Assembly (NCBI RefSeq): GCF_001399755.1
Contig: NZ_LJCP01000014.1
Location: 186,001-250,000 of the forward strand
Direction: 5' to 3'
DNA: 64,000 nt
Source of the DNA: Thiohalorhabdus denitrificans
GTDB lineage: Bacteria; Pseudomonadota; Gammaproteobacteria; Thiohalorhabdales; Thiohalorhabdaceae
Positions 1-64,000 of the stretch are shown piece by piece (positions within the stretch are counted from its first letter, which is position 1; the number at the start of each line of letters is the position of its first letter). The position numbers and the translations under genes are program-made. Below the pieces are notes generated by a model. It searched no databases. It saw nothing but the letters and a program-made list of their open reading frames with translations, and had not been told where the DNA came from.

Positions 1-96
1 GTGGACAGCTTCAAGGAGTGGGAGCACGCCGGTCACATCACCCTGATCCAGGGCGAGCGCTCGCGGCTGGCGGACTTCGCCAACCAGGCGCTTTAG
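1..96 (+). CDS. C-terminal fragment of an unidentified protein
   Basis: An open frame enters from the left edge and ends at TAG (94-96), giving the last 31 residues of a protein. The fragment is too short to assign. It has no signal or membrane segment, and its tail ends in FANQAL. The next genes run in the opposite direction, so this gene and the lipoprotein at 463 converge on a REP-filled spacer. GC-rich codon use matches the surrounding chromosome. The GTG at position 1 may simply be an internal valine codon. Confidence 0.55.
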   Translation: MDSFKEWEHAGHITLIQGERSRLADFANQAL

Positions 97-116
97 CGAA
101 CGGTTCCGGTCCGGAT

Positions 117-455
117 TCGCCCACTGAAGTGGGCTCCTACGGCAACCGAACGGGCCGCTCCAGTCAGAGCCAGCCACCCAGGGGGTCTCAGGTAGGAGCC
201 CGCTTTAGCGGGCGAAAATAGGGGGCGGCCGGCGGGGCGATCGCCTGTCCGGCTTCGTGGGAAAACGGCTTGTCGCGGCCACTGGCCGCTCCCACAGGGA
301 CCAGACTCGGCCGTGGAAGATTTCCGGTGTGGGAGCGGCTATCAGCCGCGACCGCCCGAGGCCGGAAACCGCGTCGCGGCCTCCAATGGCCGCTCCCACA
401 GGCGCCCTGCCCGGCCGGGAAGCTGCCGCAGGGGCGGCTACGGGCCGCGCCCGCG
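117..455. repeat. REP repeat cluster between convergent genes
   Basis: This gene-free stretch (97-462) holds five clear REP-type palindromes. They lie at 117-140 (reverse, stem CCCAC/GTGGG), 192-216 (forward, CCCGC/GCGGG), 272-297 (reverse), 328-352 (forward) and 373-402 (reverse). The last three have the GGC/GCC core in GTGGGAGCGGCTATCAGCC-like units. Each forward copy starts GTAGGAGC or GTGGGAGC and ends near GCGA. The forward copy at 328 and the reverse copy at 373 form a doublet of the REPIN kind. A diverged copy may lie at 430-455. No open frame here looks coding. Confidence 0.8.
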
Positions 456-462
456 GCTGAAG

Positions 463-1164
463 CTAGTCGCCCAGCCCCCGTCGCAGGCCCTCCAAGTAGT
501 CGCGGGTGATCTCCGGATCCGCCTCGTCGGCCTTCGCCCAGTCGCCCACGTCCTGGTGGGGCTCCTCCTCCATCACCTCGCGGTACTGATCCACCGCCAC
601 GCGGCTGCCGCCGTCCTCCAGGGGGTCCACCGCCACCCGGAAGCGGTAGCGGGCGTCCTTGCCGAAGCCCTTGGTGAGGATCTTCATGGTCAGCGCGAAG
701 CCCCCCTCGTCCTCCCCATGCCAGGCCTTGTAGGCCAGAGAGGTGGTGAAACGGCGCCGGTCGAGATCCTCCTCAGTCAGGCGCAGCCCCTGGAGGAACG
801 TGGCCGCGCGCACCATGGCGTAGGTGGTGTCCGCATCGAAGGGACTGGCGAGCCACAGGCCCTCGCCCTCGCCGCGGATCTCCGCAACCCAGTCCTCCCC
901 GCCGTAGCTGGTGCCCTTGGCCTCCAGGAACTGGCCGGTCTCGGGGGCTGGTTCGGTGGGCTCGGTGGGGCCCTCGGCCCCGGCCCCGGTTTCTGCGGCG
1001 TCCCCCGGGACCGTCCCGTTTGAATCGGCCTGGGCCTCCTGCTCCTGGCCGGCCTCCGGATCGTGGATCGTGGTGTCGCCCACGGTGTGCTTGACCCCGC
1101 AGCCGCTCAAGCCGAGGATCGCTAGGCCCGCCACCACCGTCACCCACCGCCGTTTTTGCCACAT
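463..1164 (-). CDS. Putative outer-membrane lipoprotein, unknown function
   Basis: This encodes a 233-residue protein with a lipoprotein signal: MWQKRR charge cluster, hydrophobic stretch, and lipobox LSGC with Cys22 as the predicted lipidated residue. Residues about 30-75 are a low-complexity linker rich in Glu, Ala, Gly and Pro. The rest is an acidic mixed alpha/beta domain without a motif I recognise. A longer frame starts upstream (GTG at 1215) but would overlap waaA and bury the signal; ATG 1185 is another option, so I took ATG 1164. It follows waaA by 29 bp on the same strand and may be cotranscribed with hldE-waaA. A BamC-like role is conceivable from size and lipidation, but the sequence does not establish it. 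Confidence 0.7.
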   Translation of the reverse strand: MWQKRRWVTVVAGLAILGLSGCGVKHTVGDTTIHDPEAGQEQEAQADSNGTVPGDAAETGAGAEGPTEPTEPAPETGQFLEAKGTSYGGEDWVAEIRGEGEGLWLASPFDADTTYAMVRAATFLQGLRLTEEDLDRRRFTTSLAYKAWHGEDEGGFALTMKILTKGFGKDARYRFRVAVDPLEDGGSRVAVDQYREVMEEEPHQDVGDWAKADEADPEITRDYLEGLRRGLGD

Positions 1165-1193
1165 TTTCCAAGCGCTCCATGACATCGAAGGGA

Positions 1194-2495
1194 TCAGGAA
1201 CCGTTCGCCAACCACCGGTCCGCGCTCTCCAGAATGCGTTCCCGGGCGCCCCGGTTGGCCACCACTGCTTCCCGGGCCTTCCGACCCATGGGCTCCCGCC
1301 GGGCAGGATCACCGAACAGGTGAGACACCGTCTCACCGAGCTCGGCCCCCGAATGCACCTGCAGCGCGCCGCCCTGCTCCAGCAGCAAGGCGGAGATCTC
1401 GTGAAAATTGAACAGGTGGGGCCCGGTCACCACCGGAAGTCCCAAGGCTGCCGGCTCCAACAGATTGTGCCCCCCCGTTGGCACCAAGCTGCCCCCCACG
1501 AAGGCCACATCCGCCGCAGCGAACAGACAGGGAAGCTCACCCATGGTATCGGCCAGATAGATCGCGCTCTCCGACGGTTGGCAACCGCCGGAACGGCGGC
1601 ACACGGGGAATCCAGCATCCTCCACCACCCGCGCCGCCACTCCGAAACGCTCGGGATGGCGAGGAACCAGTACCAGCAGAGCCTCGGGGAAGTCGGTCAG
1701 CAGCTGGCGGTGGGCCCTCACCACCTGCTCCTCCTCTCCTTCATGGGTGCTGGCCGCCACCCAAACCGGACGTTCTTCGCCCCACCCCTGACGGAGCCCC
1801 CTGCCCTCTTCCACCACTCCCTCGGGAAGGCGCTGGTCGAATTTGAGATTGCCGGCGGTCCGGACCCGCTCCACCGGCGCCCCCAAGGCCCGGAAGCGCT
1901 CAGCATCGGCCTCGGTCTGCGTCAGAATGAGGGCGGCGCGGTGCAGCGGTCCGGTGATGATAGGGCGCAGCTTGCGGTAACCGCGGAACGAGCGGGGCGA
2001 CAGGCGGGCGTTCACTACCATGAGCGGGACGGCCCGGGCGTGGCAAGCCGCGAACAGGTTGGGCCACAGCTCCGTCTCCATAACCACTGCCAGGGCCGGA
2101 TCCACCCGCTGAAGAAAGCGCCGCACGGCACCCGGCAGGTCATAGGGCAGGTAGCTGTGGCAGACCGAATCCCCGAGCAGCGCCTTCACCCGATCCGAAC
2201 CGGTGGGGGTAGTCGTGGTCACCACTACCGTCCGGCGGGGATAGCGTTCCAGGAACCCCCGGATCAAGGGGACCGCAGCCTGGACCTCGCCCACGGAAAC
2301 CGCGTGGACCCAGATGGCGCCCGTTTGCGGTTCGAAGGGCGGGAAGCCGAACCGCTCTCGCCAGCGACGGCGATAGCCGGGGGCTTTCACTCCCCGGACC
2401 AGGAGCCGTCCCATGACCGCCGGCACCGCCAGATAGGCCAGTAGGCTATACAGGAGGCGGAGGTAGCGCTCGCTCTGGGGGATGCCGGTGGTCAT
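1194..2495 (-). CDS. waaA: 3-deoxy-D-manno-octulosonic acid (Kdo) transferase
   Basis: WaaA transfers Kdo from CMP-Kdo to the lipid A precursor at the cytoplasmic face of the inner membrane, the first step of LPS core assembly. The 433-residue length matches the family (about 425). An N-terminal membrane anchor (LLYSLLAYLAVPAVMGRLL) is followed by the Glycos_transf_N region with VHAVSVGEVQAA, whose Glu is the expected catalytic base. The C-terminal half has the GT-B donor-site signature FVGGSLVPTGGHNLLEPA. The start overlaps the hldE stop as ATGA, so translation is probably coupled. Together with hldE it forms a core-oligosaccharide unit facing away from the glycan locus. Confidence 0.95.
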   Translation of the reverse strand: MTTGIPQSERYLRLLYSLLAYLAVPAVMGRLLVRGVKAPGYRRRWRERFGFPPFEPQTGAIWVHAVSVGEVQAAVPLIRGFLERYPRRTVVVTTTTPTGSDRVKALLGDSVCHSYLPYDLPGAVRRFLQRVDPALAVVMETELWPNLFAACHARAVPLMVVNARLSPRSFRGYRKLRPIITGPLHRAALILTQTEADAERFRALGAPVERVRTAGNLKFDQRLPEGVVEEGRGLRQGWGEERPVWVAASTHEGEEEQVVRAHRQLLTDFPEALLVLVPRHPERFGVAARVVEDAGFPVCRRSGGCQPSESAIYLADTMGELPCLFAAADVAFVGGSLVPTGGHNLLEPAALGLPVVTGPHLFNFHEISALLLEQGGALQVHSGAELGETVSHLFGDPARREPMGRKAREAVVANRGARERILESADRWLANGS

Positions 2496-3919
2496 TCGGA
2501 CGCGGTTTGGCGGATGGCTTCCATCATCCGGCTACTGGAGCAGCCTTCCCGATACGGCAGTACCACCACCTCGCCACCCGCGGCGGTTACGGTGTCGTAG
2601 CCTGCGATGGCCTCGGGCCGGTAATCTCCGCCCTTGGCGAGCACATCCGGCCGGAGCCGTTCGATCAAGCGGGCCGGGGTGTCCTCGGAGAACGGAACCA
2701 CCCAGTCCACCGCCGCTAGCCCGGCCAGCACGGCCATACGCTGGTCCAGGGGGTTCACCGGGCGACCCTCCCCCTTGAGGCGCTGAACCGAATCGTCGTC
2801 GTTCACCGCCACCACCAGGCGGTCTCCCAGGGCCGCGGCCTCCTCCAGGTAGGCCACATGCCCGGCATGAAGCAGATCGAAACAGCCGTTGGTGAACACC
2901 ACGCGCTCGCCGTGGGCCTGGGCATCGGCCACCGAAAGGGCTAGGGCCTCCTCGTCCAGGACCCGTTTTCCACCCCGCTCCTCGGCCAACTGGGCGCGAC
3001 GAAGCTCCGCGGGGGTGACGCCCACCGTACCGAGCCGGCCCACCACCACCCCGGCGGCCAGGTTGGCCAGGGACACCGAGGCCTCCCAGCTTTCCCCGGC
3101 GGCCAACGCCGTCCCCAGGGTGGCAATTACCGTGTCCCCGGCACCGGTAACGTCGTAGACCTCCCGCGCCCGGGTGGGGAAATGGACCGTTTCCTGGCCC
3201 GCCCGCACCAGAGTCACCCCCTTCTCTCCCCGGGTAACCAGCAGGGCCTCCAGGTCCAGCTCACCGCGCAGGTGCTCCGCCTTGCGTACCACTTCCGCCT
3301 CATCCGCGCAGGGCCCCACCACAGCCTCGAACTCCTCCCGGTTAGGCGTGAGCGCGCTTGCCCCCCGGTACCGCCGGAAGTCATCCCCCTTGGGGTCCAC
3401 CAGCACCTTCTTGCCTTCGCACCGGGCAAGCCGGATCAGCTCCGCCGGGTCGGCCAGGGTGCCCTTGGCGTAATCCGAAAGGACGACCACCTCCGCCTGA
3501 GAGAGGAGCTCGTTGTACTGCTCCCGCAGGACGGGCCAGTCGCATTCTTCCAGACCGTCCTCGAAATCCAGCCGGATGAGCTGCTGGTTGCGGCTCAGGA
3601 TGCGCAGCTTTACCAGGGTCTTGATGCGGGGATTGCGCAGGAAGCGCCAGTCCACCCCTCCGTGCTGAAGGCACCGACCCAAAAGATCCGCTTCCTCGTC
3701 CTGTCCGGTGAAGCCCAGCAGTGTGCTCTGCCCACCCAGGGCGGCGGCATTGAGGGCCACGTTTCCGGCACCGCCAGCGCGGACCTCCTCACCATCCACG
3801 CGAACCACGGGCACCGGGGCCTCGGGGGAGATTCGCCCCGTGGCCCCGGACCAGTAGCGATCAAGCATGAGGTCGCCCACGACAAGCAGGCGGGCGGCGG
3901 AGAAATCAGGAATGGACAT
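2492..3919 (-). CDS. hldE: Bifunctional heptose-7-phosphate kinase / heptose-1-phosphate adenylyltransferase
   Basis: HldE makes ADP-heptose for the LPS inner core. Residues 1-320 are a PfkB/ribokinase domain with GGAGNVALNAAALGG near residue 49 and the catalytic motif DVTGAGDT at 256-263. Residues 338-475 are the cytidylyltransferase-like domain with FTNGCFDLLHAGH, the HxGH nucleotide-binding motif at 351-354. The total of 475 aa is close to the 477 of E. coli HldE. A much longer open frame exists upstream, but similarity begins at MSIPDFSAARLLVVGD, so ATG 3919 is chosen; ATG 3946 (nine residues longer) is possible. It overlaps waaA by 4 bp. Confidence 0.95.
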   Translation of the reverse strand: MSIPDFSAARLLVVGDLMLDRYWSGATGRISPEAPVPVVRVDGEEVRAGGAGNVALNAAALGGQSTLLGFTGQDEEADLLGRCLQHGGVDWRFLRNPRIKTLVKLRILSRNQQLIRLDFEDGLEECDWPVLREQYNELLSQAEVVVLSDYAKGTLADPAELIRLARCEGKKVLVDPKGDDFRRYRGASALTPNREEFEAVVGPCADEAEVVRKAEHLRGELDLEALLVTRGEKGVTLVRAGQETVHFPTRAREVYDVTGAGDTVIATLGTALAAGESWEASVSLANLAAGVVVGRLGTVGVTPAELRRAQLAEERGGKRVLDEEALALSVADAQAHGERVVFTNGCFDLLHAGHVAYLEEAAALGDRLVVAVNDDDSVQRLKGEGRPVNPLDQRMAVLAGLAAVDWVVPFSEDTPARLIERLRPDVLAKGGDYRPEAIAGYDTVTAAGGEVVVLPYREGCSSSRMMEAIRQTASE

Positions 3920-3999
3920 GGCGGCGACGGCCCTGTGGAATTCCATGCGGAATCTAACACAGCTGGGTCCGGCGGGGGGAACTTCGGGGGAGACGGCGT

Positions 4000-4027
4000 T
4001 TGATCCCGGCGGTGGGTTTGGTATCTT
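4000..4027 (+). promoter_or_regulatory. Possible sigma-70 promoter for the rightward glycan operon
   Basis: In the spacer between divergent hldE and the amidotransferase gene, TTGATC (4000-4005) and TATCTT (4022-4027) are separated by 16 bp. They would start transcription about 100 bp before the GTG start at 4136. The match is moderate and no other better pair was seen in the spacer. Confidence 0.3.
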
Positions 4028-4135
4028 CCGCCCACTACAATTGCGGCAGCCATCGTGGGTCCAACCCCAACGGCTACTTTCCTCCTTGCCCTTTATCCGG
4101 ACCTTAACCCCCCGCCCAAGGAGCCCCCACCAACC

Positions 4136-5953
4136 GTGTGCGGCATCGCCGGCTACATGCAGCAGAACGGGGAAGCGACCGAGGTTCCGCTCGCAGCCCA
4201 GCTTCGCGCCCTGGCCCACCGCGGGCCGGACGATTCGGGCCATTTCCTGGAGGGTCCCACCGCCCTGGGCCACGCCCGCCTGTCCATCATCGACCCCGGC
4301 GGGGGCCACCAGCCCCTGTTCAGCCCCGACGGAAACCTGGTAGTGGTGGCCAACGGCGAGATCTACAACCACGTGGAGCTGCGGGAAACCCTGGCGGCCC
4401 GGGGACACCATTTCGCCACCGGCTCCGACAGCGAGGCCATCCTGCACGCCTACGCCGCCTACGGCGAGGATTTCCTGAACCATCTGGAAGGGATGTTCGC
4501 CTTCGCCCTCTACGACCGGTCCCGCAGGCGCCTGATCCTGGCCCGCGACCGGCTCGGCATGAAGCCCCTCTTCCTCGCCCCCTGGGCGGGGGGGATCGCC
4601 TTTGCCTCGGAGATCAAGGGGCTGTTCCCGGCCTGGCCCCACCGTCCGGAGGTAAACGCCGACGGCCTGGCGCGCTTCCTCCAGCACCAGTTCAGCGCGG
4701 GGCGGCGGACCCCCGTGGCGGGCGTGGAGCGCCTCCTGCCGGGGGAGGCCATGGTCGTGGAAGAGGGCGCCATCCAGCGCCGCTGGCAGTACTGGTCCCC
4801 CTGGGAGGTGGAGCCCCGCCCGATGGGCTTCGAGGAGGCCAGCGACCGCTTCGACCGGCTCATGGACACGGTCATGCGCCAGCACATGCGCACCGATGTC
4901 CCCTATGGGCTTTTCCTTTCCGGCGGGGTGGACTCGGCCCTGATCCTGGCGCTGCTGAGCCGGTACAGTGAAGAGCCCATCCGCACCTTCTCCGTGGGCT
5001 TCACCAGCGACCGCTTCCGGGACGAGCTCCCCGTCGCCGAGAACCTGGCCAACCGGCTCGGCGCCCATTTCACACCCCTGCGGCTCAATCCCGAACAGCT
5101 GCTCCACCGCTTCCCGCACACCGTCTGGGCCGCCGACGACCTGATGCGGGACTACGCCAACCTGCCCACCTCCCTTCTGGCCCGGGAGGCCAGCCAGGAC
5201 CTCAAGGTCGTGTTCACCGGCGAAGGGGGCGACGAAGCCTTCGCCGGGTACGGCCGCTATCGCACCTCAGCCCTGGAGCGGGGCTTCAAGGGGATGCTTC
5301 ATCCGGGAACAGGGGGATTCCGCGCCAGGGGCATGCTCCGGGGCCGCCAGGCCCACTGGCTGCTCCAGACGCCGCTACGTGAGGCCGTGGGCCGCTCCCG
5401 GCAACCCTTCATCGAGGCCTGGCGGTCCGCCCCCGGAAGCTGGAGCGACCTGCAGCGCATGCAGGGGACCGACATCACCACCGCCCTTCCGGACAACTTG
5501 CTCACCAAGGTGGACCGGATGCTCATGGCCTCCGGTGTGGAAGGGCGCGTGCCGCTGGTGGACCGCCGTCTGATAGAATTCGGTTTGGCCCTGCCGGACG
5601 GACTGAAAACCCGCAAGGGGCAGGGGAAAACCTTCCTCAAGGAATGGGCGGAGACCTACCTGCCGCCCGAGCACCTGTGGGGACGCAAGCAGGGATTCAA
5701 GGTCCCCGTCAGCGAGTGGCTGCAGGGGGATTTCCTCGACCGGCTCGAACGGCACCTGCCCCGGCAGGACGCGGTCCGAGACTGGTTCCGTCCGGAGGGA
5801 GTGCGCCGGTTGTGCCGCCGTCAGCGGCGCAAAGGGGATGCCGCCCAGCCCCTGTGGGCGATCTTCCAGTTCGCCCTCTGGTACCGCTTGATCATCGAGG
5901 AGAAAGGCCAGCAGCCGCCTCAGGATCGGGACCCACTCGAGCTACTGGATTAA
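4136..5953 (+). CDS. asnB: Asparagine synthase (glutamine-hydrolysing) family amidotransferase
   Basis: This 605-residue protein has an N-terminal Ntn glutaminase domain that requires Cys2, and the chosen GTG start places Cys at position 2 (MCGIAGYM). An AAGGAG lies 12 bp upstream. Other glutaminase motifs are HRGPDD (28-33) and NGEIYN (73-78). The synthetase domain has the PP-loop SGGVDS (262-267) and FTGEGGDEAFAGYGRY. Such AsnB-like enzymes in polysaccharide loci (as in exosortase/EPS clusters) may amidate a sugar acid or amino-acid substituent rather than make free asparagine. The sequence cannot separate these. It heads the glycan gene run, and its stop overlaps the next start (TAATG). 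Confidence 0.9.
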   Translation: MCGIAGYMQQNGEATEVPLAAQLRALAHRGPDDSGHFLEGPTALGHARLSIIDPGGGHQPLFSPDGNLVVVANGEIYNHVELRETLAARGHHFATGSDSEAILHAYAAYGEDFLNHLEGMFAFALYDRSRRRLILARDRLGMKPLFLAPWAGGIAFASEIKGLFPAWPHRPEVNADGLARFLQHQFSAGRRTPVAGVERLLPGEAMVVEEGAIQRRWQYWSPWEVEPRPMGFEEASDRFDRLMDTVMRQHMRTDVPYGLFLSGGVDSALILALLSRYSEEPIRTFSVGFTSDRFRDELPVAENLANRLGAHFTPLRLNPEQLLHRFPHTVWAADDLMRDYANLPTSLLAREASQDLKVVFTGEGGDEAFAGYGRYRTSALERGFKGMLHPGTGGFRARGMLRGRQAHWLLQTPLREAVGRSRQPFIEAWRSAPGSWSDLQRMQGTDITTALPDNLLTKVDRMLMASGVEGRVPLVDRRLIEFGLALPDGLKTRKGQGKTFLKEWAETYLPPEHLWGRKQGFKVPVSEWLQGDFLDRLERHLPRQDAVRDWFRPEGVRRLCRRQRRKGDAAQPLWAIFQFALWYRLIIEEKGQQPPQDRDPLELLD

Positions 5954-6801
5954 TGCAGGAATCCATCCACCGCCGGATCTTCGTCATGGGGTGCTCCCGC
6001 TCGGGAACCACCCTCCTCCAGCGGATGCTGGCCAATCACTCCCGCATCCATACCTTCCCGGAGACCGGGGTGTTCCTCAAGGCCCTGGGCATGCGCGGGC
6101 GGGAGCTGCCCTGGACCCGGCTGGGGCTGACCCTGGGCAAGGAGCGGAAGGTCCTCGGCCAACTGCGCGCCCAGAGCGACCTCCCCGAGGAGGAACAGCC
6201 ATCGCTCCCCCCTCGGCGTATTCGCCTGAATCGTTCGGTAGCGGACACAGTGGATTTCTTGGACCGGATGGCCCTAGCCCACGGGACCGATACCTGGGTG
6301 GAGAAAACGCCCCGGCATGTCCTCCACGCCGGACGAATCCAGGAGATGGTTCCCGATTCCTTGTGCATCCACGTCGTCCGCGACGGCCGGGACGTAGTTG
6401 CTTCCATTGTAGACCGAGCCCGAAAATTCCCTGATTTTTTTAGCCGCCAACTAAAACCGGACTACGCCATTCGCCAATGGAACAATTCGATAAGGGCCAC
6501 CTTAGAGGTACTAAACCAGGAAGGACATTTGGTGGTCCATTACGACTCCCTTGCCCATGAACCAGAGAAAATTCTACAAAAAGTTTGCAGGATCGCGAAG
6601 TTTCCCTATGAGGAAGAGATGGTCAAAAATCCGAGAAGTTTACCTTTCGTTGGGAATCAGGAATTTTGGAAAAGCAATGTGGAAGAAAAAATCGAGCCTT
6701 CTCCTTCCAAATTTCCTAACCTTTTCGATACTACAACCCAAAAACGGATAGAAAAGAGTTTGAGCTTAAAGGCATTTGATTCCCTAAAAGAAAACCTATA
6801 A
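5953..6801 (+). CDS. Sulfotransferase family protein (composition-mosaic gene)
   Basis: This 282-residue PAPS-dependent sulfotransferase-like protein has the 5'-phosphosulfate loop near the N-terminus (FVMGCSRSGTTLLQRML) and the 3'-phosphate-binding motif HVVRDGRDVVAS near residue 140. It presumably sulfates a glycan or lipid-linked sugar in the cytoplasm. The start overlaps the asnB stop by one base (TAATG). Oddly, the first half is as GC-rich as the chromosome, while from about 6,430 (after HVVRDGRDVVASIVDRA) the codons become AT-rich and stay so for 5.6 kb. The reading frame is intact across the change. This suggests a recombination junction inside the gene, with the acceptor-binding C-terminal half replaced. 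Confidence 0.85.
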   Translation: MQESIHRRIFVMGCSRSGTTLLQRMLANHSRIHTFPETGVFLKALGMRGRELPWTRLGLTLGKERKVLGQLRAQSDLPEEEQPSLPPRRIRLNRSVADTVDFLDRMALAHGTDTWVEKTPRHVLHAGRIQEMVPDSLCIHVVRDGRDVVASIVDRARKFPDFFSRQLKPDYAIRQWNNSIRATLEVLNQEGHLVVHYDSLAHEPEKILQKVCRIAKFPYEEEMVKNPRSLPFVGNQEFWKSNVEEKIEPSPSKFPNLFDTTTQKRIEKSLSLKAFDSLKENL

Positions 6802-6821
6802 CTATTAGGGCAATTTAACCA

Positions 6822-7577
6822 ATGATATATTCAAAAAAAGAAAATTTTATTTTCATAAAAACAACAAAAACCGCCGGTTCAAGCGTCGAGATCGCTTTAT
6901 CTTCCTTCTGCGGAGGGGAAGATATTTTAACCCCACTTACACCCGAGGATGAGGAAAAACGGGCCTCCCTTGCCGGAATAGGAGCACAAAACTTCGAATG
7001 GCCGGAAGAGGAAAAACCCTGGGGGTTATTACGGGACATAACAAAAAGACCAAATAGATACAGAAAATTTTTAAAACACCCTTTGACAAAAAAATACCCA
7101 GCTACATATAAGTTTGACGAGCATATGTCAGCACATGATGTCAAACTTTTACTAGGTGCGGAAATTTGGAAAAAGACCTTCACGTTTACTATAGAAAGAA
7201 ACCCGTGGGATAGGGCAATATCGTTTTTCTATTGGCAACAGAGAAACGGAAAAAAATTTAATACAATTGACCATTATGTTGAGAATAGAGCAAAAAACCA
7301 TAAACACAAATTAAGCAATTGGCATTTATACACTAAAGATGACCAATTTTTAGTTGATAAAGTCCTGAGATATGAGGACCTCAGTAAAGATTTTGAAAAT
7401 CTAGGGAACTTTTTAGGTTTAACAGGCTTAACCCTTCCTGAATATCAAGCAAAAGGGAATCACAGAAAGAACCGGGATCCGGCAGGAAAACTATTGAGTA
7501 AAAATGCTATTGATTTAATAGGGGAGGTTTGTAAGAAGGAAATTGAATTCTTCGGTTATGAGGTGCAGTATGATTAA
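6822..7577 (+). CDS. Sulfotransferase (Sulfotransfer_2-like) family protein
   Basis: This 251-residue protein begins with MIYSKKENFIFIKTTKTAGS, the variant phosphosulfate loop (K-T-A-G-S-S) of the carbohydrate sulfotransferase type. The second motif is FTIERNPWDRAISFFYW (R-N-P-W-D, about residue 125), the 3'-phosphate-binding site. It resembles the product at 15460-16116, which has HTAKTGGTS and FVRNPWDLQVSSWH. Composition is strongly AT-rich. It lies 20 bp after the preceding sulfotransferase, and its end overlaps the ligase gene by 8 bp, so all are probably cotranscribed. The acceptor is unknown. Confidence 0.85.
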   Translation: MIYSKKENFIFIKTTKTAGSSVEIALSSFCGGEDILTPLTPEDEEKRASLAGIGAQNFEWPEEEKPWGLLRDITKRPNRYRKFLKHPLTKKYPATYKFDEHMSAHDVKLLLGAEIWKKTFTFTIERNPWDRAISFFYWQQRNGKKFNTIDHYVENRAKNHKHKLSNWHLYTKDDQFLVDKVLRYEDLSKDFENLGNFLGLTGLTLPEYQAKGNHRKNRDPAGKLLSKNAIDLIGEVCKKEIEFFGYEVQYD

Positions 7578-8913
7578 ATTTCAAATTCTCCCTCTTCCCA
7601 GCTACCATTCACCTATAACATGGCTGGTGCTACCCTTCTTTTTTTTATATGTCTTTTCTTTTAGCGCGGAATTAAGCACAGCCATAGGAAACATTTCCTT
7701 AGGGTTTTTATTAGTATTTGGGTTAATCTGGTTTTTCAAAGAGTCGAAAGCCATAGCCGAGAAGGATTTATTATTATATTTGTCAATTTCATTTTTATTT
7801 TATATTGCAGCTCGAACCTTTTGGGCTGGCCAAGAATGGCCCCACCAATGGGAACAACAGTGGGATGCAGCCAAAGGTTGGCTTTTAACGGGTTTTCTGA
7901 CAGTTTATTTGATTTCATTCTGGGTATCTAAGCACAAGAATCCCAATAATTTGGCGGTTCTTGTCTTCTTATTATTCGCTTTGGGATTTACTTTCAGCAT
8001 ATTACCCTATTTTGAATTCCAAAATTTGATCCAAATCATTAATGGAAAAAGGGAGCAATTTGGCTTTGCGGGAACAGAAGCAGGCCTTTATTCGGCTTTT
8101 GGGATTATTCTAGTAATAACGTTGACACCCTTTGTAGTCAATCTAACTCCGCCCAAGTTTAAAATTTACCTTGTTTTTACATTAATTGCGCTAGTTTCTA
8201 TTTTGCTATTTGCGTTATTAGCGACAAAAGCACGGGGGGCATGGCTAGGTTTTGTTTTGGCTTTATCAGTTTCTTTTGTACTATTTATCTTTTCAAGAGA
8301 AGAAAATTTATTTCCAAAAAAGGATTTTTCAATAGTATTAACCGCGTTCTTAACGTTTCTTATGGTATTGATGGCCCTTCAATCGGATAAAATTTACTCC
8401 CGAATAACTTCCGAGGGCAAAGTAATAAGCCAAATAATAGAAGAGGGCGTTGATAAGGCAGAGGTTACTTCCATTTCCAAACGTGTCTTAATGTGGCGTT
8501 GGGGGATCAATAGGTGGATGGAGCGCCCCTGGTTCGGTTGGGGCCCTAGAAATTTGCATTTTGTGGCAAAAAAAGACCCAATTATAGAAAAGGTTCCAAA
8601 GCTTACTCACTTACATAACACTTTTATTGAGATACTGGTAAGATTTGGAGTTGTTGGTTTTGCCTTTTTCTTTTTTCAATGGATTTTGATATTTAATGCT
8701 ATAAGAACCACTTGGCAGAAAAGCATAATCCCCCCACCTTTGGCTAATTTCCTTATAGCAGGTTGGGTATTATGGGTTGTATGGAGTTTTTTTGCTTTTC
8801 GTCTTAACCACCCTGAAATGAGCTTTTTTATTGCTCTTTTAGGAGGGGTTCCTTATGGAATAAAAAAGCATTCCATAAACCATACGAAGAATCCCTCTCC
8901 AAACCCATATTGA
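7570..8913 (+). CDS. O-antigen ligase / polymerase (Wzy_C family) membrane protein
   Basis: This encodes a 447-residue polytopic inner-membrane protein with roughly ten to twelve hydrophobic segments. It has the Wzy_C (WaaL/Wzy) features: a segment beginning ATKARGAWLGFVLALSVSF, a periplasmic loop with RVLMWRWGINRWMERPWFGW, and the H-N-T-F-I-E motif (LTHLHNTFIEILVRFG). Such proteins either ligate O-antigen to lipid A-core or polymerise repeat units, and the family signature does not tell which. ATG 7570 is preferred over 7543 because GAGG lies 7 bp upstream and the overlap with the previous gene shrinks to 8 bp. Very AT-rich, unlike the chromosome. Confidence 0.85.
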   Translation: MIKFQILPLPSYHSPITWLVLPFFFLYVFSFSAELSTAIGNISLGFLLVFGLIWFFKESKAIAEKDLLLYLSISFLFYIAARTFWAGQEWPHQWEQQWDAAKGWLLTGFLTVYLISFWVSKHKNPNNLAVLVFLLFALGFTFSILPYFEFQNLIQIINGKREQFGFAGTEAGLYSAFGIILVITLTPFVVNLTPPKFKIYLVFTLIALVSILLFALLATKARGAWLGFVLALSVSFVLFIFSREENLFPKKDFSIVLTAFLTFLMVLMALQSDKIYSRITSEGKVISQIIEEGVDKAEVTSISKRVLMWRWGINRWMERPWFGWGPRNLHFVAKKDPIIEKVPKLTHLHNTFIEILVRFGVVGFAFFFFQWILIFNAIRTTWQKSIIPPPLANFLIAGWVLWVVWSFFAFRLNHPEMSFFIALLGGVPYGIKKHSINHTKNPSPNPY

Positions 8914-8927
8914 GCCGGGGTTAACCA

Positions 8928-10034
8928 TTGTATAGCCAGCCAACGATTTCTTTCTTTTTTGTCACATCGGGACATAGTGGCGTTGACCGCCTACTTAAAA
9001 ATTTAATTCCCGAAGTTGCCTCTCGAGGCTATCGCGTTGACTTGTTAAAAGTTTCAGGTCATGGACCCTACTTGGTAGACACACCTTCCAATGTGCGAAT
9101 CATAAATTTGGGATCTTCCCATGCTTATTCCAGTTTGATCCCCTTAAAGAAATACTTAGAGAAAGAAAAGCCCGGTTTCCTTATCTCTGGGAAGGATAAA
9201 GTTAACCGGGTCGCTTTTTGGGCTAACAATTTTTCTAAAGAAAAATCAAAGCAGGTTTTCCGTTATGGAACCATGCCCTCTATTGAAATAAAAAACCGAG
9301 GGTTTTTTGAAAGAAAAATACAAAAATTTTTCATAAAATTTGCATACCCAAAGGTGTTTAAGGTTTTTGCCGACTCAAAAGGAGTAATGGACGATTTATC
9401 CACCTATATGGAAGGGAAAACTCAAAATCTAACTGTTGGACCAAGCCCGGTTATCCCGGATTCTTTATCCAATGAAAAATTTTCCCGACCTGAACACCCA
9501 TGGTATCAACCAGGAGAACCTCCAGTAATCCTGGGTGTCGGGGAGCTTTCGGGCAGGAAGGATTTTAAAACTTTACTAAAAGCCTTTTCTGATTTACGAA
9601 GCCGGAGGGATTGTCGCCTAATCCTTTTGGGTAAGGGGCGTAAAAAAGACGAATTATCCCAACTTTCAAAGGAACTAGGAATTTTCCGGGATGTTGAATT
9701 TATGGGTTTTGTAAATAACCCTTATCCATTTATTTACCATGCATCAGCCCTCGCCCTTACTTCAAGATGGGAAGGGTTGGGGTTCGTACTCATTGAAGCA
9801 ATGGCTTTGGGTACCCCAGTGGCATCCACGGATTGTCCTAGTGGCCCTCGGGAAATCCTCCAGGAGGGCAAATTAGGGCCCTTGGTAAAAGTCGGTGATT
9901 GGGAGGAATTGGGAAAGGGGTTGGAAAGGATTTTAGCTTCTCCTCCCTCTGCTTCAACTCTGAAAAATGCCGTCAAACATTATAGTGTTTCGCAGGCAAC
10001 CAACAAGTTTCTTGCCGAATTGGGCCTGAATTAG
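8928..10034 (+). CDS. Glycosyltransferase family 4 protein
   Basis: This 368-residue GT-B fold sugar transferase has an N-terminal acceptor region with VTSGHSGVDRLLKNLIPE and a C-terminal donor-binding domain. The donor domain carries ILGVGELSGRKDFKTLLKAF and an E-x7-E-like site in SRWEGLGFVLIEAMALGTPV, followed by STDCPSGPREIL. The same CPSGP motif recurs in the products at 10075 and 14309, making a paralogue trio. TTG is the only plausible start near the beginning (GGGG about 10 bp upstream), so the start is moderately uncertain. It is AT-rich and sits 14 bp after the ligase gene. Donor and acceptor sugars cannot be deduced. Confidence 0.85.
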   Translation: MYSQPTISFFFVTSGHSGVDRLLKNLIPEVASRGYRVDLLKVSGHGPYLVDTPSNVRIINLGSSHAYSSLIPLKKYLEKEKPGFLISGKDKVNRVAFWANNFSKEKSKQVFRYGTMPSIEIKNRGFFERKIQKFFIKFAYPKVFKVFADSKGVMDDLSTYMEGKTQNLTVGPSPVIPDSLSNEKFSRPEHPWYQPGEPPVILGVGELSGRKDFKTLLKAFSDLRSRRDCRLILLGKGRKKDELSQLSKELGIFRDVEFMGFVNNPYPFIYHASALALTSRWEGLGFVLIEAMALGTPVASTDCPSGPREILQEGKLGPLVKVGDWEELGKGLERILASPPSASTLKNAVKHYSVSQATNKFLAELGLN

Positions 10035-10074
10035 CTTTAATTTTTAATAAAAAACTTCGGTTTTCAATAAAATA

Positions 10075-11226
10075 ATGCCCAACACCAAAACAAACCACAT
10101 CTCTCCAGGAAGGCACCCAAAACGTTTGGCCATTTTAATGCCATCCCGTTCTTGGGGGGGGATAGAGCGGGTAATAGTCAACCTGATTAATCAACTTTCT
10201 ATTTCCGGAATTCAGGTTGATCTACTTTTGAGCCGCGACCGGGAAGTGCCTTACCCAGAGGAGTTAAATCCGAATACGAATGTGATCGATCTTGGAACTT
10301 ACCACAAGCTCTCGGCTATACTCCCAGTAGCAAGATACCTACAAAAATTCAAACCAGATGCTCTTTTAACCGCAAAAGATCACGGTGCTAATGTTGGTAT
10401 AATTTCTGCAGAACTTTCCAGGACAAATACCCCAGTATTTGTCTCCATTCATAGCAGCCTTAGTCAAACTGTAACCAAATTTACCAGAAAATTTTGGGTT
10501 AAGCACCTTTACCCAAGAGCCAATGCAATAATTACGGTTTCTCAAGGGGCTGCAAGAGGACTTTGCACGACCTTCAAAATTAAACCGGAAAAAGTTCACG
10601 TCATTTATAACCCTATAACCAACCAGTCTCTCTTTCATCTTGCGAATGAGTCTCCTAACCACCCTTGGCTGCTGAACAACCGTTCGGCCCCTGTAATTCT
10701 CGGGGTTGGCCGACTTAGCTCTTCTAAAGATTTTCCAACCTTAATCAAAGCATTCAAAAAAGTCCGGGAAGAAATGCCCGCACGATTACTTATTATTGGG
10801 GAGGGAGAAAAAAGGGAATATTTAGAAAACTTAATAGAGGAATTGGGGTTGCAAAATGATGTGGACCTTCCTGGTTTTTATTCCAATCCTTATTCTATCA
10901 TGAAAAAGGCTGACCTTTTTGCCCTTTCTTCTGCGTGGGAAGGCTTCGGGAATGTTTTGGCGGAGGCTATCAGCCTGGGTACTCCAGCCGTATCAACAAA
11001 CTGCCCTAGTGGCCCTTCTGAAATCTTGAATGGCGGGCTATATGGTCCCCTTGTCCCGGTTGGAGATGTTGATTCAATGGCGAAGGCCATGAAGGAAGTT
11101 CTGGTTAACCCGCCAAATCCTGAATCCCTTCGTAAAGCGGGTCTCCGTTTCAGCCAGGAAAACATTGCCCTCGAATACCAAAAAATTATGGGGCTTTCCC
11201 CTTCAGAAGACGAAACTGAAAAATGA
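10075..11226 (+). CDS. Glycosyltransferase family 4 protein
   Basis: This 383-residue paralogue of the preceding enzyme has the N-terminal LAILMPSRSWGGIERVIVNL, the donor-domain start ILGVGRLSSSKDFPTLIKAF, and catalytic-region SSAWEGFGNVLAEAISLGTP followed by STNCPSGPSEIL. It is predicted cytoplasmic or peripheral at the inner membrane, adding one sugar of the surface glycan. Composition is AT-rich. A 40-bp AT-rich gap separates it from the preceding gene, and its last codons overlap the next start (ATGA), which implies coupling. Its closest relative in the window by eye is the GC-rich gene at 14309. Confidence 0.88.
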   Translation: MPNTKTNHISPGRHPKRLAILMPSRSWGGIERVIVNLINQLSISGIQVDLLLSRDREVPYPEELNPNTNVIDLGTYHKLSAILPVARYLQKFKPDALLTAKDHGANVGIISAELSRTNTPVFVSIHSSLSQTVTKFTRKFWVKHLYPRANAIITVSQGAARGLCTTFKIKPEKVHVIYNPITNQSLFHLANESPNHPWLLNNRSAPVILGVGRLSSSKDFPTLIKAFKKVREEMPARLLIIGEGEKREYLENLIEELGLQNDVDLPGFYSNPYSIMKKADLFALSSAWEGFGNVLAEAISLGTPAVSTNCPSGPSEILNGGLYGPLVPVGDVDSMAKAMKEVLVNPPNPESLRKAGLRFSQENIALEYQKIMGLSPSEDETEK

Positions 11227-12092
11227 CCATTCCTAAATCTTCCCAACCCATAATTATACTCGGCATGCACCGCTCCGGTACTACCATGGTAGCGGAGGCT
11301 CTTAGAAAATTAGGTCTTTTTTTGGGTTCTCACCGTGACCGTAACTGCGAAGCTTGGTTCTTCGTCCGTGCAAATAGTTGGGTGTTACGGCAAGCCCGTA
11401 GCCACTGGACCCAACCCTTACCAATATTTCAACTGCTGGATAACCCAAAGCTATTCGCTTTAATACGGGATCAACTCAAACATTTTTTGCATAGCCCTCG
11501 TTATGCCCAATACCTAGTGCCCTTGGGGCTTTGGGGTTATGGCCACCATCCCCCTCAACGCATCTGGGGTTGGAAGGATCCTAGGAACACCCTAACCCTT
11601 CCTCTCTGGCTCTCAATTTTCCCTCATGCTCGAATTGTTCATATCCGCCGACATGGGGTAGATGTAGCCCAGAGCCTTTATTCTCGCCATAACAAATCGC
11701 TGGCCAAAACCCAAAACAAGCTTAATAAAAAGAAACTTTTTAACAAACTTGGTTTTCTTCCCAACAATCTCGGTAATAACCCCCGTTGCTCCAGCCTTGA
11801 GGGCGCTTTTTCCCTCTGGGAGGAATACCTGGAGGCAGCAAGTACAAATCTCGCGTCAAACTCCCTTGATGTTCTAGATATGGAATTTGAATCGATTTTA
11901 CAATCCCCTTTTAAATCTCTTGAAAAACTTTCTCATTTTTCCGGGATTAAACCTTCCAGCACCGATTTGAATCGGGTTGCACAGGATTTCGAAGCCTCCC
12001 GGGCTTTTGCCTTTCGTACCTCTCCTCAATTACAGGAATTTGGGAACCAAGTTGACAACCGCCTTCGCCTTTATGGCTATAGTGCATTTTAA
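11223..12092 (+). CDS. Sulfotransferase family protein
   Basis: This 289-residue protein has a phosphosulfate-binding loop near the N-terminus (IILGMHRSGTTMVAEALRKL) and a predicted second site at HIRRHGVDVAQSLYSRH (about residues 140-156). The WGWKDPRNT segment is typical of bacterial sulfotransferase-like (Sulfotransfer_3) proteins. The start overlaps the upstream glycosyltransferase stop by 4 bp (ATGA). AT-richness is milder than at 7-10 kb, and this is the last gene of the AT-rich island, since the next gene returns to GC-rich codons. The family includes some nucleotide-binding proteins that are not sulfotransferases, so activity is inferred. Confidence 0.78.
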   Translation: MTIPKSSQPIIILGMHRSGTTMVAEALRKLGLFLGSHRDRNCEAWFFVRANSWVLRQARSHWTQPLPIFQLLDNPKLFALIRDQLKHFLHSPRYAQYLVPLGLWGYGHHPPQRIWGWKDPRNTLTLPLWLSIFPHARIVHIRRHGVDVAQSLYSRHNKSLAKTQNKLNKKKLFNKLGFLPNNLGNNPRCSSLEGAFSLWEEYLEAASTNLASNSLDVLDMEFESILQSPFKSLEKLSHFSGIKPSSTDLNRVAQDFEASRAFAFRTSPQLQEFGNQVDNRLRLYGYSAF

Positions 12093-12113
12093 CCATGGAA
12101 CTTTCTCGCGCTA

Positions 12114-13145
12114 ATGCAGATCCTGATAATCCGTCTCAGCGCCATCGGCGACGTGGTCATGGCCTCCGCGGTCATCCCCGCCTTGCGCCGTGCCTACCCC
12201 GAAGCCCGCATTGACTGGTTGGCAGAGCCGCCAGCCGATGCCGTGCTCCGGGCCCAGCCCGAGCTCAACGAGATCATTACCTGGCCCAAGGGTGATTGGA
12301 AGCGGCTGCTGCGGCAGGGACGCTTACGGGCTTTGACCCGGGAGGTAATAGGCTTCGCCCGGCGGTTGCGTGGAAACCGCTATGACTTGGTCCTTGACCT
12401 CCAAGGACTGGCCAAAAGCGGTCTCTGGGCCCGGGTTACCCGGGCCCCGCGACGGGTCGGCCTCGGCTCCCGCGAAGGGAGCCAGTATTTGATGACGGAG
12501 GTGGTTACCCGGCCGCGGGGCGACGAGCGGATTGCCTCGGAATACCTCCGGTTAGTGGAGGCCCTGGGGATCGACCCGGGCGCCTTCCCCATGGCTCCGG
12601 CGGTATCCGATGGTGACCGGGCGAATGCGGAAGCGCTCCTGGCGGCAAAGGGGCTCACCGGGAATTTTGCCGTGGTCGCCCCGTTCACTACACGCCCCCA
12701 GAAGCACTGGGTTGAGGGGCGGTGGGCCCCCTTAGCCGACCGGATTCAACAAGAACTGGGGCTGCCCGTGGTGATGGTTGGGGGGCCCGGGGACCAAGAG
12801 GCCGCCCGGCGGATCGAGAGCCAGGCTGGGGAAGGGCTGGTCGATCTAACGGGGCAAACGGGGCTTACCGAGACCTTCGCCCTTTTGGACGAGGCATCGC
12901 TTTGCCTCGGGGTGGATACCGGGCTCACCCATGCCGCCATCGGCTTCGGCACCCCCACGGTGGCCCTTTTCGGCTCTACCCGTCCCTACCTCGATCCCGC
13001 CACAGAGAATGCCCACGTTCTGTACTCCGCCCTGCCCTGCTCTCCCTGCCGGCGTCGTCCCACCTGTGGGGGCACCTTCGATTGCATGGCGGCCTTTGAG
13101 GTGGATCAGGTTCTGGATGCGGCCCGGGAAGTGATTCGGTCATGA
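12114..13145 (+). CDS. Glycosyltransferase family 9 (heptosyltransferase-like)
   Basis: This 343-residue ADP-heptose:LPS heptosyltransferase-type enzyme starts MQILIIRLSAIGDVVMASAV, the usual GT9 opening. It has DLVLDLQGLAKSGLWARVT in the N-terminal domain and the donor-site signature GVDTGLTHAAIGFGTPTVALFGS near residue 270. A C-terminal cysteine cluster (CSPCRRRPTC) is common in WaaC/WaaF-like proteins. It acts at the cytoplasmic face of the inner membrane on lipid A-core. GC-rich codon use resumes exactly at this gene, marking the right edge of the AT-rich island. Its stop overlaps the next start (ATGA). Confidence 0.9.
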   Translation: MQILIIRLSAIGDVVMASAVIPALRRAYPEARIDWLAEPPADAVLRAQPELNEIITWPKGDWKRLLRQGRLRALTREVIGFARRLRGNRYDLVLDLQGLAKSGLWARVTRAPRRVGLGSREGSQYLMTEVVTRPRGDERIASEYLRLVEALGIDPGAFPMAPAVSDGDRANAEALLAAKGLTGNFAVVAPFTTRPQKHWVEGRWAPLADRIQQELGLPVVMVGGPGDQEAARRIESQAGEGLVDLTGQTGLTETFALLDEASLCLGVDTGLTHAAIGFGTPTVALFGSTRPYLDPATENAHVLYSALPCSPCRRRPTCGGTFDCMAAFEVDQVLDAAREVIRS

Positions 13146-14236
13146 AGGTCCTGCACATCGAGACCGGCCGCAACCTCTATGGCGGGGCCCGACAGGTGCT
13201 CTACCTGCTGGAGGGTTCGGCCCAACGGGAGGATTGCGAGAGCCATTTGGCCTGCCCGGCGGGCAGCGCCATCGGCCAGGCCGCGGAAGACTCCGGCATC
13301 GCAGTTCATCCTTTGACCCGGAGTGGGGATCTCAGCCTGGGGATGGCCCTCCAGCTCTACCGTCTCATCCGCCGGGTCGGGCCTGACCTGGTCCATGTCC
13401 ACAGCCGGCGGGGGGCCGACCTCTGGGGCGGGGTGGCCGCGCGCTGGGCGGGGGTTCCGGCCCTGGTCAGCCGGCGCGTGGACAACCCCGAGCCGCCTTG
13501 GTGGGCGGTCCGGAAGTATTCCCTCTACGAGCGCGTCATTGCCATCTCGGAGGGGATTCGCCAGGTGCTGCTCCGGGAAGGCCTATCCGCGGAGTATGTG
13601 GTCACCGTCCCCAGCGCGGTAGACAGTACGCAGTTCTCCCAGCCCTGTGATCCCGGTTGGTTCCAAGCCGAATTCGACCTGCCCGCGCACGGTCCCGTCA
13701 TCGGCGTCATCGCCCAGCTCATCGAACGCAAGGGCCACACTTACCTCCTGCAGGCCCTGCCCGCCCTGCGGGAACGGTTCCCGGGACTGCACGTCCTTTT
13801 TCTGGGGAAAGGCCCCTTGCGCGAACACCTGGAGAGGGAGGTCCAGGAACGGGGCCTCGACGATTGCGTCCGATTCACCGGCTTCCGCTCCGACCTGCCC
13901 CGGATCCTTCCCTGCCTGGACCTGGTGGTCCACCCCGCGCTCATGGAAGGCCTGGGCGTTTCCCTCCTCCAGGCCGCGGCCAGCGGGGCACCCATCGTCG
14001 GGAGCCGGGCCGGGGGCATTCCGGAGGTGGTCCGGGACGGGGTGAACGGGAGGCTGGTAACCCCGGGAGCCCCCGACGAGCTGGTCGAGGCGGTGGGGGA
14101 AATCCTGGCGGCTCCGGACACAGCCAAACGCATGGGGGGAGCCGGCCGGGAACTGGTGAAACAGGAGTTCGACATCTCCGCCATGGTCGCGGGCAATTAC
14201 CGGGTTTACCGGGAGATCCTTGCCCCAACGGCCTGA
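13142..14236 (+). CDS. Glycosyltransferase family 4 (LPS core-type)
   Basis: This 364-residue GT-B transferase has an N-terminal nucleotide-fold half containing LVHVHSRRGADLWGG. The donor domain has VIAQLIERKGHTYLLQALPAL, then HPALMEGLGVSLLQAAASGAPIV, followed by GSRAGGIPEVV, the standard family-4 donor site with two Glu residues. The 4-bp overlap with the heptosyltransferase gene suggests a shared step in core or O-chain assembly. It is chromosome-like in composition and less like the CPSGP trio than those are to each other. Confidence 0.88.
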   Translation: MKVLHIETGRNLYGGARQVLYLLEGSAQREDCESHLACPAGSAIGQAAEDSGIAVHPLTRSGDLSLGMALQLYRLIRRVGPDLVHVHSRRGADLWGGVAARWAGVPALVSRRVDNPEPPWWAVRKYSLYERVIAISEGIRQVLLREGLSAEYVVTVPSAVDSTQFSQPCDPGWFQAEFDLPAHGPVIGVIAQLIERKGHTYLLQALPALRERFPGLHVLFLGKGPLREHLEREVQERGLDDCVRFTGFRSDLPRILPCLDLVVHPALMEGLGVSLLQAAASGAPIVGSRAGGIPEVVRDGVNGRLVTPGAPDELVEAVGEILAAPDTAKRMGGAGRELVKQEFDISAMVAGNYRVYREILAPTA

Positions 14237-14308
14237 GGCCACCTTGCCGCTCCCCCGCCCCATGCGTAGACTCTGAGCCGCCGCACCGAACCAATCCGAG
14301 CCCAGGCC

Positions 14309-15430
14309 ATGAACCTGCCCAAACGAATCGCCCTATTCCTCTCCTTCTCCGGTGACGGCGGGGTGGAGCGCATGATGCTCAACCTCGCCGGCGCCATCGC
14401 CCGCCTGGGCCATCCGGTAGACCTGGTGCGAGCCAAGGCCGAAGGGGGCCACGACCAGGCGCCCGAAGGCGTGCGGGTCATCGACCTGGGCACGGCCCAC
14501 ACCCGCACCAGCCTCAAGCCGCTCACCCGCTACCTCCGGCGGGAGCGACCCGACGCCATGTTGGCGGCCAAGGACCGGGCCAACCGGGTAGCCATCCGCG
14601 CCCGCCAGCGCGCCGGGGTCGATACCCGGCTGGCGGTGCGGCTGGGCACCCACCTCTCCCGCTCCCTGGAGGGCCGCTCGGGGCTGAAGAAGTGGCTGCG
14701 CTACCGCCCCATGCGCGCCGCCTACCCCCATGCCGACGCCATCGTGGCCGTCTCCGCCGGCGTGGCCGAGGACACCGCCCGCATCACCGGCATCCCCCAG
14801 CAGGCCATCCACGTCATCCCCAACCCGGTGGTGACGCCCGGCATGCGGGAAGCGGCCCGCCAGCCGGTCGGCCACCCCTGGCTGGAAGGGGATTCGCGGG
14901 AGATCCCGGTGGTCGTGGCCGCTGGCCGGCTCACCCGGCAGAAGGACTTCCCCACCCTGCTGCGTGCCTTCGCCCGGCTGCGCGAGGAGCGCCCCGCTCG
15001 CCTGATCATTCTGGGCGAGGGCCGCGACCGGCCGGAGCTTGAGGCCCTGGCCGCGGAGCTGGGGATCGCCGGGGACCTGGACCTACCCGGCTTCGCCGCC
15101 AACCCCTATGCCTTCATGGCCGGGGCGGACCTGTTCGCCCTGTCCTCCGCCTGGGAGGGCAGCCCCAACGTCCTCACCGAGGCCCTGGCTCTGGGCACCC
15201 CCGTGGCGGCCACGGACTGCCAGAGCGGTCCCCGGGAGACCCTGGCCGGCGGCCGCTACGGCCCCCTGGTGCCCGTGGGCGATGCCGAGGCCCTGGGGCG
15301 GGCCCTGGCCGACACCCTGGCCGAGCCACCGGAATCGGCCTTCCTGCAGGAGGCCGCCGCCCCCTTCGAGGCCGAGGCCAGCGCCCGGGCGTACCTGGCG
15401 GCCCTGGGCGTTCGCTCCGACACCCCCTGA
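14309..15430 (+). CDS. Glycosyltransferase family 4 protein
   Basis: This 373-residue GT-B transferase has an N-terminus (FLSFSGDGGVERMMLNLAGA) and C-terminal donor motifs (SSAWEGSPNVLTEALALGTP then ATDCQSGPRETL) that line up with the AT-rich paralogues at 8928 and 10075, though its codons are fully GC-rich. It follows the previous gene after 72 bp and precedes another sulfotransferase by 29 bp. It may therefore be the resident counterpart of the imported transferases. Substrates are unknown. Confidence 0.88.
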   Translation: MNLPKRIALFLSFSGDGGVERMMLNLAGAIARLGHPVDLVRAKAEGGHDQAPEGVRVIDLGTAHTRTSLKPLTRYLRRERPDAMLAAKDRANRVAIRARQRAGVDTRLAVRLGTHLSRSLEGRSGLKKWLRYRPMRAAYPHADAIVAVSAGVAEDTARITGIPQQAIHVIPNPVVTPGMREAARQPVGHPWLEGDSREIPVVVAAGRLTRQKDFPTLLRAFARLREERPARLIILGEGRDRPELEALAAELGIAGDLDLPGFAANPYAFMAGADLFALSSAWEGSPNVLTEALALGTPVAATDCQSGPRETLAGGRYGPLVPVGDAEALGRALADTLAEPPESAFLQEAAAPFEAEASARAYLAALGVRSDTP

Positions 15431-15459
15431 CACCGAGCCAACTTCCGCGAGACCCCGCC

Positions 15460-16116
15460 ATGCTGCTGTCGTACCGCCAACAGTTCCTGTTCGTGCACAC
15501 CGCCAAGACCGGGGGCACTAGCGTCCGGGCCGCCCTGGAAAGCTACAAGTGGCGAGATCCCTACCGCATCCCCCAGTTCATCTGCAGCCGGCTGTCGCAC
15601 CTCACCGGGCACAAGCTGGGCCTCAAGTTCCCCCGCCACGCCAAGGCGGTAACGGCCAAGGAGATGCTGCCCAACGACGTCTTCGAGTCCCTGTTCAAGT
15701 TCGCCTTCGTGCGCAACCCCTGGGACCTGCAGGTGAGCTCCTGGCACCACATCCGGCGGGAGCGGCCCCACGTCCTGGAAGGCATCAACGATTTCGAGAC
15801 CTTCCTGCGCTATAAGCTGGAGGGCGACCGGCCCTACCACTACATCCTGGACGCCTCGGTGGAGCCCCAGTGGCACCACCTCATGGACCTGGAAGGCCGC
15901 TGCATCGTGGACTTCATCGGCCGCTACGAGAATCTGGCGGCGGATTTCGACGAGGTCTGCCGGCGCATCGGCTTCGCGAAGCCGCCCCGGCTTCCCCACA
16001 AGCGCAAGGCCGGGGACCGGGAGGACTACCGCCGCTACTACAGCGATCCCGCCGCCGAGCTGGTCGCCCGCCACTTCGCCGCCGATATCGCCAACCTGGG
16101 CTACACCTTCGACTAG
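15460..16116 (+). CDS. Sulfotransferase (Sulfotransfer_2-like) family protein
   Basis: This 218-residue protein has the phosphosulfate loop HTAKTGGTSVRAAL at residues 13-26 and the 3'-phosphate motif FVRNPWDLQVSSWH at about residues 84-97. It aligns by eye with the AT-rich product at 6822 but is GC-rich. It closes the glycan run and is followed by a REP element and a strong bidirectional terminator. As the fourth sulfotransferase-like gene in 12 kb it supports a sulfated surface glycan, presumably using PAPS made elsewhere. Confidence 0.85.
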   Translation: MLLSYRQQFLFVHTAKTGGTSVRAALESYKWRDPYRIPQFICSRLSHLTGHKLGLKFPRHAKAVTAKEMLPNDVFESLFKFAFVRNPWDLQVSSWHHIRRERPHVLEGINDFETFLRYKLEGDRPYHYILDASVEPQWHHLMDLEGRCIVDFIGRYENLAADFDEVCRRIGFAKPPRLPHKRKAGDREDYRRYYSDPAAELVARHFAADIANLGYTFD

Positions 16117-16121
16117 GGCCC

Positions 16122-16146
16122 TTCGCGGCCACTGGCCGCTCCCACA
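16122..16146 (-). repeat. Single REP element
   Basis: A reverse-orientation REP (GCGGCCACTGGCCGCTCCCA core) lies 5 bp after the sulfotransferase stop. It has the same stem type as the copies at 272 and 19276. Confidence 0.75.
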
Positions 16147-16214
16147 AGGGCCGCTTCGTGGTACCGAAGCCCCTGACCTGGAGGGGCGTAGCCCAAAGGC
16201 CCGCCCCAACAAAG

Positions 16215-16245
16215 AAAAGGCCGACCCCGAGGGGTCGGCCTTTTC
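16215..16245. terminator. Bidirectional Rho-independent terminator
   Basis: A 13-14 bp perfect stem (AAAAGGCCGACCCC, two-base loop GA, then its complement) is flanked by A and T runs. It can therefore end both the rightward glycan operon and the leftward porin gene. Confidence 0.92.
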
Positions 16246-16290
16246 GGTTCCAGTCCCCGCTCGCGCGGGGCCCAAGCTTGCTAAGCGTGC

Positions 16291-17349
16291 TTAGAAGCTG
16301 GTCTGGAACTGGGCCAGGAAGGTGCCCGTGGCTTCGCCGGCGTCGTCGGTGACGGCCCGGGACCCGCCATGGTTGGTGATATCCTCGGTGTCCCCGCCGG
16401 GCAGCACGTAGTTCAGCTGGATGCGGGCCTCGTGCTTCACATCGGGGTTCAGGAAGATGTTGGCGCCCACGAAGGTCTCGGTGTAGTCGGTGTCGTTGGC
16501 ATCCTCGCTGGAGGAGTAGTGCCGGACCACGCCCTCGACCATCGGGGTGAACATGTAGCCGGCGTGGGCGAACCACACGGACCGGTCGTTATCCTCGATG
16601 TTGTTCACGCCGGTGGCGTCGATGTACTCGGCCTTCAGGGTCAGGCCGGGCACGGGCTGAGACATCAGGCCGATGTCCATGACGGTTGCATCATCAGCGC
16701 TAACACCGCCAATTTGATCAACGCTGGCGGCGCTGACACCGTAGCCGACCTCGGCATGGAGCATCTTGCCCATGTCGTAGCTGAGGTTGCCGGCGTAGGC
16801 GTAATCCTCACCCGCGTTAGGGGTAGCGGCTTCATCAGCGATGCCGCGCACGGTCGGGTTGAACACGCCCACCTTGTAGCCGAGGCCCCCGGCGCCGCCG
16901 GAGAGCATCAGGCCCGCGGCGCGCTCCAGCACCAGGGACTTCTCCATGCCGCGCTTGGTGATGTCCAGCTTCTTGCCGGAGGTGTTGAAGTCCATGCCCA
17001 CCGGGGTCTTGAACTGGCCGGCCTGGACGCTGGCCGCGCCGAAGTCATAACCCACCACGGCGTCCTTGATAACCGAGGGAAGGTCATAACCGGTTTGGCC
17101 ACTCAGATCCCCCCGGTTGAAGTCCACCTGCAGCTTGGAGAAGGCGCCGGAGTCGAAGCTGGCCTTGTAGCCGATACGGACGCGGTCGGCACCGAAGGCG
17201 AAGCCGCCGCCGTCGCCGGTGGCGTTGTCTTCGCCTTGCTGCTCAAGGGTGATCTGGTTGAAGCCGAACCAGCTGACTTCGGAGTCGGCCTGGGCCATCG
17301 GGGCGGCCACGAGGCCGGCAATCGCGGTAGCAACGAGCTTGTTGCGCAT
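16291..17349 (-). CDS. Outer-membrane porin, phosphate-selective (OprO/OprP) type
   Basis: This is a 352-residue precursor. The signal peptide MRNKLVATAIAGLVAAPMAQA is predicted to be cleaved before DSEVSWFG. The mature part is a beta-barrel with alternating aromatic strands and ends in QTSF, the terminal Phe needed for Bam-dependent insertion. RVRIGYKASFDSGAFSKLQV and QAGQFKTPVGMDFNTS match the Porin_O_P family. A GGAGG lies 7 bp before ATG 17349; the longer open frame upstream is not coding. It stands alone between the terminator at 16215 and a 233-bp spacer shared with the divergent hydrolase gene. Ion selectivity is not deducible. Confidence 0.9.
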   Translation of the reverse strand: MRNKLVATAIAGLVAAPMAQADSEVSWFGFNQITLEQQGEDNATGDGGGFAFGADRVRIGYKASFDSGAFSKLQVDFNRGDLSGQTGYDLPSVIKDAVVGYDFGAASVQAGQFKTPVGMDFNTSGKKLDITKRGMEKSLVLERAAGLMLSGGAGGLGYKVGVFNPTVRGIADEAATPNAGEDYAYAGNLSYDMGKMLHAEVGYGVSAASVDQIGGVSADDATVMDIGLMSQPVPGLTLKAEYIDATGVNNIEDNDRSVWFAHAGYMFTPMVEGVVRHYSSSEDANDTDYTETFVGANIFLNPDVKHEARIQLNYVLPGGDTEDITNHGGSRAVTDDAGEATGTFLAQFQTSF

Positions 17350-17582
17350 GTTCTTCCTCCCTCTAGAGGTTTGGGCAATGCGATTGGTGGGGTTTGTAGC
17401 ATAGCCCCGACACCCACGCAATACTTTCGGACTGCCGATTTCCCGTGTCCATGCGCCATAGGAGGAAGATGGGCCCATTTTTTTAACACGACCAGTTTTG
17501 TAGGCCGCGAAGGAGCGCAGGGTATCGATCGCTGTCAAAAGGTATATAAACTGGTACGGGAAGGCCTATAAAGGATTAGAAC

Positions 17583-18650
17583 ATGCGAATATTTCAATCT
17601 TTGGCGACAGTCGCACTTTCCATCTGTCTCCTCGCGACGACACAAGCGGTGTCCGCCGCCGGGGAGGACCACCCCATCCGCGTCGACATCCAGCCGGAGC
17701 CGGTGCAGGCGGCCCTGGAGGACCAGGAGCCCGGGGAAGTGCTGTCCCCGGAGGACACCCTGCGCGAGGTGGCTCCGGGGGTGTACGTCACCTACGGGGT
17801 GATCGGCACCATCGACGAGTTCAACCGCGGCTTCAACGGCAACGCCGGATTCGTGGTGACGGACGAGGGGGTGGTGGTGATCGACGCCCTGGGCAGCCCG
17901 CGCCTGGGCAAGGCTTGGCTGGAGACCATCCGCTCGGTGACCGACAAGCCCATCGAGTACCTGGTGCTCACCCACAACCACCCGGACCACTCCTACGGCG
18001 CCGTGGCCTTCCGGGAGGAGACCGACGCCACGGTGATCGCCCACCCGGCCACGGAGGACTACCTGCGCTCCAACCAGTTCGCCGACAGCGTGGCCTACCG
18101 GGAGGACCTGCTGGAGGAAGACTTCGAGGGCTTCGAGGCGGTGCATCCGGACGAGACGGTGGAGCCGGCCTTCGGCGAGCCGCTGGAGCTGGAGGTGGGC
18201 GGCGAGGCCTTCCACGTCTACAACGTGGGCGGCCACCACAGCTTCGGCGACCTGCTGATCCACATGCCGGACCGGCAGATCACCTGGGGCAGCGACCTGT
18301 ACTTCCAGAACCGCACCACCTACATGCTCGACGGCAACCTGGAGGACTACTTCAAGGCGGACGAGCTGGCCAAGGGCCTGGAGACGGAGCTGATGATCCC
18401 GGGCCACGGCGTGGCGCAGGAGGGCCCGCCCTTCCCCATGCGCGAGAAGACCGTTTCCTACGTCACCCGACTGCGGGACATGATGAAGGACGCGGTGGAG
18501 AACATGGTGCCCCTGTCCGAGGCGGTGAACCAGGCCGAGGAGTCCTTCCCCGAGTGGGAGGACACGGCCCTGTTCGAGGAGAACCACCGCAAGAACGCCA
18601 ACTTCATCTACACCCAGATGGAGCAGAAGCTCCTGTTCGGGGAGGAGTAG
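17583..18650 (+). CDS. Exported metallo-beta-lactamase-fold hydrolase
   Basis: This 355-residue protein has a signal peptide (MRIFQSLATVALSICLLATTQAVSAA). The metal-binding motif THNHPDH is at 130-136, giving His131, His133, Asp135 and His136. Further ligand candidates are the His pair in VGGHHSFGD and the PGHG motif. It resembles periplasmic SoxH-like or quinoprotein-relay zinc hydrolases, which would suit a sulfur oxidiser, but substrate is unknown. AAGGA lies about 7 bp before the start. The first 20 codons are less GC-rich than the rest. The divergent porin gene shares its upstream region. A REP doublet follows the stop. Confidence 0.85.
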   Translation: MRIFQSLATVALSICLLATTQAVSAAGEDHPIRVDIQPEPVQAALEDQEPGEVLSPEDTLREVAPGVYVTYGVIGTIDEFNRGFNGNAGFVVTDEGVVVIDALGSPRLGKAWLETIRSVTDKPIEYLVLTHNHPDHSYGAVAFREETDATVIAHPATEDYLRSNQFADSVAYREDLLEEDFEGFEAVHPDETVEPAFGEPLELEVGGEAFHVYNVGGHHSFGDLLIHMPDRQITWGSDLYFQNRTTYMLDGNLEDYFKADELAKGLETELMIPGHGVAQEGPPFPMREKTVSYVTRLRDMMKDAVENMVPLSEAVNQAEESFPEWEDTALFEENHRKNANFIYTQMEQKLLFGEE

Positions 18651-18674
18651 ACGGGGCGGTCCGTCAGGGAGCAT

Positions 18675-18749
18675 GTGGGAGCGGTCCGTGACCGCGACCG
18701 GACCTTCCATCTTGGGCAAGAGGAAGTCGCAGTCACGGACCGCTCCCAC
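18675..18749. repeat. REP doublet (REPIN) next to the RAYT gene
   Basis: Two REP units in opposite orientation (18675-18692 and 18732-18749) carry an identical 18-bp head and stem beginning GTGGGAGCGG. They form a perfect inverted repeat around a 39-bp spacer. The stem (GGTC/GACC) differs from the other REP types in the window. It lies 28 bp beyond the stop of the transposase gene at 18777. Confidence 0.85.
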
Positions 18750-18776
18750 ACCCTGCTTTCAGGCTCCCTAAGGCCT

Positions 18777-19259
18777 TCAGATCACTCTGCCTTTCCCGTC
18801 CAGCCAAGCGGCATCCCAGTGCGGATAGTCTTCAATCCGCTCCACCAGGCCTGCCCGCAGCGGATTGGCAATCACGTAGCGCGCCAAAGCCCGGAGGTCC
18901 TCCTCCTTGCGCACGGCGCGGTCGTGGAAGCCTCGTTGCCACACCGGCACCCCCTTGGTACCCCGAAAGGTATTAATCCGCTGCGCGGAGTAGGTTTTCA
19001 CCGACCGCATCAAGGCGGTCAGGGAGAGGGGCCGCTCCAGTTGCACCAGCCAGTGGAGGTGGTCGGGCATAACGACGAAGGCCAAGGAACGCACCTCTCC
19101 CCGGTTATGGGGCACCCGCAGGCAGGCGACCAGGGAGCGGGCAAGAGGCAGGGACTCGAAAAGGGCTTCGCGGCCGGCCGTCACCGTAGTCAGGAGATAG
19201 GCCCTCCCGGGCTCGGAGTATCGGCCCCGTCGTAGCCGGTGATAGCCCTTTTCCGGCAT
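18777..19259 (-). CDS. REP-associated tyrosine transposase (RAYT, Y1_Tnp family)
   Basis: This 160-residue single-strand DNA transposase of the IS200/IS605-related Y1 family has the HUH-type metal motif HLH at 67-69 (in FVVMPDHLHWLVQL). The predicted catalytic tyrosine Tyr128 lies in ALARYVIANPLRAGLVE. RAYTs recognise REP hairpins with a GTAG/GTGG head, and REP elements flank this gene on both sides, which strongly supports the assignment. ATG 19259 is chosen because AAGGGG lies 8 bp upstream and the N-terminus RLRRGRYSEPGRAYLLTTVT is the usual start; the longer frame reads through a REP. The gene looks intact, so it may still spread REPs. Confidence 0.93.
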   Translation of the reverse strand: MPEKGYHRLRRGRYSEPGRAYLLTTVTAGREALFESLPLARSLVACLRVPHNRGEVRSLAFVVMPDHLHWLVQLERPLSLTALMRSVKTYSAQRINTFRGTKGVPVWQRGFHDRAVRKEEDLRALARYVIANPLRAGLVERIEDYPHWDAAWLDGKGRVI

Positions 19260-19275
19260 TTGCAGACCCCTTTCG

Positions 19276-19446
19276 GTCGCGGCCACTGGCCGCTCCCACA
19301 AAAGAACCATCAGCCAGCCCTCCCAGACCCCTGTAGGAGCGGCTATCAGCCGCGACCCCTCAGGCATGTCGCGGCTGCCCTGGCCGCTCCTACAATCGGC
19401 CCATCAGCCCTCCCGGGCCCCTGTGGGAACGGCTATCGGCCGCGCT
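19276..19446. repeat. Four alternating REP elements upstream of RAYT
   Basis: REPs lie at 19276-19300 (reverse), 19332-19357 (forward), 19368-19395 (reverse) and 19422-19446 (forward). All have the GCGGC...GCCGC core, some with the GTAGGAGC and others with the GTGGGA head. The second and third form a REPIN-like doublet. They fill the gap between the RAYT and cstA genes. Confidence 0.88.
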
Positions 19447-19448
19447 CC

Positions 19449-21161
19449 TCACTCGCCTTCGCCCGAGGCCACGACGCCCTCCCCCCGCCGCGCCTCGCGG
19501 TGGGCCCGCAGCATGGACAGCCCCTCCAGCACCACCCACAGGGCCAGGATCAGGATGATGCCGCCGACGATGGTCAGGGCCCAGTTGCCCTGGGCGATGT
19601 AGTCGGCGAGGTTGTAGACCATGGCGGTGACGGTGGCCACCAGCACCAGGACCATCGGCACGGCGGTGTAGATCACCGGCCGGCGCATGTGGAGCAGGTA
19701 GGCGGAGACCGCCAGCAGGGTGAGGGCGGCGAGGATCTGGTTGGTGGTGCCGAACAGGGCCCACAGATGCAGGCCCGCGGGCTTGCCGTCCACCTTGAAG
19801 AAGGCGAAGAAGCCGATGGCCGCCACGGCGAGCAGCGTGGCCACCCAGCGGTTCTCCAGGGCGCGCAGGTTGAAGGTGGCGCCGATCTCGTTGAGGTTGT
19901 AGCGCAGCAGGCGGGTGCCGGAGTCCACGGAGGTGAGCGCGTAGGCCACCACCACCACGGAGACGAAGGCCTCGGCGAGCCCGCGCGGCACCCCCCAGGA
20001 GTGGATGAACAGCCCGGTGCCCTGGATGAAGGCCCCGAGCTTGGCGTCCAGGCCGGAGCCCGCCTCCCAGGTGGCGTAGTGGTCCGCCCATTCGCCGTAG
20101 CTGGCGAAGCCGGCGGTGGTGGCCAGCACGGCGATGAGGGCCAGGAAGCTCTCGCCGATCATGCCGCCGTAGCCCACCAGGCGGGCGTCGGTCTCCTTGT
20201 CCAGCTGGCGGGCGGTGGTGCCGCTGGCCACCACGCCGTGGAAGCCGCTGATGGCGCCGCAGGCGATGATGATGAACAGGAAGGGCAGCATGGACGGTGC
20301 GCCCTCGGGGTTCGGGTTGACCGCGGGGGCGGCGAACTCCGGATTGAGCAGGAACAGGCCGACGAGGATGGCCGCCAGGGCCAGGTACAGCAGCAGGGAG
20401 TTGAGGAAGTCGCGGGGCTGCAGCAGCAGCCACACCGGCAGCAGGGAGGCCACCAGGGCGTAGCCCAGCAGCGCCCAGCGCCACACGGAGGCGTCCACGC
20501 CGAGCACGGGGTACTGCAGGCCACCGAAGGTGAGCGCCAGCACCGCCAGGAAGGCCACGGCGGTGAGCGGGCCCAGGCGCCAGCCGCGCCGGTAGTGGAG
20601 GAAGCCCACCACCATGGCCAGGACCATGAGCGAGAAGGTGGGCATCACAGCCTCGGGGTGCTGCACCACGCTCTCCGGGCCGCCGGCCGGCGAGGCGAAC
20701 AGGGAGCCCACCACCAGCACGAACACCCCCATGGCCAGCGCCACCAGGAAGAAGATGATCAGCAGGAACAGCAGCTTGGCCCGGGGCGTGATGACCCGCT
20801 CCGCGATCCGCCCCACGGACTGGCCCTTGTTGCGCACCGACAGGGTCAGGGCGGAGAAGTCGTGGACAGCGCCGATGAGCAGGGCGCCCAGCACCACCCA
20901 CAGCAGGGCCGGCACCCAGCCCCAGATCACCGCGATGGCGGGCCCCAGCATGGGCGCCAGGCCGGCCACGGAGGCGTAGTGGTGGCCGAACAGGACGTAC
21001 TTGTTGGTGGGGACGAAGTCCAGCTCGTCGCGTTGGGCGTGGGCGGGAGTCACGGCCTGGGGGTCGAGCCGCCAGACCTTTTCCGCCAGGAAACGGCTGT
21101 AGTAGCGGTAGAAGACCAGGTACAGGACGATGGCGACGACGGCGACGGCGGCTGGACTCAT
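19449..21161 (-). CDS. cstA: Carbon starvation protein CstA family transporter
   Basis: This encodes a 570-residue polytopic inner-membrane protein (about 15 hydrophobic segments) of the CstA family, which imports peptides and/or pyruvate under carbon limitation. The signature ASVAGLAPMLGPAIAVIWGW lies near residue 60, and the N-terminus RYYSRFLAEKVWRLD is typical. It is shorter than E. coli CstA (about 700 aa) and belongs to the compact form. GAGGGG is 6-7 bp before ATG 21161. The upstream extension of the open frame reads through the tRNA-Gln gene and is not coding. It is a single-gene unit between REPs and the tRNA. Confidence 0.92.
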   Translation of the reverse strand: MSPAAVAVVAIVLYLVFYRYYSRFLAEKVWRLDPQAVTPAHAQRDELDFVPTNKYVLFGHHYASVAGLAPMLGPAIAVIWGWVPALLWVVLGALLIGAVHDFSALTLSVRNKGQSVGRIAERVITPRAKLLFLLIIFFLVALAMGVFVLVVGSLFASPAGGPESVVQHPEAVMPTFSLMVLAMVVGFLHYRRGWRLGPLTAVAFLAVLALTFGGLQYPVLGVDASVWRWALLGYALVASLLPVWLLLQPRDFLNSLLLYLALAAILVGLFLLNPEFAAPAVNPNPEGAPSMLPFLFIIIACGAISGFHGVVASGTTARQLDKETDARLVGYGGMIGESFLALIAVLATTAGFASYGEWADHYATWEAGSGLDAKLGAFIQGTGLFIHSWGVPRGLAEAFVSVVVVAYALTSVDSGTRLLRYNLNEIGATFNLRALENRWVATLLAVAAIGFFAFFKVDGKPAGLHLWALFGTTNQILAALTLLAVSAYLLHMRRPVIYTAVPMVLVLVATVTAMVYNLADYIAQGNWALTIVGGIILILALWVVLEGLSMLRAHREARRGEGVVASGEGE

Positions 21162-21242
21162 CCCGGGCCCCTCGTTGGCTTGGGTTTGGAATAACCCGGG
21201 AAATCTAGCACATGGGGCCGTTCCGCCTAAGCCCGGGCCGGG

Positions 21243-21271
21243 TTGACCCGGTCCAAGGGAATCCTTATACT
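21243..21271 (+). promoter_or_regulatory. tRNA-Gln promoter
   Basis: TTGACC (21243-21248) and TATACT (21266-21271) are separated by exactly 17 bp and lie 14 bp before the tRNA 5' end. This is a near-consensus sigma-70 promoter. Confidence 0.85.
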
Positions 21272-21284
21272 TGCCGGTCTCGTT

Positions 21285-21358
21285 TGGGGGATCGTCTAGT
21301 GGTAGGACGACGGATTCTGGTTCCGTTAACCCAGGTTCGAATCCTGGTCCCCCAGCCA
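21285..21358 (+). tRNA. tRNA-Gln (CTG)
   Basis: The 74-nt tRNA has a 7-bp acceptor stem (TGGGGGA/TCCCCCA), an anticodon arm ACGGA-TTCTGGT-TCCGT with anticodon CTG, a T arm with GGTTCGAATCC, and an encoded CCA. The first base pair T-A is characteristic of bacterial tRNA-Gln. Confidence 0.97.
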
Positions 21359-21386
21359 AACGGATAGCAGGCCTCAGCCTCGCTTC

Positions 21387-21416
21387 GCCTCGGACCACCC
21401 GGTCCGGGGCGTTTTT
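21387..21416 (+). terminator. Rho-independent terminator after tRNA-Gln
   Basis: A 10-bp stem (GCCTCGGACC with GGTCCGGGGC, one G-T pair) and a 4-nt loop are followed by GTTTTT, 28 bp after the tRNA. Confidence 0.85.
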
Positions 21417-21628
21417 CGTTGGACGCCCGCCGAGGCCGGTGGATGCGCCACGAATATCGGGCCCGGCCGGGGATGGGGGAACCCCGACCGGGCCGTCGTT
21501 GACCCACCGGACAGCCCCCGCTGTCCCGGGGCTCGGCTCCCTCGTTCAAGACGGGGGAGCCTTTTCCGGACAGGGCCCCCGGGCCCACCCTTGCACCGAG
21601 CCCAACCCCTGGAGCGGCCGCGGCCACC

Positions 21629-22132
21629 ATGCACCGCTTCTTCCGCCGCAACCTGCCCACGGAGGCCCGCATCCGGGCCTGGGTGGGCGAGCATCCCCTC
21701 ATGCGCCGCCTGCTGGCGCGTGCCGGCTTCTTTGGGCTGGACCGCCGCACCCTGGCCCGCGGGGTGAGCGTGGGCCTGCTCGTCGGCCTGACCCCCACGG
21801 TCGGCTTTCAGACCCCCCTCCTGATCCTCCTGTGCGTCCTGCTGCGGGCCAGCTTCCCGGCGGCCTTCCTGGTCTCCTGGGTGAGCAACCCCCTGACGGC
21901 CGCTCCGCTCTACTTCGCCTTCAACCGGACGGGGGAGGCGGTCTTCGGCGAATGGCTGGGGCTCTCGCCGTCGGGCGCCGCGGGCCACGCCGCAACCCAG
22001 ACCCTCTATCTGGGCCTGGGCAGCCTGCTGATCGCCCTGCCCGCCGCCCTGGCGGGCTACTTCCTGTTCCTCGGCGCCTGGCGGCTGTCGGTGCTCTACA
22101 AGTGGCGGTCGCGGAGCAGTCGAGGGGCCTGA
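21629..22132 (+). CDS. DUF2062 family membrane protein
   Basis: This 167-residue protein has a basic N-terminal region (MHRFFRRNLPTEARIRAW) and two hydrophobic helical hairpins (residues about 50-90 and 125-155). The sequence SVGLLVGLTPTVGFQTPLLI followed by WVSNPLTAAPLYF marks the DUF2062 family, whose biochemical function is unknown. It stands alone after the tRNA-Gln terminator and converges on the UPF0114 gene. No strong ribosome-binding site is visible. The preceding 210 bp hold no other gene that I can support. Confidence 0.85.
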   Translation: MHRFFRRNLPTEARIRAWVGEHPLMRRLLARAGFFGLDRRTLARGVSVGLLVGLTPTVGFQTPLLILLCVLLRASFPAAFLVSWVSNPLTAAPLYFAFNRTGEAVFGEWLGLSPSGAAGHAATQTLYLGLGSLLIALPAALAGYFLFLGAWRLSVLYKWRSRSSRGA

Positions 22133-22156
22133 GCCCCCTGACCACGTCCCCTGGCG

Positions 22157-22182
22157 GGTCGCGGCCGCTGGCCGCTCCCACC
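22157..22182 (-). repeat. Single REP element
   Basis: A reverse-orientation REP (GCGGCCGCTGGCCGCTCCCA) lies between the convergent DUF2062 and UPF0114 genes, where it could end transcripts. Confidence 0.75.
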
Positions 22183-22201
22183 CTCTACCCCCGACCCATC
22201 C

Positions 22202-22699
22202 TCAGTGCTTTTCCCCCAGACGGTCCATGAGCGCGAACAGGACGCCGGAGACCACGAAGGTCAGGTGGATGCCCACCTTCCAGGCCAGCTGCTCGTTGGA
22301 CAGTTCGCCCACCTTGATGAAGGACTTGAGCAGCTCGATGGCGGAGATGGCGACGATGGAGCCGATCACCTTGAGCTTGAGGTCGGAGAAGTCCACGTGG
22401 CCCATCCACTCGGGCCGGTCCTCGTTGTCGCCGGTGTCCATCTTGGAGACGAAGTTCTCGTAGCTGCTGAAGATGATGATCAGCAGCAGGCTGGCCACCA
22501 GCGACAGGTCGATCAGGGCCAGGATGCCCACGATCAGCTCCCCCGTGCTGGCCTCGGGGAGGGTGCCCACCAGGTGCAGCAGCTCCGTAGCGAACTTGGC
22601 GAGCAGCAGGACCATACCGACGATCAGGCCGAGGTAGAAAGGAACCAGCAGCCACCGGCTGTTGAACATGAGGGATTCGAGGATCTTCTCCGCGCTCAC
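22202..22699 (-). CDS. UPF0114 (YqhA-like) inner-membrane protein
   Basis: This 165-residue protein has four hydrophobic segments, and its family signature runs from SLMFNSRWLLVPFYLGLIVG at the start to IHLTFVVSGVLFALMDRLGE at the end. It closely parallels E. coli YqhA (164 aa), including the internal FSSYENFVSKMD. GTG 22699 aligns with the YqhA start and has GAGG about 8 bp upstream; an in-frame ATG at 22792 would add 31 poorly conserved residues. Function is unknown. It stands apart from neighbours, with a terminator hairpin and tRNA-Ala upstream. Confidence 0.88.
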   Translation of the reverse strand: MSAEKILESLMFNSRWLLVPFYLGLIVGMVLLLAKFATELLHLVGTLPEASTGELIVGILALIDLSLVASLLLIIIFSSYENFVSKMDTGDNEDRPEWMGHVDFSDLKLKVIGSIVAISAIELLKSFIKVGELSNEQLAWKVGIHLTFVVSGVLFALMDRLGEKH

Positions 22700-22846
22700 A
22701 ACAGGCCTCGCGTTGGGTGAAGGGCAATAGGGACCGATCCCGGCCCCTCCCCGGCTGGGTCCGGAGAAGGAGGGGTCGGTGCTCATGGGCACGGCCCGGC
22801 CCCCTTAAAGCGGAGGGCGGGGTCGTGCGCAGGGCTTTAGTGGGAC

Positions 22847-22880
22847 AAAAAAAGCCCCGCCGGTCGGCGGGGCTTTTTTT
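22847..22880. terminator. Terminator after tRNA-Ala
   Basis: An 11-bp GC stem plus seven A-T pairs (AAAAAAAGCCCCGCC, loop GGTC, complement) lies 8 bp past the tRNA-Ala 3' end on the minus strand. A and T runs on both sides make it work in either direction. Confidence 0.92.
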
Positions 22881-22887
22881 CGGGATT

Positions 22888-22963
22888 TGGTGGAGCCGGT
22901 CGGGATCGAACCGACGACCTCGTGAATGCCATTCACGCGCTCTCCCAACTGAGCTACGGCCCC
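22888..22963 (-). tRNA. tRNA-Ala (GGC)
   Basis: The 76-nt tRNA has acceptor GGGGCCG/CGGCTCC, anticodon arm CGTGA-ATGGCAT-TCACG (anticodon GGC), a GGTTCGATCCC T arm and an encoded CCA. The G-T wobble expected at acceptor position 3-70 (identity element for alanine) is present. Confidence 0.96.
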
Positions 22964-22978
22964 GAAATGAAGTGCAGA

Positions 22979-23007
22979 ATTCTAGGCGTTGGCCGTTGGC
23001 CTGTCAA
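22979..23007 (-). promoter_or_regulatory. tRNA-Ala promoter
   Basis: On the minus strand TTGACA (23007-23002) and TAGAAT (22984-22979) are separated by 17 bp, directly after the gltX stop and 15 bp before the tRNA. It would let the tRNA be made independently of gltX. Confidence 0.88.
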
Positions 23008-23011
23008 GGAG

Positions 23012-24427
23012 CTATTCGGCCTGCTCGGCGCGCTCCCGGATGTAGGCCAGCGCCCGATCCAGACGCTCAATGGTAGTGGACTGCCCCAGCAGTTGCAAGG
23101 TCACGTCGATGGGCGGCGAGACCGCGCCGCCGGATACCGCCACCCGGATGGGCTGGGCCACCTTGCCGAACTTCATGTCGCGGACGTCCACCACCTCCTG
23201 GATGACGCCGTGGACGGCCTCGCCGCTCCACTCCCCCAGGCCGGCCAGGCCGTCGCGCACCGCCCGCAGGGGCTCCTCCACCGCCGGCTTGAGGTTCTTC
23301 TTGGCGGCCTTCTCGTCGAACTCCTCGAAGTCCCGGAAGAAGAACAGGCCGGTTTCCGCCATCTCCGCCAGGGTCTTGGAGCGCTCCTGGAGGCTCTCGA
23401 CGATCGGGAGGAGATCGGCCACCGCCTCCGGGTCGGCGTCCCGCTTGCGCAGCTGCTCCTTGAAGGGCTCCACCAGGTCCGCGGGGTCGCGCTCGCGGAT
23501 GTAGTGGCCGTTGAGCCACAGGAGCTTGTCCTGGTTGAACACCGAGGCGGTCTTGCCCACCGCGTCCACGGAGAACAGCCGCAGCAGGTCGTCGCGGGCG
23601 AAGATCTCCTCGTCGCCGTGGGACCAGCCCAACCGCGCCAGGCCATTGACCAAGGCTTCGGGCAGGAAGCCGTCCTCCTTGTACTGCAGCACGCTTACCG
23701 CCCCGTGGCGCTTGGAGAGGCGCTTCTTGTCCTCGCCGAGGATCATGGGCACGTGGGCGTAGCGCGGCGGCTCCACCCCCAGGGCCGCCAGAATCTGCAT
23801 CTGGCGGGGGGTGTTGTTGAGGTGGTCGTCGCCGCGGATGACGTCGGTGATGCCCATGTCCCAGTCGTCCACCACCACGGTCAGGTTGTAGGTGGGGCTG
23901 CCGTCGGAGCGGGCGATGACCAGGTCGTCGAGCTCGGCGTTGTCGAAGGGCACCGTGCCGTGGATGCGGTCCTCCACCACGGTCTTGCCACTATCGGGGG
24001 CCAGGAAGCGCACCACCGGGGGCACCCCTTCGCGGGGCTCCGTGCGGTGGCGGCAGCGGCCGTCGTACATGGGCTTCTTGCCCTGTGCGCGCTGCTCCTC
24101 GCGCATGGCGTCCAGCTCTTCCTTGGTGCAATAGCAGTGGTAGGCCTGCCCCGCCTCGAGGAGCTGGTGGATGACCTCCCGGTAGCGCTCGGTGCGCTGG
24201 CTCTGGAAGTACGGCCCCTCGTCCCAGTCGAGCTCGAGCCAGGACAGGCCGTCGAGAATGGCCTGCACGGCCTCGGGCGTGGAGCGCTCGGCGTCGGTAT
24301 CCTCGATGCGGAGAACGAAGACCCCCTGGCTCTGCCGGGCGTGCAGCCAGGAGAACAGGGCGGTGCGGGCACCGCCAATGTGGAGATAGCCGGTGGGGCT
24401 GGGTGCGAAGCGGGTACGTACTGTCAT
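23012..24427 (-). CDS. gltX: Glutamyl-tRNA synthetase
   Basis: This class I aminoacyl-tRNA synthetase charges tRNA-Glu. The HIGH-type motif is at residues 9-19 (SPTGYLHIGGA) and the KMSKS-type motif is KKRLSKRHGAVS near residue 237. The length of 471 aa equals the E. coli enzyme. A long extra open frame upstream is not coding, because similarity begins at MTVRTRFAPSPTG. No strong ribosome-binding site precedes ATG 24427. It is divergent from mltD, with a 185-bp shared upstream region. The tRNA-Ala gene follows it in the same direction, a frequent neighbour of gltX. Confidence 0.97.
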   Translation of the reverse strand: MTVRTRFAPSPTGYLHIGGARTALFSWLHARQSQGVFVLRIEDTDAERSTPEAVQAILDGLSWLELDWDEGPYFQSQRTERYREVIHQLLEAGQAYHCYCTKEELDAMREEQRAQGKKPMYDGRCRHRTEPREGVPPVVRFLAPDSGKTVVEDRIHGTVPFDNAELDDLVIARSDGSPTYNLTVVVDDWDMGITDVIRGDDHLNNTPRQMQILAALGVEPPRYAHVPMILGEDKKRLSKRHGAVSVLQYKEDGFLPEALVNGLARLGWSHGDEEIFARDDLLRLFSVDAVGKTASVFNQDKLLWLNGHYIRERDPADLVEPFKEQLRKRDADPEAVADLLPIVESLQERSKTLAEMAETGLFFFRDFEEFDEKAAKKNLKPAVEEPLRAVRDGLAGLGEWSGEAVHGVIQEVVDVRDMKFGKVAQPIRVAVSGGAVSPPIDVTLQLLGQSTTIERLDRALAYIRERAEQAE

Positions 24428-24612
24428 TGAACGCTCGTCGTGGTCGGACACCGTGTCCAAAGATGTTATTGTGGCAGCTCTGCGCGACGTCCCCCGAAAA
24501 GGGGCCCGAATATTATCATCGTTACGACCGCCACAGAACGGCGGTTGGGGACGAACGGGGCGAAACCGCCGGAAACGGCGGCGCACCCGAACGCACAGGA
24601 GAGCCAACCTCG

Positions 24613-26271
24613 ATGCGCACTCTGGCCTATCTCGGCATTTCCCTCTTCCTCTCGGGATGTGCCCAGCTGCATGACCCCTCTTCCGGCGCCGATTCCGACG
24701 CCGACCAGGAAGCCCGCAAGAGCGACCGGGAAAACAGGGAAAAGGTCGAGGCCGGCCCGGGAGCCGGAAAGCCCATGACCGCGCTGATCGAAACCCCTGC
24801 CGCACCCGTTCCGGAGGCCTCCAGGCAGGCCGGGACGTCCGACCCGGAGGGGAAAACGGCCCAGCCGGAGGAGCCCGAGGACTTCTGGAGCTACTACCTG
24901 CCCCGCCTGAAGCTGGACGCCCCCGACCACAACCAGGTCCAGGCCTTCATCCGCTTCTACCGCACCCATGACACCTACCTGGATCGCGTCTTCAATCGGG
25001 GCAAGCCCTTCCTGCCGCACATCCTGGAGCGTCTCGAGGAGCGGGACATGCCGCCGGATCTGGCCCTGCTGCCGGTGGTGGAGAGCGCCTTCCAGCCCTT
25101 CGCCTACTCATCGGGCCGGGCCGCCGGGATCTGGCAGTTCATTCCGGGCACGGGGCGCCACTTCAACCTGAAGCAGAACTGGTGGTACGACGGCCGGCGC
25201 GACATCCTGGCCTCCACGGACGCGGCCGTGGAATACCTCCACCGCCTCAACGAACGCTTCGACAGCTGGCTGCTGGCCCTGGCCGCCTACAACGCCGGGC
25301 CCGGCAACGTCAGCCGCGCCATCCGCCAGAATGAACGGCTCGGCAGGCCCACCGACTTCTGGAGCCTGAACCTGCCGCGCGAGACCCGGAGCTACGTGCC
25401 CAAGCTGCTCGCCCTTTCCCACGTGCTCCGCAACACCGAGGAATACGGCATCGAGCTCCCCGAGCTGCCCATGGAGAAGGGCTTCCAGGTGGTGAACCTG
25501 GAAAAACCGCTCGATCTGGCCAAGGCGGCCGAGCTCAGCGGCTCCGATATCGAGACCCTGTACCGCCTGAACCCGGGGCTCAACCGCTGGGCCACCCCGC
25601 CGGAGGGCCCCGGCCGCCTGCTCCTGCCCAAGGGTACCAAGGAGCGGTTCGAGGAGGGCCTGGCGGAGCTGGACTCCTCGGAGCGGGTGCAGTGGGCGCG
25701 GCACAAGATCAAGCGGGGGGAGGCGCTCTCCACCATCGCCTCCCGCTACAATACCACCGTATCCGTCCTCAAGGACGTGAACGACCTGCGCGGCACCCGC
25801 ATCACCGCCGGCGATCACCTCCTGATCCCCACCTCTTCCGCCTCGGACCGGGAATACGCGCTGAGCAAGTCCCAGCGCCTGGCCGCCATCCGCGGCAGCG
25901 GCCCCAGCGACCGCTCCAAGGTGGTGCACCGGGTGCAGCCGGGGGACTCGCTGTGGGCCATATCCCGGCGCTTCGGCGTGCAGGTGGGCAAGCTGGCGAA
26001 GTGGAACGGCATGGCGCCCGGTGACACCCTCCGCCCGGGCCAGGAGCTGGCCGTCTGGGTGGACGGCGGCGGCAACGGCAGCGAGCGGTCCTCCAAGCTC
26101 CGGTACCGGGTACGCAGTGGCGATTCCCTGTGGTCCATCGCCCGCAAGTTCAACGTCACCGTGGACCGCCTCCGCAACTGGAACGACCTGGGCCAGCAGC
26201 AGATCCTGCAGCCCGGCGAGGGGCTGACCATCTACGTGGACCCCACCCGCCTGGCCGAGCACCAGGGCTGA
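24613..26271 (+). CDS. mltD: Membrane-bound lytic murein transglycosylase D
   Basis: This 552-residue lipoprotein has lipobox LSGC with Cys16. The SLT transglycosylase domain (about residues 120-290) contains LLPVVESAFQPFAYS, whose Glu is the catalytic acid, and the GIWQF and LALAAYNAGPGNV motifs. Three LysM repeats follow, starting near residues 358 (HKIKRGEALSTIASRYN), 438 (HRVQPGDSLWAISRRFG) and 496 (YRVRSGDSLWSIARKFN). They bind glycan strands. The enzyme cleaves peptidoglycan at the outer-membrane inner face. AGGAG sits 11 bp before ATG 24613. The ABC cassette starts 6 bp after its stop, so they form one transcription unit. Confidence 0.95.
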   Translation: MRTLAYLGISLFLSGCAQLHDPSSGADSDADQEARKSDRENREKVEAGPGAGKPMTALIETPAAPVPEASRQAGTSDPEGKTAQPEEPEDFWSYYLPRLKLDAPDHNQVQAFIRFYRTHDTYLDRVFNRGKPFLPHILERLEERDMPPDLALLPVVESAFQPFAYSSGRAAGIWQFIPGTGRHFNLKQNWWYDGRRDILASTDAAVEYLHRLNERFDSWLLALAAYNAGPGNVSRAIRQNERLGRPTDFWSLNLPRETRSYVPKLLALSHVLRNTEEYGIELPELPMEKGFQVVNLEKPLDLAKAAELSGSDIETLYRLNPGLNRWATPPEGPGRLLLPKGTKERFEEGLAELDSSERVQWARHKIKRGEALSTIASRYNTTVSVLKDVNDLRGTRITAGDHLLIPTSSASDREYALSKSQRLAAIRGSGPSDRSKVVHRVQPGDSLWAISRRFGVQVGKLAKWNGMAPGDTLRPGQELAVWVDGGGNGSERSSKLRYRVRSGDSLWSIARKFNVTVDRLRNWNDLGQQQILQPGEGLTIYVDPTRLAEHQG

Positions 26272-26277
26272 CCGGCG

Positions 26278-27906
26278 ATGGCGGGTCGCGGGCGGCGCCT
26301 TCCCCGGTTCCCCTCCGCGGCGGCCCTGGCCCTGGCCCTGGCCGGCGGGGGCGACGGCGCCCATGGGGCGGAGCCCGTCCACGGGGGGGAGCGGATCGTC
26401 GCCATGGGCGCCGAGGCCTCCAACCTGATCCCCTTCATGGCGGGGGATTCCGCCTCCAACGCGGTGGGCGGCCTCATCCACGCCAGCCTGCTGCGCTACG
26501 ACAAGAACCTGGAGCTCGTCCCCGGGCTCGCCGAGGACTGGGAGATCAGCGAGGACGGCCGCACCATCACCTTCCACCTGCGGGAGGGGGTGCGCTTCCC
26601 CGATGGGGAGCCCTTCACCAGCGAGGACGTGGTCTTCACCTGGGAGACGGTCACCGACCCCGAGACCCGCACCCCCTACGGGGAGCAGTACCGGCGGGTG
26701 AGCGAGGTGGAGACCCCCGACCCGCACACCTTCATCGCCCACTACGACGAGCCCTATTCCCCGGCCCTCTCCACCTGGGCGACCCTCGCCGTCCTGCCGG
26801 AGCACCTCCTGCGGGACGAGGACATCAACACCACGGGCTTCGCCCGGGACCCGGTGGGCCTGGGCCCCTACGCGCTGGAGCAGTGGCGGAGCGGCCAGTC
26901 GCTGCACCTGAAGGCCAACCCCGACCACTACCGCGGGGAGCCGAACATCACGCGGGTGTCGTTCCGCGTCATTCCCGACACCACCACCCAGTTTCTTGAG
27001 CTAGAGGCGGGGAACATCGACCAGATGAGTCCCTCCCCGACCCTGTTCGAGCGCACCTTCCCGAAGCGGGAGGACCTGCGCGAGCGCATCGCCACCTACC
27101 GCTACATGGGCAGCAACTACACCTACCTGGGCTTCAACCTCCGGCGCGAGCCCTTCACCGATATCCGCGTGCGGCGCGCCATCGCCCACGCCATCGACCG
27201 CCAGGAGCTCATCAAGGGGGTCACCCTGGGCCTGGCGGAACGGATCGCCGCACCCTACAAGCCCGGCACGCGCTGGTACCCCGAGGACATCGAGCCCTAC
27301 GGCTACGACCCAGAGAAGGCGCGGGGCCTGCTCGAGGAGGCCGGGTGGGAGGATACCGACGGCGACGGCATCCGCGAGAAGAACGGCCGGGAGCTCTCCT
27401 TCGAGGTCCTGACCAACAACGACAACAAGGAGCGGCAGATCGCCGCCACCCTGATCCAGGGGCGCCTCGAGGAGGTGGGCATCGACATCCAGCTGCGGCT
27501 GGTGGAATGGGCCACCTTCATCAGCCAGCACATCAACACCCATGACTTCGATGCGGTGATCCTGGGCTGGAGCCTCTCCCCCGACCCGGATCAGTACAGC
27601 ATCTGGCACTCCAGCCAGCAGGACCCGGGCCAGTTCAACTTTGTGGGCCTGGAAGACCCGGAGGTGGACCGGCTGCTGGAGGCCGGGCTGCGCGAGTTCG
27701 ACCCCGAGGAGCGGGCGGAGATCTACCACGAGTTCGCCCACGAGCTCCTGGACGCCGCCCCTATCGTCTACCTGTACGCGCCCTACTCCCTCGCCGCCAT
27801 CGACCGCCGCATCCGGGGCATCGAGCCGGCCCCGGCGGGGATCGAGCACAATGTGGAGGAGTGGTACATCCCCCGGGACCTCCAGCGCCACACGATCCAG
27901 CGGTAA
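26278..27906 (+). CDS. ABC transporter peptide-binding protein (SBP family 5)
   Basis: This 542-residue extracytoplasmic solute-binding protein of the Opp/Dpp type has a signal-like N-terminus ([22 protein letters not shown]). Family 5 features are [40 protein letters not shown] and [18 protein letters not shown]. No lipobox Cys is seen, so it is probably soluble in the periplasm. It delivers peptides or a related ligand to the permeases encoded directly downstream. The cassette lies between mltD and fabI, where I recall a similar ABC group in Pseudomonas, so recycling of wall peptides is a possible role. Confidence 0.92.
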
Positions 27907-27931
27907 CCGCAGCCATGGACGGCCCGATGCC

Positions 27932-28918
27932 ATGCTGATCTATCTTGCCAAACGCCTGCTGTGGATGATCCCGGTGCTGCTGGGCATCACCATCATCTCC
28001 TTCGGGGTGATGCACCTGGCGCCCGGCGACATCACCACCCTGGAGACCAGCCTCAACCCGCAGAGCGGGCAGGAGGCCCGTGAGCAGCTGCGCGAGGCCT
28101 ACAACCTGGACGAGCCCCTGCACGTCCAGTACGGGCTGTGGCTCAAGCGGGTGGTGGCGCTGGACTTCGGCGAGTCCTTCAGCTCCGACAACCGGCCGGT
28201 GCTCGAAAAGATCGGCGAGCGACTGCCGGTGACGCTGGCCATCAACATCGCCTCCCTGCTGTTGATCCTGGCCGTGGCCCTGCCGGTGGGGGTGATCTCC
28301 GCGGTGCGCCAGAACAGCCTGCTGGACCGCAGCCTCACGGTGACCGTCTTCCTCGCCTTCGCCATCCCCGGGTTCTGGCTGGCGCTGCTCCTCATGGTGC
28401 TGTTCGGCGTCCAGCTGGGCTGGCTGCCGGTCTCCGGGATCCAGGGCTACGAATACGACCAGCTGGATTTCTGGGGCAAGCTGGCCGATCGCGCCCGACA
28501 CCTGGTACTGCCCGTGGTGGTCTCCGCCTTCGCGGGCATCGCCGCCTTCTCCCGCTACGTGCGCTCCAACATGCTGGAGGTGATCCGCCAGGACTACGTG
28601 CTCACCGCGCGGGCCAAGGGCCTGCCGGAGGGGGCGGTGATCTACCGCCACGCCCTGCGCAACGCCCTGCTGCCGGTGATCACCCTGCTGGGCCTGTCGG
28701 TGCCGGGTCTGATCGGCGGCTCGGTGATCTTCGAGACCATCTTCGGGATCCCGGGCATGGGGCAGCTCTTCTACAACGCCGTGCTCATGCGCGACTATCC
28801 GGTGGTCATGGGGATCCTGGTGATTGGCGCCATCCTTACCCTGCTCGGCAACCTGCTGGCCGACCTGGCCTACGCGTGGGCGGACCCGCGGGTCCGCCGG
28901 GGGCTGACCTCCTCATGA
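27932..28918 (+). CDS. ABC transporter permease, DppB/OppB type
   Basis: This encodes a 328-residue inner-membrane permease with about six membrane segments. It begins [20 protein letters not shown] as usual for DppB-type subunits. The ATPase-coupling EAA loop is [20 protein letters not shown], and the C-terminal [20 protein letters not shown] is family-typical. Its last bases overlap the second permease start (ATGA). It presumably forms the channel heterodimer with the next protein. Confidence 0.93.
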
Positions 28919-29754
28919 GCCCCGCCGTCCGCCGCCTCCTGCGCAACCCGCTGGCCGTGGCCGGCGGGGTGATCGTCGGCCTCATGGCCGTGGCCGCGGT
29001 CTTCGCGCCCTGGCTCGCCCCCCACGACCCCTACGCCATCAACGTGGACCGCATCCTGGAGGGCCCCTCGGCGGAGCACTGGATGGGCACGGACCGCCTC
29101 GGCCGCGACGTGCTCAGCCGGGTCCTCTACGGCGCGCGGGTATCCCTCTCCGTGGGCTTCGTGGCCGTGGGCATCGCCACGGTGATCGGCGTGCTGCTCG
29201 GCAGCCTGGCGGGCTACTACGGGCGCTGGGCGGACAGCCTGATCATGCGCCTGGTGGACGTCATGCTGGCCGTGCCCACCTTCTTCCTGGTGCTGGCGGT
29301 GATCGCCTTCCTGGAGCCCAACGTCTTCAACGTCATGGCGGTCATCGGGCTCACCTCCTGGATGGGGGTGACGCGGCTGGTACGCGCCGAGCTGCTGTCC
29401 CTGCGCTCCCGGGAATTCGTACTCGCCTCCCGCGCCCTGGGGGCCAGCGACGCCCGGCTCATCGGCGTCCACCTGCTGCCCAACGGCATGGCTCCTGTGC
29501 TGGTGGCCGCCATCCTGGGAGTGGCGGAGGCCATCCTCATCGAGTCCGCCCTCTCCTTCCTGGGCCTCGGCGTGCAGCCGCCCTTCGCCTCCTGGGGCAA
29601 CATCCTCACCGAGGGCAAGGACCACATCGAGTTCGCCTGGTGGTTGTCGCTGTTTCCGGGTTTGGCCATCTGGATCACTGTGCTCGGCTTCAACCTGTTC
29701 GGCGAGGGGCTGCGCGATGCCTTTGACCCCCGGCAGGAACAGGAAAAAGGGTAG
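28915..29754 (+). CDS. ABC transporter permease, DppC/OppC type
   Basis: This 279-residue permease has the DppC-type N-terminus ([20 protein letters not shown]), the conserved [20 protein letters not shown] segment, and an EAA loop at [20 protein letters not shown]. The 4-bp overlap with the preceding gene indicates translational coupling. No ABC ATPase gene follows: after 98 bp the next gene is fabI. The importer therefore needs ATPase subunits encoded elsewhere. Confidence 0.93.
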
Positions 29755-29852
29755 TTTTGCGGCAGTTTCTTTTCAGCTCCGCCTCGAGCCTATAAACTAG
29801 CGCCACACAACCGTCTCCAAAGGCATCCAACCAGGCAGGAGCAGCACAGCTC

Positions 29853-30629
29853 ATGGGTTTTCTCAGCGGGAAAAGGGGCATCATCTTCGGCGTCGCCAAC
29901 AAGAGCTCCATCGCTTGGGGCGTTGCCCGGGCCATGGCGGACCAGGGCGCCGAACTGGCGCTCACCTACCAGAACGAAAGCTTCAAAAAGCGGGTTCAGC
30001 CGCTCGCCGAGGAGTTGGGCGCGGATCTGGTGCTCCCCTGCGACGTTACCGACGAATCGCAGGTGGAGGGGGTATTCAAGGAGCTGGAGAGCCAATGGGG
30101 CGGTCTGGATATCCTGGTGCATGCCCTCGCCTACGCGCCCAAGGAGGAGCTGCGCGGCGGCTACGTGGAGTCCACCACCAAGGAAGGCTTCATGACGGCC
30201 CATGATGTCAGCAGCTGGAGCCTCACCCGGCTGGCCCAGGGCGCCTACCCGCTCATGAAGAACCGCGAGGACGCCTCCATCCTGACCATGAGCTACCTGG
30301 GCGCGGAGCGCTACATCCCGCACTACAACGTCATGGGCGTGGCCAAGGCGAGCCTGGAGGCGAGCGTGCGCTACCTGGCGGCGAGCATGGGGCCGGAGGG
30401 CATCCGCGTGAACGCCGTGAGCGCCGGGCCCATCAAGACCCTGGCATCGAGCGGCATCGGCGACATGCGCCTGATCCTCCAGCACAACGAGGACCGCGCC
30501 CCGCTGCGCCGCAACACCACCATCGAGGAAGTGGGCAACACCTCCGCCTTCCTGGCCAGTCCCTTGGCCTCCGGCATCACAGGCGAGGTGCTCCACGTGG
30601 ACAGCGGCTACCACAGCGTCGCCATGTGA
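29853..30629 (+). CDS. fabI: Enoyl-[acyl-carrier-protein] reductase (NADH)
   Basis: FabI carries out the last reduction of each fatty-acid elongation cycle. The 258-residue short-chain dehydrogenase fold has the divergent nucleotide motif GIIFGVANKSSIAWGVARA at residues 9-27. The active site is Tyr148, Tyr158 and Lys165 (SYLGAERYIPHYNVMGVAK), matching Tyr146, Tyr156 and Lys163 of E. coli FabI. AGGAG lies 11 bp upstream of ATG 29853. It may have its own promoter in the 98-bp gap after the permease. It ends at a bidirectional terminator shared with the convergent methyltransferase gene. Confidence 0.97.
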   Translation: MGFLSGKRGIIFGVANKSSIAWGVARAMADQGAELALTYQNESFKKRVQPLAEELGADLVLPCDVTDESQVEGVFKELESQWGGLDILVHALAYAPKEELRGGYVESTTKEGFMTAHDVSSWSLTRLAQGAYPLMKNREDASILTMSYLGAERYIPHYNVMGVAKASLEASVRYLAASMGPEGIRVNAVSAGPIKTLASSGIGDMRLILQHNEDRAPLRRNTTIEEVGNTSAFLASPLASGITGEVLHVDSGYHSVAM

Positions 30630-30648
30630 ACGCCCGCCCAACGGCGCA

Positions 30649-30683
30649 CGAAAAGGCCCCCGTCACCGACGGGGGCCTTTTCG
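30649..30683. terminator. Bidirectional terminator between fabI and methyltransferase
   Basis: A stem of about 15 bp (CGAAAAGGCCCCCGTC with its complement, 3-nt loop) has A and T runs on both sides, so it serves both convergent genes. Confidence 0.92.
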
Positions 30684-30738
30684 TTGCGGGTTCCGCTCCC
30701 GGCGACCGCAATCCCTTCCCGATCCTGTCTTACGGAGG

Positions 30739-31509
30739 CTAGGCCTTGGGCTTGTAGGCCACCTGCTGGATGAAGTCCACGTTCTCCCGGTCGTAGGGCT
30801 TCTCGAAGTCGCCGTAGCGCTCCACGTTGATGAAGCCGGCGTCCTCCAGGAGGTGGGAGACGTAGTCCTGGCGCAGCGGGTACATGTTGAGCTGGAAGTG
30901 GGCGCCATCCGGGAACTTGTACTCGAAGCGGGCCAGGTAGCGGTTCAGCTCCGCCGGGTAGGCGTCCACCCCCTTGCCGGTGTAGTAGTGCTGGTGCGAG
31001 GAGGTGTAGCCGTGGTCCAGCATGGAGTCGTAGTTGCGGTGGTCGATGATTACCACGCCGCCGGGGCGCACCACCTTGAAGAAGGCCTCCATGGCATCCC
31101 GCCGGGCCTCGTGCTCGAACAAGTGGGTGAAGGAGTTGCCCAGGCATACCAGGGCGTCGAAGCGCTCCGTGCCCACCTCCTTGTCCAGCTTCACCCAGTC
31201 CGCCACCTTGGTCTCGGCGAAGGTCACCCCCATCTGGGCGGCGTTCTCCCGGGTCTTGGCGATCATGTTCTCGGAGCCGTCGGCGGCCGTGACCACCAGG
31301 CCGGACTTGGCGAGGTTGATGGCGTTGAAACCGGTACCGCAGGCCACATCGGCCACCTCGCGCACACCCGATCCCTTGAGCAGGCGCTCGTAGAACCCGC
31401 CCTCGGAGGCGGCACGGGATTCCCAGCCCACCAGATCGTCCCAGTAGTCGACGAAGTCGGGGGTGTATTGGCCGTACTGGTTGCCGGTGTTCACGTTGCG
31501 AATGGTCAT
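30739..31509 (-). CDS. Glycine/sarcosine N-methyltransferase-like (betaine synthesis)
   Basis: This 256-residue SAM-dependent methyltransferase resembles halophile glycine sarcosine N-methyltransferase (as recalled from Ectothiorhodospira). Shared segments are YTPDFVDYWDDLVGWESRAA, the SAM motif DVACGTGFNAINLAKSG, CLGNSFTHLFEH and IIDHRNYDSMLDHGY. It would convert glycine to sarcosine and dimethylglycine on the route to betaine, an osmolyte. The partner enzyme making betaine from dimethylglycine is not in the window. AAGGAG lies 5 bp before ATG 31509. It stands as a single gene between fabI and ppiD, genes I recall as adjacent in Pseudomonas. This suggests an acquired insertion. Confidence 0.85.
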   Translation of the reverse strand: MTIRNVNTGNQYGQYTPDFVDYWDDLVGWESRAASEGGFYERLLKGSGVREVADVACGTGFNAINLAKSGLVVTAADGSENMIAKTRENAAQMGVTFAETKVADWVKLDKEVGTERFDALVCLGNSFTHLFEHEARRDAMEAFFKVVRPGGVVIIDHRNYDSMLDHGYTSSHQHYYTGKGVDAYPAELNRYLARFEYKFPDGAHFQLNMYPLRQDYVSHLLEDAGFINVERYGDFEKPYDRENVDFIQQVAYKPKA

Positions 31510-31616
31510 GACTGCTCCTTCTTGGCTGTCGATGGCGGCCGGCGGGCCGCCTCACAGCCCCTACTGTAGGTGGAAGGAACGGATCCATACAGATTCATAG
31601 TCCAGTTAATATACCG

Positions 31617-31645
31617 GTACAGTTTTGTGCGGACGGAAACTGTAC
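31617..31645. promoter_or_regulatory. GTACAG/CTGTAC inverted repeat upstream of methyltransferase
   Basis: GTACAGTTT (31617-31625) and AAACTGTAC (31637-31645) form a perfect 9-bp inverted repeat with an 11-bp gap, about 110 bp upstream of the methyltransferase start. Another CTGTAC lies at 31664-31669. The stretch 31600-31615 between repeat and gene is AT-rich (TTAATATACC) and could hold the -10 region. This is a candidate operator. The rest of 31510-31840 shows only the terminator at 31762 and no gene. Confidence 0.45.
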
Positions 31646-31761
31646 TGCCTGCCGCGCCCGGGACTGTACCGCGTAACCGCCAGGGGCGGCCGGGAGGGGA
31701 ATCCAAGGTGGGGGAAAGGGTGCACACGCGCGGTGCCCCGTCCGGAGAGGGATCCACCAAC

Positions 31762-31799
31762 AAAAACGCCCGGGCGACGGTATCGACCGTCCCCGGGCG
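31762..31799 (-). terminator. Terminator after ppiD-like gene
   Basis: Reading leftward, a stem of 13-15 bp (CGCCCGGGGACGGT, loop CGAT, then its near-complement) is followed by TTTTT. It lies 41 bp past the ppiD stop. Confidence 0.88.
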
Positions 31800-31840
31800 G
31801 AATCCCGCCTGTCCGGCGAGGGGCTATCAGGCCGGTGGGC

Positions 31841-33439
31841 TCAGCCGTTCCCGGAGCCGAACTCCTTCAGGATACGCACCCCGTGCCGCTGGCGGAGCTG
31901 ATCCATCACCGCCTGCATGCGGGACTCGCCCCGATCCAGGCGCACCCCGGAGCGGAGCTTACGGAGCTGGCCCTCCTCCAGATCGTCGCGGCCGGGCTGG
32001 ATAACCTCCTCCACCCGGAACACGGCGAAATCGGACCGGTCCATCCGGGCCACCCCGGCCGCGCTGGATTGGGCGGCGAAGGCCGATCCCGCGAGGTCCC
32101 CGGGGAGTCGGGACCCCGCCTCCGAGCGGGTAATCGGCCCGGCCTCCTCCACCTGGACGCCCAGGTCCTCCAGCTGTCCGGCCAAAGACCCTCCCTGGGC
32201 CACGGCCTCGCGGATCTCCTCCGCCCGCTTCCGGGCCAGCTCCCGGGCCCGCTCCCGGCGCAGGTCCTGGCGCACCTCCTCGCGCACCTCCTCCAGCGGG
32301 CGGGCCGAGGGCGGTTGGCGCTCCAGGACGTGCAGGCCCACAAAGCGGTTATCCTCGAGCTCCAGATCCTCGGAGTTCCGGCCAACGCCCACGTCGAAGG
32401 CGGCCTCGCGGAAGGCGGGGTCCTCGGGAACCCCGTCCGGCAGGTCCCCGTTACGCGGGATCCAGGGGGAGGTGCGCGCCTCCAGGCCGAACTCCTCCGC
32501 CGCGGCGGTCAGGTTGTCCCGGGTGTAGAGGAGGTCCTGGAAGGTGGGCAGGCGGTCGTAGATCCGCTGCTCCGCCTGCTCCCGGCGCCAATCCTCCGCC
32601 ACCTGGTCCCGCACCTGTTCGAAGGGTGCCGTCTCCCCGGCATCGTCGGTGTATCGGCCGGCGTTGGCTTCGTAGTAGGAGCGCAGTTGGTCGCTGCCCG
32701 GCTCCCCCATCTGCCCGGCCACGGTCTCGGGGCTCAGGACCACGTACTCCACCTTGGCCCGGGCCGGTCGACGGTAGCGGTCCTGGTGCTCCTCGTAGTA
32801 CGCCTCCACGGCCGCGTCTTCCAGGGTCACCTGGTCGCGGAATTGGTCAGGGGCCAGCCGTCCGTAGCGGATGCGGCGCTCCTCGTTGCGGGTCCGGTAG
32901 GCCTCCCAGACCTCCTCCTCGGCCACCAGGGTGCCCTCGTAGAAAAACCCCTGGTAGGCCTGCACCGCCAAGTCCCGACGCACCCGGTTCTCGTACTGGC
33001 TGGGCCCGAGGCCCATGCGACCGAGGATGCTCTCGTACTGGCTGGTACTGAACTCGCCGCCCTGCTGGAAGGCCGGCTGGCCCCGGATGGCCAGCCGCAC
33101 GGCCTGGTCGCTGGCCGTCAGGCCCAGGCGCTCGGCCTCCAGCTCCAGGAGCCGTTCCCGGATCAGGTCCTGAAGGACCTGGCGGCGGAGCCGCTCGGGA
33201 TCGATCTGGTCCGGGGAGAACCGATCCCCCATCACCTGGCGCAGGCGATTCCGCTCGCTCCGCACCCGGTTCTCCAGGCCCCGCTGGGTGATCTCCTGGT
33301 CGCCCACGGTGGCCACCGTAACCGAGGAGTTTCCGGAGAAGTAATCCCCCACTCCCCAGAAGACGAAGCTCAGAACGATCAGGCCGAACAGGACCTTGAC
33401 GATCCATCCCTGGGCCTGGCGGCGCATGAAATCGAGCAT
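31841..33439 (-). CDS. ppiD: PpiD-like periplasmic chaperone, parvulin domain not evident
   Basis: This 532-residue protein has a PpiD-type N-terminus: MLDFMRRQAQGWIVKVLFGL, one membrane anchor to about residue 34, then a SurA-like chaperone region (residues 40-200, with VLQDLIRERLLELEAERLGL). E. coli PpiD has 623 residues with a central parvulin domain. Here, after AKVEYVVLSPETVAGQ, only about 38 residues separate it from APFEQVRDQVAEDWRREQAE, the segment that normally follows the parvulin domain. No GGDLG-like parvulin motif is visible. It probably acts as a membrane-anchored folding chaperone without isomerase activity. AAGGA is 8 bp before ATG 33439. Position beside hupB and lon supports the assignment. 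Confidence 0.85.
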   Translation of the reverse strand: MLDFMRRQAQGWIVKVLFGLIVLSFVFWGVGDYFSGNSSVTVATVGDQEITQRGLENRVRSERNRLRQVMGDRFSPDQIDPERLRRQVLQDLIRERLLELEAERLGLTASDQAVRLAIRGQPAFQQGGEFSTSQYESILGRMGLGPSQYENRVRRDLAVQAYQGFFYEGTLVAEEEVWEAYRTRNEERRIRYGRLAPDQFRDQVTLEDAAVEAYYEEHQDRYRRPARAKVEYVVLSPETVAGQMGEPGSDQLRSYYEANAGRYTDDAGETAPFEQVRDQVAEDWRREQAEQRIYDRLPTFQDLLYTRDNLTAAAEEFGLEARTSPWIPRNGDLPDGVPEDPAFREAAFDVGVGRNSEDLELEDNRFVGLHVLERQPPSARPLEEVREEVRQDLRRERARELARKRAEEIREAVAQGGSLAGQLEDLGVQVEEAGPITRSEAGSRLPGDLAGSAFAAQSSAAGVARMDRSDFAVFRVEEVIQPGRDDLEEGQLRKLRSGVRLDRGESRMQAVMDQLRQRHGVRILKEFGSGNG

Positions 33440-33565
33440 TTACGGGGTCCTTGCTCCGTTCGTGGTGGTTATGGATCCGCGCCCGGACCGAGCCGGGAAG
33501 AAGGCCACCAAGATAAAGGCCCGCGGGATGGAACTGAACCCCCTGCGGCCCCCTGTGACCGGGCA

Positions 33566-33596
33566 TAAAAAAAGCGAACCCGGAGGTTCGCTTTTA
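33566..33596 (-). terminator. Terminator closing the hupB-tRNA unit
   Basis: Leftward-reading hairpin AAAAGCGAACC, loop TCCG, GGTTCGCTTTT, continued by T residues, 7 bp after the tRNA-Asp CCA end. Confidence 0.92.
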
Positions 33597-33602
33597 CAAA
33601 AA

Positions 33603-33680
33603 TGGCGGGGCGGACGAGACTCGAACTCGCGACCTCTGGCGTGACAGGCCAGCGCTCTAACCAAACTGAGCTACCGCCCC
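33603..33680 (-). tRNA. tRNA-Asp (GTC)
   Basis: The acceptor is GGGGCGG/CCGCCCC with discriminator G and encoded CCA. The anticodon arm is CTGGC-CTGTCAC-GCCAG, giving anticodon GTC. It is located 29 bp downstream of tRNA-Val on the same strand with no promoter between. Confidence 0.96.
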
Positions 33681-33709
33681 GCAAATGGAAAACGTATTAT
33701 AACGAGTTT

Positions 33710-33785
33710 TGGTGGGCGGTACAAGGTTCGAACTTGTGACCTCCGGTGTGTAAGACCGGCGCTCTTCCAACTGAGCTAACCGCCC
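33710..33785 (-). tRNA. tRNA-Val (TAC)
   Basis: The 76-nt tRNA has acceptor GGGCGGT/ACCGCCC, anticodon loop CTTACAC (anticodon TAC), a GTTCGAA T loop and an encoded CCA. Its 5' end lies only 12 bp after the hupB stop, so it is most likely processed out of the hupB transcript. Confidence 0.96.
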
Positions 33786-33797
33786 GCCGAAAACCCC

Positions 33798-34070
33798 TTA
33801 TTTTACGGAATCCTTGAGGTTCTTGCCAGCCTTGAACTTGGGAACCTTGGTCGCCGCGATCTGGATGGGCTTGCCAGTCTGGGGGTTGCGGCCCTGGCGC
33901 GCCGGACGCTCGGACACGGAAAACGTCCCGAAGCCGACGATGCCCACTTCTTCGCCCTTGGACAGGGAATCGGAGATCCCCTCGAACACCGCATTTACGG
34001 CCCGCCCGGCCGCAGCCTTGGACAGGTCCGCGTCTTTCGCCACCTTCTCGATCAGGTCGGTCTTGTTCAC
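33798..34070 (-). CDS. hupB: DNA-binding protein HU
   Basis: This 90-residue nucleoid protein bends and compacts DNA. The whole sequence is the HU fold, with the beta-arm motif [20 protein letters not shown] near residues 46-65 and the C-terminal [18 protein letters not shown] 34070 is the start: it gives [19 protein letters not shown] and has GGGGAG 6 bp upstream, whereas the longer frame adds non-family residues. A near-consensus promoter precedes it, and two tRNA genes follow before the next terminator. It lies in the lon-hupB-ppiD order usual for gammaproteobacteria. Confidence 0.97.
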
Positions 34071-34106
34071 AGTACTCCCCTTTCTTCCGGTGAGTGACCC
34101 TGATTT

Positions 34107-34136
34107 CTTATACGGGCCCGTGCGCGACAGTGTCAA
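34107..34136 (-). promoter_or_regulatory. hupB promoter
   Basis: On the minus strand TTGACA (34136-34131) and TATAAG (34112-34107) are separated by 18 bp, about 36 bp before the hupB start codon. The -35 box is a perfect consensus. Confidence 0.85.
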
Positions 34137-34276
34137 CCATGAGAAAACCCACGCCAAGGCCCCCTGACAAAAAAATCCACCAAATTTTGGAAATTCGGTT
34201 GGTTGTCCGGCTACGCGTCAGCGTATCCCGGACACTGGAAATGCAACATACCAGCGTTCATTCCGAGGCTCAACAC

Positions 34277-34309
34277 AAAAAAAACCGGGTCGGAACCCGA
34301 CCCGGTTTT
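34277..34309 (-). terminator. lon terminator
   Basis: Leftward, AAAACCGGGTCGG, loop GTTC, CCGACCCGGTTTT and a run of eight T residues follow the lon stop by 17 bp. The remaining spacer toward hupB (34140-34276) has one imperfect hairpin at 34205-34233 and no gene. Confidence 0.93.
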
Positions 34310-34325
34310 CTAAATTTATAATTTT

Positions 34326-36746
34326 CTAATGTGCTGTAGGTCTTCCCTGCGCGGTATCCCGTTCCTCGCCCTTGGCGGCCGGCCCGGTCCCAGGAAGCGG
34401 CTCGGGCAGATACTCCAGGGCGATCCGCAGGACCTCGTCGATGGTGTCCACCGCGTGGACCTGCAGGGGATCCTTGATATTGGCGGGGATCTCCGTGAGG
34501 TCCTTCTCGTTCTCGCGGGGGATGATCACCTCCTTGAGACCGCTGCGCCGGGCCGCCAGGAGCTTCTCCTTGAGGCCGCCGATGGGCAGGACCCGCCCCC
34601 GGAGGGTCAGCTCGCCGGTCATGCCCACATCCGCCCGCACGGGGATGCCCGTGAAGGAGGAGATGATGGCGGTGCACATGCCGATGCCGGCCGAGGGGCC
34701 GTCCTTGGGCGTGGCGCCTTCGGGAACGTGCACGTGGATGTCGTGCTTCTGGTAGAAATCGTCCTCCAGGCCCAGCCAGCGCGAACGGGCCCGCACCACG
34801 CTCATGGCCGCCTGGATGGACTCCTGCATGACGTCACCCAGCTGGCCGGTGATGGTCAGCTTGCCCTTGCCGGGCACCACCGTGGCCTCGATGGTGAGGA
34901 TGTCGCCCCCCACCTCGGTCCAGGCCAGGCCGGTAGCGGCCCCCACCTGGTTCTCCTCCTCGGCCTGGCCGTAGCGGTAGCGCGGCACGCCCAGGTACTT
35001 GTCCAGGTTCTTATGGGTAACCTGCACCTTCTTGCGCTTGGACTCGGTGAGTAGTTCCTTGGCCGCCTTGCGGCACAGGGTGCCCATCTCCCGCTCCAGG
35101 TTGCGGACGCCGGCCTCCCGCGTGTAGCGGCGGATGATGTCGAGGATGGCGTTACGGGAGACGGTGAGCTCGTCCTCCTTGACCCCGTTCGCCTCCTTCT
35201 GCTTGGGAAGCAGGTACTTCTCGGCGATATGGAGCTTCTCCTCCTCGGTGTAGCCGGGGAGGTGGATGATCTCCATGCGATCCCGCAGGGCCGGCGGGAT
35301 GTTCATGCTGTTGGCGGTGGTGAGGAACATCACCTGCGACAGGTCCACCTCCGCCTCCAGGTAGTGGTCCTGGAAGTGGCTGTTCTGCTCCGGGTCGAGC
35401 ACCTCCAGCAGGGCGGAGGCCGGGTCGCCCCGGAAGTCCATGCCCATCTTGTCCACCTCGTCCAGCAGCATGAGGGGGTTGCGGGTGCCGGTCTTGGCCA
35501 GGTTCTGGACGATCTTGCCCGGCAGGGCGCCGATGTAGGTGCGCCGGTGGCCGCGGATCTCCGCCTCGTCGCGCACGCCGCCCAGGCTCATACGGATGAA
35601 CTTGCGGTTGGTGGCGCGGGCGATGGACTTGCCGAGCGAGGTCTTGCCCACGCCCGGGGGACCCACCAGGCAGAGGATGGGACCCTTGAGCTTCTTGGAC
35701 CGCTGCTGCACGGCCAGGTACTCGAGGATCCGCTCCTTGATCTTCTCCAGCCCGTAGTGGTCCTCGTCGAGCACCTGCTGGGCCTTGGCCAGATCGCGGG
35801 TGAGCCGCGACTTCTTCTTCCAGGGCACGGAGACCAGCCAGTCGATGTAGTTGCGGACGACGGTGGCCTCGGCGGACATGGGGCTCATCATGCGCAGCTT
35901 CTTGAGCTCCTTGTCGGCCTTCTCCTTGACCTCCTTGGGCATGCCCGCCTGCTCGACCTTCTCCTCCAGCTCGTCTACCTCGTTGCCGCCCTCCTCGAGC
36001 TCGCCGAGCTCCTTCTGGATGGCCTTCATCTGCTCGTTGAGGTAGTACTCGCGCTGGGACTTCTCCATCTGCGACTTCACGCGGCCGCGGATGCGCTTCT
36101 CCACCTGGAGGAGGTCGATCTCCGACTCCATCAGGCTGTAGAGGTGCTCCAGGCGCTCGCGGAGGTCCTCCATCTCCAGGACCTCCTGCTTCTCCTCCAC
36201 CTTCAGGGAGAGGTGGGCGGATATGGTGTCGGCGAGCCGCGCCGGGTCCTCGATGGAGGACAGGCTGGTGAGCACCTCCGGCGGCGTCTTCTTGGAGAGC
36301 TTGACGTACTGCTCGAACTGGTTGATCACCGAGCGCATGAGGGCATCCATCTCCTTGTCCTCATACGCGCTCTCGGCGAGCAGCTCCACCCGCCCGACGT
36401 AGTGCTCGTTCTCGGTGCGGAATTCGCTCACCTTGGAGCGTTTGCCGCCTTCCACGAGCACCTTCACCGTGCCGTCGGGCAGCTTGAGCAGCTGCAGGAT
36501 GGTGGAAAGGGTGCCCACCGTATGGATGCCCTCGGCCTCGGGCTCGTCCACGGAGGCGTCCTTCTGGGCGACCAGCAGGATCTGCTTGTCGTTGGCCATC
36601 GCCTCCTCGAGGGCGGCGATGGACTTCTCCCGGCCCACGAACAGCGGGATCACCATGTGGGGGAAGATCACCACGTCCCGCAGCGGCAGGACGGGCACCA
36701 CGTCCCCGGTTTGCGCGGTAATCTGGTTCTGTTCCTGTTCGGCCAT
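34326..36746 (-). CDS. lon: ATP-dependent protease Lon (class III heat-shock-type)
   Basis: This 806-residue cytosolic AAA+ serine protease degrades damaged and regulatory proteins. The N-terminal substrate domain starts [20 protein letters not shown]. The central ATPase has Walker [14 protein letters not shown] and Walker [11 protein letters not shown]. The C-terminal protease has the Ser of [10 protein letters not shown] and the catalytic Lys further on. Length is near E. coli Lon (784). GGAAGG lies about 10 bp before ATG 36746. A strong hairpin in the gap from clpX suggests that lon is transcribed partly on its own. Confidence 0.98.
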
Positions 36747-36775
36747 AGCGTTATTTACCTTCCCCGGTACTCAAC

Positions 36776-36806
36776 GGCGCCTGTCCCCGCGATCGGGGCA
36801 GGCGCC
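36776..36806. other. Strong hairpin between clpX and lon
   Basis: The 31-nt sequence pairs GGCGCCTG with CAGGCGCC and, inside it, CCCC with GGGG. There is no T run on either side, so it is not a classical terminator. It may modulate read-through or mRNA stability between the two protease genes. Confidence 0.6.
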
Positions 36807-36832
36807 GCCGGGCACCTTTGGATGCGGGGGCC

Positions 36833-38125
36833 TCAGCGGCTCGCGTCGCCCCCGGCATAGCGGTTCTCTTCCTCGTCCTCGTAGATCAGCAGCGGCTCGC
36901 CGCCCTCCTCCACCACGGAGGCGTCGATGACGCACTTCTTCACGCCGGACATGGAGGGCAGCTCGTACATGATCTCGAGCATGGAGGATTCGAGGATGGA
37001 GCGCAGACCCCGGGCGCCGGTCCCCCGCTCGATGGCCTTGCGGGCCACCGCGCGCAGGGCCTCGTCGCGCAGCTCCAGCTCCACCCCGTCCATCTCGAAC
37101 AGCCGCTGGTACTGCTTCACCAGGGAGTTCTTGGGCTCGGTGAGGATGGAGATCAGGGCCTCCTCGTCGAGCTCGTCCAGGGTGGCGAGCACGGGCAGGC
37201 GGCCGACGAACTCGGGGATCAGGCCGTACTTGATCATGTCGTCGGGCTCCACCTTGCGCAGCAGCTCGTCGCGCTTGCCCTTCTCGTCCTCGCTGCGCAC
37301 CTCGGCGGCGAAGCCGATGCCGCCCTGCTCGCTGCGCTGCCGGATCACCTCTTCCAGACCGTTGAAGGCCCCGCCGGCGATGAACAGCATGTTGGTGGTG
37401 TCCACCTGCAGGGTCTCCTGCTGGGGATGCTTGCGCCCCCCTTGCGGCGGCACCGAGGCGGTGGTGCCCTCGATGAGCTTGAGCAGGGCCTGCTGCACCC
37501 CCTCGCCCGACACGTCGCGGGTTATGGAGGGGTTCTCGGACTTGCGGGTGACCTTGTCGATCTCGTCGATGTAGATGATCCCCTTCTGCGCCTTCTCCAC
37601 GTCGTAGTCGCAGTTCTGGAGGATCTTCTGGATGATGTTCTCCACGTCCTCGCCGACGTAGCCCGCCTCGGTAAGCGTGGTGGCGTCGGCGATGGCGAAG
37701 GGAACGTTGAGGATCCGCGCCAGGGTCTGGGCCAGCAGGGTCTTACCGGAGCCCGTGGGGCCCATGAGCAGGATGTTGCTCTTGGAGAGCTCCACCTCGT
37801 CGTCGAGCCCCTGGGACTCCAGGCGCTTGTAGTGGTTGTACACCGCCACGGACAGGACCCGCTTGGCGAAATCCTGGCCCACCACGTAGTCGTCGAGGGT
37901 CTCGTAGATCTCGCGGGGCCGCGGCAGGCCCTCCATGCCCGACAGGGAGGCGGGCTCCTCCTCCTCCTCGGCGGTGATCTCGTTGCAGAGATCCACGCAC
38001 TCGTCGCAGATGAAGACCGAGGGGCCCGCGATCAGCTTGCGGACCTCGTGCTGGCTCTTTCCGCAGAAGGAGCAGTAGAGAAGCTGCTCCCCGCCGTTGT
38101 TGCGGCCTTCGTTGTCGTCGCTCAT
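36833..38125 (-). CDS. clpX: ATP-dependent Clp protease ATP-binding subunit ClpX
   Basis: This 430-residue AAA+ unfoldase hands substrates to ClpP. The N-terminal zinc-binding domain has Cys18, Cys21, Cys40 and Cys43. Walker A is GPTGSGKT at 122-129, Walker B is IIYIDEID, and the sensor and pore regions are intact ([10 protein letters not shown]). The ClpP-docking loop IGF is visible in [11 protein letters not shown]. It lies 22 bp downstream of clpP, with which it is surely cotranscribed. Confidence 0.98.
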
Positions 38126-38147
38126 CGCAGAATACCTTTAGCCGGTC

Positions 38148-38792
38148 CTAGGCGGTCCCTCCGGAGGGGCGGTTCTCCAGGACCGAATCAACGAGTCCAT
38201 AATCCACCGCTTCGTTCGCGGACATGAAGAAGTCGCGCTCGGTGTCCTCTTGGATCCGTTCGTAGCTTTGACCCGTGTGCTCCTGCATGATCTTGTTCAG
38301 GGTCTCCCGGGTCTTGAGGATCTCGCGGGCGTGGATGTCCACGTCCGTGGCCTGGCCCTGGAAGCCCCCGAGCGGCTGATGGATCATGGCCCGGGAGTGG
38401 GGCAGCATGTGGCGCTTGCCCTCGGCCCCGGCAGTCAGCAGTAGGGCCCCCATGCTGGCGGCCTGGCCCACGCACAGGGTGGAGACGTTGGGCCGCACGA
38501 AGCGCATGGTGTCGTAGATGGCCAGCCCGGCCGTCACGGAGCCCCCGGGGCTGTTGATGTAGAGGTAGATGTCTTTGTCGGGGTTATCCGCCTCCAGGAA
38601 CAGCATCTGGGCCACCACAACGTTGGCCATGTGGTCCTCCACCGGACCCACCAGGAAAACGATGCGCTCCTTGAGGAGGCGGGAATAGATGTCATAGGCA
38701 CGCTCGCCGCGGCCGGTCTGCTCCACGACCATGGGGACGTAGCCCAGGGCCTGCGTATCGCCCGCTCCGTGCCGGCTCGGTTCCCAATCCAA
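38148..38792 (-). CDS. clpP: ATP-dependent Clp protease proteolytic subunit ClpP
   Basis: This 214-residue serine protease forms the barrel that pairs with ClpX. The catalytic triad is Ser113 (GQAASMGA), His138 (SRAMIHQP) and Asp187 (DTERD). TTG 38792 is taken as start: AGGA lies about 8 bp upstream, and the first 14 residues make a propeptide before [11 protein letters not shown], which aligns with the mature start ALVPMVIEQ of E. coli ClpP. ATG 38732 would remove this segment. It sits between tig and clpX in the standard order. Confidence 0.96.
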
Positions 38793-38847
38793 TTGCGGTT
38801 CCTGATCTTTTCGGTTGGTTGAAGGTATCGGGCAGTCCCTTAGATGG

Positions 38848-38882
38848 GGATGGCGCCCCAGGGTTTCAAGGTGGCGCCATCC
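38848..38882. other. Hairpin between tig and clpP
   Basis: A perfect 10-bp inverted repeat (GGATGGCGCC with GGCGCCATCC, 15-nt loop) lies 16 bp after the tig stop. There is no T run. It may attenuate or process the tig-clpP transcript. Confidence 0.6.
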
Positions 38883-38897
38883 TCGCCGGGGCCGCCG

Positions 38898-40238
38898 TCA
38901 CTCGCTGCCTTCCCCCGACTCTTCCTCCCAGCCCAAGAGGGTGCTGACGGGCACTTTTTCCTCGTTGATCTGGGCGTTCTCAACGATCCAATCTACCACC
39001 TTGGTCTCGAGCGCTCTACCTTCGACCTCCTGCATCTGCTCCTGGTTCTGGGCCACGTACTGCAGGAACTGATCGCGCTGCGAGCCGTACTGGTCGGCCA
39101 TACGCTCCAGCTCCTCCCGGATCTCGTCCTGGCTCGTCTCGACGCCCTCGATGCGGGCGATCTCCGGGACCATCAAGCCGATCTTGACCTGGTTCGTGGC
39201 GTTCTCCCGGAACTGCTCGCGCAGCTCGTCGGAATCCAGATTCAGGGTATCGGGATCCAGGCCCTGCTGGCGGTACTGGTTCTTGTGGGATTCCACCAAG
39301 CGGTCCAGCTGGCGCTCCACCAGCTGGTCGGGGACCTGGAAGTCGTTGGCCTCGGCCAGCTTCTCGAAGATCTGGCTGCGCAGCCCCTCGCGGGTGCGCT
39401 CGGTCACCTCCTTCTCCAGGCCCTCTTGAATGTCGGAGCGCAGGGTCTCCAGCTTGCCGTCCTCCACGCCGAAGGACTTCATGAAGTCCTCGTCCAGCTC
39501 CGGCAGCTTCTTCTCGCGCACCTCCTTGACGGTCACCTCGAACTGCGCCGTCTTGCCGGCCAGCTCCTCGCGCGGGTAGTCCTCCGGGAAGGGCACGTCA
39601 ATGGTGCGGGTCTCGCCGGCGGTGGCGCCCACCAGGCCCTCTTCCATCTCCTTCAGGTGGCGGCCCTCGCCCACCTCCATGGTGTAGTCGGTGGCCTCGC
39701 CGCCTTCGAAGGGCTCGCCGTCGATGCGGCCGACGAAGTCGATGAGCACCTGGTCGCCCTCGGCGGCGGCGCGCTCCACCTTCTCGTAATCGGCGCGCAT
39801 CTGGCGCAGGCGCTCGACGGTGTCGTCGATGTCGGACTCGCTCACCTCGGCGGTGCGCTTGTCGAGCTCCATGCCCTTGTAGCCGGTGGGCTCGATCTCC
39901 GGGTAGATGTCGAAGGTGGCGGTGTAGGAAAAGTCCTGATCCCGCTGCAGCTCCCCGGGCTCCAGCTGGGGCTGGGCCACGGGGTTCAGGGAATGCTCCT
40001 CCAGGGCGTTGGGATAGGTCTCGGACACCAGGGCGTTAAGCACCTCGCCGTAGACCTCGTCCCGGTATTTGCTCTCCACCACGGACAGGGGCACCTTGCC
40101 GGGCCGGAAGCCCGGAAGCTTGACGTTCTTGGCGAGCTGGCGCAGCCGCTGGTCGAGCTCCCGGTTCACCCGCTCGGCGGGCACGGTCACGGTCACCTGG
40201 CGCTGCAGCCCGGAACCCTCGTTTACCGAAACTTCCAT
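38898..40238 (-). CDS. tig: Trigger factor, ribosome-associated chaperone and prolyl isomerase
   Basis: This 446-residue protein binds nascent chains at the ribosome exit tunnel. The N-terminal ribosome-binding domain contains the signature GFRPGKVPLSVVE (residues about 44-56). The FKBP-type isomerase domain (about 150-245) has DQVLIDFVGRIDGEPFEGGE. The rest is the helical chaperone domain rich in Glu, Gln and Arg. Length is close to E. coli TF (432). A CCAACGAGGGGC ribosome-binding region precedes ATG 40238. It begins the tig-clpP-clpX-lon series on this strand. Confidence 0.97.
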   Translation of the reverse strand: MEVSVNEGSGLQRQVTVTVPAERVNRELDQRLRQLAKNVKLPGFRPGKVPLSVVESKYRDEVYGEVLNALVSETYPNALEEHSLNPVAQPQLEPGELQRDQDFSYTATFDIYPEIEPTGYKGMELDKRTAEVSESDIDDTVERLRQMRADYEKVERAAAEGDQVLIDFVGRIDGEPFEGGEATDYTMEVGEGRHLKEMEEGLVGATAGETRTIDVPFPEDYPREELAGKTAQFEVTVKEVREKKLPELDEDFMKSFGVEDGKLETLRSDIQEGLEKEVTERTREGLRSQIFEKLAEANDFQVPDQLVERQLDRLVESHKNQYRQQGLDPDTLNLDSDELREQFRENATNQVKIGLMVPEIARIEGVETSQDEIREELERMADQYGSQRDQFLQYVAQNQEQMQEVEGRALETKVVDWIVENAQINEEKVPVSTLLGWEEESGEGSE

Positions 40239-40415
40239 GTTCTGCCCCTCGTTGGCTATTTCCTGGTTGCAAATCGGTCCGGGCCCTCCCGAGCCCGCTT
40301 GCCCGCGCCGGTTCGGATCGGGGGCCGGCGCTGGGTCGCGGCGACGACAGCGAACGGGCCCTATGCATGGCGGGGGAGCTCAAGCGGGATAATCGCGGGA
40401 GGGATTGCGGGTCCG

Positions 40416-40683
40416 AGTGTCCTGGCTCAGGAATTCGTTGCAATTCTGCGAGCCGGGAGGGCGGGCGCGAGCTCGGAGCCGGGCCGCAGGCGGGCTGCCT
40501 GCCCGTCAAGGGCCGGCGACGCCGCGCCGTCCGCCCTCCCGGATCGCCCGCAGGGAGCTCCTGCGCCGGCCCGGCGCCGCGTTGCGCCTCCTCCGCGGGC
40601 AAGCAGCCCGCCTCAAAGGCGCGCCTTGCTCCGAACCGGCGCAGGAAGCTCAGAAATGTAACGAATTCCTGAGCCAGGACACT
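40416..40683. repeat. Nested 268-bp palindromic element beside tRNA-Leu
   Basis: The ends (40416-40439 and 40660-40683) are a perfect 24-bp inverted repeat containing TCCTGGCTCAGGAATTC, extending imperfectly to about 38 bp. Inside lie an 18-bp inverted repeat with one mismatch (40488-40505 with 40596-40613) and a 9-bp one, GGGCCGGCG (40510-40518 with 40564-40572). The whole could fold into one long hairpin. It has no plausible gene. Its right end is 2 bp from the tRNA-Leu CCA end. MITE-like mobile DNA, or a structured RNA or terminator region, are the main options. The rest of 40239-40415 is tig upstream DNA without a clear promoter. Confidence 0.75.
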
Positions 40684-40684
40684 T

Positions 40685-40770
<86 letters not shown>

Positions 40771-40853
40771 ACGGCGGTCGAGCGGCGAAGGCTACCACAT
40801 GGCCCCATACCTGCCTAGACCACCAAAACGCAAGGGTCTGGGGCCGGGCCGGC

Positions 40854-41108
40854 TCAGGAGATGGGCACGCCGGGGGCCATCCGCACGCATTCGAACAGGG
40901 TGACGCCCGCGCTGGAGACGTGGTCGAACTGGTGGCCGTCCACCGGCCGCCCTTCGCGGTCGAACCAGTGGCCCTCGCGGTCGCGGTAGGCCACCATCCG
41001 GCAGTAGAAGGCCACGGCGTCGGCGTCGTGCCAGCGGTCCCATTCGGCGGTGTCGGGACAATCGCACACAAAACGGCAGCCGCAGTGCGTCCGGATCATG
41101 CGCTGCAT
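40854..41108 (-). CDS. Small Cys/His-rich hypothetical protein
   Basis: This 84-residue protein is not recognised. The N-terminal HCGCRFVCDC region (CxC-x4-CxC spacing) looks metal-binding. Several Asp, His and Trp residues follow (DRWHDADAVAFYC). There is no signal peptide or membrane segment. ATG 41108 is preceded by a strong GGAGGGGGTGAGG ribosome-binding region, which makes it a likely real gene despite its size. It ends 84 bp before the tRNA-Leu gene on the same strand, so its mRNA could read into that tRNA. Confidence 0.6.
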   Translation of the reverse strand: MQRMIRTHCGCRFVCDCPDTAEWDRWHDADAVAFYCRMVAYRDREGHWFDREGRPVDGHQFDHVSSAGVTLFECVRMAPGVPIS

Positions 41109-41221
41109 GGCCTCACCCCCTCCGGCTGCCTGGAGACGCACCCCCCTTCATACCGCGGCATTTCGGCAAACGCAATGCCCCCGGAAAAACTCCGGCCATA
41201 CCGCGGTGTGCAGGCCAGCGC

Positions 41222-42160
41222 CTATCCCGACTCCCCCCCGGGCTCCCCGCCCGTCGCCCTCCGGGACCAGTGGGCGGCCAGGGCGGAGCCCGACAGGTTG
41301 TGCCAGACGCTGAACACCGCGCCCGGCAGGGCGGCCGCCGCCGGCAGGTACTTGGCCGCCAGGGCCACCCCCAGCCCGGAGTTCTGCATGCCCACCTCGA
41401 TGGCCAGGGTCCGGGCCCGGCGGATGTCCAATCCCAGCAGGCGGGCGACGCCGTAGCCGGCGCCCAGCCCGATCAGGTTGTGCAGCGCCACGGCCGCCAC
41501 CAGGGCCGGGGCCAGATCCGCCAAGCTGCCCCGGTTCAGGGCCACCACGATGGCGATGATGACCACGATGGCCGCCACGGAAACTAGGGGCAAGGCCCGC
41601 TTCAGGGGGCGCAGCCGCCCGCCGGCCAGCGTGTTGACTGCCACACCCAGCGCCACCGGCAACAGCACCACCTCCGCAATGGTCACCAGCATGTCGACCA
41701 CGGGCACGGGCACCGTCCGCCCCACGTAGGCCCAGGTGAGCGCGGGGGTGAGCAGCACCGCCAGCAGGGTGGAGACGGCGGTGAGGGTGATGGAAAGGGC
41801 CACGTCGCCCCGGCCGAGGTAGCAGATCACGTTGGAGGCGGTGCCGCCCGGGGCGCTGCCCACCAGCACCAGCCCGGCCACCAGGGCCGGCGGCAGGCCC
41901 AGGGCCGTGCCCACCCCGTAGGCGGCGGCGGGCATGACGGCGTACTGCAGGCCCACGCCGAGCCCCACTTGGCCGGGGCGGCGCAGAACGGCGCCGAAAT
42001 CGGCGGGGGTGAGGGTCATGCCCATGCCGAACATGACCAGCCCCAGAAGCGGCAGGATGGCCGGGGCGGCGGGGGCGAAGACCCCCGGCGCGGCGTAGGC
42101 GGCCAGCGCCCCGAGCAGGGCCCAGAGGGGGAAGAGCCCGGTAACGCGGCGCAGGATCAC
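41222..42160 (-). CDS. Bile acid:sodium symporter family (BASS) transporter
   Basis: This 312-residue inner-membrane protein has about ten hydrophobic segments and BASS/NhaA-fold features: MFGMGMTLTPADFGAVLRRP, LVGSAPGGTASNVICYLGRG (the crossover motif) and IEVGMQNSGLGVALAAKYLP. Relatives move organic acids such as pyruvate or pantoate with sodium. GTG 42160 overlaps the stop of the upstream kinase gene as GTGA. A sugar or keto-acid kinase paired with a transporter suggests a shared catabolic substrate. A single 1,388-codon open frame runs on beyond the start and is spurious. Confidence 0.85.
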   Translation of the reverse strand: MILRRVTGLFPLWALLGALAAYAAPGVFAPAAPAILPLLGLVMFGMGMTLTPADFGAVLRRPGQVGLGVGLQYAVMPAAAYGVGTALGLPPALVAGLVLVGSAPGGTASNVICYLGRGDVALSITLTAVSTLLAVLLTPALTWAYVGRTVPVPVVDMLVTIAEVVLLPVALGVAVNTLAGGRLRPLKRALPLVSVAAIVVIIAIVVALNRGSLADLAPALVAAVALHNLIGLGAGYGVARLLGLDIRRARTLAIEVGMQNSGLGVALAAKYLPAAAALPGAVFSVWHNLSGSALAAHWSRRATGGEPGGESG

Positions 42161-43038
42161 CCTCCGGCCCCCGTCAGGCCGTCCAGCCCCTCCCGCCCGC
42201 ACTTGCGCCCGGCCAGGCGCGCCGCGGCCTCCAGGGCCTCTGCCAGCGACCGCGCCCGGGCCAGGGCATCGATGAGGCCCGCGTTGAAGGTGTCGCCGGC
42301 CCCCACGGTGTCCACCACCCGCGCGGGCGGGAAGGCCGGGGTGCGGTGCAGGCGCCCGGCGTTGTCCACGGCCGCGGCCCCGGCGGATCCCCAGGTGCAG
42401 ACCTTGATGCCGGGCACCGTGGCCGGATCCAGGCCGCGCAGGAAGCCCTCCGGGTCCGCGTACCCCTGCCCGCGGGCGTAGTCCCCGGAGAACAGCACCA
42501 CATCCGGGTCGTGGAGGCCGTGCTCCAGACCCTCCCGGGCCTTCTCCACCTCCAGGGAGATGCGCGCCCGGGGACTGTGCCGCCGCACATGACGGATCAT
42601 GCGCGGGATGTCCCCGGCGTTGGGCCGGGCCTCCAGGTGGACCCAGTCGTAGGGGGCCACGTCCACCGCCTCGAAGTCCGCCGCGCTCAGCTCGGGCAGG
42701 TCGCGGTGGTGGACGATGGTGCGGCTGCCGGTGGCCCGGCTCAGGGTGATGTAGCTGGTGGGCGATTTGCCCCCGGCGAGCCGGCGCGCAGGCCCGGTCT
42801 GGATCCCCCGCGCCTGCAGGTCGGCCACGATGCGGCGGCCGTCCGGCTCGTCCGCCCATACCCCCGACCAGGCGCACCGGTGGCCGAGCTGCGCCAGCAC
42901 CGCCAGGGTGTTGGCGGCGTTGCCGCCGAGCCGCACCGCCTGGCGCTCCGCGCGCACCTCGCTGTCCTCGGCGGGATAGGCGGCCACCACGTTGACAATG
43001 TCCAGCACCGCCCCGCCCACGGCCAGAATCGCCGCCAT
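42157..43038 (-). CDS. PfkB-family carbohydrate kinase (ketohexokinase-like)
   Basis: This 293-residue ribokinase-fold enzyme has the first PfkB signature LGGNAANTLAVLAQLG near residue 37 and the second, DTVGAGDTFNAGLIDAL, near residue 242, including the catalytic Asp. It resembles ketohexokinase by eye, so it probably phosphorylates a ketose or similar sugar using ATP. ATG 43038 has GAGGAAA just upstream; the longer frame start is not supported. It is coupled to the BASS transporter gene by a 4-bp overlap and diverges from the cyclase-like gene. Confidence 0.85.
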   Translation of the reverse strand: MAAILAVGGAVLDIVNVVAAYPAEDSEVRAERQAVRLGGNAANTLAVLAQLGHRCAWSGVWADEPDGRRIVADLQARGIQTGPARRLAGGKSPTSYITLSRATGSRTIVHHRDLPELSAADFEAVDVAPYDWVHLEARPNAGDIPRMIRHVRRHSPRARISLEVEKAREGLEHGLHDPDVVLFSGDYARGQGYADPEGFLRGLDPATVPGIKVCTWGSAGAAAVDNAGRLHRTPAFPPARVVDTVGAGDTFNAGLIDALARARSLAEALEAAARLAGRKCGREGLDGLTGAGG

Positions 43039-43174
43039 CGTTTCCTCCCTTGTCGCCGCCGGTCTCGGGGATGCGGAGTGTAACGTTACCAAAATCAAGG
43101 GGCATGCCCGCCCCCCCTACTGGGCGGCCTCCGTCTGTGCCTATACTGGCCCGGCAAACCCGATGGGGGACAGC

Positions 43175-45403
43175 ATGGCCCGGGACACGCGGAAGCCGCC
43201 GTACCTTTCCATCCTGCTCGGCCTGTCCCTGGTCGCCCTGTCCCTGTGGGCCCAGCAAACGGAGGCCCCGGAAGTCCGCGAGCTGCGCGACCGGCTGGAG
43301 CATGTCGCCTACGACCTGCGCTTCCGCCTGATCCAGCCCTTCGCTCGCCAGGGGGGCGAGCCGGTGGTGATCGTGGCCATCGACGAGCCCTCCGTGGAGG
43401 CCGAGGGGAGCTGGCCCTGGCCCCGGGCCAAGCTGGCGGAGCTCGTCGCCCGGCTCTCCGAGGCCGGAGCCATGGTGGTGGGCCTGGACCTTGCCTTCCC
43501 CGAGCCGGAGCGCAACCCGGCCCGGGCCGTCGCCCGCGATCTGGAGGCGGCCCCCGGGGTGGATCCCTCGGCCCGGGTCCTCGCCACCCTCTCCGCCGCC
43601 GCCCCGGCCCTGGACGGCGACCGCACGCTGGCGGCGGTCCTTGCCGAGGAGGAGGCGGTCCTGGGCTACCGCCTGGCGCCCTCGGGCGCGGGCCTCGGGG
43701 AGCTCGGGCCGGCGCTGCCCGTTACCGGCCGCGAGGATCCGGCGGGAACCGCTATCCCCCGCATGGAACACCACCTGGGCAATGCCTCCCCCTTGCAAGA
43801 GGCGGCCACCTCCGGCGGCTTCGTCTCCGTCTTCCCCGACAAAGACGGCGTCCTGCGGCGCTACCACCTTCTGTTGGCCCAGGAAGACGCCCTCTACCCC
43901 TCCCTGGCGCTGGAGATGGCGCGCCTCTACCTCATGGCGGAGGAGGTGCGGGTGGCCACGGCCCCCGCCGGGGCGGAACGGAGGGTGGACCACCTGAGCA
44001 TGGCCGGCCTGCGCATCCCCACGGGCCGCGCGGGGGAAGTCCCCGTCCCCTACCGCGGGCTGCGGGGGAGCTTCCCCTACCTCTCCGCCACGGAGGTCCT
44101 CTCCGGGGATGTGCCCCCCGAGCGGGTGGAGGGGCGCATGGTGCTCATCGGCGCGACGGCCCCCGGCCCCGCCGAGCCGCAGGCCACGCCCGTGGAGACG
44201 GCCTTCCCCCGCGTGGAGGTGCACGCCAACGTCCTGCGCGGGCTCCTGGAAGGGGCCTTCCCCCGCAGCCCGAGCTGGGCCGAGGGGGCCAGCCTCACCT
44301 TCATGGTCCTGGCGGGTCTGCTGCTGGCCCTGGCCCTGCCCTTTCTGCGTTTCTGGGCCCGATGGGCCCTCACCGGGGCCCTGGCCCTGGTGCTCGTGGC
44401 CGGCAACCTGTTCCTGTGGGCCCAATGGCAATGGACCGTCCCCGTGGCCCTGCCCCTGGCGCTGGTGGTGAGCCTCGGCTTGATCAATGTGGCTCCCGGC
44501 CTGGGATCCGCGCTGCCCGCCCTCCTCCGCCTGCGGACTTTGGGGGGGCGACACGACCCGGTTCGGAGGCCGGGAAGCACCCGCAGGCGGGCGGCCGAAC
44601 ACCAGGACCTGACGGTACTGTTCGCCCGTTTCCGGGGGCTCACCCCCCTCTCGGAGACCCTCCCCCCGAGCGAGCTGCAGGAGCTGGTGGACGAGCTTTT
44701 CACCCCCATGACCCGCGAGATCCTCGCCCACCACGGCACCTTGGATACGTACCTGGGGGAGCGCATCCTGGCCTTCTGGGGCGCCCCCCTGGAGGATCCC
44801 CACCACGCCGGCAACGCCGTCCGGGCCGCCCTGGCCATGCGGGAGGAAGCGCGGCGCCTGGAGTTCCAGCTCCAGAGGAAGGGGCTGCCGGACCTGGAGA
44901 TCGGCATTGGCCTCCATTCCGGACCCGTGGTGGTGGGCGGCCTCGGCTCGACGCTGCGGCCGGCCTACACGGTGCTCGGCGAGGCGGTCGACCTCGGCGA
45001 GCGGCTGGAGGGGCTCAGCGGGCTCTACGGGGCGTCCATCGTGGCCAGCGACGTGGCACGGGAAGGGCTGGAGGGGGAAATCCTGTTCCGCCGCCTGGAC
45101 CGAATCCGGGTCCCGGGGCGGGAGGACCCGCTGACCATCTTCGAGCCGCTCTGCCCACGCGCGGAGGCGAGCGGCCTCCTGCTGGCGGAGGTGGAGCGCC
45201 TGGAGGAGGCCCTGGCAGCCTTCTGGCGGCGGGAATGGGCGGAGGCCGAGGAACGCTTCTCGGAGCTCCTGGGGGCCAGTCCCGAGGAGCCCCTGTACCA
45301 CCTCTACCTGGACCGCATCCAGGCCATCGACCCCACGGAGATGCCGGCGGACTGGGACGGCGCCTACCGGCCCGCCGCGGGTGAGCATGCCCGCGGCTGT
45401 TGA
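43175..45403 (+). CDS. CHASE2-domain protein with degenerate adenylate/guanylate cyclase domain
   Basis: In this 742-residue protein, one N-terminal membrane segment (10-26) is followed by a periplasmic CHASE2 sensor (about 35-355). Three further membrane segments (373-440) lead to a cytoplasmic class III cyclase domain (475-640). Key cyclase residues are changed: the first metal Asp is Arg485 (VLFARFRGLT), the second is Glu529 (TYLGERILAFWGAP), and the transition-state Asn is Asp606 (GEAVDLGERLE); Arg610 is kept. It is therefore probably catalytically inactive, perhaps a signalling scaffold. GGGGGA precedes ATG 43175; ATG 43163 lacks a site. It is flanked by convergent and divergent single genes. 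Confidence 0.85.
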   Translation: MARDTRKPPYLSILLGLSLVALSLWAQQTEAPEVRELRDRLEHVAYDLRFRLIQPFARQGGEPVVIVAIDEPSVEAEGSWPWPRAKLAELVARLSEAGAMVVGLDLAFPEPERNPARAVARDLEAAPGVDPSARVLATLSAAAPALDGDRTLAAVLAEEEAVLGYRLAPSGAGLGELGPALPVTGREDPAGTAIPRMEHHLGNASPLQEAATSGGFVSVFPDKDGVLRRYHLLLAQEDALYPSLALEMARLYLMAEEVRVATAPAGAERRVDHLSMAGLRIPTGRAGEVPVPYRGLRGSFPYLSATEVLSGDVPPERVEGRMVLIGATAPGPAEPQATPVETAFPRVEVHANVLRGLLEGAFPRSPSWAEGASLTFMVLAGLLLALALPFLRFWARWALTGALALVLVAGNLFLWAQWQWTVPVALPLALVVSLGLINVAPGLGSALPALLRLRTLGGRHDPVRRPGSTRRRAAEHQDLTVLFARFRGLTPLSETLPPSELQELVDELFTPMTREILAHHGTLDTYLGERILAFWGAPLEDPHHAGNAVRAALAMREEARRLEFQLQRKGLPDLEIGIGLHSGPVVVGGLGSTLRPAYTVLGEAVDLGERLEGLSGLYGASIVASDVAREGLEGEILFRRLDRIRVPGREDPLTIFEPLCPRAEASGLLLAEVERLEEALAAFWRREWAEAEERFSELLGASPEEPLYHLYLDRIQAIDPTEMPADWDGAYRPAAGEHARGC

Positions 45404-45436
45404 CAGCTTCGTAGCCGCGCGCGGTTGGCCGGCGCC

Positions 45437-46057
45437 TCAGCGCGCGCCGACGATCCGGGTCACCTCGCCGTAGAAGCGCACGGCATCCTCCATCATGGCG
45501 CCGGCGATGCCCGCCACATGCTCCGGATCGGGGGCCTCTTCCTCCTCGGCGAGCATGTAGGTGTCCGTGGCGCCGATGGCGAGGATAAAAGGGAAGACCT
45601 CCTGGTTGGGGAAGTCCTTCCAGGCCGAGAGGTATTCGGAGGCCATGCCCAGGAAGTCCTCCAGTTCCTCCTCCGGCAGCGCCTCGCCGCGCAGCTCGCC
45701 CCACTGCTCCATCACCGCACGCAGGTGCTCGATGCCGGAATCCCCGCTGTTGAGGGTCTCGTCGAGGGCGATAAGGAGGAGGCCGGCGTCCAGGTTGAGG
45801 GCGTTGCCCAGCTCCTCGGGCGGCTGGCCCTGGTAGGCGTACAGCTGCCCCTGGGCCATGGCCTCGAGGCGCTGATCGAGGAGCTCGGCGATGGTCTCGG
45901 CCTGGTCGGGGTAGAGGGGCTCCACGGGCGCCGCCCCGGGCATGTCCTCCTCGTCGCTCACGCGGGTGCGCACCGGGATCTCCGCCCCGGATTCCGTGCG
46001 CTCCCCGTACTGCCCGCGCAGAAGGTCGGCGGCTTTGTGCAGGAACGATGTGTCCAT
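45437..46057 (-). CDS. Hypothetical protein, unknown function
   Basis: This 206-residue acidic cytosolic protein has no signal or membrane segment and is mostly predicted helical. No domain is recognised. Its size and helical character are reminiscent of TorD-like chaperones, but motifs are lacking. The region MLAEEEEAPDPEH is a short acidic stretch. GGGAGGGAG lies just before ATG 46057, supporting the start. It converges on the pseudo-cyclase gene and diverges from the small membrane protein gene at 46157. Confidence 0.7.
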   Translation of the reverse strand: MDTSFLHKAADLLRGQYGERTESGAEIPVRTRVSDEEDMPGAAPVEPLYPDQAETIAELLDQRLEAMAQGQLYAYQGQPPEELGNALNLDAGLLLIALDETLNSGDSGIEHLRAVMEQWGELRGEALPEEELEDFLGMASEYLSAWKDFPNQEVFPFILAIGATDTYMLAEEEEAPDPEHVAGIAGAMMEDAVRFYGEVTRIVGAR

Positions 46058-46156
46058 GGGCTCCCTCCCTTGCTAAGGTCGGCTGGATGGCGGCCTTTCC
46101 GGCTGCCGGCCGCTTACCAGAATGCACCTTTTGCCCGCCCTGCCAAAGGGGCCGTC

Positions 46157-46318
46157 ATGGCCGAATCCCTGTGGATCGCCCTCCTCGTCCTGGTGGTCCT
46201 GGCCGCCGTGCTGGCGCCGGTGGCCACCCTGCGCTACCTGGCCCTCCTGGAGCGCGACAAGGCGGAGCGACGCAAGACCCATCGGGACGACCGGGACGGC
46301 GATGGCCCGTCCCCTTGA
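46157..46318 (+). CDS. Small single-span membrane protein
   Basis: This 53-residue protein has a predicted membrane helix SLWIALLVLVVLAAVLAPVA at residues 4-23. A charged cytoplasmic tail (LERDKAERRKTHRDDRDGDG) follows. AAGGGG lies 5 bp before the ATG. It is not assigned to a family. It starts 99 bp from the divergent hypothetical gene and precedes the O-methyltransferase gene by 96 bp. Confidence 0.6.
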   Translation: MAESLWIALLVLVVLAAVLAPVATLRYLALLERDKAERRKTHRDDRDGDGPSP

Positions 46319-46414
46319 AACGCCGCCCCAGGAAAGGCCCGGCCCGCGGCTTCCTTCGCCGCGCGGGGAACGGGTAAGGTAGGGCGCTTATGCAAGTTTT
46401 CACGGAGAAGCCCA

Positions 46415-47083
46415 ATGTCCAACCGGACCTTCGGACTGGATGAACGAATCTACCAATATCTGCTGGACCACTCCCCCAGCGAGCCGGAGATCCTCGCCCG
46501 GCTGCGCGAGGAGACCGCCCGGGACCCCAAGCACAACATGCAGATCGCCCCGGAGCAGGGCCACTTCATGGCCCTGCTCGCCCGCCTGATCGGCGCCCGG
46601 CGATACCTGGAGATCGGCGTCTACACCGGCTACAGCGCCCTGGCGGTGGCCCGGGCACTGCCCGAGGACGGCGAGGTGGTGGCCCTCGACAACAGCCCCG
46701 AGTGGACCGACGTGGCCCGCCGCTACTGGGCCGAGGCCGGCGTGGACCACAAGACGCACCTGTACCTGGACGAGGCGGATCGCAGCCTGGACACCCTGGT
46801 AGCCACCGAGGGGCGCTCGGGCACCTTCGATTACGCCTTCATCGACGCCGACAAGGAGAACTACCCGGTCTATTGGGAATACTGTCTGGAGCTGGTGCGT
46901 CCGGGCGGCCTGATCGCGGTGGACAATGTGCTCCGCTATGGCCGGGTGGCCGACCCCGAATGGGACGGCGATCCCACCACCGAGGCCATCCGCCGCTTCA
47001 ACGACAAGGCCAGGGCCGATGAACGGGTGGACTTCGCCATGCTGCCCGTGGCCGACGGCCTCACCCTGGCCGTGAAGCGGTAG
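46415..47083 (+). CDS. SAM-dependent O-methyltransferase (COMT-like, family 3)
   Basis: This 222-residue class I methyltransferase binds SAM at EIGVYTGYSALAVARALPED and has the DYAFIDADKENYPVYWEYCL and VDNVLRYGRV segments whose Asp residues bind the divalent metal in catechol-type O-methyltransferases. The N-terminal NMQIAPEQGHFMALLARLIG helix is also family-typical. The acceptor is unknown. It appears to be a single gene that converges on DUF190/crcB. Confidence 0.88.
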   Translation: MSNRTFGLDERIYQYLLDHSPSEPEILARLREETARDPKHNMQIAPEQGHFMALLARLIGARRYLEIGVYTGYSALAVARALPEDGEVVALDNSPEWTDVARRYWAEAGVDHKTHLYLDEADRSLDTLVATEGRSGTFDYAFIDADKENYPVYWEYCLELVRPGGLIAVDNVLRYGRVADPEWDGDPTTEAIRRFNDKARADERVDFAMLPVADGLTLAVKR

Positions 47084-47131
47084 GCACGCCGCCAACCCGG
47101 GGGTCACCCACCGCGGCGTCCCCCGGGCCCC

Positions 47132-47437
47132 TCAGGCATTCACCCGGGCGGGCCACTGCACCACATGTCCCGGGCCGAGCCATCCCTCGATGCCGCCGAG
47201 CACCTCTTCCACCCGCTCCGGGGTATCGAAGAACTCCACCACCAGCGGCAGATCGAAGGCGATGTCCACGATGCCCTCGCCGTGGATCTTCCCGGAGCGC
47301 CCGAAGCCGGCGGTGCCCCGAAAGACGGTCACCCCCATGACCCGCTCGGTGTCGTGGAGATGGCCCAGCAGGCGGTGGAGGAGCCGGTCGCCCTCGGTGA
47401 GGTAGATCCGCACCATGGTGACGTCGGTGTAGGTCAT
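47132..47437 (-). CDS. DUF190 family protein (CrcB-associated)
   Basis: This 101-residue cytosolic protein has a PII-like ferredoxin fold, as in other DUF190 members: VTMVRIYLTEGDRLLHRLLG, GVTVFRGTAGFGRSGKIHGE and DLPLVVEFFDTPERVEEVL. DUF190 proteins are often encoded with CrcB and are thought to serve fluoride tolerance. The start at ATG 47437 overlaps the crcB stop (ATGA). Confidence 0.9.
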   Translation of the reverse strand: MTYTDVTMVRIYLTEGDRLLHRLLGHLHDTERVMGVTVFRGTAGFGRSGKIHGEGIVDIAFDLPLVVEFFDTPERVEEVLGGIEGWLGPGHVVQWPARVNA

Positions 47438-47808
47438 AGCTTGCGCCCCGCGATTACCCCGGCCCACACGGCGAGGAGGCAGAAGGCCAGGTTGGCGGCC
47501 ACGCTGGCCGCCGCCTTGCTCCGCGCACCGCCCTCCAGGAGGTTCAGGGTCTCCATGGAGAAGCTCGAGAAGGTGGTGAAGGACCCCAGCAGCCCGACCA
47601 GCAGGGCGGCCCGCAGCTCGGGGCCGATCCCCGCCCGCTCCAGCAGCACCACGGACAGGAAGCCCATGAGCAGGCTGCCGAGGGTGTTCACCGCCAGGGT
47701 GCCGTAGGGGAAGCCGGCGCCCAGCAGGCCGTGGACGCCGGTCACCACCCAGTAGCGCAGCAGGGCGCCCAATGCCCCGCCGGCGGCAATTGCCAGGGTT
47801 TGGGCCAA
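47434..47808 (-). CDS. crcB: Fluoride channel CrcB/Fluc
   Basis: This 124-residue, four-helix inner-membrane protein works as a dual-topology dimer to export fluoride. Signatures are GGALGALLRYW at the N-terminus, TLAVNTLGSLLMGFL in helix 2 and GLLGSFTTFSSFSMETLNLL with the sodium and phenylalanine site in helix 3. It begins with TTG at 47808, preceded by AAAGGA 7 bp upstream. I looked for a fluoride riboswitch in the 71-bp leader and did not find the crcB motif. It lies in the same direction after rluD-pgeF. Confidence 0.93.
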   Translation of the reverse strand: MAQTLAIAAGGALGALLRYWVVTGVHGLLGAGFPYGTLAVNTLGSLLMGFLSVVLLERAGIGPELRAALLVGLLGSFTTFSSFSMETLNLLEGGARSKAAASVAANLAFCLLAVWAGVIAGRKL

Positions 47809-47879
47809 GAGGTGTCCTTTCCTTGGTAGCCGTTGCTCCGGGCTCCGAATCCAGGTCTTAGGAGGGCCGGCTGCCCGGG

Positions 47880-48626
47880 TCAGGCCTCCTCCAGCCAGAC
47901 CAGGGTGGCCATGCGGCCCGTCTCGCCGTCGCGGCGATGGCTGAAGAAACGTTCCGCGTCGGAGAAGGTGCAGAAACCGCCCCCGGAGATGCGGTGGGGG
48001 CCCACACCGAGGCGCTTGAGCCGCTGGCTGGCGAGGATGTACAGATTGGCGAGCCAGCGGTCGCCGTGGGCGTGGAAGGCGTGCCGGTCCTCCTCCGCCT
48101 GGTCCACGAAGGCGGCGCGCACCTCCTCCCCCACCGCGAAGGCCTCCGGACCGATGGCCGGGCCGAGGTAGGCGTGCAGATCCGCGGCGGATCCCAGGGC
48201 CCCCACCGCCGCCTCCACCACGCCGCCGGCCAGCCCCCGCCAGCCGGCGTGCGCCACCGCCGCGGCGGTGCCGTCGTCGCGGGCCAGCACCACCGGCAGG
48301 CAGTCCGCCGTGAGCACCACGGCGACCGCCTCCGGCTCCGCTACCATCCCGGCGTCCGCCTCGCCGTCCTCGGCCCCCTCCCCCCGGGCCCGGGTGCAGT
48401 GGACGCCGTGCACCTGGGTGGTCCAGGCGGGCTCGGCGGGCAGATCCAGCCCCGCCCGCAGGCGCCGGCGGTTCTCGGCCACCGCCGCGGCGTCGTCGCC
48501 CACGTGCCGGGCCAGGTTGAAGGTGTCGTACGGCGGCCGGCTGACCCCGCCCCTTCGGGTGGTGACGAAGGTGCGCACGTTGCCGGGCGCGGTCCAGTGG
48601 GGCTCGAAACCGGGGACGGTGGTCAT
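47880..48626 (-). CDS. pgeF: Peptidoglycan editing factor / purine nucleoside phosphorylase (YfiH family)
   Basis: This 248-residue cytosolic copper/zinc-type enzyme has the Cu-oxidase_4 motifs TADCLPVVLARDDG, VAHAGWRGLAGGVVEAAV and YLGPAIGPEAFAVGEEV, with the metal-binding His and Cys. YfiH/PgeF is reported to prevent misincorporation of serine into peptidoglycan precursors, and relatives act on purine nucleosides. Its start overlaps the rluD stop (ATGA); rluD-yfiH pairing is a common gammaproteobacterial arrangement. Confidence 0.92.
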   Translation of the reverse strand: MTTVPGFEPHWTAPGNVRTFVTTRRGGVSRPPYDTFNLARHVGDDAAAVAENRRRLRAGLDLPAEPAWTTQVHGVHCTRARGEGAEDGEADAGMVAEPEAVAVVLTADCLPVVLARDDGTAAAVAHAGWRGLAGGVVEAAVGALGSAADLHAYLGPAIGPEAFAVGEEVRAAFVDQAEEDRHAFHAHGDRWLANLYILASQRLKRLGVGPHRISGGGFCTFSDAERFFSHRRDGETGRMATLVWLEEA

Positions 48627-49612
48627 GGGGCGGTGGCCTCCAGGATGGTCAGGAGCCGTTGCAGGTCCTCGGGCGGGGGCTCCTCCCAGGTGAGCTCCTG
48701 TCCGCTGATGGGGTGGATGAGGGTAAGGCGGCCGGCGTGCAGGGCCTGGCGGCGAAAGGCGGCCACCACGGCCCGTCCTTCCTCGTCCAGACCAGGGGGA
48801 AGGCGCGGCTTGCCGCCGTACAGGGGGTCGCCCAGAACCGGATGGCCAATGTGGGCCATGTGCACCCGCACCTGGTGGGTGCGGCCGGTCTCCAGCCGGG
48901 CCTCGATGCGGGTGGCGCCCCGATAGCGGCCCTCCACCCGATAGTGGGTGACCGCCCGCTTGCCCCCCTCCACCACGGCGAACTTGGTGCGGTGGCGGGG
49001 ATGGCGGCCCAGGGGCGCGTCCACCCGGCCGCCGCTGGTGATCTCCCCCTGCACCACGGCCAGGTAGCGCCGGTCCACGGCGTGGGCCTTGAACTGCTTC
49101 ACCAGGAGCTCCCGGGCCCGGGGGGTGCGGGCCACCACCAGCAGCCCGGAGGTGTCCCGGTCCAGGCGGTGGACGATCCCGGCGCGCTCCACCTCCGCCA
49201 GCTCGGGGAAGCGGTACAGCAGGCCGTTCACCAGGGTGTCCTCGTGGTGGCCCGCGGCCGGATGGACCACCCGGCCCGGACCCTTGGCCAGGACGATCAG
49301 GTCGTCGTCGCAGTGCCGGATGTCCAGCGGCACCGGACGAGCCAGCCACTGCTCCGTGTCGGGCTCGGGCTCCGGCGGGTCCACGATCACCCACTCGCCA
49401 CCCACCACCTTGGTCTTGGCGGCGGGACGGCGGCCGTCCAGCTCCACCCGCCCGCTGCCCAGCCATTCCTGGATCTCGGCCCGGGAATGGCCGCCGAACA
49501 GGCGGGTGAGGGCCCGGTCCAGGCGCTCCCCGCGCCAGGCCGGGGGGAGCTGGATGCGGTGCGGAGACCGGGCCGGCTGCTCCGGGAATTCAGGGGTATC
49601 CACTTTTTCCAT
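48623..49612 (-). CDS. rluD: 23S rRNA pseudouridine synthase RluD
   Basis: This 329-residue protein has an N-terminal S4 RNA-binding region (GERLDRALTRLFGGHSRAEI) and a catalytic domain with HRLDRDTSGLLVVART, whose first Asp is the nucleophile. LETGRTHQVRVHMAHIGHPV follows. It makes pseudouridines in helix 69 of 23S rRNA. ATG 49612 is the start; the longer frame overlaps the bamD gene. It is divergent from bamD across 76 bp, an arrangement also known in E. coli. Confidence 0.95.
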   Translation of the reverse strand: MEKVDTPEFPEQPARSPHRIQLPPAWRGERLDRALTRLFGGHSRAEIQEWLGSGRVELDGRRPAAKTKVVGGEWVIVDPPEPEPDTEQWLARPVPLDIRHCDDDLIVLAKGPGRVVHPAAGHHEDTLVNGLLYRFPELAEVERAGIVHRLDRDTSGLLVVARTPRARELLVKQFKAHAVDRRYLAVVQGEITSGGRVDAPLGRHPRHRTKFAVVEGGKRAVTHYRVEGRYRGATRIEARLETGRTHQVRVHMAHIGHPVLGDPLYGGKPRLPPGLDEEGRAVVAAFRRQALHAGRLTLIHPISGQELTWEEPPPEDLQRLLTILEATAP

Positions 49613-49688
49613 GTACCGGATTCTCGTAAACTGACCGCTTCCGCCGCCCTTGGCGGCGCCCTTTCCCACAAGGTCGCACGAGTACGCC

Positions 49689-50459
49689 ATGCGCCGTTTC
49701 AAGCGAATCCTGCCCGCCCTCCTCGCCGCAGTGCTGCTCGCCGGCGGCTGCACCATTCTGGAGGTGGCGGAGGACGACACTCCCGAGGAGATCCTGACCA
49801 AGGCCCGGGCGGCCATGGAGCAGGGCCTCTACTCCCGGGCCGTGGACAGCTACCAGCGCCTGGAGTCGCTCTATCCCTACAGCCGGCAGGCCCTCCAGGC
49901 GCAGATCATGACCGCCTACGCCTACTACCTGAAGGGCGACTCCCTGGCGGCGGTGAACGCGGCGGAGCGCTTCGTCCGCCTGCACCCCAGCAATCCGCAC
50001 GTGGACTACGCCCTCTACCTCCAGGGCATCGCCGAATACCAGAAGATCGGCAAGGCCGACCGCGACCCGGAGCCCGCCCGCAAGGCCATCGAGGCCTTGA
50101 CCCAGCTCATCCGGCAGTACCCGGAATCGGAGTACGTGGCCGACGCCCACGCCCGCATCCGCAAGGCCCATGAGGTCCTGGCCGAGCACCACCTGCACGT
50201 GGCCCGCTTCTACATGGACCGGGAGGCCTTCCTGGCGGCGGCCAATCGGGCCCGCACCGTTCTGACCGAGCACCCCACCACCCCCACGGTGGAGCCGGCC
50301 CTGGGCCTGATGACCCGCGGCTACACGGAGCTGCGCCTGGAGGAGCTGGCCCGGCAGACCCTGGCCATTCTGGCCCATAACTTTCCCGACAGCGACCACC
50401 TGCCCGCGGCGCGGGCCATGGTGGCCGACCGCTTCGGCGCCGACGCCGAGGAAAACTGA
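49689..50459 (+). CDS. bamD: Outer-membrane assembly lipoprotein BamD
   Basis: This 256-residue lipoprotein of the beta-barrel assembly machinery has signal MRRFKRILPALLAAVLLAGG with lipidated Cys21. It carries tetratricopeptide-like repeats such as AMEQGLYSRAVDSYQRLESL, AAVNAAERFVRLHPSNPHVD and ALTQLIRQYPESEYVADAH. It binds BamA and substrates at the periplasmic side of the outer membrane and would support insertion of the porin encoded at 16291. ATG 49689 is chosen because the upstream part lacks a signal-like sequence. Confidence 0.95.
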   Translation: MRRFKRILPALLAAVLLAGGCTILEVAEDDTPEEILTKARAAMEQGLYSRAVDSYQRLESLYPYSRQALQAQIMTAYAYYLKGDSLAAVNAAERFVRLHPSNPHVDYALYLQGIAEYQKIGKADRDPEPARKAIEALTQLIRQYPESEYVADAHARIRKAHEVLAEHHLHVARFYMDREAFLAAANRARTVLTEHPTTPTVEPALGLMTRGYTELRLEELARQTLAILAHNFPDSDHLPAARAMVADRFGADAEEN

Positions 50460-50493
50460 GCCCTCCGGGGCCAACGAGGAGACGCCCGGCACC

Positions 50494-51012
50494 ATGTGGG
50501 ACTTCTTCCAGACCGTCCGCCACCGCCACAGTGTCCGCCGCTACCAGAGCGACGTCGCCATCGAGCCCGAGGCCCTGCACGGCGTGCTGGAGATGGCCCT
50601 GGCGGGGCCCTCCGCCGGCGACCTCCAGGCCTACCACCTGGTGGTGGTGCGGGACGGCGATCTGCGCGGCCGGCTGGCGGAGCATTCCGGGGAGGGCTTC
50701 CTGGCCGAGGCCCCCGTCAACATCGTGGTCTGCGCGGACCCCGAGCACTCCGCCGCCCGCTTCGGGGAGCGGGGCCGCGCGCTGTTCGCCCTCCAGGACG
50801 CCACCATCGCCGCCACCTACATCCAGCTGGCGGCCGTGGCCGAGGGGCTGGGCTCGGCCTGGGCGGGCGGTTTCGAGGAGGACGCCCTGCGCGAGCTGCT
50901 GCAGCTGGAGGACCACCTCCGGCCGGTGGCGGTGCTGGCCCTCGGCTATCCCGCCGAGATCCCGGAGCCCACGCCGCGCCGGAAGCTCAACGAGCTGGTC
51001 ACCTACCGGTAA
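50494..51012 (+). CDS. Nitroreductase family protein
   Basis: This 172-residue FMN-dependent oxidoreductase has the N-terminal RHRHSVRRYQ flavin-phosphate motif, AGPSAGDLQAYHLVVV, and a C-terminal YPAEIPEPTPRRKLNELV region typical of the short nitroreductase group. It reduces quinones, nitro compounds or an unknown natural substrate using NAD(P)H. GAGGAG lies 12 bp before ATG 50494, and it follows bamD by 34 bp, so the two may share a transcript. Confidence 0.9.
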   Translation: MWDFFQTVRHRHSVRRYQSDVAIEPEALHGVLEMALAGPSAGDLQAYHLVVVRDGDLRGRLAEHSGEGFLAEAPVNIVVCADPEHSAARFGERGRALFALQDATIAATYIQLAAVAEGLGSAWAGGFEEDALRELLQLEDHLRPVAVLALGYPAEIPEPTPRRKLNELVTYR

Positions 51013-51052
51013 AGTGCCCGGCCGGCCCCCACCACGCAGCCGGTTACAGCCC

Positions 51053-51216
51053 TTGTAGGAGCGGCGTCCTCGCCGCGACCGGGGTGCCTTCCTTCGATAA
51101 TCCGCGACGTGGACGTCGCTTCTACGGGGCTCGCTCGTAGGGGCCCACTTTAGTGGGCGATTGCCCATAGCCCTGGAGGGCCACAGGCGGCCCGCCCCCT
51201 GAAGCGGCTCCTACAG
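51053..51216. repeat. REP cluster between nitroreductase and PII genes
   Basis: Forward REP at 51053-51080 (GTAGGAGCGGCG stem with TCCTCGCCGC), forward REP at 51137-51162 (GGCCCACTTTAGTGGGC) and a partial reverse copy at about 51197-51216. They lie between convergent genes. The GGCG/CGCC stem type also occurs at 53601. Confidence 0.8.
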
Positions 51217-51246
51217 AAGCCCCCTCCCTCTATACACAGGGACTCC

Positions 51247-51932
<686 letters not shown>

Positions 51933-51942
51933 CCCCCGCTGT

Positions 51943-53571
51943 TCAGAACCGATACTTGTTCGTGATCGGGTAGCGCCGGTCGGTTCCGAGGCCCCGCGGG
52001 CTGATGCGCACCCCGGGCGGCGCCTGGCGCCGCTTGTACTCGTTGTTCTCCACCCGGTTCAGCACCTGGCGCACCAGGGTCTCGTCGTAGCCGCGCGCGG
52101 CGATGGTCGCCGGGGAAAGGTCCTCCTCCACGTAGGCGTAGAGGATGTCGTCGAGCACCTCGTAGGGCGGCAGGGTGTCGGAATCCTTCTGGTCGGGGGC
52201 CAGCTCGGCGGAGGGCGGGCGCTCGATGATGCGCCAGGGAATCACCTCGCCGTCCCGGTTGATGTGCCGGGCAATCCGGTAGACCAGGGTCTTGGGCACA
52301 TCCTTGAGGGCCGAGAAACCGCCCACCATGTCCCCGTAGAGGGTGGCGTAGCCCATGGACATCTCGCTCTTGTTGCCCGTGGCGAGCACCATGAGCCCCT
52401 TCTCGTTGGAGATGGCCATGAGCAGGATGCCCCGGGAGCGTGCCTGGATGTTCTCGGCAGTGACCCCGTGGGGCTCGGAGGCGAACTCCTGCCGCAGGGT
52501 TTCGAAAAAGGACTGATGGATGCCGTCGATGGGCAGCTCGTGCAGGGGGATGCCCAGGTTGGCGGCGAGCTTGCGGGAATCCTGTCCGGACATGTCCGCG
52601 GTGTAGCGCGAGGGCATGAACACCGCCTCCACCCGCTCGGGGCCCAGGGCCTCCACCGCCAGGGACAGGGTGAGGGCGGAGTCGATGCCCCCGGACAGGC
52701 CCACCACCACCCCGGGGAAGCCGTTCTTGTCCACATAGTCCCGGATGCCCGTGGTCAGGGCCCCGTGGACCCCCTCCTCCAGCCCCTCCGAGGGGAGCAC
52801 CGCCCGGGCGGCGGGCTGCAGGGCGTGGTCCGTGCGGTTCCACTCGGTGATCCGCAGCCCGGGCTCGAAGGTCGGGGCACGGTCCACCACGTCCCCCCCG
52901 GCGTCTACCGCGAAGGAAGCGCCGTCGAACACCAGCTCGTCCTGGCCGCCCACCAGGTTCACGTAGGCGATGGGCACGCCCACCTCCCGGGCGCGGTCCC
53001 CGATCTCCCGCTCCCGGCGGTGCAGCTTGGTGTAGTCGTAGGGGGAGGCGTTGAGGTTCACCAGGATGCGGGCCCCGGCCCCGACGGCCTCGGACATGGG
53101 GCCGTCCTTCGCCCAGGCGTCCTCGCAGATGGTGACCCCCACCGGCACCCCGGCCACCTCCACCACGCAGGGCGCGGTGCCGGTGTGGAAGTAGCGCTTC
53201 TCGTCGAAGACCCCGTAGTTGGGCAGCAGGCGCTTGCGGTAGCGGGCCACCACCGCTCCGTTCCGGACCCAGCTGGCGCTGTTGAACAGCCCCTCGTCCG
53301 CCGGCTCGGGATGGCCCACCACCAGGTCCACGTCCTGCACCTGGCCCAGCAGGCGGTCCAGGGCCGCCGCGCAATCCGCCACGAACTGCTGGCGCAGCAG
53401 CAGGTCCTGGGGCGGGTAGCCGGTTACGGCGAGCTCGGGGGTCACCACCACGTCCGCCCCCGCCTCCCGGGCCCCCTCCACGGCGCCCAAGATGCGGTTC
53501 ACGTTCCCCTCCAGATCGCCCACCACGGGGTCGATCTGGGCCAGGGCGATGCGCAGGGGACGGTCGGTCAC
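51943..53571 (-). CDS. nadE: Glutamine-dependent NAD(+) synthetase
   Basis: This 542-residue enzyme amidates nicotinate adenine dinucleotide to NAD. The N-terminal carbon-nitrogen hydrolase domain (1-250) supplies ammonia from glutamine: Glu in TPELAVTGYPP, Lys in RYRKRLLPNYG and Cys in TICEDAW. The C-terminal synthetase has the PP-loop VVGLSGGIDSALTLSLA and ATGNKSEMSMGYATLYGD. GTG 53571 is chosen, as it gives TDRPLRIALAQIDPVVGDL and has GGAG upstream; the ORF further upstream enters a REP. Confidence 0.95.
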   Translation of the reverse strand: MTDRPLRIALAQIDPVVGDLEGNVNRILGAVEGAREAGADVVVTPELAVTGYPPQDLLLRQQFVADCAAALDRLLGQVQDVDLVVGHPEPADEGLFNSASWVRNGAVVARYRKRLLPNYGVFDEKRYFHTGTAPCVVEVAGVPVGVTICEDAWAKDGPMSEAVGAGARILVNLNASPYDYTKLHRREREIGDRAREVGVPIAYVNLVGGQDELVFDGASFAVDAGGDVVDRAPTFEPGLRITEWNRTDHALQPAARAVLPSEGLEEGVHGALTTGIRDYVDKNGFPGVVVGLSGGIDSALTLSLAVEALGPERVEAVFMPSRYTADMSGQDSRKLAANLGIPLHELPIDGIHQSFFETLRQEFASEPHGVTAENIQARSRGILLMAISNEKGLMVLATGNKSEMSMGYATLYGDMVGGFSALKDVPKTLVYRIARHINRDGEVIPWRIIERPPSAELAPDQKDSDTLPPYEVLDDILYAYVEEDLSPATIAARGYDETLVRQVLNRVENNEYKRRQAPPGVRISPRGLGTDRRYPITNKYRF

Positions 53572-53600
53572 AGGTGGCTCCAATCGGACGACAAAATCAA

Positions 53601-53722
53601 TTGTAGGAGCGGCGTCCTCGCCGCGACCTGGGAACATCCCCCGTAGGAGCCCGCTTTAGCGGGCGATCCGGTTCCGGCATCCAAGCCGGCTCAAGCACTC
53701 GCCCGCTGAAGCGGGCTCCAAC
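53601..53722. repeat. REP cluster between sucD and nadE
   Basis: REPs at 53601-53627 (forward, GGCG/CGCC stem), 53642-53666 (forward, CCCGC/GCGGG stem) and 53700-53722 (reverse, same stem). The latter two form a doublet around 33 bp. These fill the 165 bp between the sucD stop and the nadE start. Confidence 0.85.
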
Positions 53723-53736
53723 GGGTCCCAGCCGGC

Positions 53737-54611
53737 CTAGGCCGTGCCCTCCAGGGCCTCCTTGGCCCGCTGGCCGATCTCCGCCGGGGAGCGGGCAACG
53801 GTGATGCCGGCGGCCTCCATGGCGGCGAACTTCTCCTCGGCCGTGCCCTTGCCGCCGGAGATCACCGCCCCGGCGTGGCCCATGCGCCGGCCCGGCGGGG
53901 CGGTCATGCCGGCGATATAGCCCACCACCGGCTTGGTCATGCGATCGCGCACGAACTCGGCGGCCTCCTCCTCGGCGGTGCCGCCGATCTCGCCCACCAT
54001 GATCACTGCCTCGGTCTGCGGGTCGGCCTCGAACTGGGCCAGCATGTCCACGAAGTCGGAGCCGCTGATGGGATCGCCGCCGATGCCCACGCAGGTGGAC
54101 TGGCCGAGGCCGAGCTGGGTGGTCTGGTAGACCGCCTCGTAGGTGAGCGTGCCGGACCGGGACACCACCCCCACGCCACCGGGGGTGTGGATGGCCGCGG
54201 GCATGATGCCCACCTTGCTCTGCCCGGGGGTAATCACGCCGGGGCAGTTGGGGCCGATCAGGCGCGTGGGGCGGTCCTTGAGGTAGGCCTTCACCCGCAT
54301 CATGTCGAGCACCGGAATGCCCTCGGTGATGGTTACCACCAGCTCGATGCCGGCGTCCGCCGCCTCCATGACGGCATCAGCGGCCATGGCGGCGGGCACG
54401 TACTGCATGGAGACGGACGCTCCCGTATCCCGCACCGCCTGCTCCACGGTGTCGAACACCGGCAGGTCGAGGTGCGTCTGCCCGCCCTTGCCGGGGGTGA
54501 CGCCGCCCACCATGCGGGTGCCGTACTCCAGGGCCTGCCGGGAGTGGAAGGTGCCCTGCTCCCCCGTGAAGCCCTGGCAGATGACCTTGCTGTCCTTGTC
54601 CACCAGGATGC

Positions 54612-54615
<4 letters not shown>
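53737..54615 (-). CDS. sucD: Succinyl-CoA synthetase alpha subunit
   Basis: This 292-residue subunit binds CoA and carries the phosphohistidine (His in [20 protein letters not shown]). The N-terminal CoA-binding motif is [20 protein letters not shown], and [14 protein letters not shown] is a family signature. With SucC it converts succinyl-CoA to succinate, making ATP or GTP. The gene overlaps sucC by 4 bp and ends a leftward TCA cluster. Malate-CoA ligase is a close relative, but context with icd and mdh favours SucD. Confidence 0.95.
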
Positions 54616-55781
<1,166 letters not shown>

Positions 55782-55799
55782 AACCGGGTCGGCCCTTTC

Positions 55800-56741
55800 C
55801 TAGGACTGTCTCGCCGCGCGGGCCTCGGCGATCAGGTTGCGCACCGCCTCCACCGAGGCGTCGAACTGCTCCCGCTCCGCCTGGGTGAGGCGGATCTCCA
55901 CAACGCGCTCCACGCCGCCGGCGCCGATAATCGCGGGCACGCCGATGTAGAGGTCGGACACGCCGTACTCCCCCTGGAGGTGGGCGGCCACCGGCCGGAT
56001 GCGGCCCTGGTCGCGGACGATGGACTCCACCATCTCGGTGATGCTCGCGCCCGGCGCGTAGTAGGCGGAGCCGGTCTTGAGCAGCTCCACCACCTCGCCG
56101 CCGCCGTGGCGGGTGCGCTCGACGATGGCGTCCAGCCGGTCGGCGGGCAGCAGCTCGGTGATGGGGATGCCGCCCACCGTGGAGCTGCCGCGCACCGGCA
56201 CCATGCGGTCGCCGTGCCCGCCCAGCACCATGGCGGTGACGTCCTTGCCGGAGACCCCCAGTTCCTCGGCGATGAAGCGGCGCATGCGGGCCGAGTCCAG
56301 CACCCCGGCCATGCCCATTACGCGGTGGGCGGGGAAGCCCGTGACCTCCTTCACCGTGCACACCATGGCGTCTAGGGGGTTGGTGACCACGATGACGTAG
56401 GCCTCGGGGGCGTGCCGGGCCACCTCACGGGCGATGCCGGCCACGATCTCCACGTTATTGCGCAGGAGCTCGGCGCGGTCCATGCCGGGCTTGCGCGCCA
56501 GGCCGGCGGTGATCACCACCACTTCCGAACCAGCGATCTCGGCGTAGTCGTCGGTGCCGGTGACGGCCACGTCGAAGCCGTCCACCGGCCCCGCCTCGGC
56601 GATGTCCAGGGCCTTGCCCTGGGCCATGCCGGCGTCGATGTCCAGGAGCACCAGGTTGCCCAGCTCCTTCTTGGCGATCAGGTGGGCGGCGGTGGAGCCC
56701 ACCTGCCCGGCGCCGATCATGGCGATCTTGGGGAGATGCAT
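55800..56741 (-). CDS. mdh: Malate dehydrogenase (LDH-like type)
   Basis: This 313-residue NAD-dependent enzyme has Rossmann motif KIAMIGAGQVGSTAAHLI, the substrate loop ITAGLARKPGMDR (Arg at the malate-specificity position), NPLDAMVCTVKEVTG and the catalytic His in VLGGHGDRMVPVRG. It belongs to the lactate-dehydrogenase-like malate dehydrogenases rather than the E. coli type. It precedes sucC on the same strand within the TCA cluster. Confidence 0.94.
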   Translation of the reverse strand: MHLPKIAMIGAGQVGSTAAHLIAKKELGNLVLLDIDAGMAQGKALDIAEAGPVDGFDVAVTGTDDYAEIAGSEVVVITAGLARKPGMDRAELLRNNVEIVAGIAREVARHAPEAYVIVVTNPLDAMVCTVKEVTGFPAHRVMGMAGVLDSARMRRFIAEELGVSGKDVTAMVLGGHGDRMVPVRGSSTVGGIPITELLPADRLDAIVERTRHGGGEVVELLKTGSAYYAPGASITEMVESIVRDQGRIRPVAAHLQGEYGVSDLYIGVPAIIGAGGVERVVEIRLTQAEREQFDASVEAVRNLIAEARAARQS

Positions 56742-56753
56742 CGGCTTGCTCCA

Positions 56754-57404
56754 TTAGCGCGCCGCCCCGACGAGCCGGCGGGCGGAACGGCGGAGCCGCA
56801 GGGCGGCGTATAGCAGGGACAGACCCACCAGGCCGAGCTTGACCGCGGCGTAGGCCAGGACCACGCCGGCCCCCAGCCATACCGGGTAATCGAACACCCG
56901 ATCGTAGGCCCTCATCCATTCGAGCCGCACCAGGAGGCGATCGATCCCGTGGAAGAACCCGAACACCGCTCCCAGCACCGCCTCCACGGGCCCCTCCCCC
57001 AGCAGGGCGGCGCCCCCGTCGTAGAGGGTGGGAAAGCGCAGGGACCGCACGGCCACCGCCCAGACCAGGACGGCCGCCACCACCAGGTCCGCGACGGTTC
57101 CGAAGCGCCAGGCCAGACCCAGCCGGCGGACCAAGGCAAGGGGGCGGTCCATCCAGCCATGGTGCCCGGAACCGGGGTCGTGCCATAGGGCCCAGGCGCG
57201 ACGCCCGCCGCGGTAGGCCGCCACCAGGGTCAGGCGCTGTCCCTCCCGGGGGACGGCATCGGGAGCCCGGACCGGCAGGTGGCGGGAGCCGGTGTCCAGC
57301 AGGAAGCCCCCCTCCGGGGCGCCCTCACCGGCGCGCACCCAGCCCACCACGCGCCGCAGGCGCAGGCGCCGGCCGAGCACCCGGGTGCCCAGATCCTCCG
57401 CCAC
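56754..57404 (-). CDS. Predicted membrane protein within the TCA cluster
   Basis: This 216-residue protein is not recognised. Residues 1-85 look like a small beta-rich domain (DTGSRHLPVRAPDAVPREGQ). Hydrophobic segments follow near 100-118 (VADLVVAAVLVWAVAV), a weaker one near 135-150, and 175-203. The start is GTG 57404, only 18 bp after the icd stop and without a clear ribosome-binding site, so the start is uncertain. Its place between icd and mdh implies cotranscription, though no metabolic role is visible. Confidence 0.65.
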   Translation of the reverse strand: MAEDLGTRVLGRRLRLRRVVGWVRAGEGAPEGGFLLDTGSRHLPVRAPDAVPREGQRLTLVAAYRGGRRAWALWHDPGSGHHGWMDRPLALVRRLGLAWRFGTVADLVVAAVLVWAVAVRSLRFPTLYDGGAALLGEGPVEAVLGAVFGFFHGIDRLLVRLEWMRAYDRVFDYPVWLGAGVVLAYAAVKLGLVGLSLLYAALRLRRSARRLVGAAR

Positions 57405-57422
57405 GCGCGGCCCGGAACGCCG

Positions 57423-58718
<1,296 letters not shown>

Positions 58719-58907
58719 CGAGCCTCGCACCCCGTCTGCTTTCACCATGACCCGCCGCCCCGGCGTGGGCTACACCGGGGCGGCGGCTGTATTCGCGCGG
58801 CAATCAGGGGGAAAAGGCTAACTCGAACTGGCGACGGGCGCAATTTGCGCCGGGCTCGCCGGGGCCGGCGCGGTGTAGAATAATCGGTTTTCGCCAAAGG
58901 AGACGCC

Positions 58908-59462
58908 ATGGCTTCCCTGCCCGAACGCGATGAGCAGATCGTCCACGCCCACGCGGGCCTGATCCACCGCGTTGTCCTGGCCAGCCACGACCGCGGCCAG
59001 GTGCCGGATCTGGAAGAGGTGCTGGACCAGGCCGAGAACAACGGCTGGGTCCAGCTCGTGGTGGCCGTCCGTCGCATCCTCGCCGGCGCCCGCGGCGAGG
59101 ACCTCATGCACGGCCTCGATGACGAGGACCGGGTGGTGGTGGACGCCATCCTGCGGGGCATCCAGGACCCCTCCACCCTGCCCGACCCGCAGGCGGGCGC
59201 GGATCCCGCCATGGCCGCGAGCGGCCTGGCTTCCATCATCCACGCCGCGGGCACGGGCCAGAGCGAGGCTTTGCAGTGGGCGGCGCAGATGGCCGAGCAG
59301 ATGTACCAGGCCGGCGGCGACATGACCCGCCTCTCCGCCATCATCCGCCCCATGATCAACGGCGAACGGGACCGCGGCCGGCTCACCCGCGGCATGGGGG
59401 AGCAGGGCCGCCAGCTGGTGGACGGCATCCTGGAGGAGCTGGCCAAGCTCGAAGAGCAGTAG
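58908..59462 (+). CDS. Conserved-looking hypothetical protein
   Basis: This 184-residue soluble protein is of no recognised family. It is helical throughout, with QVPDLEEVLDQAENNGWVQL and a repeated pattern of Ala/Gly-rich helices (ASGLASIIHAAGTGQSEALQ). There is no signal sequence or membrane span. AAAGGAG lies 6 bp before ATG 58908, so translation should be efficient. It diverges from icd with 189 bp between and converges on the carboxypeptidase gene. A short REP-like GGAGCGGCC remnant follows its stop. Confidence 0.75.
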   Translation: MASLPERDEQIVHAHAGLIHRVVLASHDRGQVPDLEEVLDQAENNGWVQLVVAVRRILAGARGEDLMHGLDDEDRVVVDAILRGIQDPSTLPDPQAGADPAMAASGLASIIHAAGTGQSEALQWAAQMAEQMYQAGGDMTRLSAIIRPMINGERDRGRLTRGMGEQGRQLVDGILEELAKLEEQ

Positions 59463-59518
59463 GAGCGGCCGAGGCCCCATTGCCCGGTAGGAGCGACGGC
59501 CTCCTCCGCCCCGAGTGC

Positions 59519-61018
59519 CTACAACGCTTCCCGCAGGTACCGGCCCTCCAGATGTGTTCGGAAGGCCTCGACACCCAGCGGCTTGCCCGTAGCCTCCCGG
59601 AGCAGCCCCTCGAACTCCGGGAGGCTTCCCCGGAGCCAGACCCGCTGCTCCAGCCAATTCCGCAACGGCCCCGGCTCACCCTCGGCCAACTGCTCATCCA
59701 GTCCGGGCAGGTCAGTCCGCAAGGCTTCCATGAGCTGCGCCGCAATCAAGGCGCCTAGGGTATAGCAGGGGAAATAGCCGAATAGCCCCGCCGCCCAGTG
59801 CGGATCCTGCATTACACCGTTGCGGTGATCGCCCTGGGGACGCACCCCGAGTCGCTCCTGCATGCCGGCCTCCCAGGCCTCGGGCAGATCGGACACCGCC
59901 AGCTCCCTGCCGATGAGGGCCTGTTCCAGCTCGTGGCGCAGGCGGATATGGAGGGGGTAGGTGCCCTCGTCGGCATCGACCCGGATCAGACCTGGCTCCA
60001 CGCGGGTCAGGCGCCGGTACAGGGCCGGCCCCGCCCATGCCGGGCGCTCTTCCGCCCCGGGAAAGGCCTCGTCGAGCCAGCCAGCCACGAGGCCGAGGAA
60101 GCCAGGGTGCAGACCCACCTGCTTCTCCATGAACAGGCTCTGGCCCTCGTGGACCGCCATGCCCCGCGCCCGGCCCGCCGGCTGCCGGCGCCACGCCGCG
60201 GGCAGGTGCTGCTCGTAGAGGGCGTGACCGGCCTCGTGGACCGCCGCCAGCAGGCCGGGAGCAAAATCCCGCTCCTCGTAGCGGGTAGTGATGCGCACAT
60301 CGCCCGGCGCGCCGCCCGTGAAAGGATGGGCCGCCGTATCCAGCCGGCCATGCTGGAAATCGTAGCCGAGCAGCTCGGCGGCCTTACGGGCCAGCCGCTC
60401 CTGGGCGGCCTGCGGGAAGGGGCCGCCGGCTGCCGGCGCCTCTTCCCCGCCCCCGGCCGTCCGCGCCCGCGCCACCAAATCCGGCAGGAAGCTGTCCACC
60501 TCCCTCAGAAGCGCCTCCGCCCGTTCGGCGGTCAGGCCCGGCTGGAAGCCGGCTAGCAGGGCGCCGTAGGGGGTGCTTTCCTCTGCTTCAGCCAGGGCGG
60601 CGGCCTGCTCCTGCACCCGGGCCACCACCTCCTCCAGGTACGGCCGGAAGGCGGCCCAGTCGCCCGCCGGACGACAGGCCTCCCAGGCCGATTCACTCCG
60701 GGCGGCAGCATCCGCCAGGGCGCCGGTCTGCTCCTCCGATACCGCCGCCGCCCTGCGGTGGAGCCGCTTCATCTCCCGAAGGTTGGCCGCCTGATCCGGC
60801 TCCAGGGAGGCGGGCTCCACGGCGGCCAGCCACGCGGCTACGCGCGGGTCGGCGAGCCGCGCCCGCCGCCACCGGGCCACTGCCGCCTGGGCCCGGGCGC
60901 GCTCCTCCGCCGCGCCGGCCGGCATTACCACCCGCCGGTCCCAGTCGAGGACGCCGTGAATATGATCCAGTGCGGCCAGTTCCTCGAAATGTCCTGCAAG
61001 GCCCAAGTAGGCGTCCAC
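59519..61018 (-). CDS. Carboxypeptidase Taq-type, peptidase family M32
   Basis: This 499-residue zinc carboxypeptidase has the HEXXH site in LLAAVHEAGHALYEQHLP and supporting motifs DIHGVLDW-like DHIHGVLDWDRRVVMP near the N-terminus, GVMQDPHWAAGLFGYFPCYT and RGMAVHEGQSLFMEKQV. It trims C-terminal residues from peptides in the cytosol. The open frame extends far upstream, but GTG 61018, with AGGGGA upstream and 11 bp after the preceding stop, gives the usual length of about 500. Confidence 0.92.
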   Translation of the reverse strand: MDAYLGLAGHFEELAALDHIHGVLDWDRRVVMPAGAAEERARAQAAVARWRRARLADPRVAAWLAAVEPASLEPDQAANLREMKRLHRRAAAVSEEQTGALADAAARSESAWEACRPAGDWAAFRPYLEEVVARVQEQAAALAEAEESTPYGALLAGFQPGLTAERAEALLREVDSFLPDLVARARTAGGGEEAPAAGGPFPQAAQERLARKAAELLGYDFQHGRLDTAAHPFTGGAPGDVRITTRYEERDFAPGLLAAVHEAGHALYEQHLPAAWRRQPAGRARGMAVHEGQSLFMEKQVGLHPGFLGLVAGWLDEAFPGAEERPAWAGPALYRRLTRVEPGLIRVDADEGTYPLHIRLRHELEQALIGRELAVSDLPEAWEAGMQERLGVRPQGDHRNGVMQDPHWAAGLFGYFPCYTLGALIAAQLMEALRTDLPGLDEQLAEGEPGPLRNWLEQRVWLRGSLPEFEGLLREATGKPLGVEAFRTHLEGRYLREAL

Positions 61019-61029
61019 GACCGTATCCC

Positions 61030-61704
61030 CTACTGCAAGGGTGTGTCGGAATCGTCCTCCCCACCCCGCGCGCGGTCCATCTCCAGCAGGGTGAGCAGCA
61101 GCTGCGCCCGCTGGTTGAGGGTCTCCGCCAGGAGCAGCCCCTGCTTCTCCCGGGCGCCCATGGGCAGCATCACCGCCAGGGTGTTGACCAGGGCCTCGGC
61201 CCCCGCGTCCTCCAGGGTCTCCCAGTCCACCTCCAGGGATTTCCGCTCCAGGTAGGTCTCCAGGGCGCCGAACAGGCGCCGCCGGTCCAGATCCGGCTCC
61301 GGCGCGGCCTCCAGGTCCCCGGCATAGTGGGCCCAGTCGGGGTGTACCTGCCGGAAAGGCGTGCCCACCTCCGCCTCCTCCGACACGGCGAAGCGGCACA
61401 CCCCGGCCAGGGTGATGAGGTAGCGCCCGTCCTCGGTCTCGTTGAAGGCGGTGAGGCGACCCAGGCAGCCCACCCGCGACAGGTCGGGATTGGTGGCTTC
61501 TTCCTCCGCCCCGGTGACGGCGGGCTGGATCATGCCGATCACCCGGTCCCCGGCGAGGGCGGCGTCCACCATGGCCAGGTAGCGGGGCTCGAAGACGTTG
61601 AGGGGGAGCCGCACGCCGGGCAGCAGGATCACGCCGGTCAGGGGAAAGACCGGGACCACCTCCGGCAGGGCGTCGACGTTGGGGTAGGAGCCCCGAGTGC
61701 TCAT
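61030..61704 (-). CDS. LON peptidase N-terminal domain protein
   Basis: This 224-residue protein consists only of the Lon substrate-binding domain: VPVFPLTGVILLPGVRLPLN, NVFEPRYLAMVDAALAGDRV and the GCLGRLTAFNETEDGRYLIT segment. It has no ATPase or protease part. Such proteins are common, with unclear function, probably peptide or protein binding. ATG 61704 is preferred to 61710 because GAGGA is then properly spaced. It is followed 11 bp later by the M32 peptidase gene, so a role linked to peptide turnover is plausible. Confidence 0.9.
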   Translation of the reverse strand: MSTRGSYPNVDALPEVVPVFPLTGVILLPGVRLPLNVFEPRYLAMVDAALAGDRVIGMIQPAVTGAEEEATNPDLSRVGCLGRLTAFNETEDGRYLITLAGVCRFAVSEEAEVGTPFRQVHPDWAHYAGDLEAAPEPDLDRRRLFGALETYLERKSLEVDWETLEDAGAEALVNTLAVMLPMGAREKQGLLLAETLNQRAQLLLTLLEMDRARGGEDDSDTPLQ

Positions 61705-61782
61705 GGTCATCCTCGCTGGGGGGAGGCGGGCCCGGAACGGTCCGTTCCCGCCCCCGGTCCGGGATCCGGGCAGGCCGGGCGG

Positions 61783-62079
61783 CTAGCCACGCTCGCCCAG
61801 CAGGGCGGCGGCGATCTCCTCCCATTCCCGGTCCAGGGATTCGCCGGCCATGGTCCGGGCCGCCCGGCTGTACCAGTACTGGGCGTTACCCAGGTCGCCC
61901 TCCTTGCGGTGCAGGTAGGCGTGGACCCAGGCCCCGTCGCGGTTGGGTTCGGCCTGGGCCAGCCGATGGGCGCCCTCCCAATCCCCCTGGGCCTCCCACC
62001 AGAGGGCCTGCAAGGGACGCCCCACCTCTTCCGGGGGGCCATCGTCCGCCAGGGTGGCCTTGAAGCCTTCGAGATCCAT
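61783..62079 (-). CDS. Small hypothetical protein, TPR-like
   Basis: This 98-residue protein contains LQALWWEAQGDWEGAHRLAQ and AWVHAYLHRKEGDLGNAQYW, paired helices like a short tetratricopeptide unit. Similar small proteins are, to my recollection, widespread but uncharacterised. AGGGAGGAAG lies directly before ATG 62079; the ORF extension upstream is not supported. It precedes the LON-domain gene by 78 bp and diverges from the small membrane peptide at 62256. Confidence 0.75.
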   Translation of the reverse strand: MDLEGFKATLADDGPPEEVGRPLQALWWEAQGDWEGAHRLAQAEPNRDGAWVHAYLHRKEGDLGNAQYWYSRAARTMAGESLDREWEEIAAALLGERG

Positions 62080-62255
62080 GCTTCCTCCCTGCGAATTCCT
62101 TATCCTGAACAGTGCACCTTGAGCACCCGCGGTCCCTATCCGCTCGGGGAACTGCTTTTGTTGCATTAAATCTGAATCTTTAGAGGGAGAACCACACCCG
62201 CACCCCGGGCCCAGGCGGCCCGGAGCCCCGCCACCGCACCGGGGAGGAGCCAGCC

Positions 62256-62363
62256 ATGATGCATTTCGAGGACCGCCAAATGGTCAAGAACCTGGCCGCC
62301 GTCCTGGGCGGCCTCATCGGAATCGCCATCGCCCTGATCATCATCGCCAACCTCATCGGCTGA
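62256..62363 (+). CDS. 35-residue single-span membrane peptide
   Basis: This short frame starts with two consecutive Met codons and encodes MMHFEDRQMVKNLAAVLGGL followed by a hydrophobic helix rich in Ile, Leu, Ala and Gly to the end. The ribosome-binding site GGGGAGGAG lies 6 bp upstream and is among the best in the window, which argues for real translation. The arrangement is a short charged N-terminus and a membrane span of about 20 residues, as in small regulatory membrane proteins. No family is recognised. Confidence 0.6.
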   Translation: MMHFEDRQMVKNLAAVLGGLIGIAIALIIIANLIG

Positions 62364-62399
62364 CGCCCCTTCCGGGCACCGGTTCCGGGCACCGGGCCG

Positions 62400-62753
62400 C
62401 TAGAGAATCGACCGGACGCTTTCGGGCGGGCGGCCGATGGCCGCGCGCTCCCCGTGGACCACGATGGGCCGCTCGATGAGCTTGGGGTTCTCGGTGAGGA
62501 TCCGGAGCCATTCCTCGCGGGAGCGGTCGTCCTGCTTGGACAGCCCGAGCTCCTTGAAGAGCTTCTCCTGGGTGCGGGTGATCTCCAGGGGCTCCTTCCC
62601 CAGCATGGCGCAGATCCGGTCCAGCTCCTCCGCCGGGGGCGGGGTCTTCTGGTAGTCGACCACCACCGGCTCCACGCCCTCCTCCCCGAGCAGCTCCAGG
62701 GTCTGGCGGCTCTTGGTGCAGCGGGAGTTGTGGTAGATGGTTATGTCCGTCAT
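62400..62753 (-). CDS. ArsC/Spx-family arsenate reductase-like protein
   Basis: This 117-residue thioredoxin-fold protein has the active-site Cys12 in YHNSRCTKSRQTLELL and the Arg-containing ENPKLIERPIVVHG loop typical of glutaredoxin-dependent ArsC (YfgD-like) proteins. It may reduce arsenate using glutathione. Its lack of ars-operon neighbours leaves a housekeeping oxidoreductase role open. It stands downstream of the phosphoglycerate mutase gene by 74 bp on the same strand. Confidence 0.9.
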   Translation of the reverse strand: MTDITIYHNSRCTKSRQTLELLGEEGVEPVVVDYQKTPPPAEELDRICAMLGKEPLEITRTQEKLFKELGLSKQDDRSREEWLRILTENPKLIERPIVVHGERAAIGRPPESVRSIL

Positions 62754-62827
62754 GTCACCTCCCTGGCCAATCTCCGGTGTCCGGAACTATAGCATCCCGG
62801 ACCGGACCGCCGAACGGCCCCAACCCC

Positions 62828-63538
62828 TCAAACCGCCTCCTCGCCCTCCGGACGCAGGTAGAAACGGCGCCGGATGGCCCCGTCCTCGGCAAGCTCATAG
62901 ACCCGCGGCACGGCCAGAGGGATATTAAGGTGCGGGATGTCCTCGTCGGAGATGCCCTCCAGGTACTTCACCAGCCCGCGCAGGCTGTTGCCGTGGGCGG
63001 CCACCAGCACGTCGTCGCCGGCCAGCAGGCGCGGCCGGATCCGCTCCCGCCAGCAGGGCAGCACCCGGTGGACGGTATCGGCCAGGGATTCGGAGGCGGG
63101 GATCTGCCCGACATCGAGGTGTGCGTACTTGGCCTCGAAGCGGGCATGGCGGGGATCGTCGGGCTCCAGCAAGGGGGGCCGCACGGCGTAGGAGCGCCGC
63201 CACTGGTGGAGCTGCTCGGCCCCGTAGAGCTGCTCGAAGGCCGCCTTGTTCTCCCCCTGCAGGGCCCCGTAGTGGCGCTCGTTGAGGCGCCAGTCCTTCA
63301 AATCCGGTATCCACATGCGGTCCATGTGGTCCTGGACCAGCCAGAGGGTGCGGATGGCCCGCCGCAGGTAAGAGGTAAAGGCGAGGTCGAAGGTGTAGCC
63401 GCCGCCGTGCAGCCGGCGGCCGGCTTCCCGGGATTGCTGCACCCCTTTCTCGGAGAGATCCACATCCGTCCAGCCGGTAAACCGATTCTCCAGGTTCCAC
63501 TGGCTCTCGCCGTGGCGGATCAGGGCGAGGTAGGGCAT
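62828..63538 (-). CDS. gpmA: 2,3-bisphosphoglycerate-dependent phosphoglycerate mutase
   Basis: This 236-residue glycolytic enzyme interconverts 3- and 2-phosphoglycerate. Motifs are [10 protein letters not shown] (phospho-His9), [41 protein letters not shown] and the second catalytic His in [23 protein letters not shown] 63538 with GGAG upstream is the start; an in-frame longer version to 63574 is unlikely. It is the first gene of a short leftward unit with the ArsC-like gene. Confidence 0.96.
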
Positions 63539-63622
63539 ATCGGCAACGCTCCATGGAGGGTGGTACTTTCCCACTCTCCCCCATTGCTCCAGGGCTTGCC
63601 AGGCCCCCTCAGTGCTAAGCGC

Positions 63623-64000
63623 TCACCCCTCCACTTTCACCACATCCCCGGGGCCGATCTCCCCGGGTTGCAGCACCCCCAGACACACCCCGCTGTGGCC
63701 GCGCAGGGCCCGGGCCATCCCCGGCTCGGTGAGCTGCTCCAGGTGGCCGCAGGGAGGACGGGCGCCCTGAAGCGCGAACAGGGCCGTGCCGATCCGCAGC
63801 CGCCCCGCCTCCAGATCACGCCCGCGCAGGCCGCGTACCACCAGATTGCGGCGGTGCTCACCGAGCCCCAGGGAGAGCCCCGTGCGACGCTGGATACGCT
63901 CCAGGTCCTCGGCGCGGATCAGGGTAACCGGGCAGGCATCGGTGGCCCGCCAATACCCCTGCCCCGTGGCGTAGCGGTCCCCCGCCAGGCCGGAGCCCCC
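63623..64000 (-). CDS. MOSC domain protein, N-terminus outside the window
   Basis: The frame is open to the right edge, giving the last 125 residues. GLAGDRYATGQGYW, TLIRAEDLERIQRRTGLSLG, HRRNLVVRGLR and the conserved Cys in GARPPCGHLEQL are features of the MOSC fold (molybdenum cofactor sulfurase C-terminal / YiiM-like). These proteins bind or transfer molybdenum-cofactor sulfur or act on N-hydroxylated compounds. The stop lies 85 bp before the phosphoglycerate mutase start, so the two may share a promoter. Confidence 0.85.
   Translation of the reverse strand, partial: GGSGLAGDRYATGQGYWRATDACPVTLIRAEDLERIQRRTGLSLGLGEHRRNLVVRGLRGRDLEAGRLRIGTALFALQGARPPCGHLEQLTEPGMARALRGHSGVCLGVLQPGEIGPGDVVKVEG

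Follow-up and report, generated by a model that had tools for sequence, protein, structure and literature searches.

A candidate LPS-core operon of Thiohalorhabdus denitrificans with four predicted sulfotransferases and a recurrent glycosyltransferase–sulfotransferase gene pair

An eleven-gene operon in a 64,000-nucleotide stretch of the Thiohalorhabdus denitrificans genome (the window; positions 186,001 to 250,000 of contig NZ_LJCP01000014.1) probably directs synthesis of the core or outer core of a sulfated LPS. On the evidence of gene content, motifs and co-occurrence across genomes, we propose that the glycosyltransferase GTd and the sulfotransferase-like protein ST4, encoded just downstream of it, form a dedicated pair that would place a sulfated sugar on the LPS core, while the other three sulfotransferase-like proteins, ST1, ST2 and ST3, would be accessory (Table 1).

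Table 1. Features of the operon and its flanks (coordinates are those of the window)
Feature	Position	Strand	Evidence and remarks
kdtA/waaA, Kdo transferase, left flank	1194..2495	-	NCBIfam NF004388 E=5e-164, 545.8 bits (cut-off 438)
hldE, ADP-heptose synthesis, left flank	2492..4003	-	NCBIfam NF008454 E=6e-213, residues 29-500
AsnB-type glutamine amidotransferase	4136..5953	+	PF00733, PF13537; TIGR01536 above cut-off; Cys2 and SGGVDS loop; start V/M-C-G-I-A-G
ST1, Sulfotransfer_3 protein	5953..6801	+	Pfam E=2e-27
ST2, Sulfotransfer_2 protein	6822..7577	+	Pfam E=1e-7; GC 37%
Wzy_C O-antigen ligase/polymerase	7570..8913	+	PF04932 E=3e-24; GC 37%
GTa, GT4 glycosyltransferase, GTd paralogue	8928..10034	+	PF00534 E=2e-34
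GTb, GT4 glycosyltransferase, GTd paralogue	10075..11226	+	PF00534 E=3e-36
ST3, Sulfotransfer_3 protein	11223..12092	+	Pfam E=1.5e-17; GC 46%
GT9 heptosyltransferase-like	12114..13145	+	PF01075 E=9e-38; TIGR02193/TIGR02195 below cut-off
GTc, GT4 glycosyltransferase	13142..14236	+	PF13692 E=4e-35
GTd, GT4 glycosyltransferase, proposed dedicated ST4 partner	14309..15430	+	co-occurrence with ST4, clade
ST4, Sulfotransfer_2 protein	15460..16116	+	Pfam E=3e-11
Terminator-like palindrome closing the operon	16214..16245		14-pair stem and T run

The eleven genes are bounded by hldE and kdtA on the left, the true start of hldE lying slightly inside the 4003 end, and by the terminator-like palindrome on the right. 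They are operon-like because their junctions are tight: nine of the ten gaps measure at most 40 nt, and at four junctions the genes overlap. Promoter-like sites are no more numerous than in shuffled sequences. The preliminary description had recognised four sulfotransferase-like genes among five glycosyltransferases, an O-antigen ligase/polymerase and an amidotransferase, and profile searches recover every one of these, with all four sulfotransferase-like frames at the starts it gave and above the Pfam curated cut-offs. GC content steps within the operon, the middle of which (ST1, ST2, ST3, the ligase, GTa and GTb) is low in GC and variable, and REP elements lie at the edge of the cluster. Such features might be expected if mobile glycan genes had been assembled at random and shared no product. 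This is extremely improbable, however, given the tight and overlapping junctions, the recurrence across many families and the situation in a congener, where a GTd-ST4 pair of approximately 70% identity occupies the same relative place, adjoining the same porin and lactamase-fold gene.

The four proteins look like genuine PAPS-type sulfotransferases, as judged from their motifs and profile matches. As had been claimed, they fall into at least two families, Sulfotransfer_3 (PF13469; ST1 and ST3) and Sulfotransfer_2 (PF03567; ST2 and ST4), and the phosphosulfate-loop and 3'-phosphate motifs can be read intact in each of them: SRSGTT and RDGRDVVAS in ST1, KTAGSS and RNPWDRAIS in ST2, HRSGTT and RHGVDVAQS in ST3, and KTGGTS and RNPWDLQVSS in ST4. 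Alignment of ST2 with its relatives (seven sequences) shows K16, G19, R126 and S134 to be invariant, and six sequences from similar loci retain GMHRSGT and RHGVD.A.S of ST3. The relatives of ST1, of which only two were aligned, keep the 3'-phosphate motif and have the P-loop altered to SGGS. The K/T/G/T/S loop residues and the R-x7-S of ST4 are invariant among its relatives, and all 57 members of the ST4 family match PF03567. Among phmmer matches to ST1 are CurM-type sulfotransferase domains and tyrosylprotein sulfotransferases; no NCBIfam family is matched by ST2, ST3 or ST4, and ST1 matches only NoeE, distantly. Structure models of ST4 (pLDDT 92) and ST2 (pLDDT 78) have sulfotransferases or the same-fold retinol dehydratase as their best PDB matches, at Foldseek E-values of only about 1e-3 and TM-scores of about 0.5, and on these models both proteins are predicted to have the sulfotransferase fold. 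Throughout the 2.87-Mb genome ST2 and ST4 are the only Sulfotransfer_2 matches, and two of only five places with a Sulfotransfer_3 match of E<1e-10 are in the operon; with so few matches genome-wide, the presence of four sulfotransferases in one operon is not a matter of chance.

Equal standing of the four was considered and rejected, as ST4 is conserved across families, at 53-69%, and the relatives of ST1, ST2 and ST3 are sporadic, at 27-45%. ST4 forms a discrete family with orthologues in 37 of 370 sampled Gammaproteobacteria, among them Methylococcus, Nevskiaceae and many purple sulfur bacteria, and in sulfate-reducing relatives of Desulfacinum, two phyla in all. The GTd family follows it closely, occurring in 36/37 Gammaproteobacteria with ST4 vs 0/38 without, or 21/22 vs 0/38 when taxonomic families are counted (p=3e-15), in 7/7 vs 2/35 genomes from the class of Desulfacinum, and in 26 of the 27 named genomes with ST4. 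The ST4-lacking genomes with GTd-family matches are G418 and G440; one match is nearest the GTa clade and the other is ambiguous. Glycosyltransferases adjoining ST4 make up one clade of the GT tree (SH-aLRT 98) that also includes copies from purple sulfur bacteria, in which the ST4 and GTd genes are unlinked and no recognised LPS-core genes are found near either. GTa and GTb, 40% and 43% identical to GTd, belong to the other clade, and homologues of GTc (46-57%) recur in many ST4 loci.

The preliminary description looked to CysD/N/C for PAPS synthesis. PAPS supply is indeed encoded, by a fused ATP sulfurylase-APS kinase (Sat-CysC) that is the sole source, and CysD is absent. No PF01507 protein, that is, no PAPS/APS reductase, is found in the genome by a search that was positive in 14/14 controls. 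With one source and without a reductase to compete for it, PAPS is apparently reserved for sulfation. An APS kinase is present in all 29 named isolates with ST4; in gammaproteobacterial drafts the counts are 29/37 with ST4 vs 22/38 without (p=0.08), and a split at 50 contigs, made post hoc when the data were already known, gives 15/15 vs 10/19 for genomes at or below it. In the class of Desulfacinum the enzyme does not discriminate (7/7 vs 28/35, p=0.33). It could be argued that one or more of the four proteins, perhaps all, sulfate no glycan although folded as sulfotransferases, being inactive or using another acceptor or donor: none of their families has a characterised member, the P-loop is altered in the relatives of ST1, and eight of the 37 ST4-bearing Gammaproteobacteria have no clearly detected APS kinase. 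However, these eight genomes are all drafts of at least 70 contigs, the 3'-phosphate and 5'-phosphosulfate motifs that are invariant in ST4 are intact in them too, and both the named isolates and T. denitrificans itself have the means to make PAPS. An absence of glycan sulfation is accordingly improbable.

Where the preliminary description had left the sulfated polymer as LPS or capsule, the LPS context is borne out, as core, and the capsule is not. The flanking kdtA and hldE, together with the recurrent core-gene partners of ST4, argue for LPS core rather than capsule. The window itself has kdtA, hldE and a GT9 gene; hldE, kdtA, heptosyltransferase, gmhA/gmhB, lpxK and ilvE-glnE are the recurrent neighbours in other ST4 loci, and a heptose, Kdo or lipid A gene is also found in 37 of the 52 ST4 loci that have a GTd-family gene. 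No kps-type ABC exporter and no KpsS/KpsC occurs among the operon's reading frames, nor does the operon hold a flippase, Wzz, initiating transferase or nucleotide-sugar genes; lacking exporter, flippase and nucleotide-sugar genes, it was judged a poor candidate for a capsule locus. A second glycan locus elsewhere in the genome has sulfotransferases together with SQD1-like genes and a gene that is flippase-like. With the help of such other loci, the sulfated product might instead be an O-antigen or capsule repeat to which the core genes are mere neighbours, and in keeping with this the operon encodes a Wzy_C protein, its low-GC cassette of ST2, ST3, GTa and GTb resembles a swapped O-antigen block, and sulfated O-polysaccharides and capsules are known in Cobetia and Vibrio (PMC11766843, PMC11641403). 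We regard this as unlikely, since the operon is without the assembly genes named above and ST4-GTd stands beside heptose, Kdo and lipid A genes across phyla, unlike a variable O-antigen gene.

In the sulfated LPS-core reading, the cytoplasmic fused enzyme would supply PAPS while the heptose/Kdo core is extended by the GT9 and GT4 enzymes. GTd would add one particular sugar, to a hydroxyl of which ST4 would transfer the sulfate of PAPS, as gene pairing, co-occurrence and motifs suggest. ST1, ST2 and ST3, with GTa, GTb and the Wzy_C protein, would be strain-variable accessories that add or sulfate further sugars, and after export the Wzy_C protein may ligate or polymerise an O-chain. The 'amidated' polymer of the preliminary description has the AsnB-type gene as its sole basis; the best curated match of its product is asparagine synthase (TIGR01536), and the enzyme might conceivably amidate a sugar acid, as a WbpS-like amidotransferase would.

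Sulfation of LPS is regarded as rare, with rhizobia and certain marine strains as the known cases. The conservation of the GTd-ST4 pair suggests that sulfated LPS is perhaps commoner than thought. It is conceivable, although the chances are somewhat short of even, that ST4-GTd is a general two-gene module of about one tenth of Gammaproteobacteria and of sulfate reducers, adding one conserved sulfated sugar to the LPS core; this would make the sulfated core a widespread, overlooked envelope type and not a marine curiosity. Since the family and its proposed dedicated glycosyltransferase span two phyla, and bacteria that can be cultured, such as Methylococcus capsulatus, Allochromatium and Thiocapsa, have them, the commonness of such a core is directly testable. 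ST4 also offers enzymology a family of short, strongly conserved bacterial candidate carbohydrate sulfotransferases, and may serve as a genome marker for predicting sulfated envelopes. LPS sulfation as such is already known; the ST4 family itself appears undescribed, and no description of an ST4-type LPS sulfotransferase in these groups was found in the open-access literature.

GTd matches the LPS core GT4 enzymes WaaB (5n7z, E=2e-12) and WaaG (8b5q, E=8e-7), and is like them in GT4 family and LPS context, but belongs to a distinct family, has tandem paralogues and is tied to ST4. PF03567 (Sulfotransfer_2) includes animal carbohydrate sulfotransferases, which ST4 resembles in family, motifs and predicted fold; it is, however, bacterial and of only 218 aa, and in sequence it matches solved structures only weakly. 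LpsS of Sinorhizobium meliloti is an LPS sulfotransferase (Cronan and Keating 2004, as cited in PMC12445080) and, as far as that account goes, modifies LPS as is proposed here; it is of the Stf0 family, whose profile none of the four proteins matches (E up to 0.1), whereas they belong to Sulfotransfer_2 and Sulfotransfer_3. The closest parallels are in Cobetia and Vibrio, where sulfated O-polysaccharide or capsule is documented (PMC11766843, PMC11641403); together with the 37 gammaproteobacterial genomes with ST4, they contradict, at the level of genes, the earlier statement that such polymers are uncommon in free-living Gammaproteobacteria. Those clusters likewise combine sulfotransferases amid glycosyltransferases with PAPS synthesis in marine or halophilic Gammaproteobacteria. 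They are, however, of the capsule (kps/ABC) or O-antigen type with PAPS genes inside, whereas the present locus is a probable LPS-core operon that has its PAPS synthase elsewhere and carries the conserved GTd-ST4 pair.

The four sulfotransferase-like reading frames of the operon (ST1 to ST4) begin where the preliminary description had placed them, and its claim that they belong to at least two families is borne out by Pfam profile matches, all above the curated cut-offs, to Sulfotransfer_3 and Sulfotransfer_2. A 5'-phosphosulfate loop is present in each, as is a 3'-phosphate motif of the form R-x7-S, and alignment of relatives shows the key residues to be conserved across 57 sequences for ST4, seven for ST2 and six for ST3; for ST1 the 3' site is present and the P-loop is altered in its two aligned relatives. 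AlphaFold models of ST4 (pLDDT 92) and ST2 (pLDDT 78) match sulfotransferase folds in the PDB with modest scores (E ~1e-3, TM ~0.5). Four further places in the genome, outside the operon, have Sulfotransfer-type matches.

Features of the source genome (bare coordinates are window positions; L105, L108 and L109 are other stretches of this genome)
Feature	Position	Strand	Remark
ST1	5953 (start)		Sulfotransfer_3
ST2	6822 (start)		Sulfotransfer_2
ST3	11223 (start)		Sulfotransfer_3
ST4	15460 (start)		Sulfotransfer_2
hldE and kdtA	left flank of operon	opposite to operon	NCBIfam/profile identity
Strong terminator-like palindrome	16214-16245		closes operon
REP-type palindromes (TGTGGGAGCGGY...RCCGCGAC)	272-352, 16122-16146, 18674-19446, 22158-22182, 51762-51829
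Putative REP-associated tyrosine transposase, HUH type	18777-19367	-	sequence reading alone; REP palindromes on its flanks
Fused ATP sulfurylase-APS kinase	L109:8336-10048	-	adjoins next feature
galU-like nucleotidyltransferase	L109:10124-11098	-
Second surface-glycan locus	L105 (G000:C14:38001-58000)		flippase-like gene, two sulfotransferases, two SQD1-like genes
Further glycan locus	L108 (G000:C10:166000-185000)		AsnB-type gene, GT genes, Sulfotransfer_3 match

The operon comprises eleven co-directional genes (4136 to 16116), with four overlapping junctions and gaps of 40 nt or less at nine of ten. Profile searches likewise uphold the described surroundings of the sulfotransferases: an AsnB-type amidotransferase, a Wzy_C protein (O-antigen ligase/polymerase) and five glycosyltransferases, namely one GT9 heptosyltransferase-like protein (hepT) and four of family GT4 (GTa to GTd). 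The middle of the operon is probably a later insertion, because GC content is low there (37-46% in ST2, Wzy_C, GTa, GTb and ST3) compared with 66-74% at the edges (asnB, hepT, GTc, GTd and ST4); ST1 has 54%. A congener has the same genes at the edges (hldE; ST4, then a porin and a lactamase-fold gene) around a middle that, though different, includes relatives of ST2 and ST3.

More than 500 ST4 relatives came up in the GTDB species genomes scanned, and the best 80, found in Chromatiaceae, Nevskiaceae, Methylococcaceae and deltaproteobacterial groups, share 60-69% identity along the full length. In an even draw, 37 of 370 Gammaproteobacteria have an orthologue (cut-off E 1e-30; 53-69% identity). 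Every one of these best matches lies below E=1e-75 while remoter relatives, in a separate draw, reach only 1e-20 or weaker, so that ST4 is, judged by sequence similarity, a discrete family present in about a tenth of the gammaproteobacterial sample.

GTd is the GT4 gene directly upstream of ST4. Its family (E<=1e-70) occurs in 36/37 ST4-positive and 0/38 ST4-negative Gammaproteobacteria (21/22 versus 0/38 when counted at family level; Fisher p=3e-15). In 31 of the 36 genomes, with coordinates read by eye, it lies immediately 5' of ST4 and is read in the same direction. Another set was in agreement, with 7/7 versus 2/35 in the class of Desulfacinum infernum and 26/27 in named ST4-positive Gammaproteobacteria. 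The two samples may share species and are incompletely independent. In a tree of 141 glycosyltransferases all 47 ST4-adjacent copies fall within one clade of 65 (SH-aLRT 98), and GTa and GTb are placed in other clades. The clade also includes copies from purple sulfur bacteria in which GTd and ST4 are not adjacent; such an association between genes that are not neighbours speaks for a functional connection, and GTd is the predicted partner of ST4. A GTd-family gene is present in 52 ST4 loci, 37 of which also contain at least one of kdtA, hldE, a heptosyltransferase, gmhA, gmhB and lpxK; AsnB-type genes occur in 19 of 103 loci. A common order is a glnE-ilvE edge, then hepT-GTc, asnB, a GT4 array, GTd and ST4. 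In purple sulfur bacteria ST4 lies within a dapF-DUF484-xerC neighbourhood, which is therefore uninformative on the acceptor there.

A search for synthesis of the sulfate donor PAPS (cysD/N/C), proposed in the preliminary description, recovered APS kinase and not CysD. The single APS kinase is the C-terminal half of a 570-aa fusion with ATP sulfurylase. A search that was positive in 14/14 control genomes detected no PF01507 protein (CysH or CysD) in this one; PAPS is thus without a visible role in sulfate assimilation, which favours sulfation. Across Gammaproteobacteria, APS kinase was detected in 29/37 ST4-positive and 22/38 ST4-negative genomes (p=0.08). The eight ST4-positive genomes where it was not detected are draft assemblies in 70 to 430 contigs, and their ST4 proteins retain both PAPS motifs. 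Among genomes of at most 50 contigs, a post hoc split, the counts are 15/15 and 10/19 (p=0.002), and named ST4-positive isolates, judged as isolates from record titles, have the kinase in 29/29. In the class of Desulfacinum it does not discriminate (7/7 versus 28/35), the seven positive genomes being mutually related and representing one or few events. In these seven (G376, G377, G378, G409, G419, G420 and G421) the kinase is part of a long reading frame of at least 592 aa, as in a Sat-CysC fusion; the frame is mostly short in the ST4-negative genomes of the class. The overall pattern is compatible with PAPS dependence of ST4.

Elsewhere in the genome, the one SQD1-like gene of L105 tested matches plant UDP-sulfoquinovose synthase (E=1e-135), and the gene content of that locus suggests a sulfoquinovose-containing polymer; L108 is possibly a PEP-CTERM/exosortase-type polysaccharide locus. 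The REP-type palindromes number about 11 good copies against 0.1 expected in shuffles, several as facing pairs.

In the mechanism we propose, the LPS core would be extended in the cytoplasm, where GTd would add a specific sugar that ST4 would then sulfate; ST1 to ST3, with GTa, GTb and Wzy_C, would provide variable additions. The AsnB-type protein, whose top curated match is a plain asparagine synthase, may amidate a sugar acid. Neither the ST4 family nor its glycosyltransferase partner was found described in the open-access papers searched. The kind of system is already known: Cobetia and Vibrio have sulfated capsule and O-polysaccharide (PMC11766843, PMC11641403), while Sinorhizobium has LpsS, a Stf0-type LPS sulfotransferase (PMC12445080).
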